From positions 1 through 40,190 of the IMG/VR virus record IMGVR_UViG_3300034072_000852: a DNA stretch of 40,190 nucleotides; one strand, 5' to 3'. Source of the DNA: a virus. The position numbers were made by a program, and so were the translations under genes. The notes below the pieces were generated by a model, which was not told the DNA's origin, did not search any database, and saw only the letters and a list, made by a program, of their open reading frames with translations. Position 1 is the stretch's first letter. Each line of letters opens with the position of its first letter. Below, piece by piece: positions 1-40,190 of this stretch.

Positions 1-739
1 GTGCTCTGAATGCAGATACCCCCAAGACAATCGGATTCTTACTCTGTAGACCTTCTATGTCTTCGCGAGTGATGGTCTTATTGAGTTTATTGAATTCCTG
101 GTAAATGAATTCTTGCCGCCGCTCTGGTGCGATGTCGTTTATCCGAGAGACAGCATCGGACAAAAGCTGATTACTCGTATTGATTCGAGTAACCATAGCC
201 GCCCCTTCGAAATCATGACCCAGCTCATGCATGATCACGGCTGTAATCTCAGGAACCGTCAGCTTATAGAAATTGACTAGTTCCTTGAAATTGATGAAGA
301 CCGGGACAGGTTGTTCAGAGAACCACCCACCGAGCTTACCATTACGATAATCTACAGTCCCGATCTTGAAACCAGCTGGCTTATTGTAAAGCAACCCTGA
401 TCCCATTAGACTATGGTAATCTCCTTTGAGAGCCTCAGCTAATTCCTCAGATGCCAATATGCTATTGGGGTTATAGATATTAGGCATCGTCGCTGCCAGT
501 GCTTGGTCTGTGATCAGATACGCATTGATACCGGTTCGAGCTAAGACAACGCGATTGAATTTGTCCTTCAGTTCCTTGTTGCCTTCGATGTATTTTGAAG
601 AGGTACTCTTTTTGACCATCTCGACAAAACCACCGACTACTTCTTCCAACTGAGGACCAAACTCATCGTTGCGTTGATAGTCAATCGCTTCCAGTGTCTC
701 GACACTTTCGTTCACGCCAGCCATGTTAGCTAGTTTCAT
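1..739 (-). CDS. M48-like membrane metallopeptidase paralog, C-terminus cut by window edge
   Basis: Open reading frame from ATG at 739 (AGAGGG ribosome binding site just upstream) running without a stop to the window edge; 246 codons are visible. It carries TVPEITAVIMHELGHDFEG, a HExxH zinc-protease motif preceded by a hydrophobic stretch. Blocks such as NDEFGPQLEEVVG, LAATMPNIY and GGWFSEQPVPVFI match the next gene (755-2158) in the same order, so the two are tandem paralogs. The part holding the third zinc ligand and membrane segments in the paralog lies outside the window. A gluzincin protease is likely by motif; substrate unknown. It could act on virion or host membrane proteins, but this is a guess. 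Confidence 0.75.
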   Translation of the reverse strand, partial: MKLANMAGVNESVETLEAIDYQRNDEFGPQLEEVVGGFVEMVKKSTSSKYIEGNKELKDKFNRVVLARTGINAYLITDQALAATMPNIYNPNSILASEELAEALKGDYHSLMGSGLLYNKPAGFKIGTVDYRNGKLGGWFSEQPVPVFINFKELVNFYKLTVPEITAVIMHELGHDFEGAAMVTRINTSNQLLSDAVSRINDIAPERRQEFIYQEFNKLNKTITREDIEGLQSKNPIVLGVSAFRA

Positions 740-754
740 AATTCCCTCTGTTGG

Positions 755-2158
755 TTAAGAACGCAAAGACAGACGCTGAGCCGAAACAAAGATGTCATTG
801 GCAATCATGTCCTCAATTTCACGCTGCTGTTGAATACTCACTACTGCCTTCCTATCAGACGGAATGACCGCAGCTGCTAGGCGCTCCAGGGAAGAGCGGA
901 AGACTTTCTTGTCCTCAATAATGATATCGATCGCGGATATCTCATTGAGCAGACTGCTTTTGACGTCAGTCGAGAGTTCTGGATCCTTGATCAATTCAAC
1001 GATTTGATTACGGATACGCATATAACGATCACGGATGTTATCATAAGTCATGTCTTTGGTCGAAGGACGCTGAGTGTCAATCAGGATCTTTGTCAGGAAA
1101 CTGAACATTGTTCCGATCAGTAAACCAAAGATACGAGCCGCTGGCGCTGGAACCATCACCAATGCAAAGCAAGCCAAAGATGTAAAGCATGTAAAGAGTA
1201 AAGCACTCTTCATGCTTTCGTACATATCCACCGAAGCTTCATATTCCGAATAACGGCCTTCGAATTTCTCCAGAGCAGTGATCAACTGTAGCCCGTAACC
1301 AAAACGAGTGGTGAATTGATCTGACACAGCTTCGTATGTGGTTCGGTCGTATGTGCTGTTATTCATAAGTGTCTTAGTAGCACCCACAAAAGCGCGATAG
1401 GCACTGACATTCATAACCACTCGGTTGCCAGAACACAGTCCTTCCGCGATTTCCATAGTCGCTTCTGGATAGATCGACTTGATCTTACTATAGACGTATT
1501 TGACGTCTCCGTGGCCGGACCCAGAAATATTTCGCGCGATATCGCCCAAGACTTGATTGGTAGAGTTGATATTTGCGCAAAAGATAATACCCTTCATGAC
1601 ATGGCCTAGCTCATGCAGGATGATTGCAGTGACTTCTGGCACTGTTTGCTTATGTCTGCTGAACAAGGTATAGAAATCAATGAACACAGGGCATTCCTGT
1701 TGACTGAACCAGCCAGATACGCGGGCATTTTTGGTATCGACAGATCCCACAACAGTTTTGTTCTTGAGTTTAGTGATCAATTCCTGGCCACCGATCTCAG
1801 TCCATGTTTCATAGATGAATCGAATGTCATCACGGATAACAGGATTGTGAGGAACGTAGACGTTTGGGATGGTGGCTGCCAGGTATTGATTGGTGATGAT
1901 CTCCACTTTGATGTTCAGCCGGGAGTTGATCACAGCAGCCAGTTCCTCTCGTAACTCCTTAGCATCATCGACCACACGTTTCTTTACACCAGAGTCTACC
2001 AGAGCTTTGAACTTACCAACCACTTCTTCCAGACGGGGTCCGAATGTGTCATTGGTTTGAAAAGCGATCGATTCAGTAGTTACGGCCAGACGGTTGTCGG
2101 GGTTGGCTTGCTCAAATTGCTCCAAAGTAGCAACAAAGCTTTGATGGATTTTTCTCAT
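755..2158 (-). CDS. M48-like membrane zinc metallopeptidase (HELGH)
   Basis: 467 residues. HELGH sits at about residues 182-186 after a hydrophobic run (VTAII). About 90 residues later comes YEAVSDQFTTRFGYG (E276, D280), which resembles the E..AD motif giving the third zinc ligand in M48 (HtpX/Ste24-like) peptidases. Two closely spaced hydrophobic segments follow at about 319-360, so the enzyme is probably membrane-bound; the tail is charged. Start ATG at 2158 has AGGACG upstream. The paralog at 1-739 is 15 bases downstream in the same direction. The motifs are visible; the M48 assignment is inference because overall similarity looks low. Substrate unknown. Alternatives are a virion structural protein with a vestigial protease fold or a maturation protease. 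Confidence 0.72.
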   Translation of the reverse strand: MRKIHQSFVATLEQFEQANPDNRLAVTTESIAFQTNDTFGPRLEEVVGKFKALVDSGVKKRVVDDAKELREELAAVINSRLNIKVEIITNQYLAATIPNVYVPHNPVIRDDIRFIYETWTEIGGQELITKLKNKTVVGSVDTKNARVSGWFSQQECPVFIDFYTLFSRHKQTVPEVTAIILHELGHVMKGIIFCANINSTNQVLGDIARNISGSGHGDVKYVYSKIKSIYPEATMEIAEGLCSGNRVVMNVSAYRAFVGATKTLMNNSTYDRTTYEAVSDQFTTRFGYGLQLITALEKFEGRYSEYEASVDMYESMKSALLFTCFTSLACFALVMVPAPAARIFGLLIGTMFSFLTKILIDTQRPSTKDMTYDNIRDRYMRIRNQIVELIKDPELSTDVKSSLLNEISAIDIIIEDKKVFRSSLERLAAAVIPSDRKAVVSIQQQREIEDMIANDIFVSAQRLSLRS

Positions 2159-2303
2159 AAATATAACGTCCTGTTATGTAATTGTCACGCTGTCAACTCA
2201 TCTGTTGACCCCAAAGGCTGAGGGCAGTAAACATACTGCGTCACTGGATGACGAAGCCTGGAGAATTTGTAATAGCTAAATCAATTAAAAAGAGAAGTAA
2301 GTA

Positions 2304-4130
2304 ATGACCCAAGAACTGAAAGTAATTGATACACAATGGCGCTTTGGCATGCATTTGCCAGTTGGACCAGAAGGCCAAGATCTGCACTTTGTCAAAGAAG
2401 TTCAGGTCATGGAAGATAAGTCGGTGCGTCCCAATATGCGGATTATACCTGAGTTCGAGCGCCCTATTTGGGTAACTAAGCCTCAGTTCAGAACTCACAC
2501 TGACAAGAAGGAATACGAGAAGCTGACCAAACTGGATATGCACATGGTGACTCAGTCCAAGCTGAGAAACAAAGTAGCATTGTTGACTGGTCGCTCTCAT
2601 AGCCAGGCACAGTTGTCTGAGTTGCTGGCTTCTCCATTCGTTTACGCCGGTGACGTTCCATCCGTGACGTTACTCAATCGCGAACTGTATCGAAAGAAGC
2701 GTAACCCTGAAGTAGCAGACGTACCCTATAAAGTCGGAGCATTCGACACAGAAACTGACGTTCTGTACGGTACCGGTGAGATCATCATTGGTTCGATGAC
2801 TATTTGGCCTGAAGTGCATTTGGTTATTCGTTCTGACTGGCTCGGTTACGATAACTCTGACTTGGATGATCGCATTCGCCGAGTCATGAATGAAAAGCTC
2901 AAGCCTGTACTGGATAACTTCTTTGAGAAGATCAAAGTCAAGTACGCTGATCGTTATCCAGTTACCGAGATGAAGCTGTCTTACGAGATCGTGCCTGATG
3001 AGATCTCTATCGTTGAGAAGTCTTTCAAATGGTTCCATGAGCGCAAGCCTGACTGGATGGCCATTTGGAACATCGACTTCGATATTACCAAAATCATGGA
3101 AGCATGTGCCCGTGCAGATGTCGATCCTAAGCAGATTCTCTGTGACCCAGGGTTTCCTTATGAATATCGCATCTGTCGCTACAAGCGCGGTCAAACCTTC
3201 AAGGTAGCTGCTTCTGGTAAGGGTAAACCTGTATCTCCTCATGATCAATGGCACGTATTGTTCCTAACAGCTTCATTCTACGCTATTGACTCTATGAGTG
3301 CATATCGACTTATGCGCTTAGGTGAGCAAGAAGAGAGATCATACTCACTGGACGCCATCCTTGAAAAAGAATTTGGTCCTATCCTTCAAAAGTTAAAGCA
3401 TGCTCCAGCGGACATGTATGTGAAGGAAAAGTGGCACCAGGTGATGCAGCGCGACTACAAGTTCGAATACCTAGCGTATGCCGCTATGGATACGATCGCT
3501 ATGTGTCTGCTCGATGCTAAGACTCGTGACTTGTCTCACCGATTCCCAGCTATGGCTGATATCACTGACTTCAGTCAAGCCAACTCGCAGCCTAAGCGTC
3601 TGCGTGATGCTTTCTTTGAATTTGCTCTGGACGAACACCAGCACGTTATTGGTTCTGTGGGTTTCACTCGCGAAGCCAAGAAGCAAGAAGAAGAAAAGGT
3701 TGACTTGGGGGATGTGGATGAATACGGACCACCAGTTAGTGACGATGATCTGGATGACGAAGAAGCTCCGACTACGCTTGGACGCAAGGGCTGGGTGCTG
3801 ACATTGGCATCTCACTTCTCAGCCTTTGGTCTAAAGCTGATCAATGGCTGTAAAAACATCCTGACAGGTATCCGTGCATTCGTATATGACTCGGACGCTG
3901 TCTCCAGCTACCCATCCTGCACACAGGTGGCTAATGCTTCTAAGGTGACTACACGCAAAGAGCCATGCAGCATCGAAGGCAAGGAAGAGCGACTGTTCAG
4001 ACTACAGAACCTGAACCTGATTGCAGCACCTGAGACAAACGCTATCGAGTACACTACGAAGATGTTCGACGCTCCTACGCTGCTTGAGTGGTTGGATATG
4101 TACGATATCGCTGAACAAGAAACAAAATAA
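2304..4130 (+). CDS. Family B DNA polymerase, N-terminal half (exonuclease domain plus motif A)
   Basis: 608 residues. The 3'-5' proofreading exonuclease motifs are visible in order: Exo I AFDTETD (D148, E150), Exo II WNIDFD (D260), Exo III YAAMD (Y392, D396). An acidic linker (about 465-490) follows, then YDSDAVSSYPS at 528-538, a good match to polymerase motif A (DxxSLYPS; D531). Only about 70 residues remain, so motif B (KxxxNSxYG) and the catalytic DTDS motif C are absent. The gene is followed at once by a strong stem-loop and a convergent gene, so the missing half is not directly downstream. It is either one half of a split replicative polymerase or a protein kept for its exonuclease. 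Start ATG 2304 has AGAGAAG upstream. Family call is firm; the split is inference. Confidence 0.85.
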   Translation: MTQELKVIDTQWRFGMHLPVGPEGQDLHFVKEVQVMEDKSVRPNMRIIPEFERPIWVTKPQFRTHTDKKEYEKLTKLDMHMVTQSKLRNKVALLTGRSHSQAQLSELLASPFVYAGDVPSVTLLNRELYRKKRNPEVADVPYKVGAFDTETDVLYGTGEIIIGSMTIWPEVHLVIRSDWLGYDNSDLDDRIRRVMNEKLKPVLDNFFEKIKVKYADRYPVTEMKLSYEIVPDEISIVEKSFKWFHERKPDWMAIWNIDFDITKIMEACARADVDPKQILCDPGFPYEYRICRYKRGQTFKVAASGKGKPVSPHDQWHVLFLTASFYAIDSMSAYRLMRLGEQEERSYSLDAILEKEFGPILQKLKHAPADMYVKEKWHQVMQRDYKFEYLAYAAMDTIAMCLLDAKTRDLSHRFPAMADITDFSQANSQPKRLRDAFFEFALDEHQHVIGSVGFTREAKKQEEEKVDLGDVDEYGPPVSDDDLDDEEAPTTLGRKGWVLTLASHFSAFGLKLINGCKNILTGIRAFVYDSDAVSSYPSCTQVANASKVTTRKEPCSIEGKEERLFRLQNLNLIAAPETNAIEYTTKMFDAPTLLEWLDMYDIAEQETK

Positions 4131-4136
4131 ACACTT

Positions 4137-4172
4137 ACACTACACTGCCTCTTCATAGAGGCAGTGTAGTGT
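4137..4172. terminator. Bidirectional terminator between convergent genes
   Basis: Perfect 16 bp inverted repeat ACACTACACTGCCTCT with a 4-base loop, between the polymerase gene (ends 4130) and the minus-strand gene ending at 4181. T-rich sequence follows on the minus strand. Position and symmetry fit a terminator serving both strands. Confidence 0.85.
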
Positions 4173-4180
4173 ATAGTTGT

Positions 4181-4852
4181 TTAGACTATTCGGACTCTGC
4201 GAACAGCTCGGACATAAAACCCATCATCCGTCTTACCGAATAATTTATCCTGAAGTCCACTATTCATCACCGTATACCAAGCCTTTGTGACTGAGTTTTG
4301 TGTAGAGGACAAATAGTAAATCTTATCAAATGCCTCAGACCCACCTGACTGAAATAATGGATTTGTAGTCATCCCTGGGTCAGTGGTGGTGTACTTTGGA
4401 CTCGCTGGTATACTATAGACGTTGAGACCCATTGGTCCCTGAGGACCGCCCGACGATAGAATGGAATTGGCCGCGGTAGTAGGCTTGAATTGCCGATAAC
4501 ACATTTCCGATTCACTGATCGAAGGAAGATACCAATCTGTAAATCCCCCGATACTTAGCCCTCGACAGAATTTCGCAGCAGGGTGTAAATCAATACCAGC
4601 GGCCACCATGGCTTGTGTATTAGCCCATCCGTCAATCAATGAAGAAGTGTTAGCTGTCGCAGTGGCGGAGGTTTTCCAGTAAACCGGATTGGGACTTTGA
4701 CCCTTATCTCTGGGAGCTAAGACTAAGGCATAGATTCCCGTGCCAGTGTCCATTCTACCGACATAATAACCTCCTTCATAAGGCGTACCAGGTACTTCTG
4801 GGATAATAGGCCCTGGTGGAGGTTTGTTCAGTAAATTTTCCAACATACTCAT
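4181..4852 (-). CDS. DUF1566/Lcl C-terminal-type domain protein
   Basis: 223 residues. The middle has GFTDWYLPSISE (about residues 110-121) and the end has YVRAVRRV, the two hallmarks of the Lcl/DUF1566 fold found in bacterial surface proteins and in some phage tail or fibre proteins. The N-terminal 25 residues are Pro/Gly-rich (PPPGPIIPEVPG), like an attachment linker. The sequence is rich in Gly, Ser, Thr and Tyr, as in surface-exposed virion proteins. Start ATG 4852 with AAGAAAGG directly upstream; stem-loops flank it on both sides, so it may be transcribed alone. A receptor-binding or decoration role is inference; nothing else nearby is clearly a tail gene. Confidence 0.6.
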   Translation of the reverse strand: MSMLENLLNKPPPGPIIPEVPGTPYEGGYYVGRMDTGTGIYALVLAPRDKGQSPNPVYWKTSATATANTSSLIDGWANTQAMVAAGIDLHPAAKFCRGLSIGGFTDWYLPSISESEMCYRQFKPTTAANSILSSGGPQGPMGLNVYSIPASPKYTTTDPGMTTNPLFQSGGSEAFDKIYYLSSTQNSVTKAWYTVMNSGLQDKLFGKTDDGFYVRAVRRVRIV

Positions 4853-4881
4853 CCTTTCTTAAAAATAATTGACCATAAGAT

Positions 4882-4919
4882 CCAGGTGCTGCTCCCCTTT
4901 TAAGGGGAGCAGCACCTGG
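4882..4919 (-). terminator. Intergenic stem-loop / terminator
   Basis: Perfect 18 bp inverted repeat (CCAGGTGCTGCTCCCCTT) with a 2-base centre, just after the stop of the 4931-5416 gene and before the next minus-strand gene. Longest stem in the window. Confidence 0.8.
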
Positions 4920-4930
4920 GAGTAAGAGTG

Positions 4931-5416
4931 TCAGTTGTTTTTAGGTTTACCTGGTCGAGCCATGGCTGGATTAGCACCGGGTGACTTAGGTGTGCTTTGT
5001 AAGCCTTTGAGAAGCTCTTTCATAGCCGCATCACTGCCACTTTGTTCGGCTTCAATCGTAGCCTTGATGGTTTTCACCTTTTCCTTGATGTCCTCTAGTA
5101 ACGTACGTGGAATTTGCAAGTACTCCAGAAAACTAATCCCTAAGATCTCCTTGACACCGCTATGGTAGTATTCATCTACGATATTGGCAACGGGGTTTTT
5201 CTCAGGGGTGTTATTAGGGAGCGCAGCCATACCCGACAGCGGTCTAAAAACCGCTTGACTCTTAGGTCGATGGTCGAATATTTCAAACGTAGTTTCATAA
5301 TGCATCTTCAATACCCGATCCGCATGGAACCGGGTAGAGAAAGAGAAGTTATGAAGGATGTAATCGATGTAAGCACCCATATCCATATTTGCATATCGAT
5401 CTGGGTTGCTTGACAC
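4931..5416 (-). CDS. Unknown protein with charged C-terminal tail
   Basis: 161 residues from a GTG start at 5416, preceded by GGAAAAG; the first ATG lies ten codons further in, so the exact start is uncertain. Not recognised. The N-terminal two-thirds looks mixed alpha/beta; residues about 105-140 form a charged helix (LLEDIKEKVKTIKATIEAEQ) and the last 25 residues are Pro/Lys-rich and probably disordered. It ends in a strong stem-loop and follows the 5458-7002 gene by about 40 bases, so the two may share a transcript. Confidence 0.6.
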   Translation of the reverse strand: MSSNPDRYANMDMGAYIDYILHNFSFSTRFHADRVLKMHYETTFEIFDHRPKSQAVFRPLSGMAALPNNTPEKNPVANIVDEYYHSGVKEILGISFLEYLQIPRTLLEDIKEKVKTIKATIEAEQSGSDAAMKELLKGLQSTPKSPGANPAMARPGKPKNN

Positions 5417-5457
5417 CTTTACTTTTCCGAATAGAGGGTGGAAAGGGTGTTTCCCTT

Positions 5458-7002
5458 TTACGCTCTCGCCGAGATGACTCGTGTTTTGAACTCGGCGAGG
5501 AGTGAAAAAACCTGAATGATATCAATAGGCACGCAGTCGATCTTACCCAGGCCGATTTGAGTGGGGCTGCTGTGATCAGCGCCACAGTTAGGACACACCA
5601 CTGCCTGCAAAGCCAGCACAGAGACGCTAGTCTTATCGAGGAACTTAGCCATCTCTTCAAAGAACTGAACACGCAGATCATTGTCTCGGGTCCAGATACC
5701 CAGGATGTTAGCGATGTCTTCAGGTTTATCCACAGTGATCGAGTCAAACACGATCTTAGAGACCCAGTGCTGATACATACGCATCTCGGTAGCAGCCATG
5801 TGTTCTTGATACATGGATTCACGCTGAGACATAGGTACGTCATCAGTCACACTGGACAGAACGCTCGACTTGATACCTTCCACATACGCTTCGGTCATGA
5901 TGCGCTTTTGATGGGAGGTAGGCGAAGACAGTGTCAGTTCAGTGGTGCGGTTCTTACCGATAGTGATGACCTGGCCCAGATGCGCATCCAGTCGCTCTTG
6001 ATATTCCTTGACATTAGCCAAGGACATTTTGCCAGCGCCACGGTTACGCATATGCGAGCGGCAGAACTCGGGCAGCGCGGCGTTATCCACCCATTGCAGT
6101 TCCTGGGGATGAATTACCTCACTGATGACTGTGCGGCACTTCGAAGGATCAGCCAAGCAGCTGCGTTCGATATTGAACCCGCGAGGATAGTTAGCGCAGA
6201 TGAAGCCCCAGATAAAGTCCAGTTCGTCAGAAGCCTTCAAGTGCTGAGGGATATCATTGATAGCCATCTCACCTGGGTTGACCGAGGTAGCGTAGACGAA
6301 AGGCAAAATAGCATCGATGATCGTCGAGACAGTCAAGGAAGTTGCAGTCGAATGCAGCAGACCGTAAGTGTCACGACACAGACGTGTCACATCGGCACCG
6401 AGCAGGCGATTGATATTCAGCCAGACAGGCTCAGGTGCTGGCTTGAATGTCACCCAGAAACCAGAGTTCCACATACCTGCATGGAAAATGTCACCCATTT
6501 CCATGTGCGCATATGCCAGTGTCAGAGCTTGTTCACCGGTGACAATCTTGTTAACTGGTGCTTGATAGTGGGGCACTTGCGAACGCAGCAATTCGCCATT
6601 GACATGCACGCCTTGACGCCAATCACTGCCTTCACGGCTAAGAGAGCTTTGCAAAGCATTGTCTGCAGGATTGGTCCACAGAGAGTTCAGATAGGTAGCA
6701 CCCCAACGGCGGTCTTCAGCCGAAGACAGTTGACGCAGACTAGGGAAACCGCGAGACAATGCCTCGTGATATGCGGAGGATGCCGAAGGAAACATGCAAG
6801 TTTCATTCACATTCACTGTGCCAGGGGAAACAGTAGCGCGAGAAGGAGTGACGTTTTGACTCTTCTCATCTTCGAACTTCATACCGGGGAGTTCCGCGGC
6901 ATCGATTTTGGGTAGTTCCTTGGTTTCCTCAGGACGCTGAACCACAGCAGGTTGAGGTACTGCATCGGGAACAGACTGGGGTGTGATGTTTGGATCAGTC
7001 AT
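5458..7002 (-). CDS. Unknown large protein with Pro-rich N-terminus and a CxxC pair
   Basis: 514 residues from ATG 7002 (a TTG at 7023 would add seven). Not recognised. The first ~70 residues are rich in Pro, Val, Glu and Thr and look disordered. The rest looks globular and is rich in Trp and aromatic residues. Near the C-terminus (about residue 475) is VVCPNCGADHSS, half of a zinc-ribbon-like site; a second CxxC is not obvious, though single Cys residues exist earlier. Size and composition would suit a virion or baseplate protein, but nothing proves it. Upstream lies the 7071-7655 gene, separated by a stem-loop, with no space for a long promoter. Confidence 0.7.
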   Translation of the reverse strand: MTDPNITPQSVPDAVPQPAVVQRPEETKELPKIDAAELPGMKFEDEKSQNVTPSRATVSPGTVNVNETCMFPSASSAYHEALSRGFPSLRQLSSAEDRRWGATYLNSLWTNPADNALQSSLSREGSDWRQGVHVNGELLRSQVPHYQAPVNKIVTGEQALTLAYAHMEMGDIFHAGMWNSGFWVTFKPAPEPVWLNINRLLGADVTRLCRDTYGLLHSTATSLTVSTIIDAILPFVYATSVNPGEMAINDIPQHLKASDELDFIWGFICANYPRGFNIERSCLADPSKCRTVISEVIHPQELQWVDNAALPEFCRSHMRNRGAGKMSLANVKEYQERLDAHLGQVITIGKNRTTELTLSSPTSHQKRIMTEAYVEGIKSSVLSSVTDDVPMSQRESMYQEHMAATEMRMYQHWVSKIVFDSITVDKPEDIANILGIWTRDNDLRVQFFEEMAKFLDKTSVSVLALQAVVCPNCGADHSSPTQIGLGKIDCVPIDIIQVFSLLAEFKTRVISARA

Positions 7003-7030
7003 GGTGTTACAATTCGCTTTCAAGATAAAT

Positions 7031-7057
7031 CTATACCTGAGAATCTCCCAGGCATAG
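7031..7057 (-). terminator. Intergenic stem-loop
   Basis: 11 bp stem (CTATACCTGAG / CCCAGGCATAG, two G-U type pairs) with a 5-base loop between the stop of 7071-7655 and the start of the next minus-strand gene. Confidence 0.55.
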
Positions 7058-7070
7058 ATAGGTGAATGAT

Positions 7071-7655
7071 TTATTGCTCAGTTGCTTGAACAGGAGCTTC
7101 TTGAGCTACTTGCTCTTGTTCAGCAACCGCAGAGGGTTCTTCAGCCGAGGCCGCTCCTTCGGCACTAACCAGTTCAGGTTTTCCGTCAGCTTCAGCAACA
7201 TTGGCTTCTTCCGCGCGCTTGCGCAGAGTCTCCAGTGCAAAGTGATGATGCTCTTGCAGGTTGAAAAGAGTATCAGGTACCACGATCGCCATTTCCTCAC
7301 TCAGAGAAACGAACTCCAGACCCAAAGACAGGTAGTCAGTGTATTCAGCGGGATCTTGGATGACACCAAGGCGGCCATTGCGGCGAGAGGCCAGTGCGGA
7401 CCAGCGCTGAGCATAGATCTTCAGATCTCGCATCACGCCAGTATAGAAAGTTTGGAATTCACCATTGCTGGTTCCTGCCATATCTACCACGATACGGATC
7501 TGTTCAGCCAGATTAGTTGAACCCGCGATCTGATCGCGTACCTTGGCTTCTACGCCATTGGCCAGTTCACTCCAGGAGGCGTTGTTGGATTGCTTGCGAA
7601 ACAGTGCATTGTCGACGCCCAGTTGCGCTTGGATTTGAGTTGCTGCGTTTGTCAT
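7071..7655 (-). CDS. Unknown protein with acidic Ala/Glu-rich tail
   Basis: 194 residues, ATG 7655 with AGAAAG upstream. Not recognised. The first ~150 residues look mostly helical (for example the stretch LFNLQEHHHFALETLRKRAEE). The last ~45 residues are low-complexity Ala/Glu/Gln/Val, acidic and probably disordered. Similar Ala/Glu/Pro-rich segments occur in the 11934-12875 protein. Cytoplasmic; no membrane segment or signal peptide. Confidence 0.65.
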   Translation of the reverse strand: MTNAATQIQAQLGVDNALFRKQSNNASWSELANGVEAKVRDQIAGSTNLAEQIRIVVDMAGTSNGEFQTFYTGVMRDLKIYAQRWSALASRRNGRLGVIQDPAEYTDYLSLGLEFVSLSEEMAIVVPDTLFNLQEHHHFALETLRKRAEEANVAEADGKPELVSAEGAASAEEPSAVAEQEQVAQEAPVQATEQ

Positions 7656-7712
7656 GATTTCTTTCTAGATGTAAAAAGTTGTTGTAATAGTCCAGGCTAT
7701 TAATATGCTATT

Positions 7713-8375
7713 TTATTTTTTCACAAAAACAGCACGCCAGTTGATCGATTTGACGAATTGATCGAGTTCTTTGGGTTTGACCGACAGCGCAATGAACTGT
7801 TGGTTATGGATTTCCAGCTTTCGACGGGCGATCTTGCTCATTAGGAAATGAACAGCCTTGACCATTTCCCGAAGTTCACGATTGAGGTATCGAGGTTCGT
7901 AGTTACTTAACGAATCAGTGGTGGTAGGAGCAGTGGAGAACAGATCCTTCTTTGCGTCCTCCATGTCTTTCCGGTCTTCCTCGATCTTCTTGACTTCGTC
8001 GTTGTATTTAGGGGACAGCCAAATATCCTTATCGCCCTTGGTATCCAGTACTACAGGAATCGAGGGCGTTTCATCGAGCTTCTTGTAAAGCTGGATGATG
8101 AAATTAGACAGTCGAATCTCTCGATCGATATCGTCGATAAAATCACTGATGACATCCAACTGAATTGGTAGATTCAGATCACCCTTGGCCGTCACGAAAG
8201 ACATGATGTCTTCCTTGAACATGGGATATAGGCGAGACGTCTCGCGAACGCGCTTGCGCATCTCTTCATTGCGCTGGAGTTCGCCATAGTAGATCGAAGT
8301 AGGAGACTCATGCTTCTTGTTTTGAAGTATGTCCTTGTAGAAAGATGGAAGTTCGTCGACAATTGTTTTAGTCAT
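7713..8375 (-). CDS. Unknown charged helical protein
   Basis: 220 residues from ATG 8375 (CAGAG upstream). A longer reading to 8612 is open but would run through the intergenic promoter region and into the divergent gene, so I reject it. Not recognised. It is strongly charged, with a Lys/Glu/Asp-rich stretch around residues 115-150 (EVKKIEEDRKDMEDAKKDLF) that may be a coiled coil. It is divergent from the 8562-10741 unit, with 186 bases of AT-rich spacer between them. Confidence 0.65.
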   Translation of the reverse strand: MTKTIVDELPSFYKDILQNKKHESPTSIYYGELQRNEEMRKRVRETSRLYPMFKEDIMSFVTAKGDLNLPIQLDVISDFIDDIDREIRLSNFIIQLYKKLDETPSIPVVLDTKGDKDIWLSPKYNDEVKKIEEDRKDMEDAKKDLFSTAPTTTDSLSNYEPRYLNRELREMVKAVHFLMSKIARRKLEIHNQQFIALSVKPKELDQFVKSINWRAVFVKK

Positions 8376-8561
8376 GATTAAACTCTGTGTTGGTTGGGCG
8401 AAAGAGTCTCTTAAACATCGAGAGGTCTCTACTCTATTTATACAGTACGTATTATTAATACAAAATACAAGCATTGGCGCCAAATCTAATGAACATATAG
8501 GCACTTGCCTTAAATTGTATGTATTGATTAAATAAACTTTCTCTTCACTAGGAGTGGCGCT
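8376..8561. promoter_or_regulatory. Divergent promoter region
   Basis: 186-base AT-rich spacer between the minus-strand start at 8375 and the plus-strand start at 8562. It contains TATTTATACAG and TATTATTAATAC stretches and, towards the plus-strand gene, TTGTATGTATTG. A TATG core is what I recall for phiKZ non-virion polymerase promoters, but TATG is short and common, so the exact promoters are not resolved. AGGAG lies seven bases before ATG 8562. Confidence 0.45.
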
Positions 8562-9404
8562 ATGGATGATCTGATTACTTTGTTTGTGCAATCGAACTAC
8601 ACCGAGCAACAAGCGGAGGATATCTTTGAAGCGATTGGACTCATGCGAGTCTTTAACTACCTGGATCCTTTTCTCCCCATGGAAGACTTGTTGATGAATG
8701 AGTCCTATGAGGATCCCATTGTCATGGTTGACAAGTTCTCATTGATCATCCTGAACGCACAGGCGTACCTGTTAGATCGTCACGGTATCTCTTTGTCGGA
8801 AGACACTACATTGGCCTTCAATAACCAAGTGCTGCGCGTGATGTTCCAACTACAACGTCTAGAAGATCCAGTTCCAGTACTGCGTGTATTGGAATCCGAC
8901 AATGACGACTCTATCAAGTTGTGTCAGATCCTGGAGATGTTCACCAATACTCCAGATACCACGTTCTTGCAGATCGTAGATACAGTTCGTCCAGTTTGCC
9001 TGAAGCTATTGGCTGAATACCTGTACGAACAAGAAGAGACGCAAAAGCTAGCTACCAAAGAGCTACCTATCTTGAAAGAGAATGTGCGTTTGTTTACCAA
9101 AGTCTTCGGGATCAACGAAGCAGTTCGAATCATCATGGACTCCGATGTCATCATGGGAGAAGACTTCGAGTTGTATCTGCCTTTGTACGACGAACTACGT
9201 GGTTTGATCACAGATGAAAACATGTTGGTCCAGACACTGGTGTTCCTGTTACTGTACTCGGGCAACGGTACACTCAACCCTATCGCTGTTTATACAGAAT
9301 ACGCCGACCGCTTGGTCGGCGATCTGGAGACTGCAAATCGCTTGGGTAAGGTCATCGCGGAGATGATCACCAAGATGACCCGACATAAGGAGCAAAATGC
9401 ATGA
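8562..9404 (+). CDS. Helical protein translationally coupled to RNA polymerase beta' fragment
   Basis: 280 residues, ATG 8562 with AGGAG seven bases upstream. Not recognised. Predicted almost entirely helical, acidic, rich in Leu, Glu and Val, with no membrane segment. Its stop overlaps the start of the beta' gene by four bases (ATGA), so the two proteins are probably made together and may interact. If the beta' gene belongs to the virion polymerase, this could be an assembly partner or a packaged accessory protein; that is inference from coupling only. Confidence 0.72.
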   Translation: MDDLITLFVQSNYTEQQAEDIFEAIGLMRVFNYLDPFLPMEDLLMNESYEDPIVMVDKFSLIILNAQAYLLDRHGISLSEDTTLAFNNQVLRVMFQLQRLEDPVPVLRVLESDNDDSIKLCQILEMFTNTPDTTFLQIVDTVRPVCLKLLAEYLYEQEETQKLATKELPILKENVRLFTKVFGINEAVRIIMDSDVIMGEDFELYLPLYDELRGLITDENMLVQTLVFLLLYSGNGTLNPIAVYTEYADRLVGDLETANRLGKVIAEMITKMTRHKEQNA

Positions 9405-10741
9405 AACGCTTAGACTTTTTGAAAGGGTCTTTCCTTAACAAGAGGTATTTGGAAAGTGATTGGTGGGTTCGCTGTATGTCCAATTTCAGTGATCCGGATC
9501 CAGCACAGGTACCCAAGCAACCATTTACGCTGATCCGGCAACCATGGGGCTTGGGTACTTATGATCAGAATCTAGAGATCCAGCCTATTGAAGACTACTC
9601 TGGCAAAGGGCCGTTGTTCGTAGCTAAAGACCCAGTCCATGTAGACCAGACGTGGCTACCGAACATCACAGCACCGATGGATACCACGTTCGGTATCTTG
9701 GTTAGTAATGCTGTTTTGCTGGCTGAGGTATTTGGAGCGAAGATTCCTTACATCAACAAGGAAGTGAAGATCTCTGAAATTGAAAAGATCATCATGCCCC
9801 GGTTGGAAAGCAATCCGGACAACTATGTACCCGGTCAGATCGTAGCGGTTCCCAGCTCTGTCACGGATCCTCAAAAAGAAAAGATCTATGTCTACGAATA
9901 TTTGAACCTGACTAAAGGTATCGAATTGATCGCGACAGTGATGGATCTGTTCACAGTGGGCCTGACCCAAAAGACACTGCTTCCTCCTCCTGGTATTGAG
10001 GAAAAGAAGAAACAGATGCTTCAGCGCCCAGGTCTGAATCTGAATGACCCTATTCAAATGGCTGCATTTGAAAAGGAACTTTTGGAATTCGACTATGACT
10101 ACCTCAAAGGCGATCCAAGTCTGGACAAGTTCGCAAGTGGCAAGATCCTCAAGGACAGCCGAAAGAAACTGTTCTTATCCATGGGCGCAGAAGGAGGCTT
10201 CCGAAAAGACGGAGGCATCACTGGTATCTCCCGCTCTCTGTCAGAAGGACTCCCTACTGACCCTGATCAATACGTAGCGACGATCAACGGATCCCGTGCT
10301 GGTTCATTCTCTCGTGGTTATGAGACCATGCAAGGTGGCGTGGCTGCTAAGCGAATGCTGGCCGCTTCTAATAACTACGTGATCGTGGAAGGTAACTGCG
10401 GATCGACCATGGGTATTACTCGCAAGTATTATCCTTGGCTAGTGAACTCTCTACGAGGACGCACAGTCATCAACGGCTCTACGCAAGTGAAAATCGGCGA
10501 CGGTGAAGATGTCAGTAAGTATCTAGGCCAAGTAGTGAGAACCCGCTCTCCCATGTACTGTCGTCTACCTGGGGAAGAGATCTGCTCGACATGTGCTGGT
10601 GATGCTATGGCTAAATACAAGACAGGTATCGCTTTGCCACTGACTGAAATCTCTCACGCGATTTTGACGGCATCTATGAAGGCGATGCACACTAACTCGT
10701 TGACGGTTAATGACTTTAACCTCGATGATCTATTCACGTAA
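9401..10741 (+). CDS. Phage multisubunit RNA polymerase beta' fragment, probable virion polymerase subunit (phiKZ gp80-like)
   Basis: 446 residues. INGSRAGSFSRGYETMQGG (about 295-313) matches the bacterial beta' segment GARKGLADTALKTANSG before the trigger loop. NCGS with C333, then C387, C395 and C398 (CRLPGEEICSTC), reproduces the second beta' zinc site (E. coli C814, C888, C895, C898). LPLTEISHAILTASMKAMHTNS matches the trigger-loop helix (GEAIGVIAAQSIGEPGTQ). The protein stops just after it, so it covers only the middle of beta'. It is clearly distinct from the second beta' gene at 16823, so it belongs to another polymerase. Size and gene order relative to the beta/beta' pair fit phiKZ gp80 of the virion polymerase, as I recall it. 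The beta' identity is firm; virion assignment is inference. Confidence 0.85.
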   Translation: MKRLDFLKGSFLNKRYLESDWWVRCMSNFSDPDPAQVPKQPFTLIRQPWGLGTYDQNLEIQPIEDYSGKGPLFVAKDPVHVDQTWLPNITAPMDTTFGILVSNAVLLAEVFGAKIPYINKEVKISEIEKIIMPRLESNPDNYVPGQIVAVPSSVTDPQKEKIYVYEYLNLTKGIELIATVMDLFTVGLTQKTLLPPPGIEEKKKQMLQRPGLNLNDPIQMAAFEKELLEFDYDYLKGDPSLDKFASGKILKDSRKKLFLSMGAEGGFRKDGGITGISRSLSEGLPTDPDQYVATINGSRAGSFSRGYETMQGGVAAKRMLAASNNYVIVEGNCGSTMGITRKYYPWLVNSLRGRTVINGSTQVKIGDGEDVSKYLGQVVRTRSPMYCRLPGEEICSTCAGDAMAKYKTGIALPLTEISHAILTASMKAMHTNSLTVNDFNLDDLFT

Positions 10742-10763
10742 AAACGGACAGGGACATGAGATA

Positions 10764-10949
10764 ATGTGCGATGCGGCTTATCACTTTAACCAGGCTCTGA
10801 AGTACTGGACGAAGCTCAACACCGAATGCCTTCAGGCGATATGTGGTCACTCAACGATTAAGAATTGGACAGATTCCCTGGCTGATTCGATGGTTGAGAA
10901 CCAACTTCAAACCTTTCGATTTTTAAATACATTCTTCAACAGCAATTGA
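10764..10949 (+). CDS. Small unknown protein
   Basis: 61 residues from ATG 10764, with CAGGGA ten bases upstream; it lies between the beta' stop and a strong stem-loop. Not recognised. It has no membrane segment; aromatic and Asn-rich at the C-terminus. It is the only open frame in the 226 bases between the beta' gene and the stem-loop, and the transcript apparently ends after it, which supports it being real. Confidence 0.45.
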   Translation: MCDAAYHFNQALKYWTKLNTECLQAICGHSTIKNWTDSLADSMVENQLQTFRFLNTFFNSN

Positions 10950-10967
10950 TTAAAAATCATATATAAA

Positions 10968-10991
10968 CCAGTCCGGGGAAACCTGGACTGG
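10968..10991 (+). terminator. Terminator stem-loop with GAAA loop
   Basis: CCAGTCCGGG-GAAA-CCTGGACTGG, a 10 bp stem (one G-T pair) closing a GAAA tetraloop, after the plus-strand RNA polymerase unit and 45 bases before the next plus-strand gene. Confidence 0.75.
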
Positions 10992-11036
10992 CCTGTATAA
11001 GGTGGGTATACCTTAAACAACACCCAAGGAGTAGTT

Positions 11037-11930
11037 ATGGATTTCTATCAAAATAACCAGGGTCAAGGCGGCCAGCCTGAATCTCGCCCTGGATTCACTG
11101 AACAACCGATGAACTTCGGTCAAAGCAGCAACCAAGCACCTGCGCCTTCTCAAAACAGCTACTCCGGTGGCAGCTATCAGAACCAAGCTCCACAACAGCA
11201 GCAGCCTCAGTACACCTCGACTGGCGGCGGAGGCAACAATGGTGGTAATTGGCAAAACCGTCAAGGTGGAAACAACGGCGGTAACTGGCAGAATCGCCAA
11301 GGAGGTGGTGGTAATTGGAATCGCAATGGTGGCGGAGGTGGCGGTGGCGGTAACTGGAAGAATCGTCAACAACCGAAGCCTCTGACCCCTGAGGAACTGG
11401 AAAAGCTTAAGCTCCCCAAGACTGCTGTCATTACCGGTAACGGCCGCGCGCCTGATCAACTGAAGCCTTTGATTGCAGAAGCTGGCAACATCCTGGCTCA
11501 CCATGGATATACCATCCGTGCATCCTGTATGGACGGTTTTGACAAAATGGTGATGGAAACCATTCCAGGTGTCGAGCTTCACATTCCGTGGAAGAACTTC
11601 AACCAAGTCCAGGGCGAAGCTTCTTATTTCAGCAACGACGAGTGCAAGGAATTTGCCAAGCGCTATTTGCCTGAATGGAGTAACATCAAGGAAGTACAAC
11701 AATCGTTCTATGCCAAGAACGTGCGTCTGATCCTGGGCAAGTACCTGAAGCAACCATGCCAGATTGTCATCATTTGGTCTGAAGATGGATGTGAAGGTCC
11801 AGCTACCCGCACGATGCAGTCCGGTCAAGCCGGTCACGTCGCAGCGATTGCTAAGGCGATGAACATCCCCGTCATCAATCTCTCTAACCCCAACGCAATC
11901 CCTCGTTTGCGTCAATTCTTGGAGTCCTAA
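11037..11930 (+). CDS. SLOG/DprA-like Rossmann protein with Gln/Asn/Gly-rich N-terminus
   Basis: 297 residues, ATG 11037 with AAGGAG upstream. The first ~115 residues are low-complexity, rich in Gln, Asn, Gly, Ser and Trp, with tandem GGNWQNRQ-type units around residues 65-110. The C-terminal ~170 residues begin AVITGNGRAPDQLKPLIAEAG and contain a buried strand CQIVIIWSEDGCEGPATRT followed by GHVAAIAKAMNIPVINLSN. This order (G-R-x-P strand-loop, later strand with charged loop, G-T-x-x helix) fits the SLOG/DprA/LOG superfamily, which binds nucleotides or single-stranded DNA. The low-complexity arm could bind nucleic acid or drive condensation. It is followed three bases later by 11934-12875, presumably co-transcribed. 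Fold call moderate; function unknown. Confidence 0.62.
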   Translation: MDFYQNNQGQGGQPESRPGFTEQPMNFGQSSNQAPAPSQNSYSGGSYQNQAPQQQQPQYTSTGGGGNNGGNWQNRQGGNNGGNWQNRQGGGGNWNRNGGGGGGGGNWKNRQQPKPLTPEELEKLKLPKTAVITGNGRAPDQLKPLIAEAGNILAHHGYTIRASCMDGFDKMVMETIPGVELHIPWKNFNQVQGEASYFSNDECKEFAKRYLPEWSNIKEVQQSFYAKNVRLILGKYLKQPCQIVIIWSEDGCEGPATRTMQSGQAGHVAAIAKAMNIPVINLSNPNAIPRLRQFLES

Positions 11931-11933
11931 ACA

Positions 11934-12875
11934 ATGTCGAAGCAAAACAACGTATTCAACAAGTCCACTCAAGCCCCGCAAACTGATCCAGTTGCAGAGG
12001 CACACGCCAAGGCCCTGGCTGAAGCTGCTGCCAAGGAAGCACAAGGTTCCAGCGAAGCACAAAAGCCTGCTGATACAGAATCTGCGAGTGAGGCACCTGT
12101 CCCTGTGACTGAGGCATCTGTGCCTGGTACCGAAGCGCCTGCTGATGCTGGCAAAACCGAATCGTCCACCCCAGCAGTGGTGGATCTGGGCGCCCTGGTC
12201 TCTGAAGCCAAGGATGTCAAGGATCCAGCACCTCAAGCCGTGAAAGTTACTTCTGATGTCACAGACACCACCCAAGCGAAGCAACCAAGTGAACAACCCA
12301 CCATCCAGGCTAAGCCCAAGGCCGTCGATCCCAAGATCGTCAAACGACCCGATGGCGCCGCTCCTCGCCAAGCTTCCCCTCAAAGTACGGGTAACGCGGC
12401 GAAAGTCGTGACCTCCAATGAGTTCGCAGCGATGATCGCAGCTGAGAAGGTCAAGGGTTCTACCTGGGCTGTCGATGTGATCTCGTTCTTCGAGCGTTAC
12501 GTTGAAGTCATGGCTCCTCGTCGCATCACTTCGCCTGCTGACATCCTGAAGTGGCAAGAAGGTCTGTACGACAAGCTGGTGTCTATTATTGAGCGCTCGC
12601 CCAGCCATGAGTTCCCACGTCTGTGGCGTCTGGCTATCGCTTACTTCGGTGAGTATCGCTCTGCGTGTTTCAGCCCTGTGTACTACAGCCGTGGTGCCAA
12701 GGAATGGAAACGCGATCCCAAGCAGTATCAGATTCTGACGTCTCTGACTAACCTGCTGGAAGCAACTGCCCTCGATCCCAAGAGCGTGAACCAAGTGGTG
12801 AACGTCAATGCGATCGTCGGTGAGAAGTTCAGTGAAGAAGGCCGCGGTCGTGTGATCGCTTTCTATCTGAAATAA
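11934..12875 (+). CDS. Unknown protein with long Ala/Pro/Glu-rich N-terminal arm
   Basis: 313 residues; ATG three bases after the previous stop, with GGAG at the end of that gene as ribosome binding site. Residues 1 to about 155 are low-complexity (Ala, Pro, Glu, Thr, Ser, with repeats such as TEASVPGTEAPA) and probably disordered. The C-terminal ~155 residues form a compact, Trp/Tyr-rich, probably helical domain (for example SFFERYVEVMAPRRITSPAD). Not recognised. Two successive proteins with a disordered arm plus a folded domain suggest they work together. It ends in a strong bidirectional stem-loop. Confidence 0.68.
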   Translation: MSKQNNVFNKSTQAPQTDPVAEAHAKALAEAAAKEAQGSSEAQKPADTESASEAPVPVTEASVPGTEAPADAGKTESSTPAVVDLGALVSEAKDVKDPAPQAVKVTSDVTDTTQAKQPSEQPTIQAKPKAVDPKIVKRPDGAAPRQASPQSTGNAAKVVTSNEFAAMIAAEKVKGSTWAVDVISFFERYVEVMAPRRITSPADILKWQEGLYDKLVSIIERSPSHEFPRLWRLAIAYFGEYRSACFSPVYYSRGAKEWKRDPKQYQILTSLTNLLEATALDPKSVNQVVNVNAIVGEKFSEEGRGRVIAFYLK

Positions 12876-12887
12876 AAAACAAACCAC

Positions 12888-12921
12888 TACCACTCCCTCT
12901 GCGAAAGCAGAGGGAGTGGTA
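12888..12921. terminator. Bidirectional terminator
   Basis: 15 bp perfect stem TACCACTCCCTCTGC with GAAA loop between convergent genes ending at 12875 and 12927. Confidence 0.85.
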
Positions 12922-12926
12922 AGTGT

Positions 12927-13370
12927 TTATGCTTGCTCGATTTGGTAGACGAATTCGTCAATCTCTTCAAAGATCAAATCCTTGAAGCTTGGATGCAGAG
13001 TGATCTTCCCATTCTTGCGTGTACCTTGAGCTTCGGCAATTGTGGCTTGGAGATACATCGCTGTGTGATTGATGGCTTCATCCTTGTTACGATCAACAGT
13101 CAGCTTGTTATCCAGACTCATGAAAGCAGAGATGAATTTCACTAGCAGTTGGAAGGTTCCTCCTACGTGCTGGAAACGATCAAGGAGTGCGTGTTCTGTG
13201 CGAAGTGGATCTTCCAAATCAATCCGCGGGCAATTCGCCAATAGGCTATACAGAGAACTGATCATGCGCGGATCCAGCTGCATATTCATAATGAATCCAG
13301 GATTGATCTTCACCAACATGCTCAGTGCAGAACGAGCGTACTTGTAGTTTTCCAGAGTTTTGAAGTTCAT
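12927..13370 (-). CDS. Unknown protein
   Basis: 147 residues, ATG 13370 with AAGGAAA upstream. Not recognised. Predicted mostly helical; hydrophobic positions are spread evenly and there is no membrane segment or cysteine cluster, so it is probably a soluble cytoplasmic protein. Strong stem-loops on both sides (12888-12921 and 13394-13425) isolate it; a TTTATAC element between the upstream stem-loop and the start could be its own promoter. Confidence 0.65.
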   Translation of the reverse strand: MNFKTLENYKYARSALSMLVKINPGFIMNMQLDPRMISSLYSLLANCPRIDLEDPLRTEHALLDRFQHVGGTFQLLVKFISAFMSLDNKLTVDRNKDEAINHTAMYLQATIAEAQGTRKNGKITLHPSFKDLIFEEIDEFVYQIEQA

Positions 13371-13393
13371 GTTTTTCCTTGTGTATAAAGATG

Positions 13394-13425
13394 ACTACAC
13401 AGGAGGCTACGGCCTCCTGTGTAGT
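13394..13425 (-). terminator. Terminator after helicase gene
   Basis: 14 bp perfect stem ACTACACAGGAGGC with 4-base loop, directly after the stop of the minus-strand helicase gene. Confidence 0.82.
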
Positions 13426-13426
13426 A

Positions 13427-15037
13427 TTAGTGGTCCTCGCCAATACGAGCACCGTAGTTGAAAGTCTTGATAGACTTAGTGATGTCTTTGAATAACTCAA
13501 ATCTGAACTGAGTGTACTGGAAGTGCTTTTTGATATCCCGACAAAACGGCATATACAAAGTCACCTTTCGTCCACCCGGTAGCTTTCTCAAGCGACCAAG
13601 CACTTGGAGATTTGATTTACTACTATTGACCATGGTTGTGCAGATGTTGCAAATCAAGTTTGGAATATCCACAGCAGTGCCACTGGATTGAATCGTACTG
13701 ACAGTGATATCAGAAGACATCAGATCAGCATACTTGTCGCCTTGTGCAGCGCAGTATCGAGCAATCTTCAATTGCGGATATCTGAGCGTCAAAGCCAGGA
13801 TGAATTTATCGGCCATGTCCACCGTAGCAACATAGACAATAGCTTTCTCTCCCTCTTGTCGGACTTTCATGAAGTCCCAGTCTAGGATACCTGTGACGAT
13901 CTGGATGTAACCCTTAAGAAGTCTTGGATAGCGAAGAATGCTTTTCTCCAAGACTGCATGAGAGTAATCATTGCGTCCAAATGCCTGGTACCGTATTTTG
14001 TGTAGAAGATCTCTAGCGAAATGGTACCCGATGAATTCCACATCGATGTACTTCTCCATTTTCACTTCTTCATAGCGTTTGATCTTCGGAAAGATCACGT
14101 TTTGCACACGCTCAACAAAAGCATCCTCAGCACGCATAGTGCCGGATAGAGCAATGAACTTAACGCCGTGTAGATGTGCTGCCAGTTTAAAGACTTTATA
14201 GATGTGTTCGTGAGCTTCGTCTACACCTACTAGACCCACACCAGTCAATGCTGGTAGCTGCCATGGCACTGCACCGTAGTCCTGTAAACAACCCTCAGGG
14301 TCATCCTCATAATCACTGATAAAAGCATCCATGGTCGTCAGCGTAATAGCGATGACCTTGGGTAGCTTCCTGGAGCCTTGCTCCTTGCAAATATGAATCA
14401 GACCACGTAACTGCGCCTTGGAGTCTACTGGCATGATCTCAGACTTCTTGATCTGAAGATTAGATTCCAAATCACCGGTGACATCTTTATCACCCACCCA
14501 TTTCACATGGTACTTGGGTAAAACAGATATAATCACCCGTTCACTAAGCTTTTCCATGATCCCACAGAAGGTAACGGTTTTACCACCTCCAGTAGGGATG
14601 GCAATCAGCTTAGAGAAGTGATCTCCGATGTCGACTTCATCCAAAGCAAACCTTCGAGCATCTTCCTGATAGTCTCGAAGAACACGCCCTTGTTGCAGAC
14701 GAAAGTCGATCTTATCTGGTTTGTGTGTCTTGATGTATTCGATGGTCAAGTCTTCAGCTAATAACTGAACAGCACGCAGTTCAGTCTGTAGACCAGGGAA
14801 TTGTCCTTTATGAAACCAAAACGCCTCCCCGTCATTTAGCTCAGCTCCGTAGATTTGAGTAGGTACACTAACAGTGACCATCTCTCCTCTGGAGTTCTCA
14901 ACCTTCTTATCAGTTCTGACTACCCAGTCATTGAGTACCCGTCTACAAGCCACCTTGATACGAGGGTCATTTGCAATGACTTTAAATCCATGCGTAAAGA
15001 CCTGAATAGTCCCGACATCTTTCTTACTATGCAGCAT
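13427..15037 (-). CDS. SF2 DNA/RNA helicase (DEAH box)
   Basis: 536 residues, ATG 15037 with AAGGATG upstream. Superfamily 2 motifs are clear: Q-like RDYQEDA (about 121-127), Walker A IPTGGGKT (147-154), DEAH box VGVDEAHE (273-276), motif III ALSGTMRAED (about 296-305) and motif VI VLGRLRKLPGGRK (about residue 500). This is an ATP-driven nucleic-acid translocase. About 110 residues precede the helicase core, resembling the arrangement of T4 UvsW (small N-terminal domain, then RecA-like domains), so a role in recombination-dependent replication or fork reversal is plausible but inferred. Transcribed from the spacer at 15038-15126 and ended by a stem-loop. Confidence 0.9.
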   Translation of the reverse strand: MLHSKKDVGTIQVFTHGFKVIANDPRIKVACRRVLNDWVVRTDKKVENSRGEMVTVSVPTQIYGAELNDGEAFWFHKGQFPGLQTELRAVQLLAEDLTIEYIKTHKPDKIDFRLQQGRVLRDYQEDARRFALDEVDIGDHFSKLIAIPTGGGKTVTFCGIMEKLSERVIISVLPKYHVKWVGDKDVTGDLESNLQIKKSEIMPVDSKAQLRGLIHICKEQGSRKLPKVIAITLTTMDAFISDYEDDPEGCLQDYGAVPWQLPALTGVGLVGVDEAHEHIYKVFKLAAHLHGVKFIALSGTMRAEDAFVERVQNVIFPKIKRYEEVKMEKYIDVEFIGYHFARDLLHKIRYQAFGRNDYSHAVLEKSILRYPRLLKGYIQIVTGILDWDFMKVRQEGEKAIVYVATVDMADKFILALTLRYPQLKIARYCAAQGDKYADLMSSDITVSTIQSSGTAVDIPNLICNICTTMVNSSKSNLQVLGRLRKLPGGRKVTLYMPFCRDIKKHFQYTQFRFELFKDITKSIKTFNYGARIGEDH

Positions 15038-15126
15038 CTATCTACATCCTTCTATCCTGTTTCTAATCTAAGTTGCCATATTTGATCCTATTGTATCTGT
15101 GTATTTTGTGAATATATGAAAGGTAA

Positions 15127-15155
15127 CTCCTGTACTCCTAGGTGGAGTACAGGAG
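15127..15155 (-). terminator. Intergenic stem-loop / terminator
   Basis: 12 bp perfect stem CTCCTGTACTCC with a 5-base loop just after the stop of the 15161-16183 gene. Confidence 0.78.
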
Positions 15156-15160
15156 ATTAC

Positions 15161-16183
15161 TTAACCCTTTTGTTGAAGATATTTGAGGCGGTTCTGAACT
15201 TTTTGAAGTCCCTGGTTACGCGTTTCTAATTCGATTTGTGTCCTAGTGAGGATTTCAAAAGGCGTGTAAAGGTTACCGACTTCCCCATCGCCTAGTCGGG
15301 CGTAAAGCGGGTACTTCAGATTATCCGGGTTCTCTTGTACCGTCTTCTTGAGTGCAATGTAGAGCAATCGGTAATCAGTAGCATCCGTCAGATACGCCAG
15401 TCCTTCGAACACCTCGGGACATTTCCTGTTACCTGGGATAGGTAGGTTCGAAGTCAAAAGACCATTCAGAATAGCTGTGGCTGGATCTCTGGTGATCGCC
15501 CGAACCACTCGCCCGAATTTAACCATAAATCCATCATCTTTTTCTTGAATGGATTCAATAAATACATCTCCGAGCGCCGCTTTGTCATTAGAGTCAACCA
15601 ATGCGTCTGTGTAGATTTTCAATTCTTGTTCATTCTGGACGAACATCTCATAGAAAACTACGTTGTTGGTAGAAGCGATCAATTCCCCAACCTCATCCTT
15701 GATATCATTCAACAGTCTGTTGAAAGTACCTACAGAATAGGTTTCAAAGAACATCACACTGTCGGCTTTCTTTTCAATCAAGAAAGCGATCTCACCGCGA
15801 GCAATGATATCAGTGATTCGTTGCTCCCAGTGCTCTCCTGTCAACAGTGAGCCATTGGTGGCGTGCAACACGCACTCCAGCTCATGCATAGACTTGACGG
15901 TGTAGTAATGGATCAGATCACAGATGCTTTTCCGCTCTGGTTTTCGAAGACCTTCAGGCAAAGGAAGTTTCGCTTCTTCCAGAATCTTCAGTAGCGGTGT
16001 AATAGTGAGAGCTTCTCCCTTGATCTTCAGTGTTAATAGCACGAGAGATGGGTTATCTCCGATTAATTTAGCGTCCCAGTTGCACCAGCTGCTGGATAGA
16101 CGAAGGCGCTCTGTATGAGCAACAGCGGTTTTAATAATGCACTTATAAATGGTGTAGCCGTCAATTGTTTCAAATTCGATCAT
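15161..16183 (-). CDS. Unknown protein
   Basis: 340 residues, ATG 16183 with a weak AAAGA site. Not recognised. Predicted mixed alpha/beta, acidic, with a Gln/Arg-rich C-terminal helix (NRLKYLQQKG end). It has no membrane segment. It follows the 16197-16763 gene by 13 bases without a stem-loop, so both are likely on one transcript that starts downstream of the 16787-16816 stem-loop. Confidence 0.68.
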   Translation of the reverse strand: MIEFETIDGYTIYKCIIKTAVAHTERLRLSSSWCNWDAKLIGDNPSLVLLTLKIKGEALTITPLLKILEEAKLPLPEGLRKPERKSICDLIHYYTVKSMHELECVLHATNGSLLTGEHWEQRITDIIARGEIAFLIEKKADSVMFFETYSVGTFNRLLNDIKDEVGELIASTNNVVFYEMFVQNEQELKIYTDALVDSNDKAALGDVFIESIQEKDDGFMVKFGRVVRAITRDPATAILNGLLTSNLPIPGNRKCPEVFEGLAYLTDATDYRLLYIALKKTVQENPDNLKYPLYARLGDGEVGNLYTPFEILTRTQIELETRNQGLQKVQNRLKYLQQKG

Positions 16184-16196
16184 GATTGTCTTTCGA

Positions 16197-16763
16197 TTAC
16201 TTAATATTCAGTTTGTCTTTAAAAGTTTGAAGTGCAGCAGCCGTGATACTTATTCGGTTTTCCAAATATTCTTGCCACTGTGCGACAGTGTAACACTTAG
16301 GGGTAAAACGTAAAAACTTAGTACTGACGAAGTCATATTTCGAATATAAGACATAAGGATATCCATTTGTGTTACCCAGAGTTCCTTTATTATATTGGAA
16401 CATAAAAAGAAGCTCTTCTGCTGGGTTACTGATAATACAGACCTCTCCGCTGTCAAACTCAGTAGGTTGAGGACTCTGAGCTTTTGTCGGTAACGGAAAG
16501 TTCCCCAGTTTACAGAATAAGAAGACATAATACAAAAGCTTTCCCGTCACGTCGGATGGGTAATTACTAAAATCAAAGATGGCGATTGTTTGGCCTTCAT
16601 TGATTTTCATGTCTTTGATCTCCGGATCAGTCGGTTCCGGTACTTCTACGTTGATATTACCCAAAAATCTAGTTCGTGCTACTTTAATAGCGTGTGTGTT
16701 TACTTCAGCACGAGACGCGTCGATAATCACTTTGAAACGTATTTGTTCAGTCTTTTCTTGCAT
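16197..16763 (-). CDS. Unknown protein
   Basis: 188 residues from ATG 16763 (AAGAAA upstream). An upstream ATG at 16790 lies inside the stem-loop and is rejected. Not recognised. Beta-rich look (IRFKVIIDASRAEVN, INVEVPEP, IAIFDFSNYP), slightly acidic; it contains EVCIISNPAEELLFMFQYNKG near the middle. No membrane segment. Probably co-transcribed with 15161-16183. Confidence 0.65.
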   Translation of the reverse strand: MQEKTEQIRFKVIIDASRAEVNTHAIKVARTRFLGNINVEVPEPTDPEIKDMKINEGQTIAIFDFSNYPSDVTGKLLYYVFLFCKLGNFPLPTKAQSPQPTEFDSGEVCIISNPAEELLFMFQYNKGTLGNTNGYPYVLYSKYDFVSTKFLRFTPKCYTVAQWQEYLENRISITAAALQTFKDKLNIK

Positions 16764-16786
16764 GATTTTCTTAAAATAATAAACTA

Positions 16787-16816
16787 TCACTCTGTGGTCT
16801 TTCGACCACAGAGTGA
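16787..16816 (-). terminator. Terminator after beta' gene
   Basis: 13 bp perfect stem TCACTCTGTGGTC with 4-base loop directly after the stop of the minus-strand beta' gene. Confidence 0.82.
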
Positions 16817-16822
16817 CTGGCT

Positions 16823-18877
16823 TTAGTACACGATCTCAGATTCGCCTCTGAGTCGGCGCTGGTAGTTGGAGTTCACATACGTACGGCTATTGTACGTCAG
16901 ATACTCCTTAGGACGGATGAATACATCCATCATGGTATCCACACCCTTGCGACGATAGGAATCGGGATTGATCAGCAACGGAGCCCATTCTTGGAAACTG
17001 ACAGCAGTACCCATCGAACGGTTCCAGATCAACGCCTTACCAATACCAAGGCATGCAGTTTCACTGCCTCGACCCATCGCATAGTTATTGACACCAGCTT
17101 GTAGCAACGCGTACATGATCGCCTCCATAGGTGCGATATTAACGTCCAGCTTAGGCGTGACCAAGTCATAGACTTGACCCAGCACACGCACTGGTGCGTC
17201 TTCTGTACTACGTTCGGCCAGGTTTTCGAACTTGGACTCAATCAGTTCCGCGATTGCGTTACCGTGAGCAGAGAACGATACCTGGATATCAGGCAACGTG
17301 AAGATCACGTCGTCCGGGTTCCATTTATCCAAATGGATCACGAAGTTGTTACGCTCGTCAGTCTTATATCCATGTTCATGAATATATTTGAGCAGCTGAT
17401 AGGACATCGAAGCTTGTCGTTTGCCTTGTTCCAGTTTCAGGGTATCGGAGCCCTGGGAACCATCACGCGGCGAGTTGTACACGATTCGAATCTTCTCGAA
17501 GCTTGTGATACGCTCGGGATTGAACATGGTGATGTCTTCACTATTGACCACATCAACCAAACCCAATGCATCATCACGCGCCACAATCAGCCTTGGACTC
17601 CACTTCAATACGTCCGGTTGAAGGACATAGTCAGTGTTCTTGACACCTCGACGGAAATACAGTCGCAGATCATCCGTGAAGACGATACCGGAGCCTTGAC
17701 CCGAAGAGATATGGTGCTTGGTAGACAGCGTCTTCTGTGAGATCTTGGAGACCACAGTCGTAGCTGACACCACACCCAAGTTAGCCCAACGCGAGTGATT
17801 GTTGCTCAATTGACCGAAACACACCTGACACACACCGTGTGCGTCTGGATGTTCACACGTCAGAACAGAGCGCATCTGGATCGTTGTCCCTTCCAGATGC
17901 TTGTCAGACTCCTTGACATACTTCAGCTTTCCAGTGCCTGCTTCCACATAGTACTTACCGACCAAGTACTTTAGGTCGGAGTTACGCCATTCACCAGTCG
18001 ATTCGATAATCCCTGCAGGACGCACGAAGAATGGGATGGTCTTATGTGTTCCACAATCCTCATAGTGGATACGTTCCAGGACACACGTCTGTAGTTGCAG
18101 GCGTCGAGAGAAATACTCAGAGTCCTGCAATGGAGATTCAGTCGCGGACAAGTGCTCAGCAGAACCCCGGGAGTCCCCTGCGAACTCATACAGGTTGTTC
18201 ATACCAAACAGATAGTTAGACCGAGCCAGGTGTCGGAAGATGCGACCGTTGACTTCTTTAGGAAATCCACGAACACCAATCGACTGGCATACCTGATTCA
18301 GTTTAACTGCGCCACTGCGAACAGCTTTGACCATTCCATTGTTAGCGTAGGCTTTATCATTGTTGATAACGTCCCCGATAACCTTATAGACATGCTCGAC
18401 ACCCTTGGGGGATGCCGGTGAAGTCATGGAAGCTTCCCAGATCTTGGGATGGTACATCAGGTCAATACAATCCATGAGGTGGATCGTCTGCAGATGCTGG
18501 CCAGAGTGTTTTCGTAGTGCAACGTACAATTCGTTCGTAGCTTCCTGGATCACGAGCTGGATACGCTCGCGCTGCTCAGGAGTCACAAACTCGTAATGCT
18601 CCGCGATCATCTTGAAGATATTGGATGCTAGCTTCGCATGGCTGGAAGCTTGAAGCATCTTCGATCCCAAGACGTGGGTGAAGTGACACCCCTTGGTGAT
18701 TTTGACTTCTGGGAAATCCAAGAATATCCGCCAATAAAAGGAACTGGCAAATGTTCTCTTTCGAGTTACCTCGATAACCTCCCCGTCGTCAAACTCAATC
18801 TCGAACTTCTTGTCAAACCTCTCTAGTATTTCCTCTGGACGCTTATGAATAAGCTCGCGTATTTTGTATTTGTTCAT
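16823..18877 (-). CDS. Phage multisubunit RNA polymerase beta' C-terminal subunit, probable non-virion polymerase (phiKZ gp74-like)
   Basis: 684 residues from ATG 18877 (AGAAG upstream; a TTG two codons earlier is possible). Bacterial beta' landmarks are in order: MVKAVRSGAVKLNQVCQSIGVRG (about 182-204, like the segment ending in LAGMRGLM), EDCGTH (C275), then C341, C350 and C353 (VLTCEHPDAHGVCQVCFG), the full second zinc site, and LGVVSATTVVSKISQKTLSTKHH, matching the trigger-loop segment [24 protein letters not shown]. The catalytic NADFDGD motif is not here, so beta' is split and its N-terminal half is elsewhere. It lies right after the beta gene, as gp71-73 and gp74 do in phiKZ by my recollection. 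Non-virion assignment is inference. Confidence 0.88.
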   Translation of the reverse strand: MNKYKIRELIHKRPEEILERFDKKFEIEFDDGEVIEVTRKRTFASSFYWRIFLDFPEVKITKGCHFTHVLGSKMLQASSHAKLASNIFKMIAEHYEFVTPEQRERIQLVIQEATNELYVALRKHSGQHLQTIHLMDCIDLMYHPKIWEASMTSPASPKGVEHVYKVIGDVINNDKAYANNGMVKAVRSGAVKLNQVCQSIGVRGFPKEVNGRIFRHLARSNYLFGMNNLYEFAGDSRGSAEHLSATESPLQDSEYFSRRLQLQTCVLERIHYEDCGTHKTIPFFVRPAGIIESTGEWRNSDLKYLVGKYYVEAGTGKLKYVKESDKHLEGTTIQMRSVLTCEHPDAHGVCQVCFGQLSNNHSRWANLGVVSATTVVSKISQKTLSTKHHISSGQGSGIVFTDDLRLYFRRGVKNTDYVLQPDVLKWSPRLIVARDDALGLVDVVNSEDITMFNPERITSFEKIRIVYNSPRDGSQGSDTLKLEQGKRQASMSYQLLKYIHEHGYKTDERNNFVIHLDKWNPDDVIFTLPDIQVSFSAHGNAIAELIESKFENLAERSTEDAPVRVLGQVYDLVTPKLDVNIAPMEAIMYALLQAGVNNYAMGRGSETACLGIGKALIWNRSMGTAVSFQEWAPLLINPDSYRRKGVDTMMDVFIRPKEYLTYNSRTYVNSNYQRRLRGESEIVY

Positions 18878-18929
18878 TGACAACTTCTGAACCTAAGAGT
18901 TATTGCATTTGGTCGTTCTGATTCCTTAT

Positions 18930-18942
18930 CCCATATATAAAG
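18930..18942 (-). promoter_or_regulatory. Candidate early promoter box for beta' gene
   Basis: CTTTATATATGGG on the minus strand, 53 bases upstream of ATG 18877. A divergent member of the box seen at 21197, 26308, 26895 and 35870. Confidence 0.4.
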
Positions 18943-19000
18943 ACAACCACAGTCCAACCATGACTATGTACCATGGTCATCTTTATTTTATATATCCCTC

Positions 19001-21142
19001 TTAAGGATAAACCTTTCCCTCCTCGGGCACATAAACCATCTCAACACCATAACAGTGCAAGAAGTTCGTAGCAATCCCGATAGGGCGTGTATCACCATAG
19101 TCGAACTGAGTCCGATCGATGATATTGTCAATATTGCCGGAATGCTCACAGGAAACCAAAGCTCGCGCCATCTGCAGCTGTACCACAGGGTTGCTGGCTC
19201 GGTCCATCATGTCTGCGATCATCTCGGGGTCTTGAGTGTGAGCCGCATAAGCGCGAGCCTCGGATTCACCGATGGTTCGAGCTGGGCTGTCCTTCCATGG
19301 CTTGCTGTACTTATCAGCTTGGTTATGCTTGATCAATACTCCAAACGGACCATGGGCGGCAGTAGCGACAGTCAGAGTGTCTTCGGCTGTCTTGTCCAAG
19401 AGCATGATCGGCAATGGTGCGATCAAGATTGGATCCTTGGTAGGCTCGCTGTGTCCGTCTTCGATCAACTGGTGAGTCACGGGACCATAGCAGACAGGCA
19501 GCCATTGTTCCATATCCCACGCAGCCAAAGGAGCGGGCTTCTTGCAACCGATATCCCGAATGAAACGTGGATTATCCTCGATACATTCATAGACATGCAG
19601 ACGTTTGTATTTGACTGGCAGTCGATCCAGTCGCTCAGAGTGTTCGGGATTCACACAAGCATAGGTCTTCATCAAGAACTCCCATGCCTTATTGAACACC
19701 TCATCACTCAGATACTCGACTTCCTCCGGACTACATCCTGGCTTGAGACCAGTGATTTCCCGAAGAACTCGCCCAGCCTTGACAGCAGCAGCGCCGAACT
19801 GCATCAGATACAGTCGAGCGAAGTTGGTTCGCGCCACAGTACCATCTGGCGCCATGACCACGTCAGCCACATTACCGTCTGCGTCTCGGGGCATCCGGTA
19901 AGAAGGAAGGATCTGAGCAATCACGCCCTTGTCACCAGACAACGAAGTCAGCTTGGCACCCAAGGTAGGCAGCAGCTCATACTCAACGACAAACTCGATA
20001 TAGTATTCGTCCAGCGGTTCCTTGTTCATAATGCCTTGCAAGGGCTTCTCGTTATGAGCGCGACGCTTGTGGTCGCAGATCGCGCGAGCATGCACAAGCA
20101 TGGCTTTGAGTTCCTTGGAGAAGTTCGGTGTGTTAGTACCAAACTTCGTATAAGCCTCTCGGCAAATACGACGCTCACATTCCAGCAGTTCTTCGTTGAA
20201 ACGGATATATGCCTGGCGATACTTCTCCAGCTGCTGTGTCATTTGAGGCGGCAAAGCAGAAATGGTATCTGCATTACCGATGACCTTGATATCTACGATT
20301 CGACCACGATGGCCTTGACGAGCATAGATCGGTTCATCAAACGCATAATTGATACGCTTGGTAGCCGAGCGAGACATCGTCACGGGAGCCAGACCAGGTG
20401 CATATTCACGCAGCCACAGCAAAGCTCCGTCGTCTTCGGTGTATTCGCCGATATCGTAAAAGCCCTTGTAGTTCTCATCAGTTCCGATGTTGACTGGGAA
20501 CTTCTTCACACCAATGTTGGCGCTGCGGCGTTCGTAGACTTTATACCCCAGCTTAGGCAGACAGTCCTCATTGATCAAAACCGCGTCCTCAGCCACGATG
20601 TCAGCAGATGCCAGCATACAGTTGAGGTTGGTGGTCATCGTGTGGAAACCACCGATGTTCGCTGGTGTGTCCCCGAGAACTGTATCCTTGGCCAGCTTCA
20701 TGCCTGGTGAGATGTTCTTGAGATGGTCCGACAGTTTGTTGCGATAGCCGAAATACTGATGATACGACTTATGGTACGGGACGCATACCACGTCATATAG
20801 ACCAGTCTCGTCGTCAACAATAACCACCACAGTCTCGGGATTGAATCCCAGACTGCCTTGACCAACACCCCGTGGATATCGATCAATCGCTTGGAACACC
20901 CGGGCGTCGAATGGCACTCGTTCACTCGTAGTGTACTTACTGTACTCAACTTCCACCCCTGCAAGAGTGTAGGGTAGTTCCGCGCCGTCGATCACCAAGT
21001 GCTGGGATGCATGCGAACTCATCATCGTGGATCGAGACGGTGAGTTGTTTGTCAGAAATGGATTCCATGCATGGAAACCCACAACTTCAGGACGCATCTG
21101 GTTAACTTGGTGTTGACCTAGTTCACGTTGCGATTCTAACAT
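19001..21142 (-). CDS. Phage multisubunit RNA polymerase beta C-terminal subunit, probable non-virion polymerase (phiKZ gp71-73-like)
   Basis: 713 residues, ATG 21142. The N-terminus NPFLTNNSPSRSTMMSSHASQ (about 27-47) matches the rifampicin-pocket segment of bacterial beta ([21 protein letters not shown]). LTSLSGDKGVIAQILPSYRM (about 398-417, K405) matches the active-site segment GRHGNKGVISKI..EDMP, and DGTVARTNFARLYLMQFG matches GVPSRMNIGQ..E. It therefore covers roughly the C-terminal half of beta, including the catalytic lysine region; the N-terminal half must be encoded elsewhere. It is adjacent to and upstream of the beta' gene, the layout I recall for phiKZ genes 71-73 and 74. A candidate early box lies 55-71 bases upstream. 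RNA polymerase beta identity is firm. Confidence 0.9.
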   Translation of the reverse strand: MLESQRELGQHQVNQMRPEVVGFHAWNPFLTNNSPSRSTMMSSHASQHLVIDGAELPYTLAGVEVEYSKYTTSERVPFDARVFQAIDRYPRGVGQGSLGFNPETVVVIVDDETGLYDVVCVPYHKSYHQYFGYRNKLSDHLKNISPGMKLAKDTVLGDTPANIGGFHTMTTNLNCMLASADIVAEDAVLINEDCLPKLGYKVYERRSANIGVKKFPVNIGTDENYKGFYDIGEYTEDDGALLWLREYAPGLAPVTMSRSATKRINYAFDEPIYARQGHRGRIVDIKVIGNADTISALPPQMTQQLEKYRQAYIRFNEELLECERRICREAYTKFGTNTPNFSKELKAMLVHARAICDHKRRAHNEKPLQGIMNKEPLDEYYIEFVVEYELLPTLGAKLTSLSGDKGVIAQILPSYRMPRDADGNVADVVMAPDGTVARTNFARLYLMQFGAAAVKAGRVLREITGLKPGCSPEEVEYLSDEVFNKAWEFLMKTYACVNPEHSERLDRLPVKYKRLHVYECIEDNPRFIRDIGCKKPAPLAAWDMEQWLPVCYGPVTHQLIEDGHSEPTKDPILIAPLPIMLLDKTAEDTLTVATAAHGPFGVLIKHNQADKYSKPWKDSPARTIGESEARAYAAHTQDPEMIADMMDRASNPVVQLQMARALVSCEHSGNIDNIIDRTQFDYGDTRPIGIATNFLHCYGVEMVYVPEEGKVYP

Positions 21143-21196
21143 ATCGATAGTAGCCTTTCTTTTTAACTAACCGGTTGAGTCACATCGAAGATGCGG

Positions 21197-21213
21197 CTCA
21201 TATAAAGTATATA
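21197..21213 (-). promoter_or_regulatory. Candidate early promoter box for beta gene
   Basis: TATATACTTTATATGAG on the minus strand, 55 bases upstream of ATG 21142, matching the boxes at 26308-26324 and 35870-35886 at 14-15 of 17 positions. Confidence 0.55.
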
Positions 21214-21237
21214 CCAACTTAAAATTCTAGAAAAGCC

Positions 21238-21609
21238 ATGGCCTCCAATCAAAAACTCTACGAACTCCTGATTTACAGCAACGCCAGCTGGCCCATGTTT
21301 GATCCTTCAGTCAAGACCTGCATGGAGCAACACCTTCAATATCTCAAAACAGCTGGTAATGTCCGAGAGGTGCTTATTGATAATAAGTACAAAGGAAAGT
21401 ACTATGGCGACTTTTACGCGGTCTTGTCTGACCTCGGACTAGCGCCTAAGTATCATTACCTTACTTTGCTTCTCAATGGGATGACAAATCCAATTGAATT
21501 CGTCAACCAACTGACCACAGTGCGTCTTCCTGATACAGATATCATTGATCAGATTCTGTCTGTATATAATACAGGCAAAGCCAATCTTAAGACCGAACCA
21601 GGACAATAA
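21238..21609 (+). CDS. Unknown small protein divergent from RNA polymerase beta
   Basis: 123 residues, ATG 21238, AGAAAAG upstream. Not recognised. Soluble, Leu/Tyr-rich, probably helical. It is the only plus-strand gene between 12875 and the window end, sitting between the beta gene and the gene at 21668, and is closed by a bidirectional stem-loop. In phiKZ the flanking genes are consecutive as far as I recall, so this may be an insertion into the polymerase block. Confidence 0.6.
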   Translation: MASNQKLYELLIYSNASWPMFDPSVKTCMEQHLQYLKTAGNVREVLIDNKYKGKYYGDFYAVLSDLGLAPKYHYLTLLLNGMTNPIEFVNQLTTVRLPDTDIIDQILSVYNTGKANLKTEPGQ

Positions 21610-21623
21610 GAAAAATTCACACA

Positions 21624-21657
21624 TACCCAGATCTGTCCATTCGGGCAGATCTGGGTA
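21624..21657. terminator. Bidirectional terminator
   Basis: 12 bp perfect stem TACCCAGATCTG, extendable by three inner pairs to an ATTC loop, between convergent genes ending at 21609 and 21668. Confidence 0.82.
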
Positions 21658-21667
21658 GTGTCAGGTC

Positions 21668-23134
21668 TTAGCGACGCCAGTTAGCTCCGCGACGAGCTAG
21701 TGGTTCATCGTCATAAAGACCTCGGCTAGGTGCTGAGTAGCGACCATTATCACGCCCGTAGTCCCGTCCATAACCCCGAGGCTCTGGATCTTCGCGCCAA
21801 CCGCGCCCACGGGAAACAGGCTCTTCACGCCAACCACGACGACGATCTTCTTCGTCGTAACGAGAACCGTAACGACTAGTGCGACCGCGGGAATCATCGT
21901 ACTGACGACCACGGGGCTCGTAGCGTCGATTCTCTTCTTCGTAGGTCAGCGTGCTACGCTCCAGGTCTGGACGCTTGCGCAGAATGTCGCCGATGGTCTT
22001 TTGTCCTGTAGGCTTGGGCTCATTGGACTCAGACGACTGTCGACGATCTTCCCACGGCGGATCCACGGTGTCATCCTTTTCAGCTTCCCAACGCTGACGC
22101 AGGCGAGCCTTAGCGTCATTGTCAGAAGTTTGAGTAGGACGCTGAGTGCTTCGCACTGGAGGAGCATTTTCCTCAGCAGTAGGTTCAACCTGATTGCCCG
22201 ATACACCCATATTGCCAGGAAGCGCAGGGATTCTCCGATTGAAGACAGCCAGCTTAGCCACTCCATCTTCAGTCAGGAAAGTCTCCCACGGTGTCTTGAC
22301 CAGAATGGTATCAGTGCTGATACCGGCACGCTCCAGGGGTTCCTTCAGAGTTTCAGCGATCAGATTGATTCGATCACTGATCTTCTTGACGCTCATCAAG
22401 AACGACAGCAAGTTCGGCGCAAATGTATCGCCATAGCCGCTATTGTAAGCTTCAGACACATCGGCATCGACTTCTGGGAAGATAGCCTTTGCCAGTTGTT
22501 TGAAAGCTTTGTAGTCCTTAGCGCGGTACTTCTGATCAGTGCCTGGCTTGCATGGCTCTTCACCTTCAAACAGACGCTCAAACAGAGGAAACGCCACAGA
22601 ACACACACGCTGGTAGCTCTTACCGCCATGACGACCATTTTGTTTGACATACAGACGCAAAGGCCAGTGTGTCGAGTCATGCGGATGAGCTTTGATGTGA
22701 CCCCAGATGAACGAAGTCCAAGTGGCGATGGTCTTGTCTTCCGCATCCACCAAGTCCTTGATGAACTCGATTTGCTGAATCGACATACTCTTTTGCAGAT
22801 TGATGTCGGTGTGCAGGCGGATCAGACCAGAGCCCAGCGTACTGATCGACAAGATCAGTCGCATAGTCATCGCGCGCTTGTAGAACGCAAAGACTTCAGA
22901 CTCACCGCGGATAATCTGCTCACACAGCGGATGAAAGAAGACGTTGTTGTCAGGATCAGGGTTCTTCAAGTGTCCTGGGAACGGCAGAACCAGTTTACGG
23001 TTCATAACCATTACGTTATCAGGCTTCTTCTTGTCGGACTCTGGTTTGTGTACGACGAAGAAGTCATCATCTACCTGAAGACCAGCCGAATCCAGCAAGT
23101 CAAAGTAGAAATCCAAAATGGTAGGTTCGCTCAT
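21668..23134 (-). CDS. Unknown protein with Arg/Gly/Tyr-rich C-terminal tail (phiKZ gp70 position)
   Basis: 488 residues, ATG 23134 with GAGAAAC upstream. Residues 1 to about 310 look like a folded domain (for example SFIWGHIKAHPHDSTHWPLRLYVKQ). Residues ~320 to 400 are charged and Ser/Thr/Pro-rich, and the last ~80 are Arg/Gly/Tyr/Asp-rich with several RG and RGR units (RGRGWRED). RG-rich tails commonly bind RNA or single-stranded DNA. By gene order it would be the counterpart of phiKZ gp70; function not known to me. A nucleic-acid-binding role is inference from the tail. It is preceded by a stem-loop ending only 15 bases before the start codon. Confidence 0.68.
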   Translation of the reverse strand: MSEPTILDFYFDLLDSAGLQVDDDFFVVHKPESDKKKPDNVMVMNRKLVLPFPGHLKNPDPDNNVFFHPLCEQIIRGESEVFAFYKRAMTMRLILSISTLGSGLIRLHTDINLQKSMSIQQIEFIKDLVDAEDKTIATWTSFIWGHIKAHPHDSTHWPLRLYVKQNGRHGGKSYQRVCSVAFPLFERLFEGEEPCKPGTDQKYRAKDYKAFKQLAKAIFPEVDADVSEAYNSGYGDTFAPNLLSFLMSVKKISDRINLIAETLKEPLERAGISTDTILVKTPWETFLTEDGVAKLAVFNRRIPALPGNMGVSGNQVEPTAEENAPPVRSTQRPTQTSDNDAKARLRQRWEAEKDDTVDPPWEDRRQSSESNEPKPTGQKTIGDILRKRPDLERSTLTYEEENRRYEPRGRQYDDSRGRTSRYGSRYDEEDRRRGWREEPVSRGRGWREDPEPRGYGRDYGRDNGRYSAPSRGLYDDEPLARRGANWRR

Positions 23135-23149
23135 ATTTGTTTCTCAAAG

Positions 23150-23179
23150 ACTCATGGACCCGTTAAGGTCCATGAGTCA
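23150..23179 (-). terminator. Intergenic stem-loop
   Basis: 12 bp perfect stem GACTCATGGACC with 6-base loop between co-directional genes. Only 15 bases separate it from the next start codon, leaving no room for a promoter. Confidence 0.7.
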
Positions 23180-23186
23180 GGGTTGC

Positions 23187-24653
23187 TTAAATGCCGCTTA
23201 CAGCGTAACCTGTGGAGGAATCCAGCTCGTTTGGCAGACGGTGGATCAGTGTCTCGATGTCATTGGAGAGATTCTCCAAGTGAGTTGCGTCACGAGTGAA
23301 GAACGGAGTCATCAAGCTGTCTGCGAAAGACGGCACGAAGAATCGCTGCTCGTGACCACCGTGGACACTTACAAAGATTTCTGTCTGGTCATACAGGTTA
23401 GCAGACACGCGAATTGCGAAGTCATCCCGACCGGCGCCAGACAGATCGAACAACAGATCATGGATTTGTTGCTCCATACGCTCGAAGATCTCCAAAGGCA
23501 TGTTCTCTGCAATCGGAAGAGCATCTTCAGTCATCACCACGATTTCATGATCGATGTTCAGGTTACTGATGCTACCAGTGTAACCACGATGATAGTTACT
23601 CATCATGATCGCGCCCAGGCTGTTTGCGATCTGCGTAGCCCACTGAGCTTCGATGGTCGCCGCGCGCCAGTCACTCACATAAGCATCGGTGCTAGCCAGC
23701 TTAGCCAATGCACGACCTTCCAGGATGGTGCCCTCGATCACACCGTTCCGGCGGCAGTCTGGATCCAGATCGTACAGGTCACGCAACGTGAAGTTGGTCG
23801 CCACTTGTACTTGCTTGATCACAGCTAGCTGACGCAGGAATGGATTGTCCTCCAGCATAGCGATATCCGAAGCCAGCTCTTGCTGAGTGCGTGCCAGGAT
23901 ATTGTCGCTATCTACGCCGAAGTCCATGGGCTGGATATTTCGGCGATAAGTTTCCAGTGTGGAGCTGAGGTATTGGCCGGGAAGGTTGTCGGCTCGACGA
24001 GCGAAGATCGCATCTGCTGGAGAATTCAAGCGAGTGCGATAGTCACTGACTTCACTGGCATAGCCATTGGAGATGAAGCGCTGCTGCATGTTGCTATAGA
24101 CGTCAACAGTCCGCATGAGTTCCACGCGGTTGTTGCTATCATAGACCAAGCGGCCATCGATCACCTGAGCCGATTCCTTGACAATCCCGAAATACTCAGG
24201 ACCGCGAGGAGTCATGCGTTCGACGCGCTGCACACGAATGAAGCCATTGATGTACCAAGGCATATTCTCATCAATGTTGCCATTGCGAGTCAAACCCAGA
24301 TACGAGGAGAATCCCTGGAAGTAGTAAACATCTTCACCACCCAGACGAGACTCCACCACGACTTCCATCATGAATCGGCAACGAGACTCGCCCCAGCCTT
24401 CTGGAATCTCGATCAAGTCACGATCTGTTACCGAAGATACGGGAGCCAAAATGCCAGCGCTGATGCCACGGAAGCTATTGGCTGTGATACGACCTTTGCC
24501 AGCAGACATCAGTCGATTCCGAATACTTTCCATGGAATGCTCATTGAGTTCCATTTGAAAAGCACGGTTGTAGACGTCATGAAACGCACCAGTCTGCTGA
24601 ATAAACATGCTGCGAATCTTGACGATATCACCACCGAAGCGAGAATGTGACAT
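23187..24653 (-). CDS. Conserved-type unknown protein, candidate PicA/Imp1 (phiKZ gp69 position)
   Basis: 488 residues, ATG 24653 with AAAAGGAAA upstream. No sequence motif I can name; the protein is soluble and mixed alpha/beta (for example CRFMMEVVVESRLGGEDVYYFQGFSSY). If the block from 26267 down to 16823 keeps phiKZ order (68, 69, 70, 71-73, 74), this is the gp69 position. phiKZ gp69 and its 201phi2-1 homolog PicA are needed to import selected proteins into the phage nucleus, as I recall. The assignment rests only on order and size. It could instead be a virion structural protein. Confidence 0.4.
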   Translation of the reverse strand: MSHSRFGGDIVKIRSMFIQQTGAFHDVYNRAFQMELNEHSMESIRNRLMSAGKGRITANSFRGISAGILAPVSSVTDRDLIEIPEGWGESRCRFMMEVVVESRLGGEDVYYFQGFSSYLGLTRNGNIDENMPWYINGFIRVQRVERMTPRGPEYFGIVKESAQVIDGRLVYDSNNRVELMRTVDVYSNMQQRFISNGYASEVSDYRTRLNSPADAIFARRADNLPGQYLSSTLETYRRNIQPMDFGVDSDNILARTQQELASDIAMLEDNPFLRQLAVIKQVQVATNFTLRDLYDLDPDCRRNGVIEGTILEGRALAKLASTDAYVSDWRAATIEAQWATQIANSLGAIMMSNYHRGYTGSISNLNIDHEIVVMTEDALPIAENMPLEIFERMEQQIHDLLFDLSGAGRDDFAIRVSANLYDQTEIFVSVHGGHEQRFFVPSFADSLMTPFFTRDATHLENLSNDIETLIHRLPNELDSSTGYAVSGI

Positions 24654-24695
24654 TTGTATTTCCTTTTAAGTTAACGGAGGGCGAAATAGTTATGC

Positions 24696-26267
24696 TCAGT
24701 TGAATTGTTCTTCAGCTTTGACAAGCATGAATCCGATATCACTGCGCAAGCTTGGGAGGATCGGGATGCGTCGCATATGTGAGCCTAGGACCTTACGGAC
24801 CAAAGCTTCATCTGCGGTTGCACGCCAAACCTGCCGAGAAAAGTCAGCTGCTAAGTTCTTGATGTCCTCTTGAACAAAATCATGACTCACATTGGTCACG
24901 GTCTTCTTCTTAGGTTCCCGACGGAACGGGAAGTTCTTGGACAAGGCTGTAGCTAGCTCTTCTGTGATCTGTGCTTTACTCCCGATCGGAGTAATGCGCA
25001 TGTTGTTTTCTTCGATGATCGGCACGCTGGTAGCCAGCAAAGCCAGATAGTCGAATCCGCGATGACGCAAGACTGTCTCAGCAATGGCGCAGCATCGAAC
25101 AACGATGTCTTCTTCCATATAGAACAAGCCTTGTGGTGGGAACACAGGGGCAATGACCCATTGAGTCAGCGTCACTTGGGGAGACTGCACGTCTTTGTTG
25201 AGCATCTCCATGGACGTCACCAGTGCTCGTTCCATGTCGCGGGTGATTTCCCGGTCATCAGCATCAGGACACAGCTGGATCACCAAAGAGTACGGATCAC
25301 GCAAAGAGTATTCCATCTCAGCGATACGTCCGACAGTCACGGGTGCCCGAGCTTTGTACAGCTCCAGGGAACCACCGGAGTTCTCATTGGTCTCACCACT
25401 GCCTTCGCGATTGATGACCTTGCTGCGAACTTGCTGGCTATAGTCGTTGCCATTAGGTCCAGGTCGATCGATCACATACGTATAGACCAAGGCTGCCAGA
25501 TTCTGACGAGGGCTATCAGAATACAGATCTTCACCTTGATACAGTTTACGCACGCAAACCAAACACAGCAAATACATCGGCATGTCATCCGAGCAGATGC
25601 CTTCAAGTGTATGATTGCCAGTGTAGCTGTCTTTGTTGATGTTAGCCTTGATGTAATTGAGCAAACGCAGCAACTCAGGAGAGTGCCAGATTTGAGAATC
25701 CTTGACCAGCAAGAACGAATAGGTTTCCTTCAGGGTTTTACCGACAGCATCCTTGACAGGCTTGCTGAACATAGCCCAGATGGGAATCATGCACCGGAAG
25801 ATCACAGACAGAGCCATCAGGCCGATATAGTCTTCACGGATGTAAGTCTTATCCAACGTAGTGTTCTTGTCTACGTCATAGACATACTCAGCATCGATGC
25901 CTGTAGCTGGTACCTTCAGTTTGGATTTGGTCTTAATCCAGTTGACCACATCGTGGGTCTGGTGGAAACTCAGAAGTTCTGTGACAAGTTTAGTCAACTC
26001 GACACGAAGTTCGTTGTTACCAATCGGAGAGTCGAACAATTCACGAATGTCTTCGTAGATTGCATAGATCTTGGATTGGTCATCATAGCTCAGGCTTGCC
26101 CAATAGTCATTGATGCAGTGAAAGGTTTCATTGTCGCCTGAAAAGTGGTTCTTTTTGTACAGACTGAGCGGGAAGACGATCTTCCTCATAACTCCATCTA
26201 TTTCGTGCTCCACAAGCACGCATCGCTCTTGGCTAAGCAGCGAAGATACATCTGGCGTAATACGCAT
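24696..26267 (-). CDS. Unknown protein, candidate fifth subunit of non-virion RNA polymerase (phiKZ gp68 position)
   Basis: 523 residues from ATG 26267, which has AGAGGAAG upstream; the reading frame is open further to 26360 but that part overlaps the promoter box and is rejected. No recognisable motif: soluble, largely helical, with a central Cys-containing hydrophobic stretch (MPMYLLCLVCVRKL). The length is close to what I remember for phiKZ gp68, the non-conserved promoter-recognition subunit of the non-virion polymerase, and the gene lies three large minus-strand genes upstream of beta, as gene 68 does. It also shares an upstream box with the beta gene. The assignment is inference from order, size and promoter. 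Confidence 0.42.
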   Translation of the reverse strand: MRITPDVSSLLSQERCVLVEHEIDGVMRKIVFPLSLYKKNHFSGDNETFHCINDYWASLSYDDQSKIYAIYEDIRELFDSPIGNNELRVELTKLVTELLSFHQTHDVVNWIKTKSKLKVPATGIDAEYVYDVDKNTTLDKTYIREDYIGLMALSVIFRCMIPIWAMFSKPVKDAVGKTLKETYSFLLVKDSQIWHSPELLRLLNYIKANINKDSYTGNHTLEGICSDDMPMYLLCLVCVRKLYQGEDLYSDSPRQNLAALVYTYVIDRPGPNGNDYSQQVRSKVINREGSGETNENSGGSLELYKARAPVTVGRIAEMEYSLRDPYSLVIQLCPDADDREITRDMERALVTSMEMLNKDVQSPQVTLTQWVIAPVFPPQGLFYMEEDIVVRCCAIAETVLRHRGFDYLALLATSVPIIEENNMRITPIGSKAQITEELATALSKNFPFRREPKKKTVTNVSHDFVQEDIKNLAADFSRQVWRATADEALVRKVLGSHMRRIPILPSLRSDIGFMLVKAEEQFN

Positions 26268-26307
26268 AGACTTCCTCTTAATAAATTCAGAGATATACTC
26301 TCTATAC

Positions 26308-26324
26308 CTCAAGTAGAGTATATA
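26308..26324 (-). promoter_or_regulatory. Candidate early promoter box
   Basis: TATATACTCTACTTGAG on the minus strand, 41 bases upstream of ATG 26267; identical at 16 of 17 positions to the box at 35870-35886. Confidence 0.6.
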
Positions 26325-26428
26325 TGCTTGTATAAGTTTACAAACGGCATCCTTCCACATCAGATATACCGCCTATATCGTTTTTTCCTTATCTTATGTT
26401 TTGTATTTTTCCAAGAACAAACAGACAA

Positions 26429-26456
26429 CTACCAGGTACCGAAAGGTACCTGGTAG
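26429..26456 (-). terminator. Terminator stem-loop
   Basis: 12 bp perfect stem CTACCAGGTACC around GAAA, just after the stop of the 26464-26844 gene; a T-rich stretch follows on the minus strand. Confidence 0.82.
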
Positions 26457-26463
26457 AGTGTCA

Positions 26464-26844
26464 TTATTCGACGATTTGGAATTGACGAGTGCGCAGCTGG
26501 CGCAGGATCTGCTGAACCTTGTCACTGAACTGAACCAGTGTCAGTGTAGGCTTCTCGTCTTCCTTGGTCCAAGTACCGGCATCGAACAGAACACGAGGGG
26601 TGTTGCCGGAACGAGTTGCACGGAAGACCATGGCTGCATGCTCATGAGCTTCACGCAGACTGCGAGTCTTCACGACACGGTCAGCATGGGTGTACAGACG
26701 CTCCATCAGCTGTTGATAGGTCTCTTGGGGTTCGTTGTGGTCTTGATGACCATACGAGGGACGATTGCCGTACTGACGGCGCTGAGCGCCACCAGGAGTG
26801 CGTTGACGGAAGGAATCGGAACGGGGCTGGAATTGAGTTTGCAT
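26464..26844 (-). CDS. Small protein with basic Arg/Gln-rich N-terminus
   Basis: 126 residues from ATG 26844. A GTG at 26901 is in frame, but it falls within a promoter-like box (26895-26914), so the ATG is preferred although it lacks a clear ribosome binding site. The first ~40 residues are rich in Arg, Gln, Gly and Pro and probably disordered; the rest is a small, mostly helical domain ending in LRQLRTRQFQIVE. Not recognised. The basic arm suggests nucleic-acid binding. It lies just upstream of the presumed polymerase block. Confidence 0.58.
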   Translation of the reverse strand: MQTQFQPRSDSFRQRTPGGAQRRQYGNRPSYGHQDHNEPQETYQQLMERLYTHADRVVKTRSLREAHEHAAMVFRATRSGNTPRVLFDAGTWTKEDEKPTLTLVQFSDKVQQILRQLRTRQFQIVE

Positions 26845-26894
26845 TTTGGAGGTAAAGGTTGGGTTTGAGATATCTAGAAAGTGAAGCTGTTCTA

Positions 26895-26914
26895 GGCTCA
26901 CAATATATAGATAC
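26895..26914 (-). promoter_or_regulatory. Candidate early promoter box
   Basis: GTATCTATATATTGTGAGCC on the minus strand, 51 bases upstream of ATG 26844. It resembles GTATATACTTTATATGAGCC in front of the beta gene. Confidence 0.45.
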
Positions 26915-27553
26915 TTACGATTTATTTTGAATAGAGTCAGTTACAATTTTTGCAACCTGTAACTTATTATTCAGGGCGTGATAGGAAAGTCCCAACAGAT
27001 GCCGATTGAATTGGTTCTGAGTCTCTGGATGATTAGCCAGAAAATCATAAGGAGCAGCGCCATTACACAGCGCCTTCATGACCGGAGATGCATCGTAGGT
27101 GTTGACGGGATCATGATGCTGGTAAACAGCTGGCGTATCAATGAAGAATCCAAACTGATGCAGAAAATTGGTACCAATCAAACCACTGATTTTTTCTTTC
27201 CAGCGATTGACGATACCGTCTACAGTCGCAACTGCAAATTCAACAGAAGCTTTGGAGTCGTCGTAGATATTGAAGATCGCTGTCTCAGCATGGACGATGT
27301 CTTGCATCAAGGAACCAAACAGGGCCTTTTGACACTGGGGATTATTGAACAGGAAGAACTGAGTATAGATCTCCAGCGCAGTATCTTCGTCTGGACAAGC
27401 CGCGTGGCTTAGCGTGCCAGGAACAAATAACCACCATGGCTTAATAAACCATGACGGCTTCTTCGTGGTCTGTTTAAGAGCAGTAATTCCATAGTCCCGT
27501 TTGGGAGTAGGAGAGATCTCTGTGATAAGTTTTTCTGTCAAGTCTTCGCGCAT
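26915..27553 (-). CDS. Unknown protein
   Basis: 212 residues, ATG 27553. No Shine-Dalgarno lies in the usual window; the only AAGGAG-like bases are in the loop and stem of the hairpin at 27564-27591, too far upstream. Not recognised. Aromatic-rich near the N-terminus (PSWFIKPWWLFVPG), otherwise alpha-helical and soluble. The hairpin next to the start could influence translation. Confidence 0.62.
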   Translation of the reverse strand: MREDLTEKLITEISPTPKRDYGITALKQTTKKPSWFIKPWWLFVPGTLSHAACPDEDTALEIYTQFFLFNNPQCQKALFGSLMQDIVHAETAIFNIYDDSKASVEFAVATVDGIVNRWKEKISGLIGTNFLHQFGFFIDTPAVYQHHDPVNTYDASPVMKALCNGAAPYDFLANHPETQNQFNRHLLGLSYHALNNKLQVAKIVTDSIQNKS

Positions 27554-27563
27554 ATTTGATTGT

Positions 27564-27591
27564 CGAGTATCTCCTTGCGGAGATACTCGAT
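27564..27591 (-). terminator. Intergenic stem-loop
   Basis: 12 bp perfect stem TCGAGTATCTCC with 4-base loop, between the stop of the SSB-like gene and the next start, which is only 11 bases away. Confidence 0.7.
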
Positions 27592-27599
27592 CCTTTCAT

Positions 27600-28310
27600 T
27601 TAGAACTGGTAATCGTCGTCAAAACCGCTTGTCGAGGCCATCTTGGGCTTAGGGGCGCTGTTCTGGCCGTTTTGACGTGGGCGATAGCCGCCGCCTTCAC
27701 GACGCGCCTTGCGCGCTTCTGCTTGAGCCTTGCGCTCTTCAGGAGTTTGCCCATCCATCATGTTGCTGAAAGCTGTGCGCAGATAGCGAATGGTGGCGAT
27801 AGCGTGACGCTTGGACTTTTCTGCTTCCGTCACAGGCATGTTTTTACGACGGGGGACATGCCAGTCAAAACCGCGGAAATGGAACGTCAGCTCAGGACGA
27901 GACTTGTCAGCCGATTTCAAACCGATGAAACAAATGCCATCTTCCAAGCGACCCATGATCAGCGTCGAGCCGATGGTCTTTTCGTAGCCGGTCTGGGAAT
28001 TTGCATCTTTGGCGCTGACCATGTTGTCCCAGGCCAAAATGTCTTGATCTTCAGATCGGAAGAACGCTTCGGCTTCATCCAGGATATCCATGATCACAGC
28101 ATGACCAAAGCCTACTTGGATCGGACCCTTCTTCTTACCGTCGACGACTTCTTCATCGTCAATACGTGTCCACACGGTAGCTCGGGGATTGCGGTTCAAA
28201 GCACTCCACATGAAAGAAGATCGCTCCCGGTCTTTACCAGGAGTAGGGATGTAAAGCGAAGCCCAGGGGAATTCTTGGACCTTGAAATCGGATGTTTGTT
28301 GTTCAGACAT
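27600..28310 (-). CDS. Candidate single-stranded DNA-binding protein (SSB-like acidic tip)
   Basis: 236 residues, ATG 28310. The C-terminus is GFDDDYQF, a close analogue of the E. coli SSB tip (DDDIPF), the docking tail of SSB proteins for replication partners. Before it is a flexible Arg/Gly/Asn/Gln/Pro-rich linker (about 180-228). The first ~150 residues contain several beta strands (for example STLIMGRLEDGICFIGLK and LTFHFRGFDWHVP) that could form an OB fold. The three-part layout (globular domain, disordered linker, acidic-hydrophobic tip) is seen in the sequence; SSB function is inference. No strong ribosome binding site is visible before the start. It ends in a stem-loop. Confidence 0.6.
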   Translation of the reverse strand: MSEQQTSDFKVQEFPWASLYIPTPGKDRERSSFMWSALNRNPRATVWTRIDDEEVVDGKKKGPIQVGFGHAVIMDILDEAEAFFRSEDQDILAWDNMVSAKDANSQTGYEKTIGSTLIMGRLEDGICFIGLKSADKSRPELTFHFRGFDWHVPRRKNMPVTEAEKSKRHAIATIRYLRTAFSNMMDGQTPEERKAQAEARKARREGGGYRPRQNGQNSAPKPKMASTSGFDDDYQF

Positions 28311-28316
28311 AGTTGT

Positions 28317-28330
28317 TTAACGTACGTTAA
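28317..28330. repeat. 14 bp perfect palindrome
   Basis: TTAACGTACGTTAA, a perfect palindrome seven bases upstream of the SSB-like start codon. It could be an operator or protein-binding site. Confidence 0.5.
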
Positions 28331-28408
28331 GGGAAGGAAGATGCGCGCTTAGCTACGGCACGCACCATGGAGAATGCACTAGATATGCATCTTGTTTCTT
28401 TTTCCTAT

Positions 28409-28804
28409 TTATTCACTCTCTACGGCCCAGATATCTCTATCTGGATACTTAGCCTGGAATAGTTGAGTCACTGCTTCCCAGCGCGCTAGATCAAGTTTAG
28501 TGATGGGTTCATTATCCGTACGACTGATTCGTCTTGTGGTGTATGTGTGATATTCCAGGCTATAAGCGTTAGGTGCTTCGACAATAGTAGGAACTACCTT
28601 GAAACCCATCGAAGCGAGCCATTGGACTGGAGTCAGGGTGTTCTTAGAGGCTTCCTTGGCTTCTTTGCTGACTTGTTCCAAATGTTTAACAAGTGCTTGA
28701 CTTTTACTGGGATCCTTTTTGGACTCCTGTAAAAGCTCATAGGCTCTGGAATTGGTTGATAGGTTATGGGTGTAGTTTTTGTGAGTATAGGTGACGTGTG
28801 ACAT
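28409..28804 (-). CDS. Unknown small protein
   Basis: 131 residues, ATG 28804, three bases after the stop of the 28808-29875 gene, so translation is likely coupled. Not recognised. The N-terminal half is Lys/Ser/Glu-rich and helical (LEQVSKEAKEASKN), followed by a small beta-rich part (YHTYTTRRISRTDNEP). Soluble. About 100 bases of leader with no gene separate its stop from the SSB-like gene. Confidence 0.6.
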   Translation of the reverse strand: MSHVTYTHKNYTHNLSTNSRAYELLQESKKDPSKSQALVKHLEQVSKEAKEASKNTLTPVQWLASMGFKVVPTIVEAPNAYSLEYHTYTTRRISRTDNEPITKLDLARWEAVTQLFQAKYPDRDIWAVESE

Positions 28805-28807
28805 TTC

Positions 28808-29875
28808 TTAAGATCCTGAGCAATTGAGCACCGTTACCAGAACCGCAACTAACAAGGCAGCTAATGCTAGGCCGTTATAGAAATTATTGTGGTTGTCTGG
28901 ATTTTCAGGTCCCTTAGGGGCATTTCCATTGATTTCTCTTTGCTCTCCTTCTTCCCGTTTTTTCTTTAGATCAGCCGCGATGCGCTCTAGTTCTCGCAAT
29001 CGCTGTTGTCTTTCGCGTTCATACTTCTCTTCATCTTCGCGCCTTTTTTGCATGATATAGAGTTCATGATCTCTAATCTTGTTTTCTAAGAATAGCGCTA
29101 GCTCCAACCATGTATCGATGTCACGAAAATAATCGTAATTATGCACGAGGTGCTCATCGATGCATCTGGGCATCAATTCCAATATTTTATTATACGCTGT
29201 GTCACTGGGGGGTTCTTGCTTTTTGTCAGGCAACGCCAGTGCATTCATAGCTATTATTTCTTTAGTGGATGCTATTGGAGACCCTTCTAGATAAACAGAT
29301 AACTCTGTAAACGATAGCCGACCTCCGCTAAAATTAATGGAGAACTGTTTTTGAGTTTCTAGAATTTCAATATCGGAACATTCACTTCGTCTAGATACAA
29401 CATTCGGATCTTTGGAGCTTCCCTTAATAATGCGACCAAAGACATTCATGGAAAATGTCTGATTGTGTCGATACCATCGAACCGATTCCAACATCTCTAT
29501 ATTGTTACCGATGATGTCCGAGTTACTCTTGAGTGTCAGGTAAGGCGTAAACAATGCAGGAAACTCGATGGCCTCCGTTTCCTTATTCAGACGAGCAACC
29601 GACACTAGGTCGTATCCATTTAACTGATGATACAGCCAAGCGAAGATATAATTACCCTGTTCGTCTTTGCAAACATAGAGTTCATCATTAACTTTTGCAA
29701 AATTATGAGTGTCATATCGCAAAGTGATAGAAGCATTAGGGATGACGACTTCAGTCATATTAGAGCGGCGTAGGCCGAGAGTCATCAATGCCGCCTCTGT
29801 TTCGTTTTCCGTTCCAGGTGTCATCAGCTTCAAAACTACAGCTTGAGCTGGAGAAGATGCGATAAGTTTTTCCAT
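28808..29875 (-). CDS. Tail-anchored membrane protein with charged coiled coil
   Basis: 355 residues from ATG 29875, which has AAGGAAA upstream; the open frame to 29905 runs into a stem-loop and is rejected. Residues 1 to about 255 look like a folded domain. A highly charged coiled coil follows at about 265-315 (KRREDEEKYERERQQRLREL). A single hydrophobic segment close to the C-terminus (about 332-350, LALAALLVAVLVTVLNC) ends the protein, which is tail-anchor topology with the bulk in the cytoplasm. Function unknown. It might sit at the inner membrane as a host-interaction or vesicle protein; this is inference. Confidence 0.68.
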   Translation of the reverse strand: MEKLIASSPAQAVVLKLMTPGTENETEAALMTLGLRRSNMTEVVIPNASITLRYDTHNFAKVNDELYVCKDEQGNYIFAWLYHQLNGYDLVSVARLNKETEAIEFPALFTPYLTLKSNSDIIGNNIEMLESVRWYRHNQTFSMNVFGRIIKGSSKDPNVVSRRSECSDIEILETQKQFSINFSGGRLSFTELSVYLEGSPIASTKEIIAMNALALPDKKQEPPSDTAYNKILELMPRCIDEHLVHNYDYFRDIDTWLELALFLENKIRDHELYIMQKRREDEEKYERERQQRLRELERIAADLKKKREEGEQREINGNAPKGPENPDNHNNFYNGLALAALLVAVLVTVLNCSGS

Positions 29876-29901
29876 GTCAATTTCCTTAAAGTATAAAGAG
29901 T

Positions 29902-29934
29902 ACATCTAGGCGTCCTTTCGGGACGCCTAGATGT
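29902..29934 (-). terminator. Terminator stem-loop
   Basis: 14 bp perfect stem ACATCTAGGCGTCC with 5-base loop, directly after the stop of the 29937-30806 gene. Confidence 0.82.
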
Positions 29935-29936
29935 GA

Positions 29937-30806
29937 TTAATGCGCGATGCGCGCGGATTGCAAAACAGCGTAGTCAAATGGATGCAAATCAATGCTCAGA
30001 TCCAGCAGACATTTCTCTGACGTAGTAGCCGGAGTCCAGTTACGTTTATCGGCAGTATCCATGATCTGTGTACGGATCTTCATAGGCATGGGTTGGATAA
30101 GGACCTTATCACCCAGAGCCATCAAAAGAAACCGATGGAACGGCAAGATACTCATGTCCCGTTTAGGAACTGGGTAGTACTTCGTATTCCATTGAAATGG
30201 TTTCTTCAGTTTACCCGTATTACTTTCCAGCAAGTCCAACTTCTTAAAGTCTCGCTTACTCAAAAGGTCATAGGGAATGTGCGTCAGCATCAGTACAGAG
30301 TCCTGTCCTTGAGAAGCACGAATGGCTCCTGGAAAGAACTTGATGTCTGTGCGGATCTTCTTCAACTCCTTCATGGTCTTGTCGCGAAGATCAGTGTAGT
30401 GAAGCTGAATAGCTGTAGTGTCTTTACGCAAAGTAATACCTGCATGTATGTTCTTCAAAGCATGCTGATAATCACAGACGTAAAAGACTGGTATGCAGAC
30501 TCCGCCGCCTTCATTGAACATCAGGCTTTGGATCGTGTCGATTTCATCAATCAACACAGCAGTGGTTTCTTTGTAGCCTGTTGAAGCCACAGCACTCTTA
30601 TCAGCCGATTGCAACATGTTCCGGAACAGCGTATCGACGTTGATCCATATCTGATTATAGTCAGCGATGTTGATTTTTTGCGGTATCTCACGCTCCGGGT
30701 CATATACCGATTGACGCGGAGGAAAGATGGACTCAAAAGCTAGGCCCGTAGAGATACTTAGGGGAAAGCCTGAGGTCGTGCGATCAAAAAGGGACGGGTT
30801 GGACAT
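29937..30806 (-). CDS. Unknown protein
   Basis: 289 residues, ATG 30806. Not recognised. Mixed alpha/beta and slightly basic. It contains TAVLIDEIDTIQSLMFNEGG around residue 80, which superficially resembles a Walker B motif (hhhhDE), but no Walker A is present, so I do not call it an ATPase. It follows the phosphoesterase gene by 20 bases without a stem-loop, so they are probably co-transcribed. Confidence 0.66.
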   Translation of the reverse strand: MSNPSLFDRTTSGFPLSISTGLAFESIFPPRQSVYDPEREIPQKINIADYNQIWINVDTLFRNMLQSADKSAVASTGYKETTAVLIDEIDTIQSLMFNEGGGVCIPVFYVCDYQHALKNIHAGITLRKDTTAIQLHYTDLRDKTMKELKKIRTDIKFFPGAIRASQGQDSVLMLTHIPYDLLSKRDFKKLDLLESNTGKLKKPFQWNTKYYPVPKRDMSILPFHRFLLMALGDKVLIQPMPMKIRTQIMDTADKRNWTPATTSEKCLLDLSIDLHPFDYAVLQSARIAH

Positions 30807-30826
30807 AGCTTTTAAGTCGTAAGGGT

Positions 30827-31966
30827 TTAGACAATAGCTTCTAGTTCAGCTTTCAATAGCTCCGAGGTCTGAGGATCTAAAGGAATGCTGATGTTTTCCA
30901 TGACCATCTTCACGATGCTCTCTGGAGTCAAAGCTACTACTTCGTAAGTCGTCGATAAGTCAACTGCCTTGGCTAACTCGTTGACAGACTCGCTGTGCTG
31001 TTTCTTATCCTTGTGCTTTTTGAAGACCATCTTGGGATGTGCCTTCTTGAACTCATCAAGGACAGTTAAAATTGGGTTATCGGGCCCAGTGGAAACACGG
31101 ATGTGTGAGTTGTCAGGAAGTTTATCCAGGACTTTACGTACCTGTTCAACTCCTGCATCAAGATCTTTAGTCTTGACAACAATAGTCTTGAATATTCGCG
31201 CGCGTTTGTTCTCGATGAAATCAAACCAACTATCGCCTTCCCTGCGAAGATAACAGACGACTGCACCTTTCTTACCTTCTTCACCATGGGCTATGCGATC
31301 AAAGCTACCCTGGACAATGATTCGGTCACAAGTCTTGAACGTATGATCGTGTCCAATGTTGATGAAGTAATTGATAATGGAGAGATACCACTGGGTGTCG
31401 TGCTTAAGGGGGTGCTCTCCCAAATCAGGAATTTGAAAATCAAACATGCCATGCATACAGGCAATATCGATCTTATCGAGCTGATGCATCTGCATCAATT
31501 CAATCACCTGCTCTTTACAAGCCGCGGCAGATCCTGCCCATTCATCCGGAACATACAGTATGCTTAGACCTAAGTCATCCATTTTCTCAATGGAAAGCAC
31601 ACTCATGTATTTATAGTCTAGCCTACCTTCGTAGGCTAGAGCTATTGGGGTAAATAGTTCGGATTGATCGTAATCGTGTCCCGGCGTACCTTTGAGGTTT
31701 CTCAACTTGATGTTATGTTTCGCACAAAAGCTCATCAGCTCTCGCATCAATGTCGTCACTCGCACAACATCAGGGCTCTTAGAGTCCTTGTATGAGTCAA
31801 AGATATCGCCAGCCAGGAAAATGATATCTAAGTCAACGAATCGAGAATCAGGTTCAAAGTTACCGAAGTACTCCCGAAAAGATCCACAGATATACGCAGT
31901 CTCATTGAGATCATTGAGCATGTGTATATCTGAGATCGTTAGATAAGAGATATCCTTCTTGATCAT
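30827..31966 (-). CDS. SbcD/Mre11-like metallophosphoesterase (recombination nuclease)
   Basis: 379 residues, ATG 31966. Calcineurin-like phosphoesterase motifs are in order: SDIH (D13, H15), LAGDIFD (D54), GTPGHD (H97, D98), MHG (H172) and GHDHTF (H206, H208). This is the SbcD/Mre11/T4 gp47 layout, two-metal nucleases that process DNA ends. The usual GNHD motif is replaced by GTPGHD, so the metal-binding Asn is not where expected. The C-terminal ~130 residues (KDLDAGVEQVRKVLDKLPDN) would be the partner-binding part. An SbcC/Rad50-like ATPase is not seen in the window. The start codon shares one base with the stop of the upstream gene (31966-32589). Confidence 0.85.
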   Translation of the reverse strand: MIKKDISYLTISDIHMLNDLNETAYICGSFREYFGNFEPDSRFVDLDIIFLAGDIFDSYKDSKSPDVVRVTTLMRELMSFCAKHNIKLRNLKGTPGHDYDQSELFTPIALAYEGRLDYKYMSVLSIEKMDDLGLSILYVPDEWAGSAAACKEQVIELMQMHQLDKIDIACMHGMFDFQIPDLGEHPLKHDTQWYLSIINYFINIGHDHTFKTCDRIIVQGSFDRIAHGEEGKKGAVVCYLRREGDSWFDFIENKRARIFKTIVVKTKDLDAGVEQVRKVLDKLPDNSHIRVSTGPDNPILTVLDEFKKAHPKMVFKKHKDKKQHSESVNELAKAVDLSTTYEVVALTPESIVKMVMENISIPLDPQTSELLKAELEAIV

Positions 31967-32589
31967 CAGTCGAAGCTCAACTCACCCAAGAAGTCATCAG
32001 TAGGTCCACTGGTTTTGTTTTCCTGCTCAACTGGCTTGATACCGTAGTACTCGTGCATTTTCTTGATCTTTGCATTAGTCTCACGGGGATCAGGAGTGTT
32101 TTGGAACATATAGCTAATTTGCTGAGCCAGACCAACTTGCAGGGTGGTCTTAGCGACATGAGGCATCCCTGGAGAGCGCTCGATGTATTCTTTGTTCAGT
32201 GCTCGCAATCCTGCACGGTTACTGGGTTGAGCGATGTTCATGATGGATGTATCCATCAGAGCAGGGACTGTGAAAGCAACAGTACCATCGGGTTCAACCA
32301 CATCGACTTCACCAGTAGGACCTCCGGCTACCTGACACCAGAAGTTATAAGCTTCGTCATGCAGGCGCTCTGGTGTATAGCCAGGAGGCAGACGCTTATA
32401 GGCTTCTCCTGAAACCACAGGCAGGAAGTTACGACGAAACTGTTCTTCTGGGAACTTGCGCCGTTCTGTCATTTTCGGAGTACTCAGATCAGCGACAGCG
32501 CGCTCACTGTCTTGCAAGATCCGCATAGATTCTTGGCGTTGCATCTCAGCGATGCTTCCAGCCAGGCGAGGGTTTTTTGGTTGGTTCAT
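31966..32589 (-). CDS. Unknown protein coupled to phosphoesterase
   Basis: 207 residues, ATG 32589 with TAGGAGT upstream. Its stop overlaps the phosphoesterase start by one base, so the two are translationally coupled and may act together. Not recognised. The N-terminus is basic and polar (MQRQESMRILQDSERAVAD); the C-terminal third is Met/Lys/Gln-rich and ends in acidic LGELSFD. Soluble, mostly helical with a central hydrophobic region. Confidence 0.68.
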   Translation of the reverse strand: MNQPKNPRLAGSIAEMQRQESMRILQDSERAVADLSTPKMTERRKFPEEQFRRNFLPVVSGEAYKRLPPGYTPERLHDEAYNFWCQVAGGPTGEVDVVEPDGTVAFTVPALMDTSIMNIAQPSNRAGLRALNKEYIERSPGMPHVAKTTLQVGLAQQISYMFQNTPDPRETNAKIKKMHEYYGIKPVEQENKTSGPTDDFLGELSFD

Positions 32590-32606
32590 GGTGTAACTCC
32601 TAAAGA

Positions 32607-33005
32607 TTATGTTCGAAGGGCAATCGAGCGTTCAAACTTGTTATTGTCGGATATATTGATCTGATTGACCAAGTTAACGGGAAGGGCTCCATCCTGTTGA
32701 ACTTCAACATAAAGTCGGATAGAGTAACTGGTGGTTGTGACCTGATTATCAATCAAGGCACATTCAATGTCTACGTCATCGAAGTAACGCAGCAAGTAGG
32801 GTCGAAGCCGAACTCTCAGCTGGTTGATGATCTCGTTGGGATCAGTCTGATACTGCTGAATAATCCAGGGAAACGACGTTACCTGATTAAAAAAAAGATA
32901 TGACTGGCTGTGCTCTGCTTCAAAGAAGTCAGACATCAGACAATCGAGTTTCTTAGCCGGGTCATGAATATACCCGGCGTCGATGGATGGATATGGGGCG
33001 GCCAT
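32607..33005 (-). CDS. Small unknown protein
   Basis: 132 residues from ATG 33005; an ATG at 33047 would add 14 residues and has a GGGCGG sequence upstream, so the start is uncertain. Not recognised. A helical middle (DPNEIINQLRVRLRPYLLRYF) is followed by beta strands (SYSIRLYVEVQQDGALP). The layout loosely recalls small baseplate or completion proteins such as the gp25/W family, but I see no diagnostic motif and do not assign it. Confidence 0.58.
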   Translation of the reverse strand: MAAPYPSIDAGYIHDPAKKLDCLMSDFFEAEHSQSYLFFNQVTSFPWIIQQYQTDPNEIINQLRVRLRPYLLRYFDDVDIECALIDNQVTTTSYSIRLYVEVQQDGALPVNLVNQINISDNNKFERSIALRT

Positions 33006-33065
33006 GGTAGAGTACTTTCGTTTTGTTAAACTTACAGTCCATACCATTGACCGCCCGTGTGAATT

Positions 33066-33581
33066 TTAGCAAACCATGCACTTATTTGAAGTGTCGATAA
33101 CATTGATGGTCGACGAAGTTTCAGTCACTTCGATCGTATCGCTGTTGGTGTATTCTTCACGCAGTTTGCGCACGGTGGCTTTTGATACCGATTTCACGAT
33201 CTCCGAGACAATCGATTCACATTTGGAACAAACACAGGCATAGCGATAGACATATTTCATATCCTTGGCCTTAGTTCCGTGCTCACTCACTGGCTTCGCA
33301 TAGAGATCCATGTTAACGCCATAGTACGCGATACACTCGTAGCCCAGCTCGGCAATCTTGTCTTTCAAAGACTGCTCTTTGGAAGCAACATAATGATCGA
33401 CTCGGCTTTGTAGTCCGGCATTGACAGCCATGTCACGAAGATTCAAACGACCTAGTGTCTCATCCCCGCAATAGCGGGCCAAGATACAGATCTTTTTCTT
33501 TTTGGCGTGAGACGCAATAATAGGTCCCAGGTCTCGAAGATCCTCAGCAGAATCGATGTAGAATACAGAAGCTTTTTTCAT
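33066..33581 (-). CDS. Unknown Cys-rich protein (CxCxxC and terminal CxxC)
   Basis: 171 residues, ATG 33581 with AAAGGAAA upstream. The first ~95 residues alternate strands and helices (KICILARYCGD, LGYECIAYYGVN), like a Rossmann-type fold. C116, C118 and C121 (CVCSKC) and the very last residues C168 and C171 (CMVC) could bind zinc or form redox pairs. Not recognised; no transmembrane segment. Ends 18-60 bases before the next gene with no stem-loop, and a strong stem-loop lies upstream of its start. Confidence 0.65.
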   Translation of the reverse strand: MKKASVFYIDSAEDLRDLGPIIASHAKKKKICILARYCGDETLGRLNLRDMAVNAGLQSRVDHYVASKEQSLKDKIAELGYECIAYYGVNMDLYAKPVSEHGTKAKDMKYVYRYACVCSKCESIVSEIVKSVSKATVRKLREEYTNSDTIEVTETSSTINVIDTSNKCMVC

Positions 33582-33611
33582 GTCAATTTTCCTTTCAATT
33601 AATAAGCAGTA

Positions 33612-33643
33612 ATCTTCAGGATCTCTTCGGAGATCCTGAAGAT
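33612..33643 (-). terminator. Terminator stem-loop
   Basis: 14 bp perfect stem ATCTTCAGGATCTC closing a TTCG loop, six bases after the stop of the 33649-34296 gene. Confidence 0.82.
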
Positions 33644-33648
33644 GTGCT

Positions 33649-34296
33649 TTAAGTGATCAAATCACCACGAAGCGATGTAGTGTCGGCACCTGCAGCTTGC
33701 AATGCGCGTTGCATATACCAGCTGTCGATGATATCGAATTGCTCTTCGACATCCAACTCACGATCGCCTTCCTTAAGTTTCTCGAAGTACTCTGTATGCA
33801 CAAAGTTCTTCTCATCACCCTCACCAGGCTGCTCCATGAAGACACCGTTAACAACACGACGATAGTCGTAATCGTTTTCTCCGATGGCAGTTGGATCAGG
33901 AGCTGGTTGAGAATGGCTGTAGCCATCAATCTGTTGCTTGATGACCTTGCGACGGATCACAGGGTCAGCCAACAGGAATCGCTGCATGCGAAGTCCCACT
34001 GCCTGGAATTCCCCTAGATCCACAGGACGATAGATGCTATCACTGCGCCGCACCCCAGTGACAGCACGAATAGCAGCTCGCGTTCTACGCAAAGCAGCAC
34101 TGGAGTTGATCTCTTCAAAGATCCGCTTGGAGCGATCGAGAAAATCGCGAGCGGTCCCTGTAGTGACTTTCTCCAAGTGCTCCATGGTGCGTTCATATTT
34201 ATCACGAAGATAAGTTCTGAACTGTGTGTCTTCGATCGGGTTGAAGATTCGGTCAACCGTGTCGATGTCAGATACACGTCTCATGCTAATTTGCAT
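33649..34296 (-). CDS. Unknown protein
   Basis: 215 residues, ATG 34296 with AGAGGAG upstream. Not recognised. Highly charged, Arg-rich and predicted helical (RTRAAIRAVTGVRRSD), with an acidic C-terminal third. Soluble. It follows the 34328-35434 gene by about 30 bases with no stem-loop and so is probably on the same transcript. Confidence 0.68.
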   Translation of the reverse strand: MQISMRRVSDIDTVDRIFNPIEDTQFRTYLRDKYERTMEHLEKVTTGTARDFLDRSKRIFEEINSSAALRRTRAAIRAVTGVRRSDSIYRPVDLGEFQAVGLRMQRFLLADPVIRRKVIKQQIDGYSHSQPAPDPTAIGENDYDYRRVVNGVFMEQPGEGDEKNFVHTEYFEKLKEGDRELDVEEQFDIIDSWYMQRALQAAGADTTSLRGDLIT

Positions 34297-34327
34297 TTGA
34301 CTCCTCTTGAATTAATGAACTCTCTTC

Positions 34328-35434
34328 TCAGCTTTCCAACTTGACAGAGATCTCGTTGGTGTACTTGGTAGAGATTTCTGTATAGCGCAACATGCGCGTG
34401 ATGGATTTGCTCAACTCTTCATGGCGCAGGATGAAATCATACTCTACGCTCTTGAACAGATAGCTGAACATTGTGAATACCCCGGCCGCTTCGATAGCCA
34501 GGATACGGTGCTGGTGACGAGTCAGATCCATCAGGTCCTTGTAGATGACCTCATTGTTCTGAATCATGCGTGTCAGCATTTGCCGGGCCAGCACAGCGTT
34601 TGCGCTCAACAGACGATCCAGGCTATGGATTTGGTCATTGACATCACAAGCCAGCTTGGAGATCCACTGATAATTGTCCGTGGTGTTCGAGAAGACACGG
34701 ATCAATGTGCAGATGTGACCGGCGTTATTGAGGAAGCTGCGTAGAGTACTGAACGAGTCTTCGTTCTTATACTCACTCACAGTCTTCGTCGTCTGGATCA
34801 ACAAACGAGCAATGTACTCTTTGCGATCCATGGAATTCGCCTTCAACACTGTCTTGGTATCCGTGGAGCCCAGGTAACGACGCAGGTTCTCCACTTCAGT
34901 CGGATCACGCGAGTCGATCTTGATCAACTTCGAGATCTCGTCCGAATACCCATTGACAGGGATCTTTGCCTCCACAGGACCGTTACCCACTGCAGCTTTG
35001 ATCAGCCGACGAATGGTCTCAGGAGTTTCCATGTGTAAAGATCGAGCTACATCTGAAGGCATGCCTGTTTTGACGGCAAGCAATTCAGTCGTAGAAGGCA
35101 GCTGACCCAACCGTTGGGTCGAATGCAGCGTATAGCAAATTGCCGCCATGATGGATTTCAGGAACGAGCTGCTGTTGCGTAGGTTCCACTGCGCAATGGC
35201 GTTGAGTACGTTCTCTTCATAAGCGGTGTATTTGCGCCGATTCAGCAGATTGTGAATCTGGTTGATGTCCTCCGGTGACATTACGTTACCTAGATTAGAG
35301 TAACTCTCATCTAGAATGGGTGGTAGTGTGGTGATCTGGCCTTGTTGTACCAGAGTCATGATATCCAGGACAAGTTCGTCCAGGTCAGTATGACAGACTG
35401 TGTACATCACAGCAGGTTTGGTTTCTTGGTTCAT
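34328..35434 (-). CDS. Unknown helical protein
   Basis: 368 residues, ATG 35434. Not recognised. Almost entirely alpha-helical and Leu/Ile/Thr/Ser-rich; residues around 230-300 have regular heptad-like helices (LDRLLSANAVLARQMLTRM). No membrane segment, no cysteine cluster. It heads the presumed transcript with 33649-34296. Could be structural or regulatory; nothing in the sequence decides. Confidence 0.68.
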   Translation of the reverse strand: MNQETKPAVMYTVCHTDLDELVLDIMTLVQQGQITTLPPILDESYSNLGNVMSPEDINQIHNLLNRRKYTAYEENVLNAIAQWNLRNSSSFLKSIMAAICYTLHSTQRLGQLPSTTELLAVKTGMPSDVARSLHMETPETIRRLIKAAVGNGPVEAKIPVNGYSDEISKLIKIDSRDPTEVENLRRYLGSTDTKTVLKANSMDRKEYIARLLIQTTKTVSEYKNEDSFSTLRSFLNNAGHICTLIRVFSNTTDNYQWISKLACDVNDQIHSLDRLLSANAVLARQMLTRMIQNNEVIYKDLMDLTRHQHRILAIEAAGVFTMFSYLFKSVEYDFILRHEELSKSITRMLRYTEISTKYTNEISVKLES

Positions 35435-35505
35435 AATTGCCTTAGTTTTAGGTCTTTAAATTGTGAATGCCTAAGAGCGATTGATTAAGACGCACATAAG
35501 CTTAC

Positions 35506-35536
35506 ATGTACTGAACCCCTGAAGGGCCCAGTACAT
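35506..35536 (-). terminator. Intergenic stem-loop
   Basis: 8 bp stem ATGTACTG/CAGTACAT plus an inner CCC/GGG stem after the stop of the 35549-35806 gene. Confidence 0.65.
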
Positions 35537-35548
35537 TTAACTACATGG

Positions 35549-35806
35549 TCACTTTTTCCCTGTCCTTCTAGCGATTCTGTAGGCTGCATCGTTTTGCGCC
35601 GTACGGATAGCCCTCGTCACTTGTTCTTCAACTGACTTGGCTGGATCGACGCGAAATGCAGCATATTGTTTCACTGCTTTTTCGCAGATGATCCTTCCTT
35701 TTGTATCCAACCTCTGGCCGGGCTTCAGACCAAACTTATAAGGCTTAACCTCAGTTGATCTTGGCGGAGCCATGTCGAATGCATTGAGAATCTTTTTTCC
35801 AGACAT
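35549..35806 (-). CDS. Small basic unknown protein
   Basis: 85 residues, ATG 35806 with AAGGGA and GAGAGG upstream. Not recognised. Strongly basic (Lys/Arg-rich, ending RIARRTGKK), helical in the second half, with no membrane segment; could bind nucleic acid. It sits alone between stem-loops and has a promoter-like box 64 bases upstream, identical at 16 of 17 positions to the one in front of the gp68-position gene, so it is probably an early gene. Confidence 0.62.
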   Translation of the reverse strand: MSGKKILNAFDMAPPRSTEVKPYKFGLKPGQRLDTKGRIICEKAVKQYAAFRVDPAKSVEEQVTRAIRTAQNDAAYRIARRTGKK

Positions 35807-35869
35807 CCTCTCAATTCCCTTTACCTAATTATGTATACTTTCACTAAGCTAGCAGAACTCTGCACATTG

Positions 35870-35886
35870 CTCAAGTAAAGTATATA
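35870..35886 (-). promoter_or_regulatory. Candidate early promoter box
   Basis: TATATACTTTACTTGAG on the minus strand, 64 bases upstream of ATG 35806. Best copy of the box also seen at 21197, 26308 and 26895. Confidence 0.6.
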
Positions 35887-35911
35887 CGTGTGAATAATTT
35901 TAGAAACGGTA

Positions 35912-35947
35912 CATATACACACCTAGAATTAACTAGGTGTGTATATG
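35912..35947 (-). terminator. Terminator stem-loop
   Basis: 15 bp perfect stem CATATACACACCTAG with AATTAA loop, after the stop of 35954-36184 and upstream of the promoter box. Confidence 0.82.
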
Positions 35948-35953
35948 ACTTAC

Positions 35954-36184
35954 TTATGTTCCATATTGAACGGCTTCCGCATTGAATTGAACGAACACTT
36001 CAGTCATTGCAGAGTTTACGGTCTCTATATCGCAATTGTGTCCATTGTATCCAAACGTCGCACGTTTGTCATGGAGCGTGTCAAGCCAAACGGGTTTCCC
36101 AATTTTGTTGTGCAACAAAGTTGAAATTTCGCTGGCGATATTGATGGTCATGTGTTCTTTAAGGACAACAGTAAATCGTCTCAT
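35954..36184 (-). CDS. Small unknown protein
   Basis: 76 residues, ATG 36184 with AAGGTT upstream. Not recognised. Alternating strands and one helix (TVVLKEHMTINIASEISTLL), soluble and slightly basic. Part of the string of tiny genes that fills the last 4.5 kb. Confidence 0.55.
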   Translation of the reverse strand: MRRFTVVLKEHMTINIASEISTLLHNKIGKPVWLDTLHDKRATFGYNGHNCDIETVNSAMTEVFVQFNAEAVQYGT

Positions 36185-36211
36185 GGATTGAACCTTTTTA
36201 GTTAGGATGAG

Positions 36212-36418
36212 TCATTCGTTAAACAACTCCAGGATACGCTGCGCTATCAGTGCGAGTAAAGATCCAGATATCCCTACAAGTACGCTCACCACAAAGTGGC
36301 AAACATCTCTATCCCAACCAGTCATGTAATCTTTACCGAATACCAGGTCATCCATCACATAAAGAATCACCATAGTCACAAGGAGTAACACGATGAATAT
36401 GATAGCCGGTACTGTCAT
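36212..36418 (-). CDS. Small membrane protein, two segments
   Basis: 68 residues from ATG 36418 (TVPAIIF start). The open frame to 36523 begins inside the upstream stem-loop and has a Cys/Arg/Pro-rich, unlikely N-terminus, so it is rejected. No good ribosome binding site is seen before 36418. Two hydrophobic segments (about residues 3-23 and 44-61) flank a short acidic loop, giving a hairpin membrane topology. A holin-like or host-membrane role is possible; not recognised. Confidence 0.45.
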   Translation of the reverse strand: MTVPAIIFIVLLLVTMVILYVMDDLVFGKDYMTGWDRDVCHFVVSVLVGISGSLLALIAQRILELFNE

Positions 36419-36519
36419 GTTGAAAACACTTCGTCTAGGATGACAGGGTGGTCGAACACACGTAGCCTCCGCGATTCCACTCCTTTGCCACTGGATTTTA
36501 CGAAAAGAAAAAAGTTGTA

Positions 36520-36549
36520 ACACAGAAGCCCCCGAAGAGACTTCTGTGT
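36520..36549 (-). terminator. Intergenic stem-loop
   Basis: 9 bp perfect stem ACACAGAAG with a 12-base loop, directly after the stop of the 36552-36758 gene. Confidence 0.65.
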
Positions 36550-36551
36550 AC

Positions 36552-36758
36552 TTAGTTAAAGATGCTGTTAGAAGCAGCCCAGATCATAAAGATACCGACC
36601 GCAAAGATAATCCAACCGACTGCGCGGTCAATCATCTTTGCTCGGCGCAAGCGATGGTCTTGCTTTTTCTGTAAAGCTCGACTTTGCTTTTGCATAGCTT
36701 CGCCATTCAAGAAGTTCTTAGCAAATTTCTTGAAGTCTTCAGATTCAAACCACGACAT
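36552..36758 (-). CDS. Small C-terminal membrane protein, paralog of next gene
   Basis: 68 residues from ATG 36758 with AAAAGGAAAC upstream; a longer start at 36791 has none. The N-terminus MSWFESEDFKKFAKNF closely matches MSFFESNDFKRISKNV of the 36772-36957 gene. A basic central region is followed by a single hydrophobic segment (about 47-62, VGWIIFAVGIFMIWAA), so it is tail-anchored with a cytoplasmic head. The neighbour has the same layout: tandem duplication followed by divergence. Function unknown. Confidence 0.62.
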   Translation of the reverse strand: MSWFESEDFKKFAKNFLNGEAMQKQSRALQKKQDHRLRRAKMIDRAVGWIIFAVGIFMIWAASNSIFN

Positions 36759-36771
36759 AGTTTCCTTTTGG

Positions 36772-36957
36772 TTAAGTTTGCTTAGAGACAAAATGGATGA
36801 TCGTCAATGAGACAATCAAGATAATGGCTGTCAGTACTTTATCCCAGAACTTACGACGACGTTCTTGGCGGTTCATTTCTTCCAGCCATTCTTTTCGTAC
36901 TTTTTCACTGACATTCTTGGAGATTCTCTTGAAGTCGTTGGATTCAAAGAAAGACAT
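36772..36957 (-). CDS. Small C-terminal membrane protein, paralog of previous gene
   Basis: 61 residues from ATG 36957 with AAGGA upstream; its first 13 bases overlap the end of the HTH gene (36944-37567). Conserved N-terminal MSFFESNDFK, charged middle (RKEWLEEMNRQERRRKF), one hydrophobic segment (about 42-57, LTAIILIVSLTIIHFV). Same topology as the paralog 14 bases downstream. Not recognised. Confidence 0.62.
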   Translation of the reverse strand: MSFFESNDFKRISKNVSEKVRKEWLEEMNRQERRRKFWDKVLTAIILIVSLTIIHFVSKQT

Positions 36958-37567
36958 GATTATCCTTGCGGGAATGTGTCAGGTTAAAAACACTACTAGG
37001 AACAGACGGAGGCCGAACCTTGAAAGTGCCACCGCTAGCTAGTGTGAACTTAGGGATTTCTACTGGGACATCTTTAACCGTTATCTCCAGTTCATACAGA
37101 CCACCGAATAGCTCGTAGTATTCAAGCATCCGAATAGCACCGTACCCGATCGCTGGTTTATCAAGCCTTTGTCCGGTATAGTACCTGGCCTGAGCTAGGA
37201 AGACGGAATTAGCGCTACTGTGGTTGGCTCCCTGGTCCAAGCAGAACTTACAGATAACCGGAAAAGCTTCTTCATCCAGAGGTCCGTAGTAGTCCTTGAT
37301 ACGGACACGTACTTGGATACCGATCTTCTCACAGATGACTAAGATAGTCTTGAGTCGACGACTTCCGACGGAAGTTTTCGACCAAGCCTTATACAAAGAC
37401 GTCTTTTGAGCGAATACTGTCTTGATGGCTGTGCGACTAAAACCAGTGAGACCGATAATATCTCGATCAGTCAGCTTCAGTTGCTTTCGCCGAGCATTGA
37501 TTTCATCGATCAAGATCGAGTTGATTTTCAACGCTTCGACGTCCCTCAATGTTTTTTGTTTTTCCAT
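36944..37567 (-). CDS. Helix-turn-helix protein, probable regulator
   Basis: 207 residues from ATG 37567; a longer frame to 37783 overlaps the 37584-37856 gene and is rejected. Residues about 8-60 resemble an Xre/Cro-type HTH: LTDRDIIGLTGFSRTAIKTVF fits helix-turn-recognition helix, followed by a Lys/Ser-rich stretch and LKTILVICEKIGIQVRVRI. The C-terminal ~130 residues form a separate domain with two Cys near residue 90 (VICKFCLDQGA, CxxC). It could regulate this small-gene cluster; DNA binding is inference. Its stop overlaps the next start by 14 bases. Confidence 0.62.
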   Translation of the reverse strand: MEKQKTLRDVEALKINSILIDEINARRKQLKLTDRDIIGLTGFSRTAIKTVFAQKTSLYKAWSKTSVGSRRLKTILVICEKIGIQVRVRIKDYYGPLDEEAFPVICKFCLDQGANHSSANSVFLAQARYYTGQRLDKPAIGYGAIRMLEYYELFGGLYELEITVKDVPVEIPKFTLASGGTFKVRPPSVPSSVFNLTHSRKDNHVFL

Positions 37568-37583
37568 CTCTTGTCTCAGGTGT

Positions 37584-37856
37584 TCAATCGGAAAGTGGTG
37601 GAAAGGCAGGGATTGGTTTAAGATGAATTGTCTTATCATCAGGAAACTTCTTTTCCAATGTTTCCCGATGTCCTTGGACCGCTTGCTGAATAGCAGCGAA
37701 GTCTTCGTACGAAAAGGTGTAAATACCGATGCGCACTGTGGTTGTCTTAGATGGATGATTGTCCCTGGTGAGGGATTCAACATACACCGAGCACTTATTC
37801 GTGCTTCGCTCGGTACTCGCTGTCACCGTTGCTTCAGTGATTAGTTTTTCGCACAT
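37584..37856 (-). CDS. Small unknown protein
   Basis: 90 residues, ATG 37856 with AAGGAAA upstream. Not recognised. Beta strands then a helix (VRIGIYTFSYEDFAAIQQAV), with a Pro-rich tail (PIPAFPPLSD). Soluble. It sits directly before the HTH gene, with which it is probably co-transcribed. Confidence 0.55.
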   Translation of the reverse strand: MCEKLITEATVTASTERSTNKCSVYVESLTRDNHPSKTTTVRIGIYTFSYEDFAAIQQAVQGHRETLEKKFPDDKTIHLKPIPAFPPLSD

Positions 37857-37867
37857 CTTGATTTTCC

Positions 37868-38554
37868 TTAATAGTCATTAGTAGATTCAGTGAATTCCAC
37901 TGTCACGTCGATGGGTGACGGATCTGGAACATGTGGTATGTAAATCGTGATGTAAAAATCAGCCGTGGTGTAATCATCAGTAGTCATCAGGTTATACGGA
38001 TTTTCCTTGATATGGATGTAGAGCCGGGACACCACACCCAATTCAGGACACTTGGAGATTTCTTCCTTGATGATTTCCGTGAACTTAGTCAGGTTCTCCG
38101 GATTACGATTGATACTACCTTCGGTCCACTTCAGACGCTCGTTCAGATTCATGACGAGAAACATGCTTCCGTTTCTCATCTGTTGCTCGGCCTTCGGAAC
38201 TCTGTCGCCGGAAAAGGCATCTGTGATTATCTTACACAGAGCTTTCCCAGTCTTAGTGCTGAACTCGTTTAGTCGACGAGCTTTCCAAGCCTTCTCTTCT
38301 TCCTTTCGGCGCTGCTTTTCAAGTTGCTCTTGGTGAATAGCCCTTTCGGTGTTTTCACGAATTTGCTCAACAGTCCAGCGACGAGGTGTAGGAGGAATTG
38401 GTTCAGGGACTTCGGGCTCGTAAACTTTCAGTTTTTTAGCCTTCGATTTCTTATCTTTAGGTATTCCTTTCGGATTACGGTTACATGACGCTAGTCCGCA
38501 TAGGAGAAAGACGATGATGCCTGCGAGAACTAGATAAATACCAACATTTGACAT
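37868..38554 (-). CDS. N-terminally membrane-anchored protein, possibly lipoprotein
   Basis: 228 residues from ATG 38554 with AAGGAAA upstream; the open frame to 38605 lacks one. Residues ~4-22 (IYLVLAGIIVFLLCGLASC) are a hydrophobic signal anchor, and LASC resembles a lipobox, so it may be a lipoprotein, although the start lacks basic residues. A Lys/Pro-rich segment, then a charged helix (EQLEKQRRKEEEKAWKARR), then a beta-rich C-terminal domain follow. Function unknown; it would sit in the inner membrane or periplasm. Confidence 0.62.
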   Translation of the reverse strand: MSNVGIYLVLAGIIVFLLCGLASCNRNPKGIPKDKKSKAKKLKVYEPEVPEPIPPTPRRWTVEQIRENTERAIHQEQLEKQRRKEEEKAWKARRLNEFSTKTGKALCKIITDAFSGDRVPKAEQQMRNGSMFLVMNLNERLKWTEGSINRNPENLTKFTEIIKEEISKCPELGVVSRLYIHIKENPYNLMTTDDYTTADFYITIYIPHVPDPSPIDVTVEFTESTNDY

Positions 38555-38564
38555 TTTTATTTCC

Positions 38565-38891
38565 TTAAGATTTGACGACCAGGCGGTTAATGGCTTCGAC
38601 GGCACGAGAGACTTCCGTCACCCGGCGTTCAAGTTGAATGCGCGCCCGATGGTACTTGCCTTTGAGTCCCCGGAATTCTTTTTCCATGACGGTGAAATTA
38701 CTTTCTTTCGAAAGAACTTCCTTCATCACTCGAATGTATTCCTTCGCGCGTTCTTCACTGACAGGGAATTTGTCATTGATAGCGGAAAAATATCGAGTGA
38801 AGTTTTCCATTGAGTTCGGATGGAACTTTTGGAACTGGGTATTCCAGAAAGAAAATTCAACTTCCGTCAATGAGATAATTTTGATTTCCAT
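38565..38891 (-). CDS. Small charged helical protein
   Basis: 108 residues, ATG 38891 with AAAAGGAAAC upstream. Not recognised. Helical and Lys/Glu/Arg-rich, with a likely coiled coil in the second half (RARIQLERRVTEVSRAVEAI). Soluble. It lies ten bases upstream of the anchored protein, probably co-transcribed. Confidence 0.58.
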   Translation of the reverse strand: MEIKIISLTEVEFSFWNTQFQKFHPNSMENFTRYFSAINDKFPVSEERAKEYIRVMKEVLSKESNFTVMEKEFRGLKGKYHRARIQLERRVTEVSRAVEAINRLVVKS

Positions 38892-38909
38892 ATTGAGTTT
38901 CCTTTTAAT

Positions 38910-39413
38910 TCAAAGACCGGAATCCAGGTATTCGAGATCCTCGTTTTCACGATTTACGATCTTGAGATACATTTGCCAGACAATGTTTGCGTCAGCAACT
39001 GACATCCACTTCCATTCCTTAGCGAAGTTTTCGACTTTGCTATTGGCGCGGTAACAATTGGATGTCACGAATTGATCACTGACAAAGCAGCATTTTTCAT
39101 CTCGATCATGCTCAACTTCAATACCTGTATTTGTCTCAAGAGGCCGAGCATTCATGACTAGCCATCTGTCAATGATTGCCTCCATTTCACTAAGCTTAAC
39201 AGTGCCGTCGGAAACAATTCCCATAATTTTCTTTTTATGGGTTTTGTACTTCATAGGTTTGCTGATCAGCTCAGTGATCATGACTCCTGAATTATGATAG
39301 GACGCGAAGAATCGGAAATAGACTCCAGCCTTCAGTTCCTCGACTTTCTTGATGCGAAAGCGCTCCAGCTTAGCCATGCGAATCGCCGCGCTTAGGTGAT
39401 CTTTATGTTCCAT
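38910..39413 (-). CDS. Unknown protein
   Basis: 167 residues, ATG 39413 with AAAAGGAAAC upstream; its start overlaps the stop of the preceding small gene by 11 bases. Not recognised. Mixed alpha/beta and basic (LERFRIKKVEELKAGVYFRF at the N-terminal side). It contains two Cys (CCFVS) and a further Cys; no membrane segment. Confidence 0.6.
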   Translation of the reverse strand: MEHKDHLSAAIRMAKLERFRIKKVEELKAGVYFRFFASYHNSGVMITELISKPMKYKTHKKKIMGIVSDGTVKLSEMEAIIDRWLVMNARPLETNTGIEVEHDRDEKCCFVSDQFVTSNCYRANSKVENFAKEWKWMSVADANIVWQMYLKIVNRENEDLEYLDSGL

Positions 39414-39576
39414 TTTGAGTTTCCTTTTGATTTGATAATGAGGGAGGGGTTTTGAATGTGGTTTCGCGAGTCGAGGGATCGTAGCTCAGATATTTTAAAT
39501 TGGCGGCTATCTTGGCGTCGAAGTTTTTACCGACTCCAAAGAAGTCAAACACTTTCAACAAAAATGATCTGAGCAT
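39403..39576 (-). CDS. Very small unknown protein
   Basis: 57 residues from ATG 39576 with AAAGGAAAC upstream; a longer frame to 39702 would overlap the upstream gene. N-terminal MLRSFLLKVFDFFGVGKNF is amphipathic and may touch a membrane; the rest is polar, Thr/Ser/Pro-rich. Overlaps the next start by 11 bases. Not recognised. Confidence 0.5.
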   Translation of the reverse strand: MLRSFLLKVFDFFGVGKNFDAKIAANLKYLSYDPSTRETTFKTPPSLSNQKETQNGT

Positions 39577-39586
39577 ACAGTTTCCT

Positions 39587-40057
39587 TTAGACGTGTTGTT
39601 TGCGTTGCACTTGATGTTCGTTGACCATGTAGTTTTCCATAGCCTGATAGCTTTCCAACTGACAGCCATTTTCATGGAACATCGTTTCCGCAACAAAAAC
39701 AATGTCCTTGAGACGCCCTTCGACGATGCGCATCTTCGCGGAGAGCCACGTCAGTTCATTGAGTCGGGATTGCTTGGCGTCAAAAATAAAATAACGACGC
39801 TTGTCGAAGACCAGAGAAACATTCAGGTCTTGCAAGCCTGAATCCTTCGTCATTGCCTTGGTAAAGAAAGATGAATTCGCATGGAAGGAAAGCGTCGCTG
39901 CGACCCGGTCGCTACCCTGGCTCTTTGCATACTTATGAAGGCGCCGCATCGTGTTGTTATGCGAAGCAGAGCGAAGAGATTTTTGCAGGCTAACGATGGT
40001 CTTTGGACTTTCCAAATGACGACGGATCAATGTTCCCAGAGTGACAGGTTGATTCAT
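39587..40057 (-). CDS. Unknown protein
   Basis: 156 residues, ATG 40057 with AAAAGGAAA upstream. Not recognised. N-terminus helical and basic (RRHLESPKTIVSLQKSLRS), middle beta-rich (LNVSLVFDKRRYFIFDAK), C-terminal helix. Soluble. First gene after the 40083-40109 stem-loop, so its transcript may begin in the ~25 bases between them or read through from upstream. Confidence 0.6.
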   Translation of the reverse strand: MNQPVTLGTLIRRHLESPKTIVSLQKSLRSASHNNTMRRLHKYAKSQGSDRVAATLSFHANSSFFTKAMTKDSGLQDLNVSLVFDKRRYFIFDAKQSRLNELTWLSAKMRIVEGRLKDIVFVAETMFHENGCQLESYQAMENYMVNEHQVQRKQHV

Positions 40058-40082
40058 GATGGATTTCCTTTTAAGAAAAAAA

Positions 40083-40109
40083 GACCTAGACGAGGGTGCC
40101 GTCTAGGTC
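40083..40109 (-). terminator. Intergenic stem-loop
   Basis: 10 bp perfect stem GACCTAGACG with a 7-base loop between the partial gene at the window end and the 39587-40057 gene. Confidence 0.75.
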
Positions 40110-40116
40110 GGTTGGT

Positions 40117-40190
40117 TTAGATAGCTTGCTTCAAAACAGCCAAGCGTTTGCGGGTCACTTTGTCCACAAACACACGGCAGATGAAATCAA
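40117..40190 (-). CDS. Partial gene, C-terminal end only
   Basis: The last 24 codons of a minus-strand gene reach a TAA at 40117-40119; the rest lies beyond the window. The visible end is basic (DKVTRKRLAVLKQAI). It cannot be identified. The stem-loop immediately downstream supports it as a real 3' end. Confidence 0.6.
   Translation of the reverse strand, partial: DFICRVFVDKVTRKRLAVLKQAI

Follow-up and report, generated by a model that had tools for sequence, protein, structure and literature searches.

Parts of both RNA polymerases of a phiKZ-like jumbo phage in a 40-kb viral sequence, with a hint of a two-chain trigger loop in the virion enzyme

The window analysed here, the whole 40,190-nucleotide stretch of the viral record IMGVR_UViG_3300034072_000852, carries parts of both RNA polymerases of a phiKZ-like jumbo phage, in a known arrangement but in a new member. 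Giant phages of this type have two RNA polymerases, one in the virus particle (vRNAP) and the other made after infection (nvRNAP), and the open reading frames (ORFs) at 9401-10741 and 16823-18877 are almost certainly pieces of these two different enzymes. Since two-polymerase jumbo phages are well known, the window by itself adds one further member. A refinement weighs more: there is a new hint that in the particle polymerase two separate proteins make up the trigger loop, which is the catalytic element that moves in multisubunit RNA polymerases.

An earlier note on this DNA, made from the letters alone, had described two distinct beta' genes of two phage polymerases, and the profile searches corroborate this. 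Residues 1-445 of the 446-aa protein encoded at 9401..10741 (plus strand) match phrog_2962 over its full length (E 2.7e-96), the family of phiKZ gp80 and SPN3US gp42, whereas the 684-aa product of 16823..18877 (minus strand) belongs to phrog_3015 (E 9.2e-140), the phiKZ gp74 family, and matches PHIKZ074 in the PDB with E 8.9e-64. Neither of the outcomes named beforehand as speaking against this, both proteins matching the same phiKZ subunit or neither matching an RNA polymerase profile, was seen, and the presence of gp80- and gp74-family members in one window agrees with the proposed phage with separate virion and non-virion polymerases. Both proteins were said to carry the second zinc site and the trigger-loop segment and yet to differ strongly. 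Indeed, each matches the other's PHROG family only weakly (E 2.5e-8 and 6.9e-6) and only in this region, and a profile-profile comparison of the two families gave E 8.2e-10 over the same region. A Pfam search gave no match for either protein or for the beta'C protein discussed below.

The 9401 protein is the middle subunit of the vRNAP beta'; it begins past the catalytic barrel and reaches as far as the first helix of the trigger loop. Its AF2 model (pLDDT 86.7) was aligned by VIA to phiKZ gp74 9..401 (Z 10.7), and to AR9 gp154 15..406 (Z 9.5). Several further rows place it on E. coli beta' 521..933, and two extend to 951-953. Residues 288-323 (10262..10369, plus strand) form a 36-residue helix in the model and are the bridge-helix counterpart; hhalign places this region on E. 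coli beta' 756-906, which includes the bridge helix at residues 769-804. The second zinc site consists of Cys333, Cys387, Cys395 and Cys398 (10397..10594, plus strand), which are invariant in all 62 family members scored and are paired by hhalign with C814, C888, C895 and C898 of E. coli beta'. The identity of the protein is 24% to phiKZ gp80, 26% to the OBP protein and 31% to the FLC9 protein. Directly upstream, with a 4-base overlap, lies a gp79-like gene (8562..9404, plus strand; phrog_5038, E 1.1e-12), forming a gp79-gp80 pair as in phiKZ, where gp79 is also a phrog_5038 member and adjoins gp80. Five ORFs near the 9401 gene were examined (7713-8612, 8562-9404, 10710-10949, 11037-11930 and 11934-12875), and none matched a beta family.

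The second beta' gene does adjoin a beta gene, and in this respect too the earlier note was right that only one of the two has such a neighbour. The ORF at 16823-18877 starts with an ATG at 18877 (a TTG start would lengthen it to 18883), and its product, the C-terminal subunit of the nvRNAP beta', has the trigger-loop His388 followed by 296 further residues. At 19001..21142 (minus strand) lies the C-terminal subunit of the nvRNAP beta (713 aa; phrog_3295, E 1.3e-141; Pfam RNA_pol_Rpb2_6, E 7.6e-11), whose name as the gp71-73 counterpart rests on its position beside the gp74 counterpart. Further minus-strand genes are gp70-like (21668..23134; phrog_3520, E 1.4e-57), gp69-like (23187..24653; phrog_3141, E 6.7e-61), with phiKZ gp70 and gp69 in the same families, and gp68-like (24696..26360; phrog_3209, E 5.7e-76, the phiKZ gp68 family), the last of these corresponding to the sigma-like protein that is the fifth subunit of the nvRNAP. 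The counterparts of gp68, gp69, gp70, gp71-73 and gp74 thus stand in the same order as in phiKZ, with the gp70-like gene likewise between those of gp71-73 and gp69. In contrast to phiKZ, the gp71-73 counterpart is one uninterrupted ORF. The 16823, 19001 and 24696 proteins would belong to a non-virion polymerase that is made in the infected cell and transcribes later genes.

An overlapping contig of 167,687 bases is 100% identical to the window over positions 7184-26871 (19,688 bases) and comes from the same phage. It encodes the vRNAP beta'N (E 3.6e-186) with the catalytic DFDGD motif, betaN (E 0), an intact betaC (E 4.1e-56) and, as a separate 239-aa protein of the SPN3US gp244/phiKZ gp176 family, beta'C (E 5.2e-56). 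The jaw of beta', which the earlier note had supposed to be elsewhere or lost, is therefore elsewhere. Together with the 9401 gene, all five subunit families of the vRNAP of phiKZ (gp180, gp80, gp176, gp178 and gp149) and SPN3US (gp240, gp42, gp244, gp241 and gp218) are present, four of them on the overlapping contig, and are known here from their genes. The 9401 protein would form the middle of the virion-polymerase beta' and assemble with beta'N, beta'C and the two beta pieces; packaging of this five-piece enzyme in the head and transcription of early genes by it are inferred. The nvRNAP of phiKZ consists of gp55, gp68, gp71-73, gp74 and gp123, and the counterpart of gp55, the nvRNAP beta'N, is also on the overlapping contig (phrog_2987, E 6.0e-102). 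Unlike in phiKZ, it is in pieces, interrupted and with two group I introns. For the betaN of gp123 type (phrog_2943) no gene was found in either contig of the phage, both of which are incomplete; a 272-kb relative has it. A separate vRNAP beta'C subunit has already been published for SPN3US, gp244, in the part of that paper available to us (PMC5105663).

Where the middle chain ends is of importance for the proposed trigger loop. The 9401 chain was claimed to end right after the trigger loop; the early end is real, but the position is not, as the chain stops inside the loop, 16 residues past the trigger-loop His. The first trigger-loop helix (residues 411-430, with His430 at its end) and the 16-residue tail that ends the chain are encoded at 10631..10738 (plus strand) and are supported by the model and by family conservation. 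The His is present in all 62 gp80-family members scored, and the chain ends 16 residues after it in 60 of these and 15 residues after it in the other two. The middle subunit has the same end as in phiKZ and SPN3US. These 62 come from 63 loci, of which L051 was left out because its ORF continues past the common end at the C-terminus; among them are the copy of this phage itself (L023) and close duplicates, and 50 remain at 90% identity.

The predicted structure of beta'C (pLDDT 82.4) suggests what follows. Its residues 7-105 align best to the trigger-loop insertion domain (TLID), with VIA Z scores of 5.9, 5.2 and 4.8 over 89-94 residues, including AR9 gp154 406..507 (Z 5.9) and phiKZ gp74 401..530 (Z 4.8), all below 8 and in a range that the tool describes as common. 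In the literature the domain spans residues 400-508 of AR9 gp154 and 396-533 of phiKZ gp74, and the match, at the corresponding place in beta', begins where the 9401 chain stops. Residues 109..239 align to T. thermophilus beta' 1251..1469 (Z 3.6), and 31 of the 32 VIA rows with Z of at least 2 are RNA polymerase chains, of the largest subunit judging from their titles and lengths. Unlike in AR9 gp154 and phiKZ gp74, the domain would open a separate chain in the virion enzyme, and sequence similarity to it was not detected. Profile comparisons of beta'C gave no match to either E. coli beta' or the nvRNAP beta'C family, the profile against PDB chain sequences had an unrelated best hit (E 0.38), and Foldseek of the model against the PDB gave no match with E ≤0.001 (best E 0.056, not an RNA polymerase). 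Our nvRNAP beta'C alignment has 27 rows, from 23 of 34 loci, the window's own protein and three named phages; the phage's own copy among the loci, near copies and short pieces were left out. Sliding-window hhalign of beta'C had its best-scoring stretches at the expected places, but column shuffles matched those scores in 26/300 and 30/300 cases, which is not significant, and this result is not counted. No natural fusion of the two vRNAP beta' chains was seen among the 63 loci or 5 further loci; two of the latter are beta' genes of the cellular type and longer, with 899 and 903 codons. The beta'C model also has a BFVD hit at rank 8 (E 8.3e-8), A0A8S5VG94, a protein of 686 aa that carries the name RNA polymerase subunit beta and may be either a beta'M-beta'C fusion or an nvRNAP subunit.

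On the strength of the models, the second trigger-loop helix probably lies on beta'C behind the insertion domain, and the virion-enzyme trigger loop, common to two chains, would form only when these meet. Alternatively, the loop may be complete within the 9401 protein, with its last 8-10 residues as a short second helix, and beta'C would then give only regions a17-a20. The 9401 model does have a short helix at 441-445, and in the available part of their paper Thomas et al. equated the missing part with T. thermophilus 1260-1524, while their match for gp244 was confined to a20 (PMC5105663). Five lower VIA rows (Z 2.0-2.9) follow the register of this published assignment, setting the N-terminal half of beta'C past the trigger loop of bacterial beta' (for example V. 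cholerae 1150..1213 and T. thermophilus 1268..1330). However, the short helix lies in a block with a mean pLDDT of 52, with residues 444-446 below 50, and the alignment of the 9401 model goes no further than gp74 401 and gp154 406, where the insertion domain has run for just a few residues. That domain is also the better fit for the N-terminal half of beta'C, as the Z scores above indicate, with residues 109 on falling on T. thermophilus 1251 on. A complete loop in the 9401 protein is thus the less likely arrangement, although it deserves to be kept in mind.

Much less probable is that the 9401 gene no longer functions, being the truncated remnant of a duplicated polymerase and having lost its jaw, as its length of only 446 aa and its end at the trigger loop might suggest. 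The same end, the invariant cysteines and the His recur in all 62 members scored, 262 of the 302 phage records matching the protein cover at least 80% of its length, and the phage encodes all four partner subunits. We reject a pseudogene because of the conserved end and the complete subunit set. It is equally improbable that the 9401 and 16823 genes serve a single polymerase whose beta' parts overlap or are alternatives to each other. The zinc site does occur in both proteins, as does the first trigger-loop helix, but two parts for the same beta' region would be redundant within one enzyme, beta'N too is encoded twice in the phage (phrog_2986 and phrog_2987), and the 9401 and 16823 families are separate.

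Returning to the trigger loop shared by two chains, we lean towards a picture in which the gp80-type chain ends past the first helix, the gp176/gp244-type chain begins with the nvRNAP insertion domain and goes on to provide the second helix and what remains of beta', and both polymerases come from one phage ancestor by duplication and not from two host captures. Such an insertion domain is not known outside phage polymerases; a shared one would imply duplication in a phage ancestor, both enzymes having inherited it. The insertion in E. coli beta' at 942-1129, known as SI3, sits at the same place, and about ten VIA rows align beta'C to E. coli-type beta' at 944..1026, but with Z of at most 4.0, below the phage TLID rows. 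These limits of the insertion are published (PMC7618050), and the fold of the phage domain is described in the literature as different. According to Fraser et al., the sequence of the domain occurs only in nvRNAPs. Duplication was presumed by Thomas et al. in 2016 (PMC5105663, in the part available), while the accessible part of a 2020 review states that the data cannot separate duplication from two acquisitions and that no vRNAP had been purified to date. If true, the sharing of this domain would bear directly on the choice, as a derived character, and a split trigger loop would act as an assembly check, with catalysis complete only once the injected subunits join in the cell.

Among the other genes of the window, a minus-strand ORF at 11013-12893 was rejected, since neither Pfam nor PHROG gave a match for it, whereas the two plus-strand ORFs beneath it match phrog_768 and phrog_18957. 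An SF2 helicase is encoded near the nvRNAP genes (13427..15037, minus strand; phrog_16, DNA helicase, E 9.6e-25; Pfam ResIII, E 1.9e-6). It is possibly the Rad25-like helicase that the available part of PMC7824862 links to the RNA polymerase genes of group 1 phages. The order DNA polymerase, vRNAP beta', helicase, nvRNAP beta' and beta is the same as that annotated in phage OBP.

Both β' ORFs proposed in the earlier note are real, and each has its own family: the protein encoded at 9401-10741 on the plus strand matches phrog_2962 end to end (E 2.7e-96), and that at 16823-18877 on the minus strand matches phrog_3015 (E 9.2e-140) and, in a PDB sequence search, PHIKZ074 (E 8.9e-64). Cross matches between the two families are weak and limited to the region common to both proteins. 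Since phrog_2962 includes phiKZ gp80 and the other protein matches PHIKZ074, the first is a fragment of the virion RNA polymerase (vRNAP) β' and the second of the non-virion (nvRNAP) β', which bears out the suggestion that pieces of two phage polymerases lie here. The gene adjoining the latter, at 19001-21142, encodes the nvRNAP β C-terminal subunit, and 24696-26360 encodes, by family match, a phiKZ gp68 family member, so that three nvRNAP subunits are clustered in the window. The gene preceding 9401 is a member of the phiKZ gp79 family, gp79 and gp80 being adjacent in phiKZ as well, and the gene order in the window is that of Pseudomonas phage OBP as annotated. Among 50,697 phage records, 302 matched the 9401 protein in tblastn (E up to 0.01). 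Every match is at <60% identity, and 262 span 80% or more of the protein; records very near the window's own may be missing from this count.

The 9401 protein, the vRNAP β' middle subunit (β'M), has four invariant cysteines that pair with E. coli C814, C888, C895, and C898 (hhalign). At the C-terminal end of its AlphaFold2 model (50 sequences; pLDDT 86.7) is a helix of 20 residues (411-430) whose last residue is an invariant histidine; over the 16 residues beyond it, confidence falls. In VIA-align 2, model residues 2..428 lie on E. coli β' 521..933, with two rows extending to 951 and 953, residues 9..442 on phiKZ gp74 9..401 (Z 10.7, rmsd 7.6, 333 aligned), and residues 10..442 on AR9 gp154 15..406 (Z 9.5, rmsd 6.5, 352 aligned). 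The nvRNAP papers place the trigger-loop insertion domain (TLID) at gp74 396-533 and gp154 400-508, and with aligned ends at 401 and 406 the vRNAP chain therefore stops within ~10 residues of the TLID start. All 62 scored β'M members, a set that contains this phage's own copy and near copies and comes down to 50 at 90% identity, keep the trigger-loop histidine. Past it, 60 of them have 16 further residues before the chain ends and 2 have 15; the tail is also 16 residues long in the members from Bacillus phage PBS1 and Staphylococcus phage PALS_2. The nvRNAP counterparts (27/27) continue for 153 to 296 residues past the histidine. The 63rd β'M locus, L051 (695-2077), is the sole one extended C-terminally past the common end, with a repeat-like tail, and was left out of the scoring on account of that extension.

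The earlier note had guessed that the remaining β' jaw was elsewhere or lost, and it is elsewhere. Besides the window, itself a virus record of 40,190 bases, an IMG/VR contig of 167,687 bases carries an identical 9401 protein and is 100% identical to the window across the 19,688 bases compared (window 7184-26871). A search for the subunit families in both records found vRNAP β'N (with the DFDGD motif), βN, βC, and β'C on this contig, the TGA counted in βC being the gene's own stop; the missing jaw is thus a separate gene, for the 239-aa β'C. The nvRNAP β'N is also present there, in pieces. The search did not find nvRNAP βN in either record; it is present in a relative of 272,393 bases that has a 9401 counterpart with 56% identity. 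The β'C family is known from Salmonella phage SPN3US, whose gp244 (phiKZ gp176) was identified as its fifth vRNAP subunit and was missing from particles after knockout of another vRNAP subunit (PMC5105663). The same paper reports that gp244 matched β' in region a20 only (E 0.05) and that this match recurred with fused gp42 and gp244 profiles, the whole fused profile reaching 4.6E-20.

The β'C AlphaFold2 model (49 sequences; pLDDT 82.4) had no significant Foldseek match in the PDB, the best being a heat-shock protein (E 0.056), with an RNAP β' at rank 3 (E 0.17). When VIA-align 2 re-ranked 998 Foldseek candidates, Z was at least 2 in 32 rows, and 31 of these were RNAP chains as counted from titles and lengths. 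The top rows were AR9 gp154 406..507 (Z 5.9, rmsd 3.6, 89 aligned), AR9 again at 406..510 (Z 5.2), and phiKZ gp74 401..530 (Z 4.8, rmsd 3.4, 94 aligned); the tool itself cautions that Z values below 8 are common. The match carries weight because these three rows are all phage TLIDs and because the aligned ends of β'M and β'C abut, at 401/401 and 406/406. Residues 109..239 of β'C lie on M. tuberculosis β' 1011..1255 (Z 4.2) and T. thermophilus β' 1251..1469 (Z 3.6). We take the T. thermophilus trigger-loop histidine to be residue 1242, so that 1251 onward would be the second trigger-loop helix. In BFVD, the model matched A0A8S5VG94, a 686-aa protein of Myoviridae sp. ctkfK18 that bears the name RNA polymerase subunit beta (E 8.3e-8 over 263 alignment columns). 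This protein may be a natural β'M-β'C fusion, although its length fits both β'M plus β'C and nvRNAP β'C.

On these models, we somewhat favor a vRNAP trigger loop formed by two chains, and we hold it only as the leading reading because several observations oppose it. Five lower VIA-align 2 rows (Z 2.0 to 2.9) place the N-terminal half of β'C just past the trigger loop of bacterial β', profile comparison of β'C with nvRNAP β'C or E. coli β' detected nothing, and shuffled-column controls for the β'C comparison were not significant. In addition, Fraser et al. describe the TLID sequence as confined to nvRNAPs, and according to PMC7824862 each polymerase has insert domains of its own in other parts of β'. 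Two-polymerase jumbo phages, the gp244-type subunit, and the presumption of duplication are already published; in a search of open-licence PMC papers, we found no statement that the virion enzyme has a split trigger loop or the insertion domain.

Homology to phiKZ and AR9 suggests that the vRNAP of this phage comes in together with the DNA to transcribe early genes and that the nvRNAP takes over from it. The virion β' of this phage consists of three chains, the N chain supplying the catalytic aspartates, the middle chain the bridge helix, zinc site, and first trigger-loop helix, and the C chain probably the insertion domain, second trigger-loop helix, and clamp region. With such a division, the active site would be complete only after the middle and C chains meet.

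The nvRNAP β'N gene is interrupted in L022 (overlapping contig 84500-90500; positions concerned 915-2084, 2138-3022, 3036-3359, 3421-3564, and 3555-3855), and the interruptions contain two group I introns (Rfam RF00028, 57.0 and 61.1 bits; cut-off 50). The core of the first intron is preceded by an ORF for an HNH endonuclease (Pfam HNH_3, E 2.7e-11), the second intron match starts within the catalytic motif, at its NADFDG part, and the last coding piece holds an in-frame TAA. The gene is likewise interrupted in the 272-kb relative (G002:C1:36620-37741 and 39121-39243), after a nearly equal profile position (380 versus 383). Elsewhere in the window, 2304-4130 (plus strand) encodes a DNA polymerase, divergent and without a Pfam match (phrog_3011, E 5.3e-144, with the best stretch at residues 24-464), which is placed relative to the vRNAP gene as is the polymerase annotated in phage OBP. 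A DprA-like recombination mediator at 11037-11930 (plus strand; phrog_768, E 1.2e-21), also without a Pfam match, is masked by a longer minus-strand ORF that has no matches, and 30827-31966 (minus strand) encodes an SbcD-like nuclease subunit (phrog_100, E 3.1e-31).
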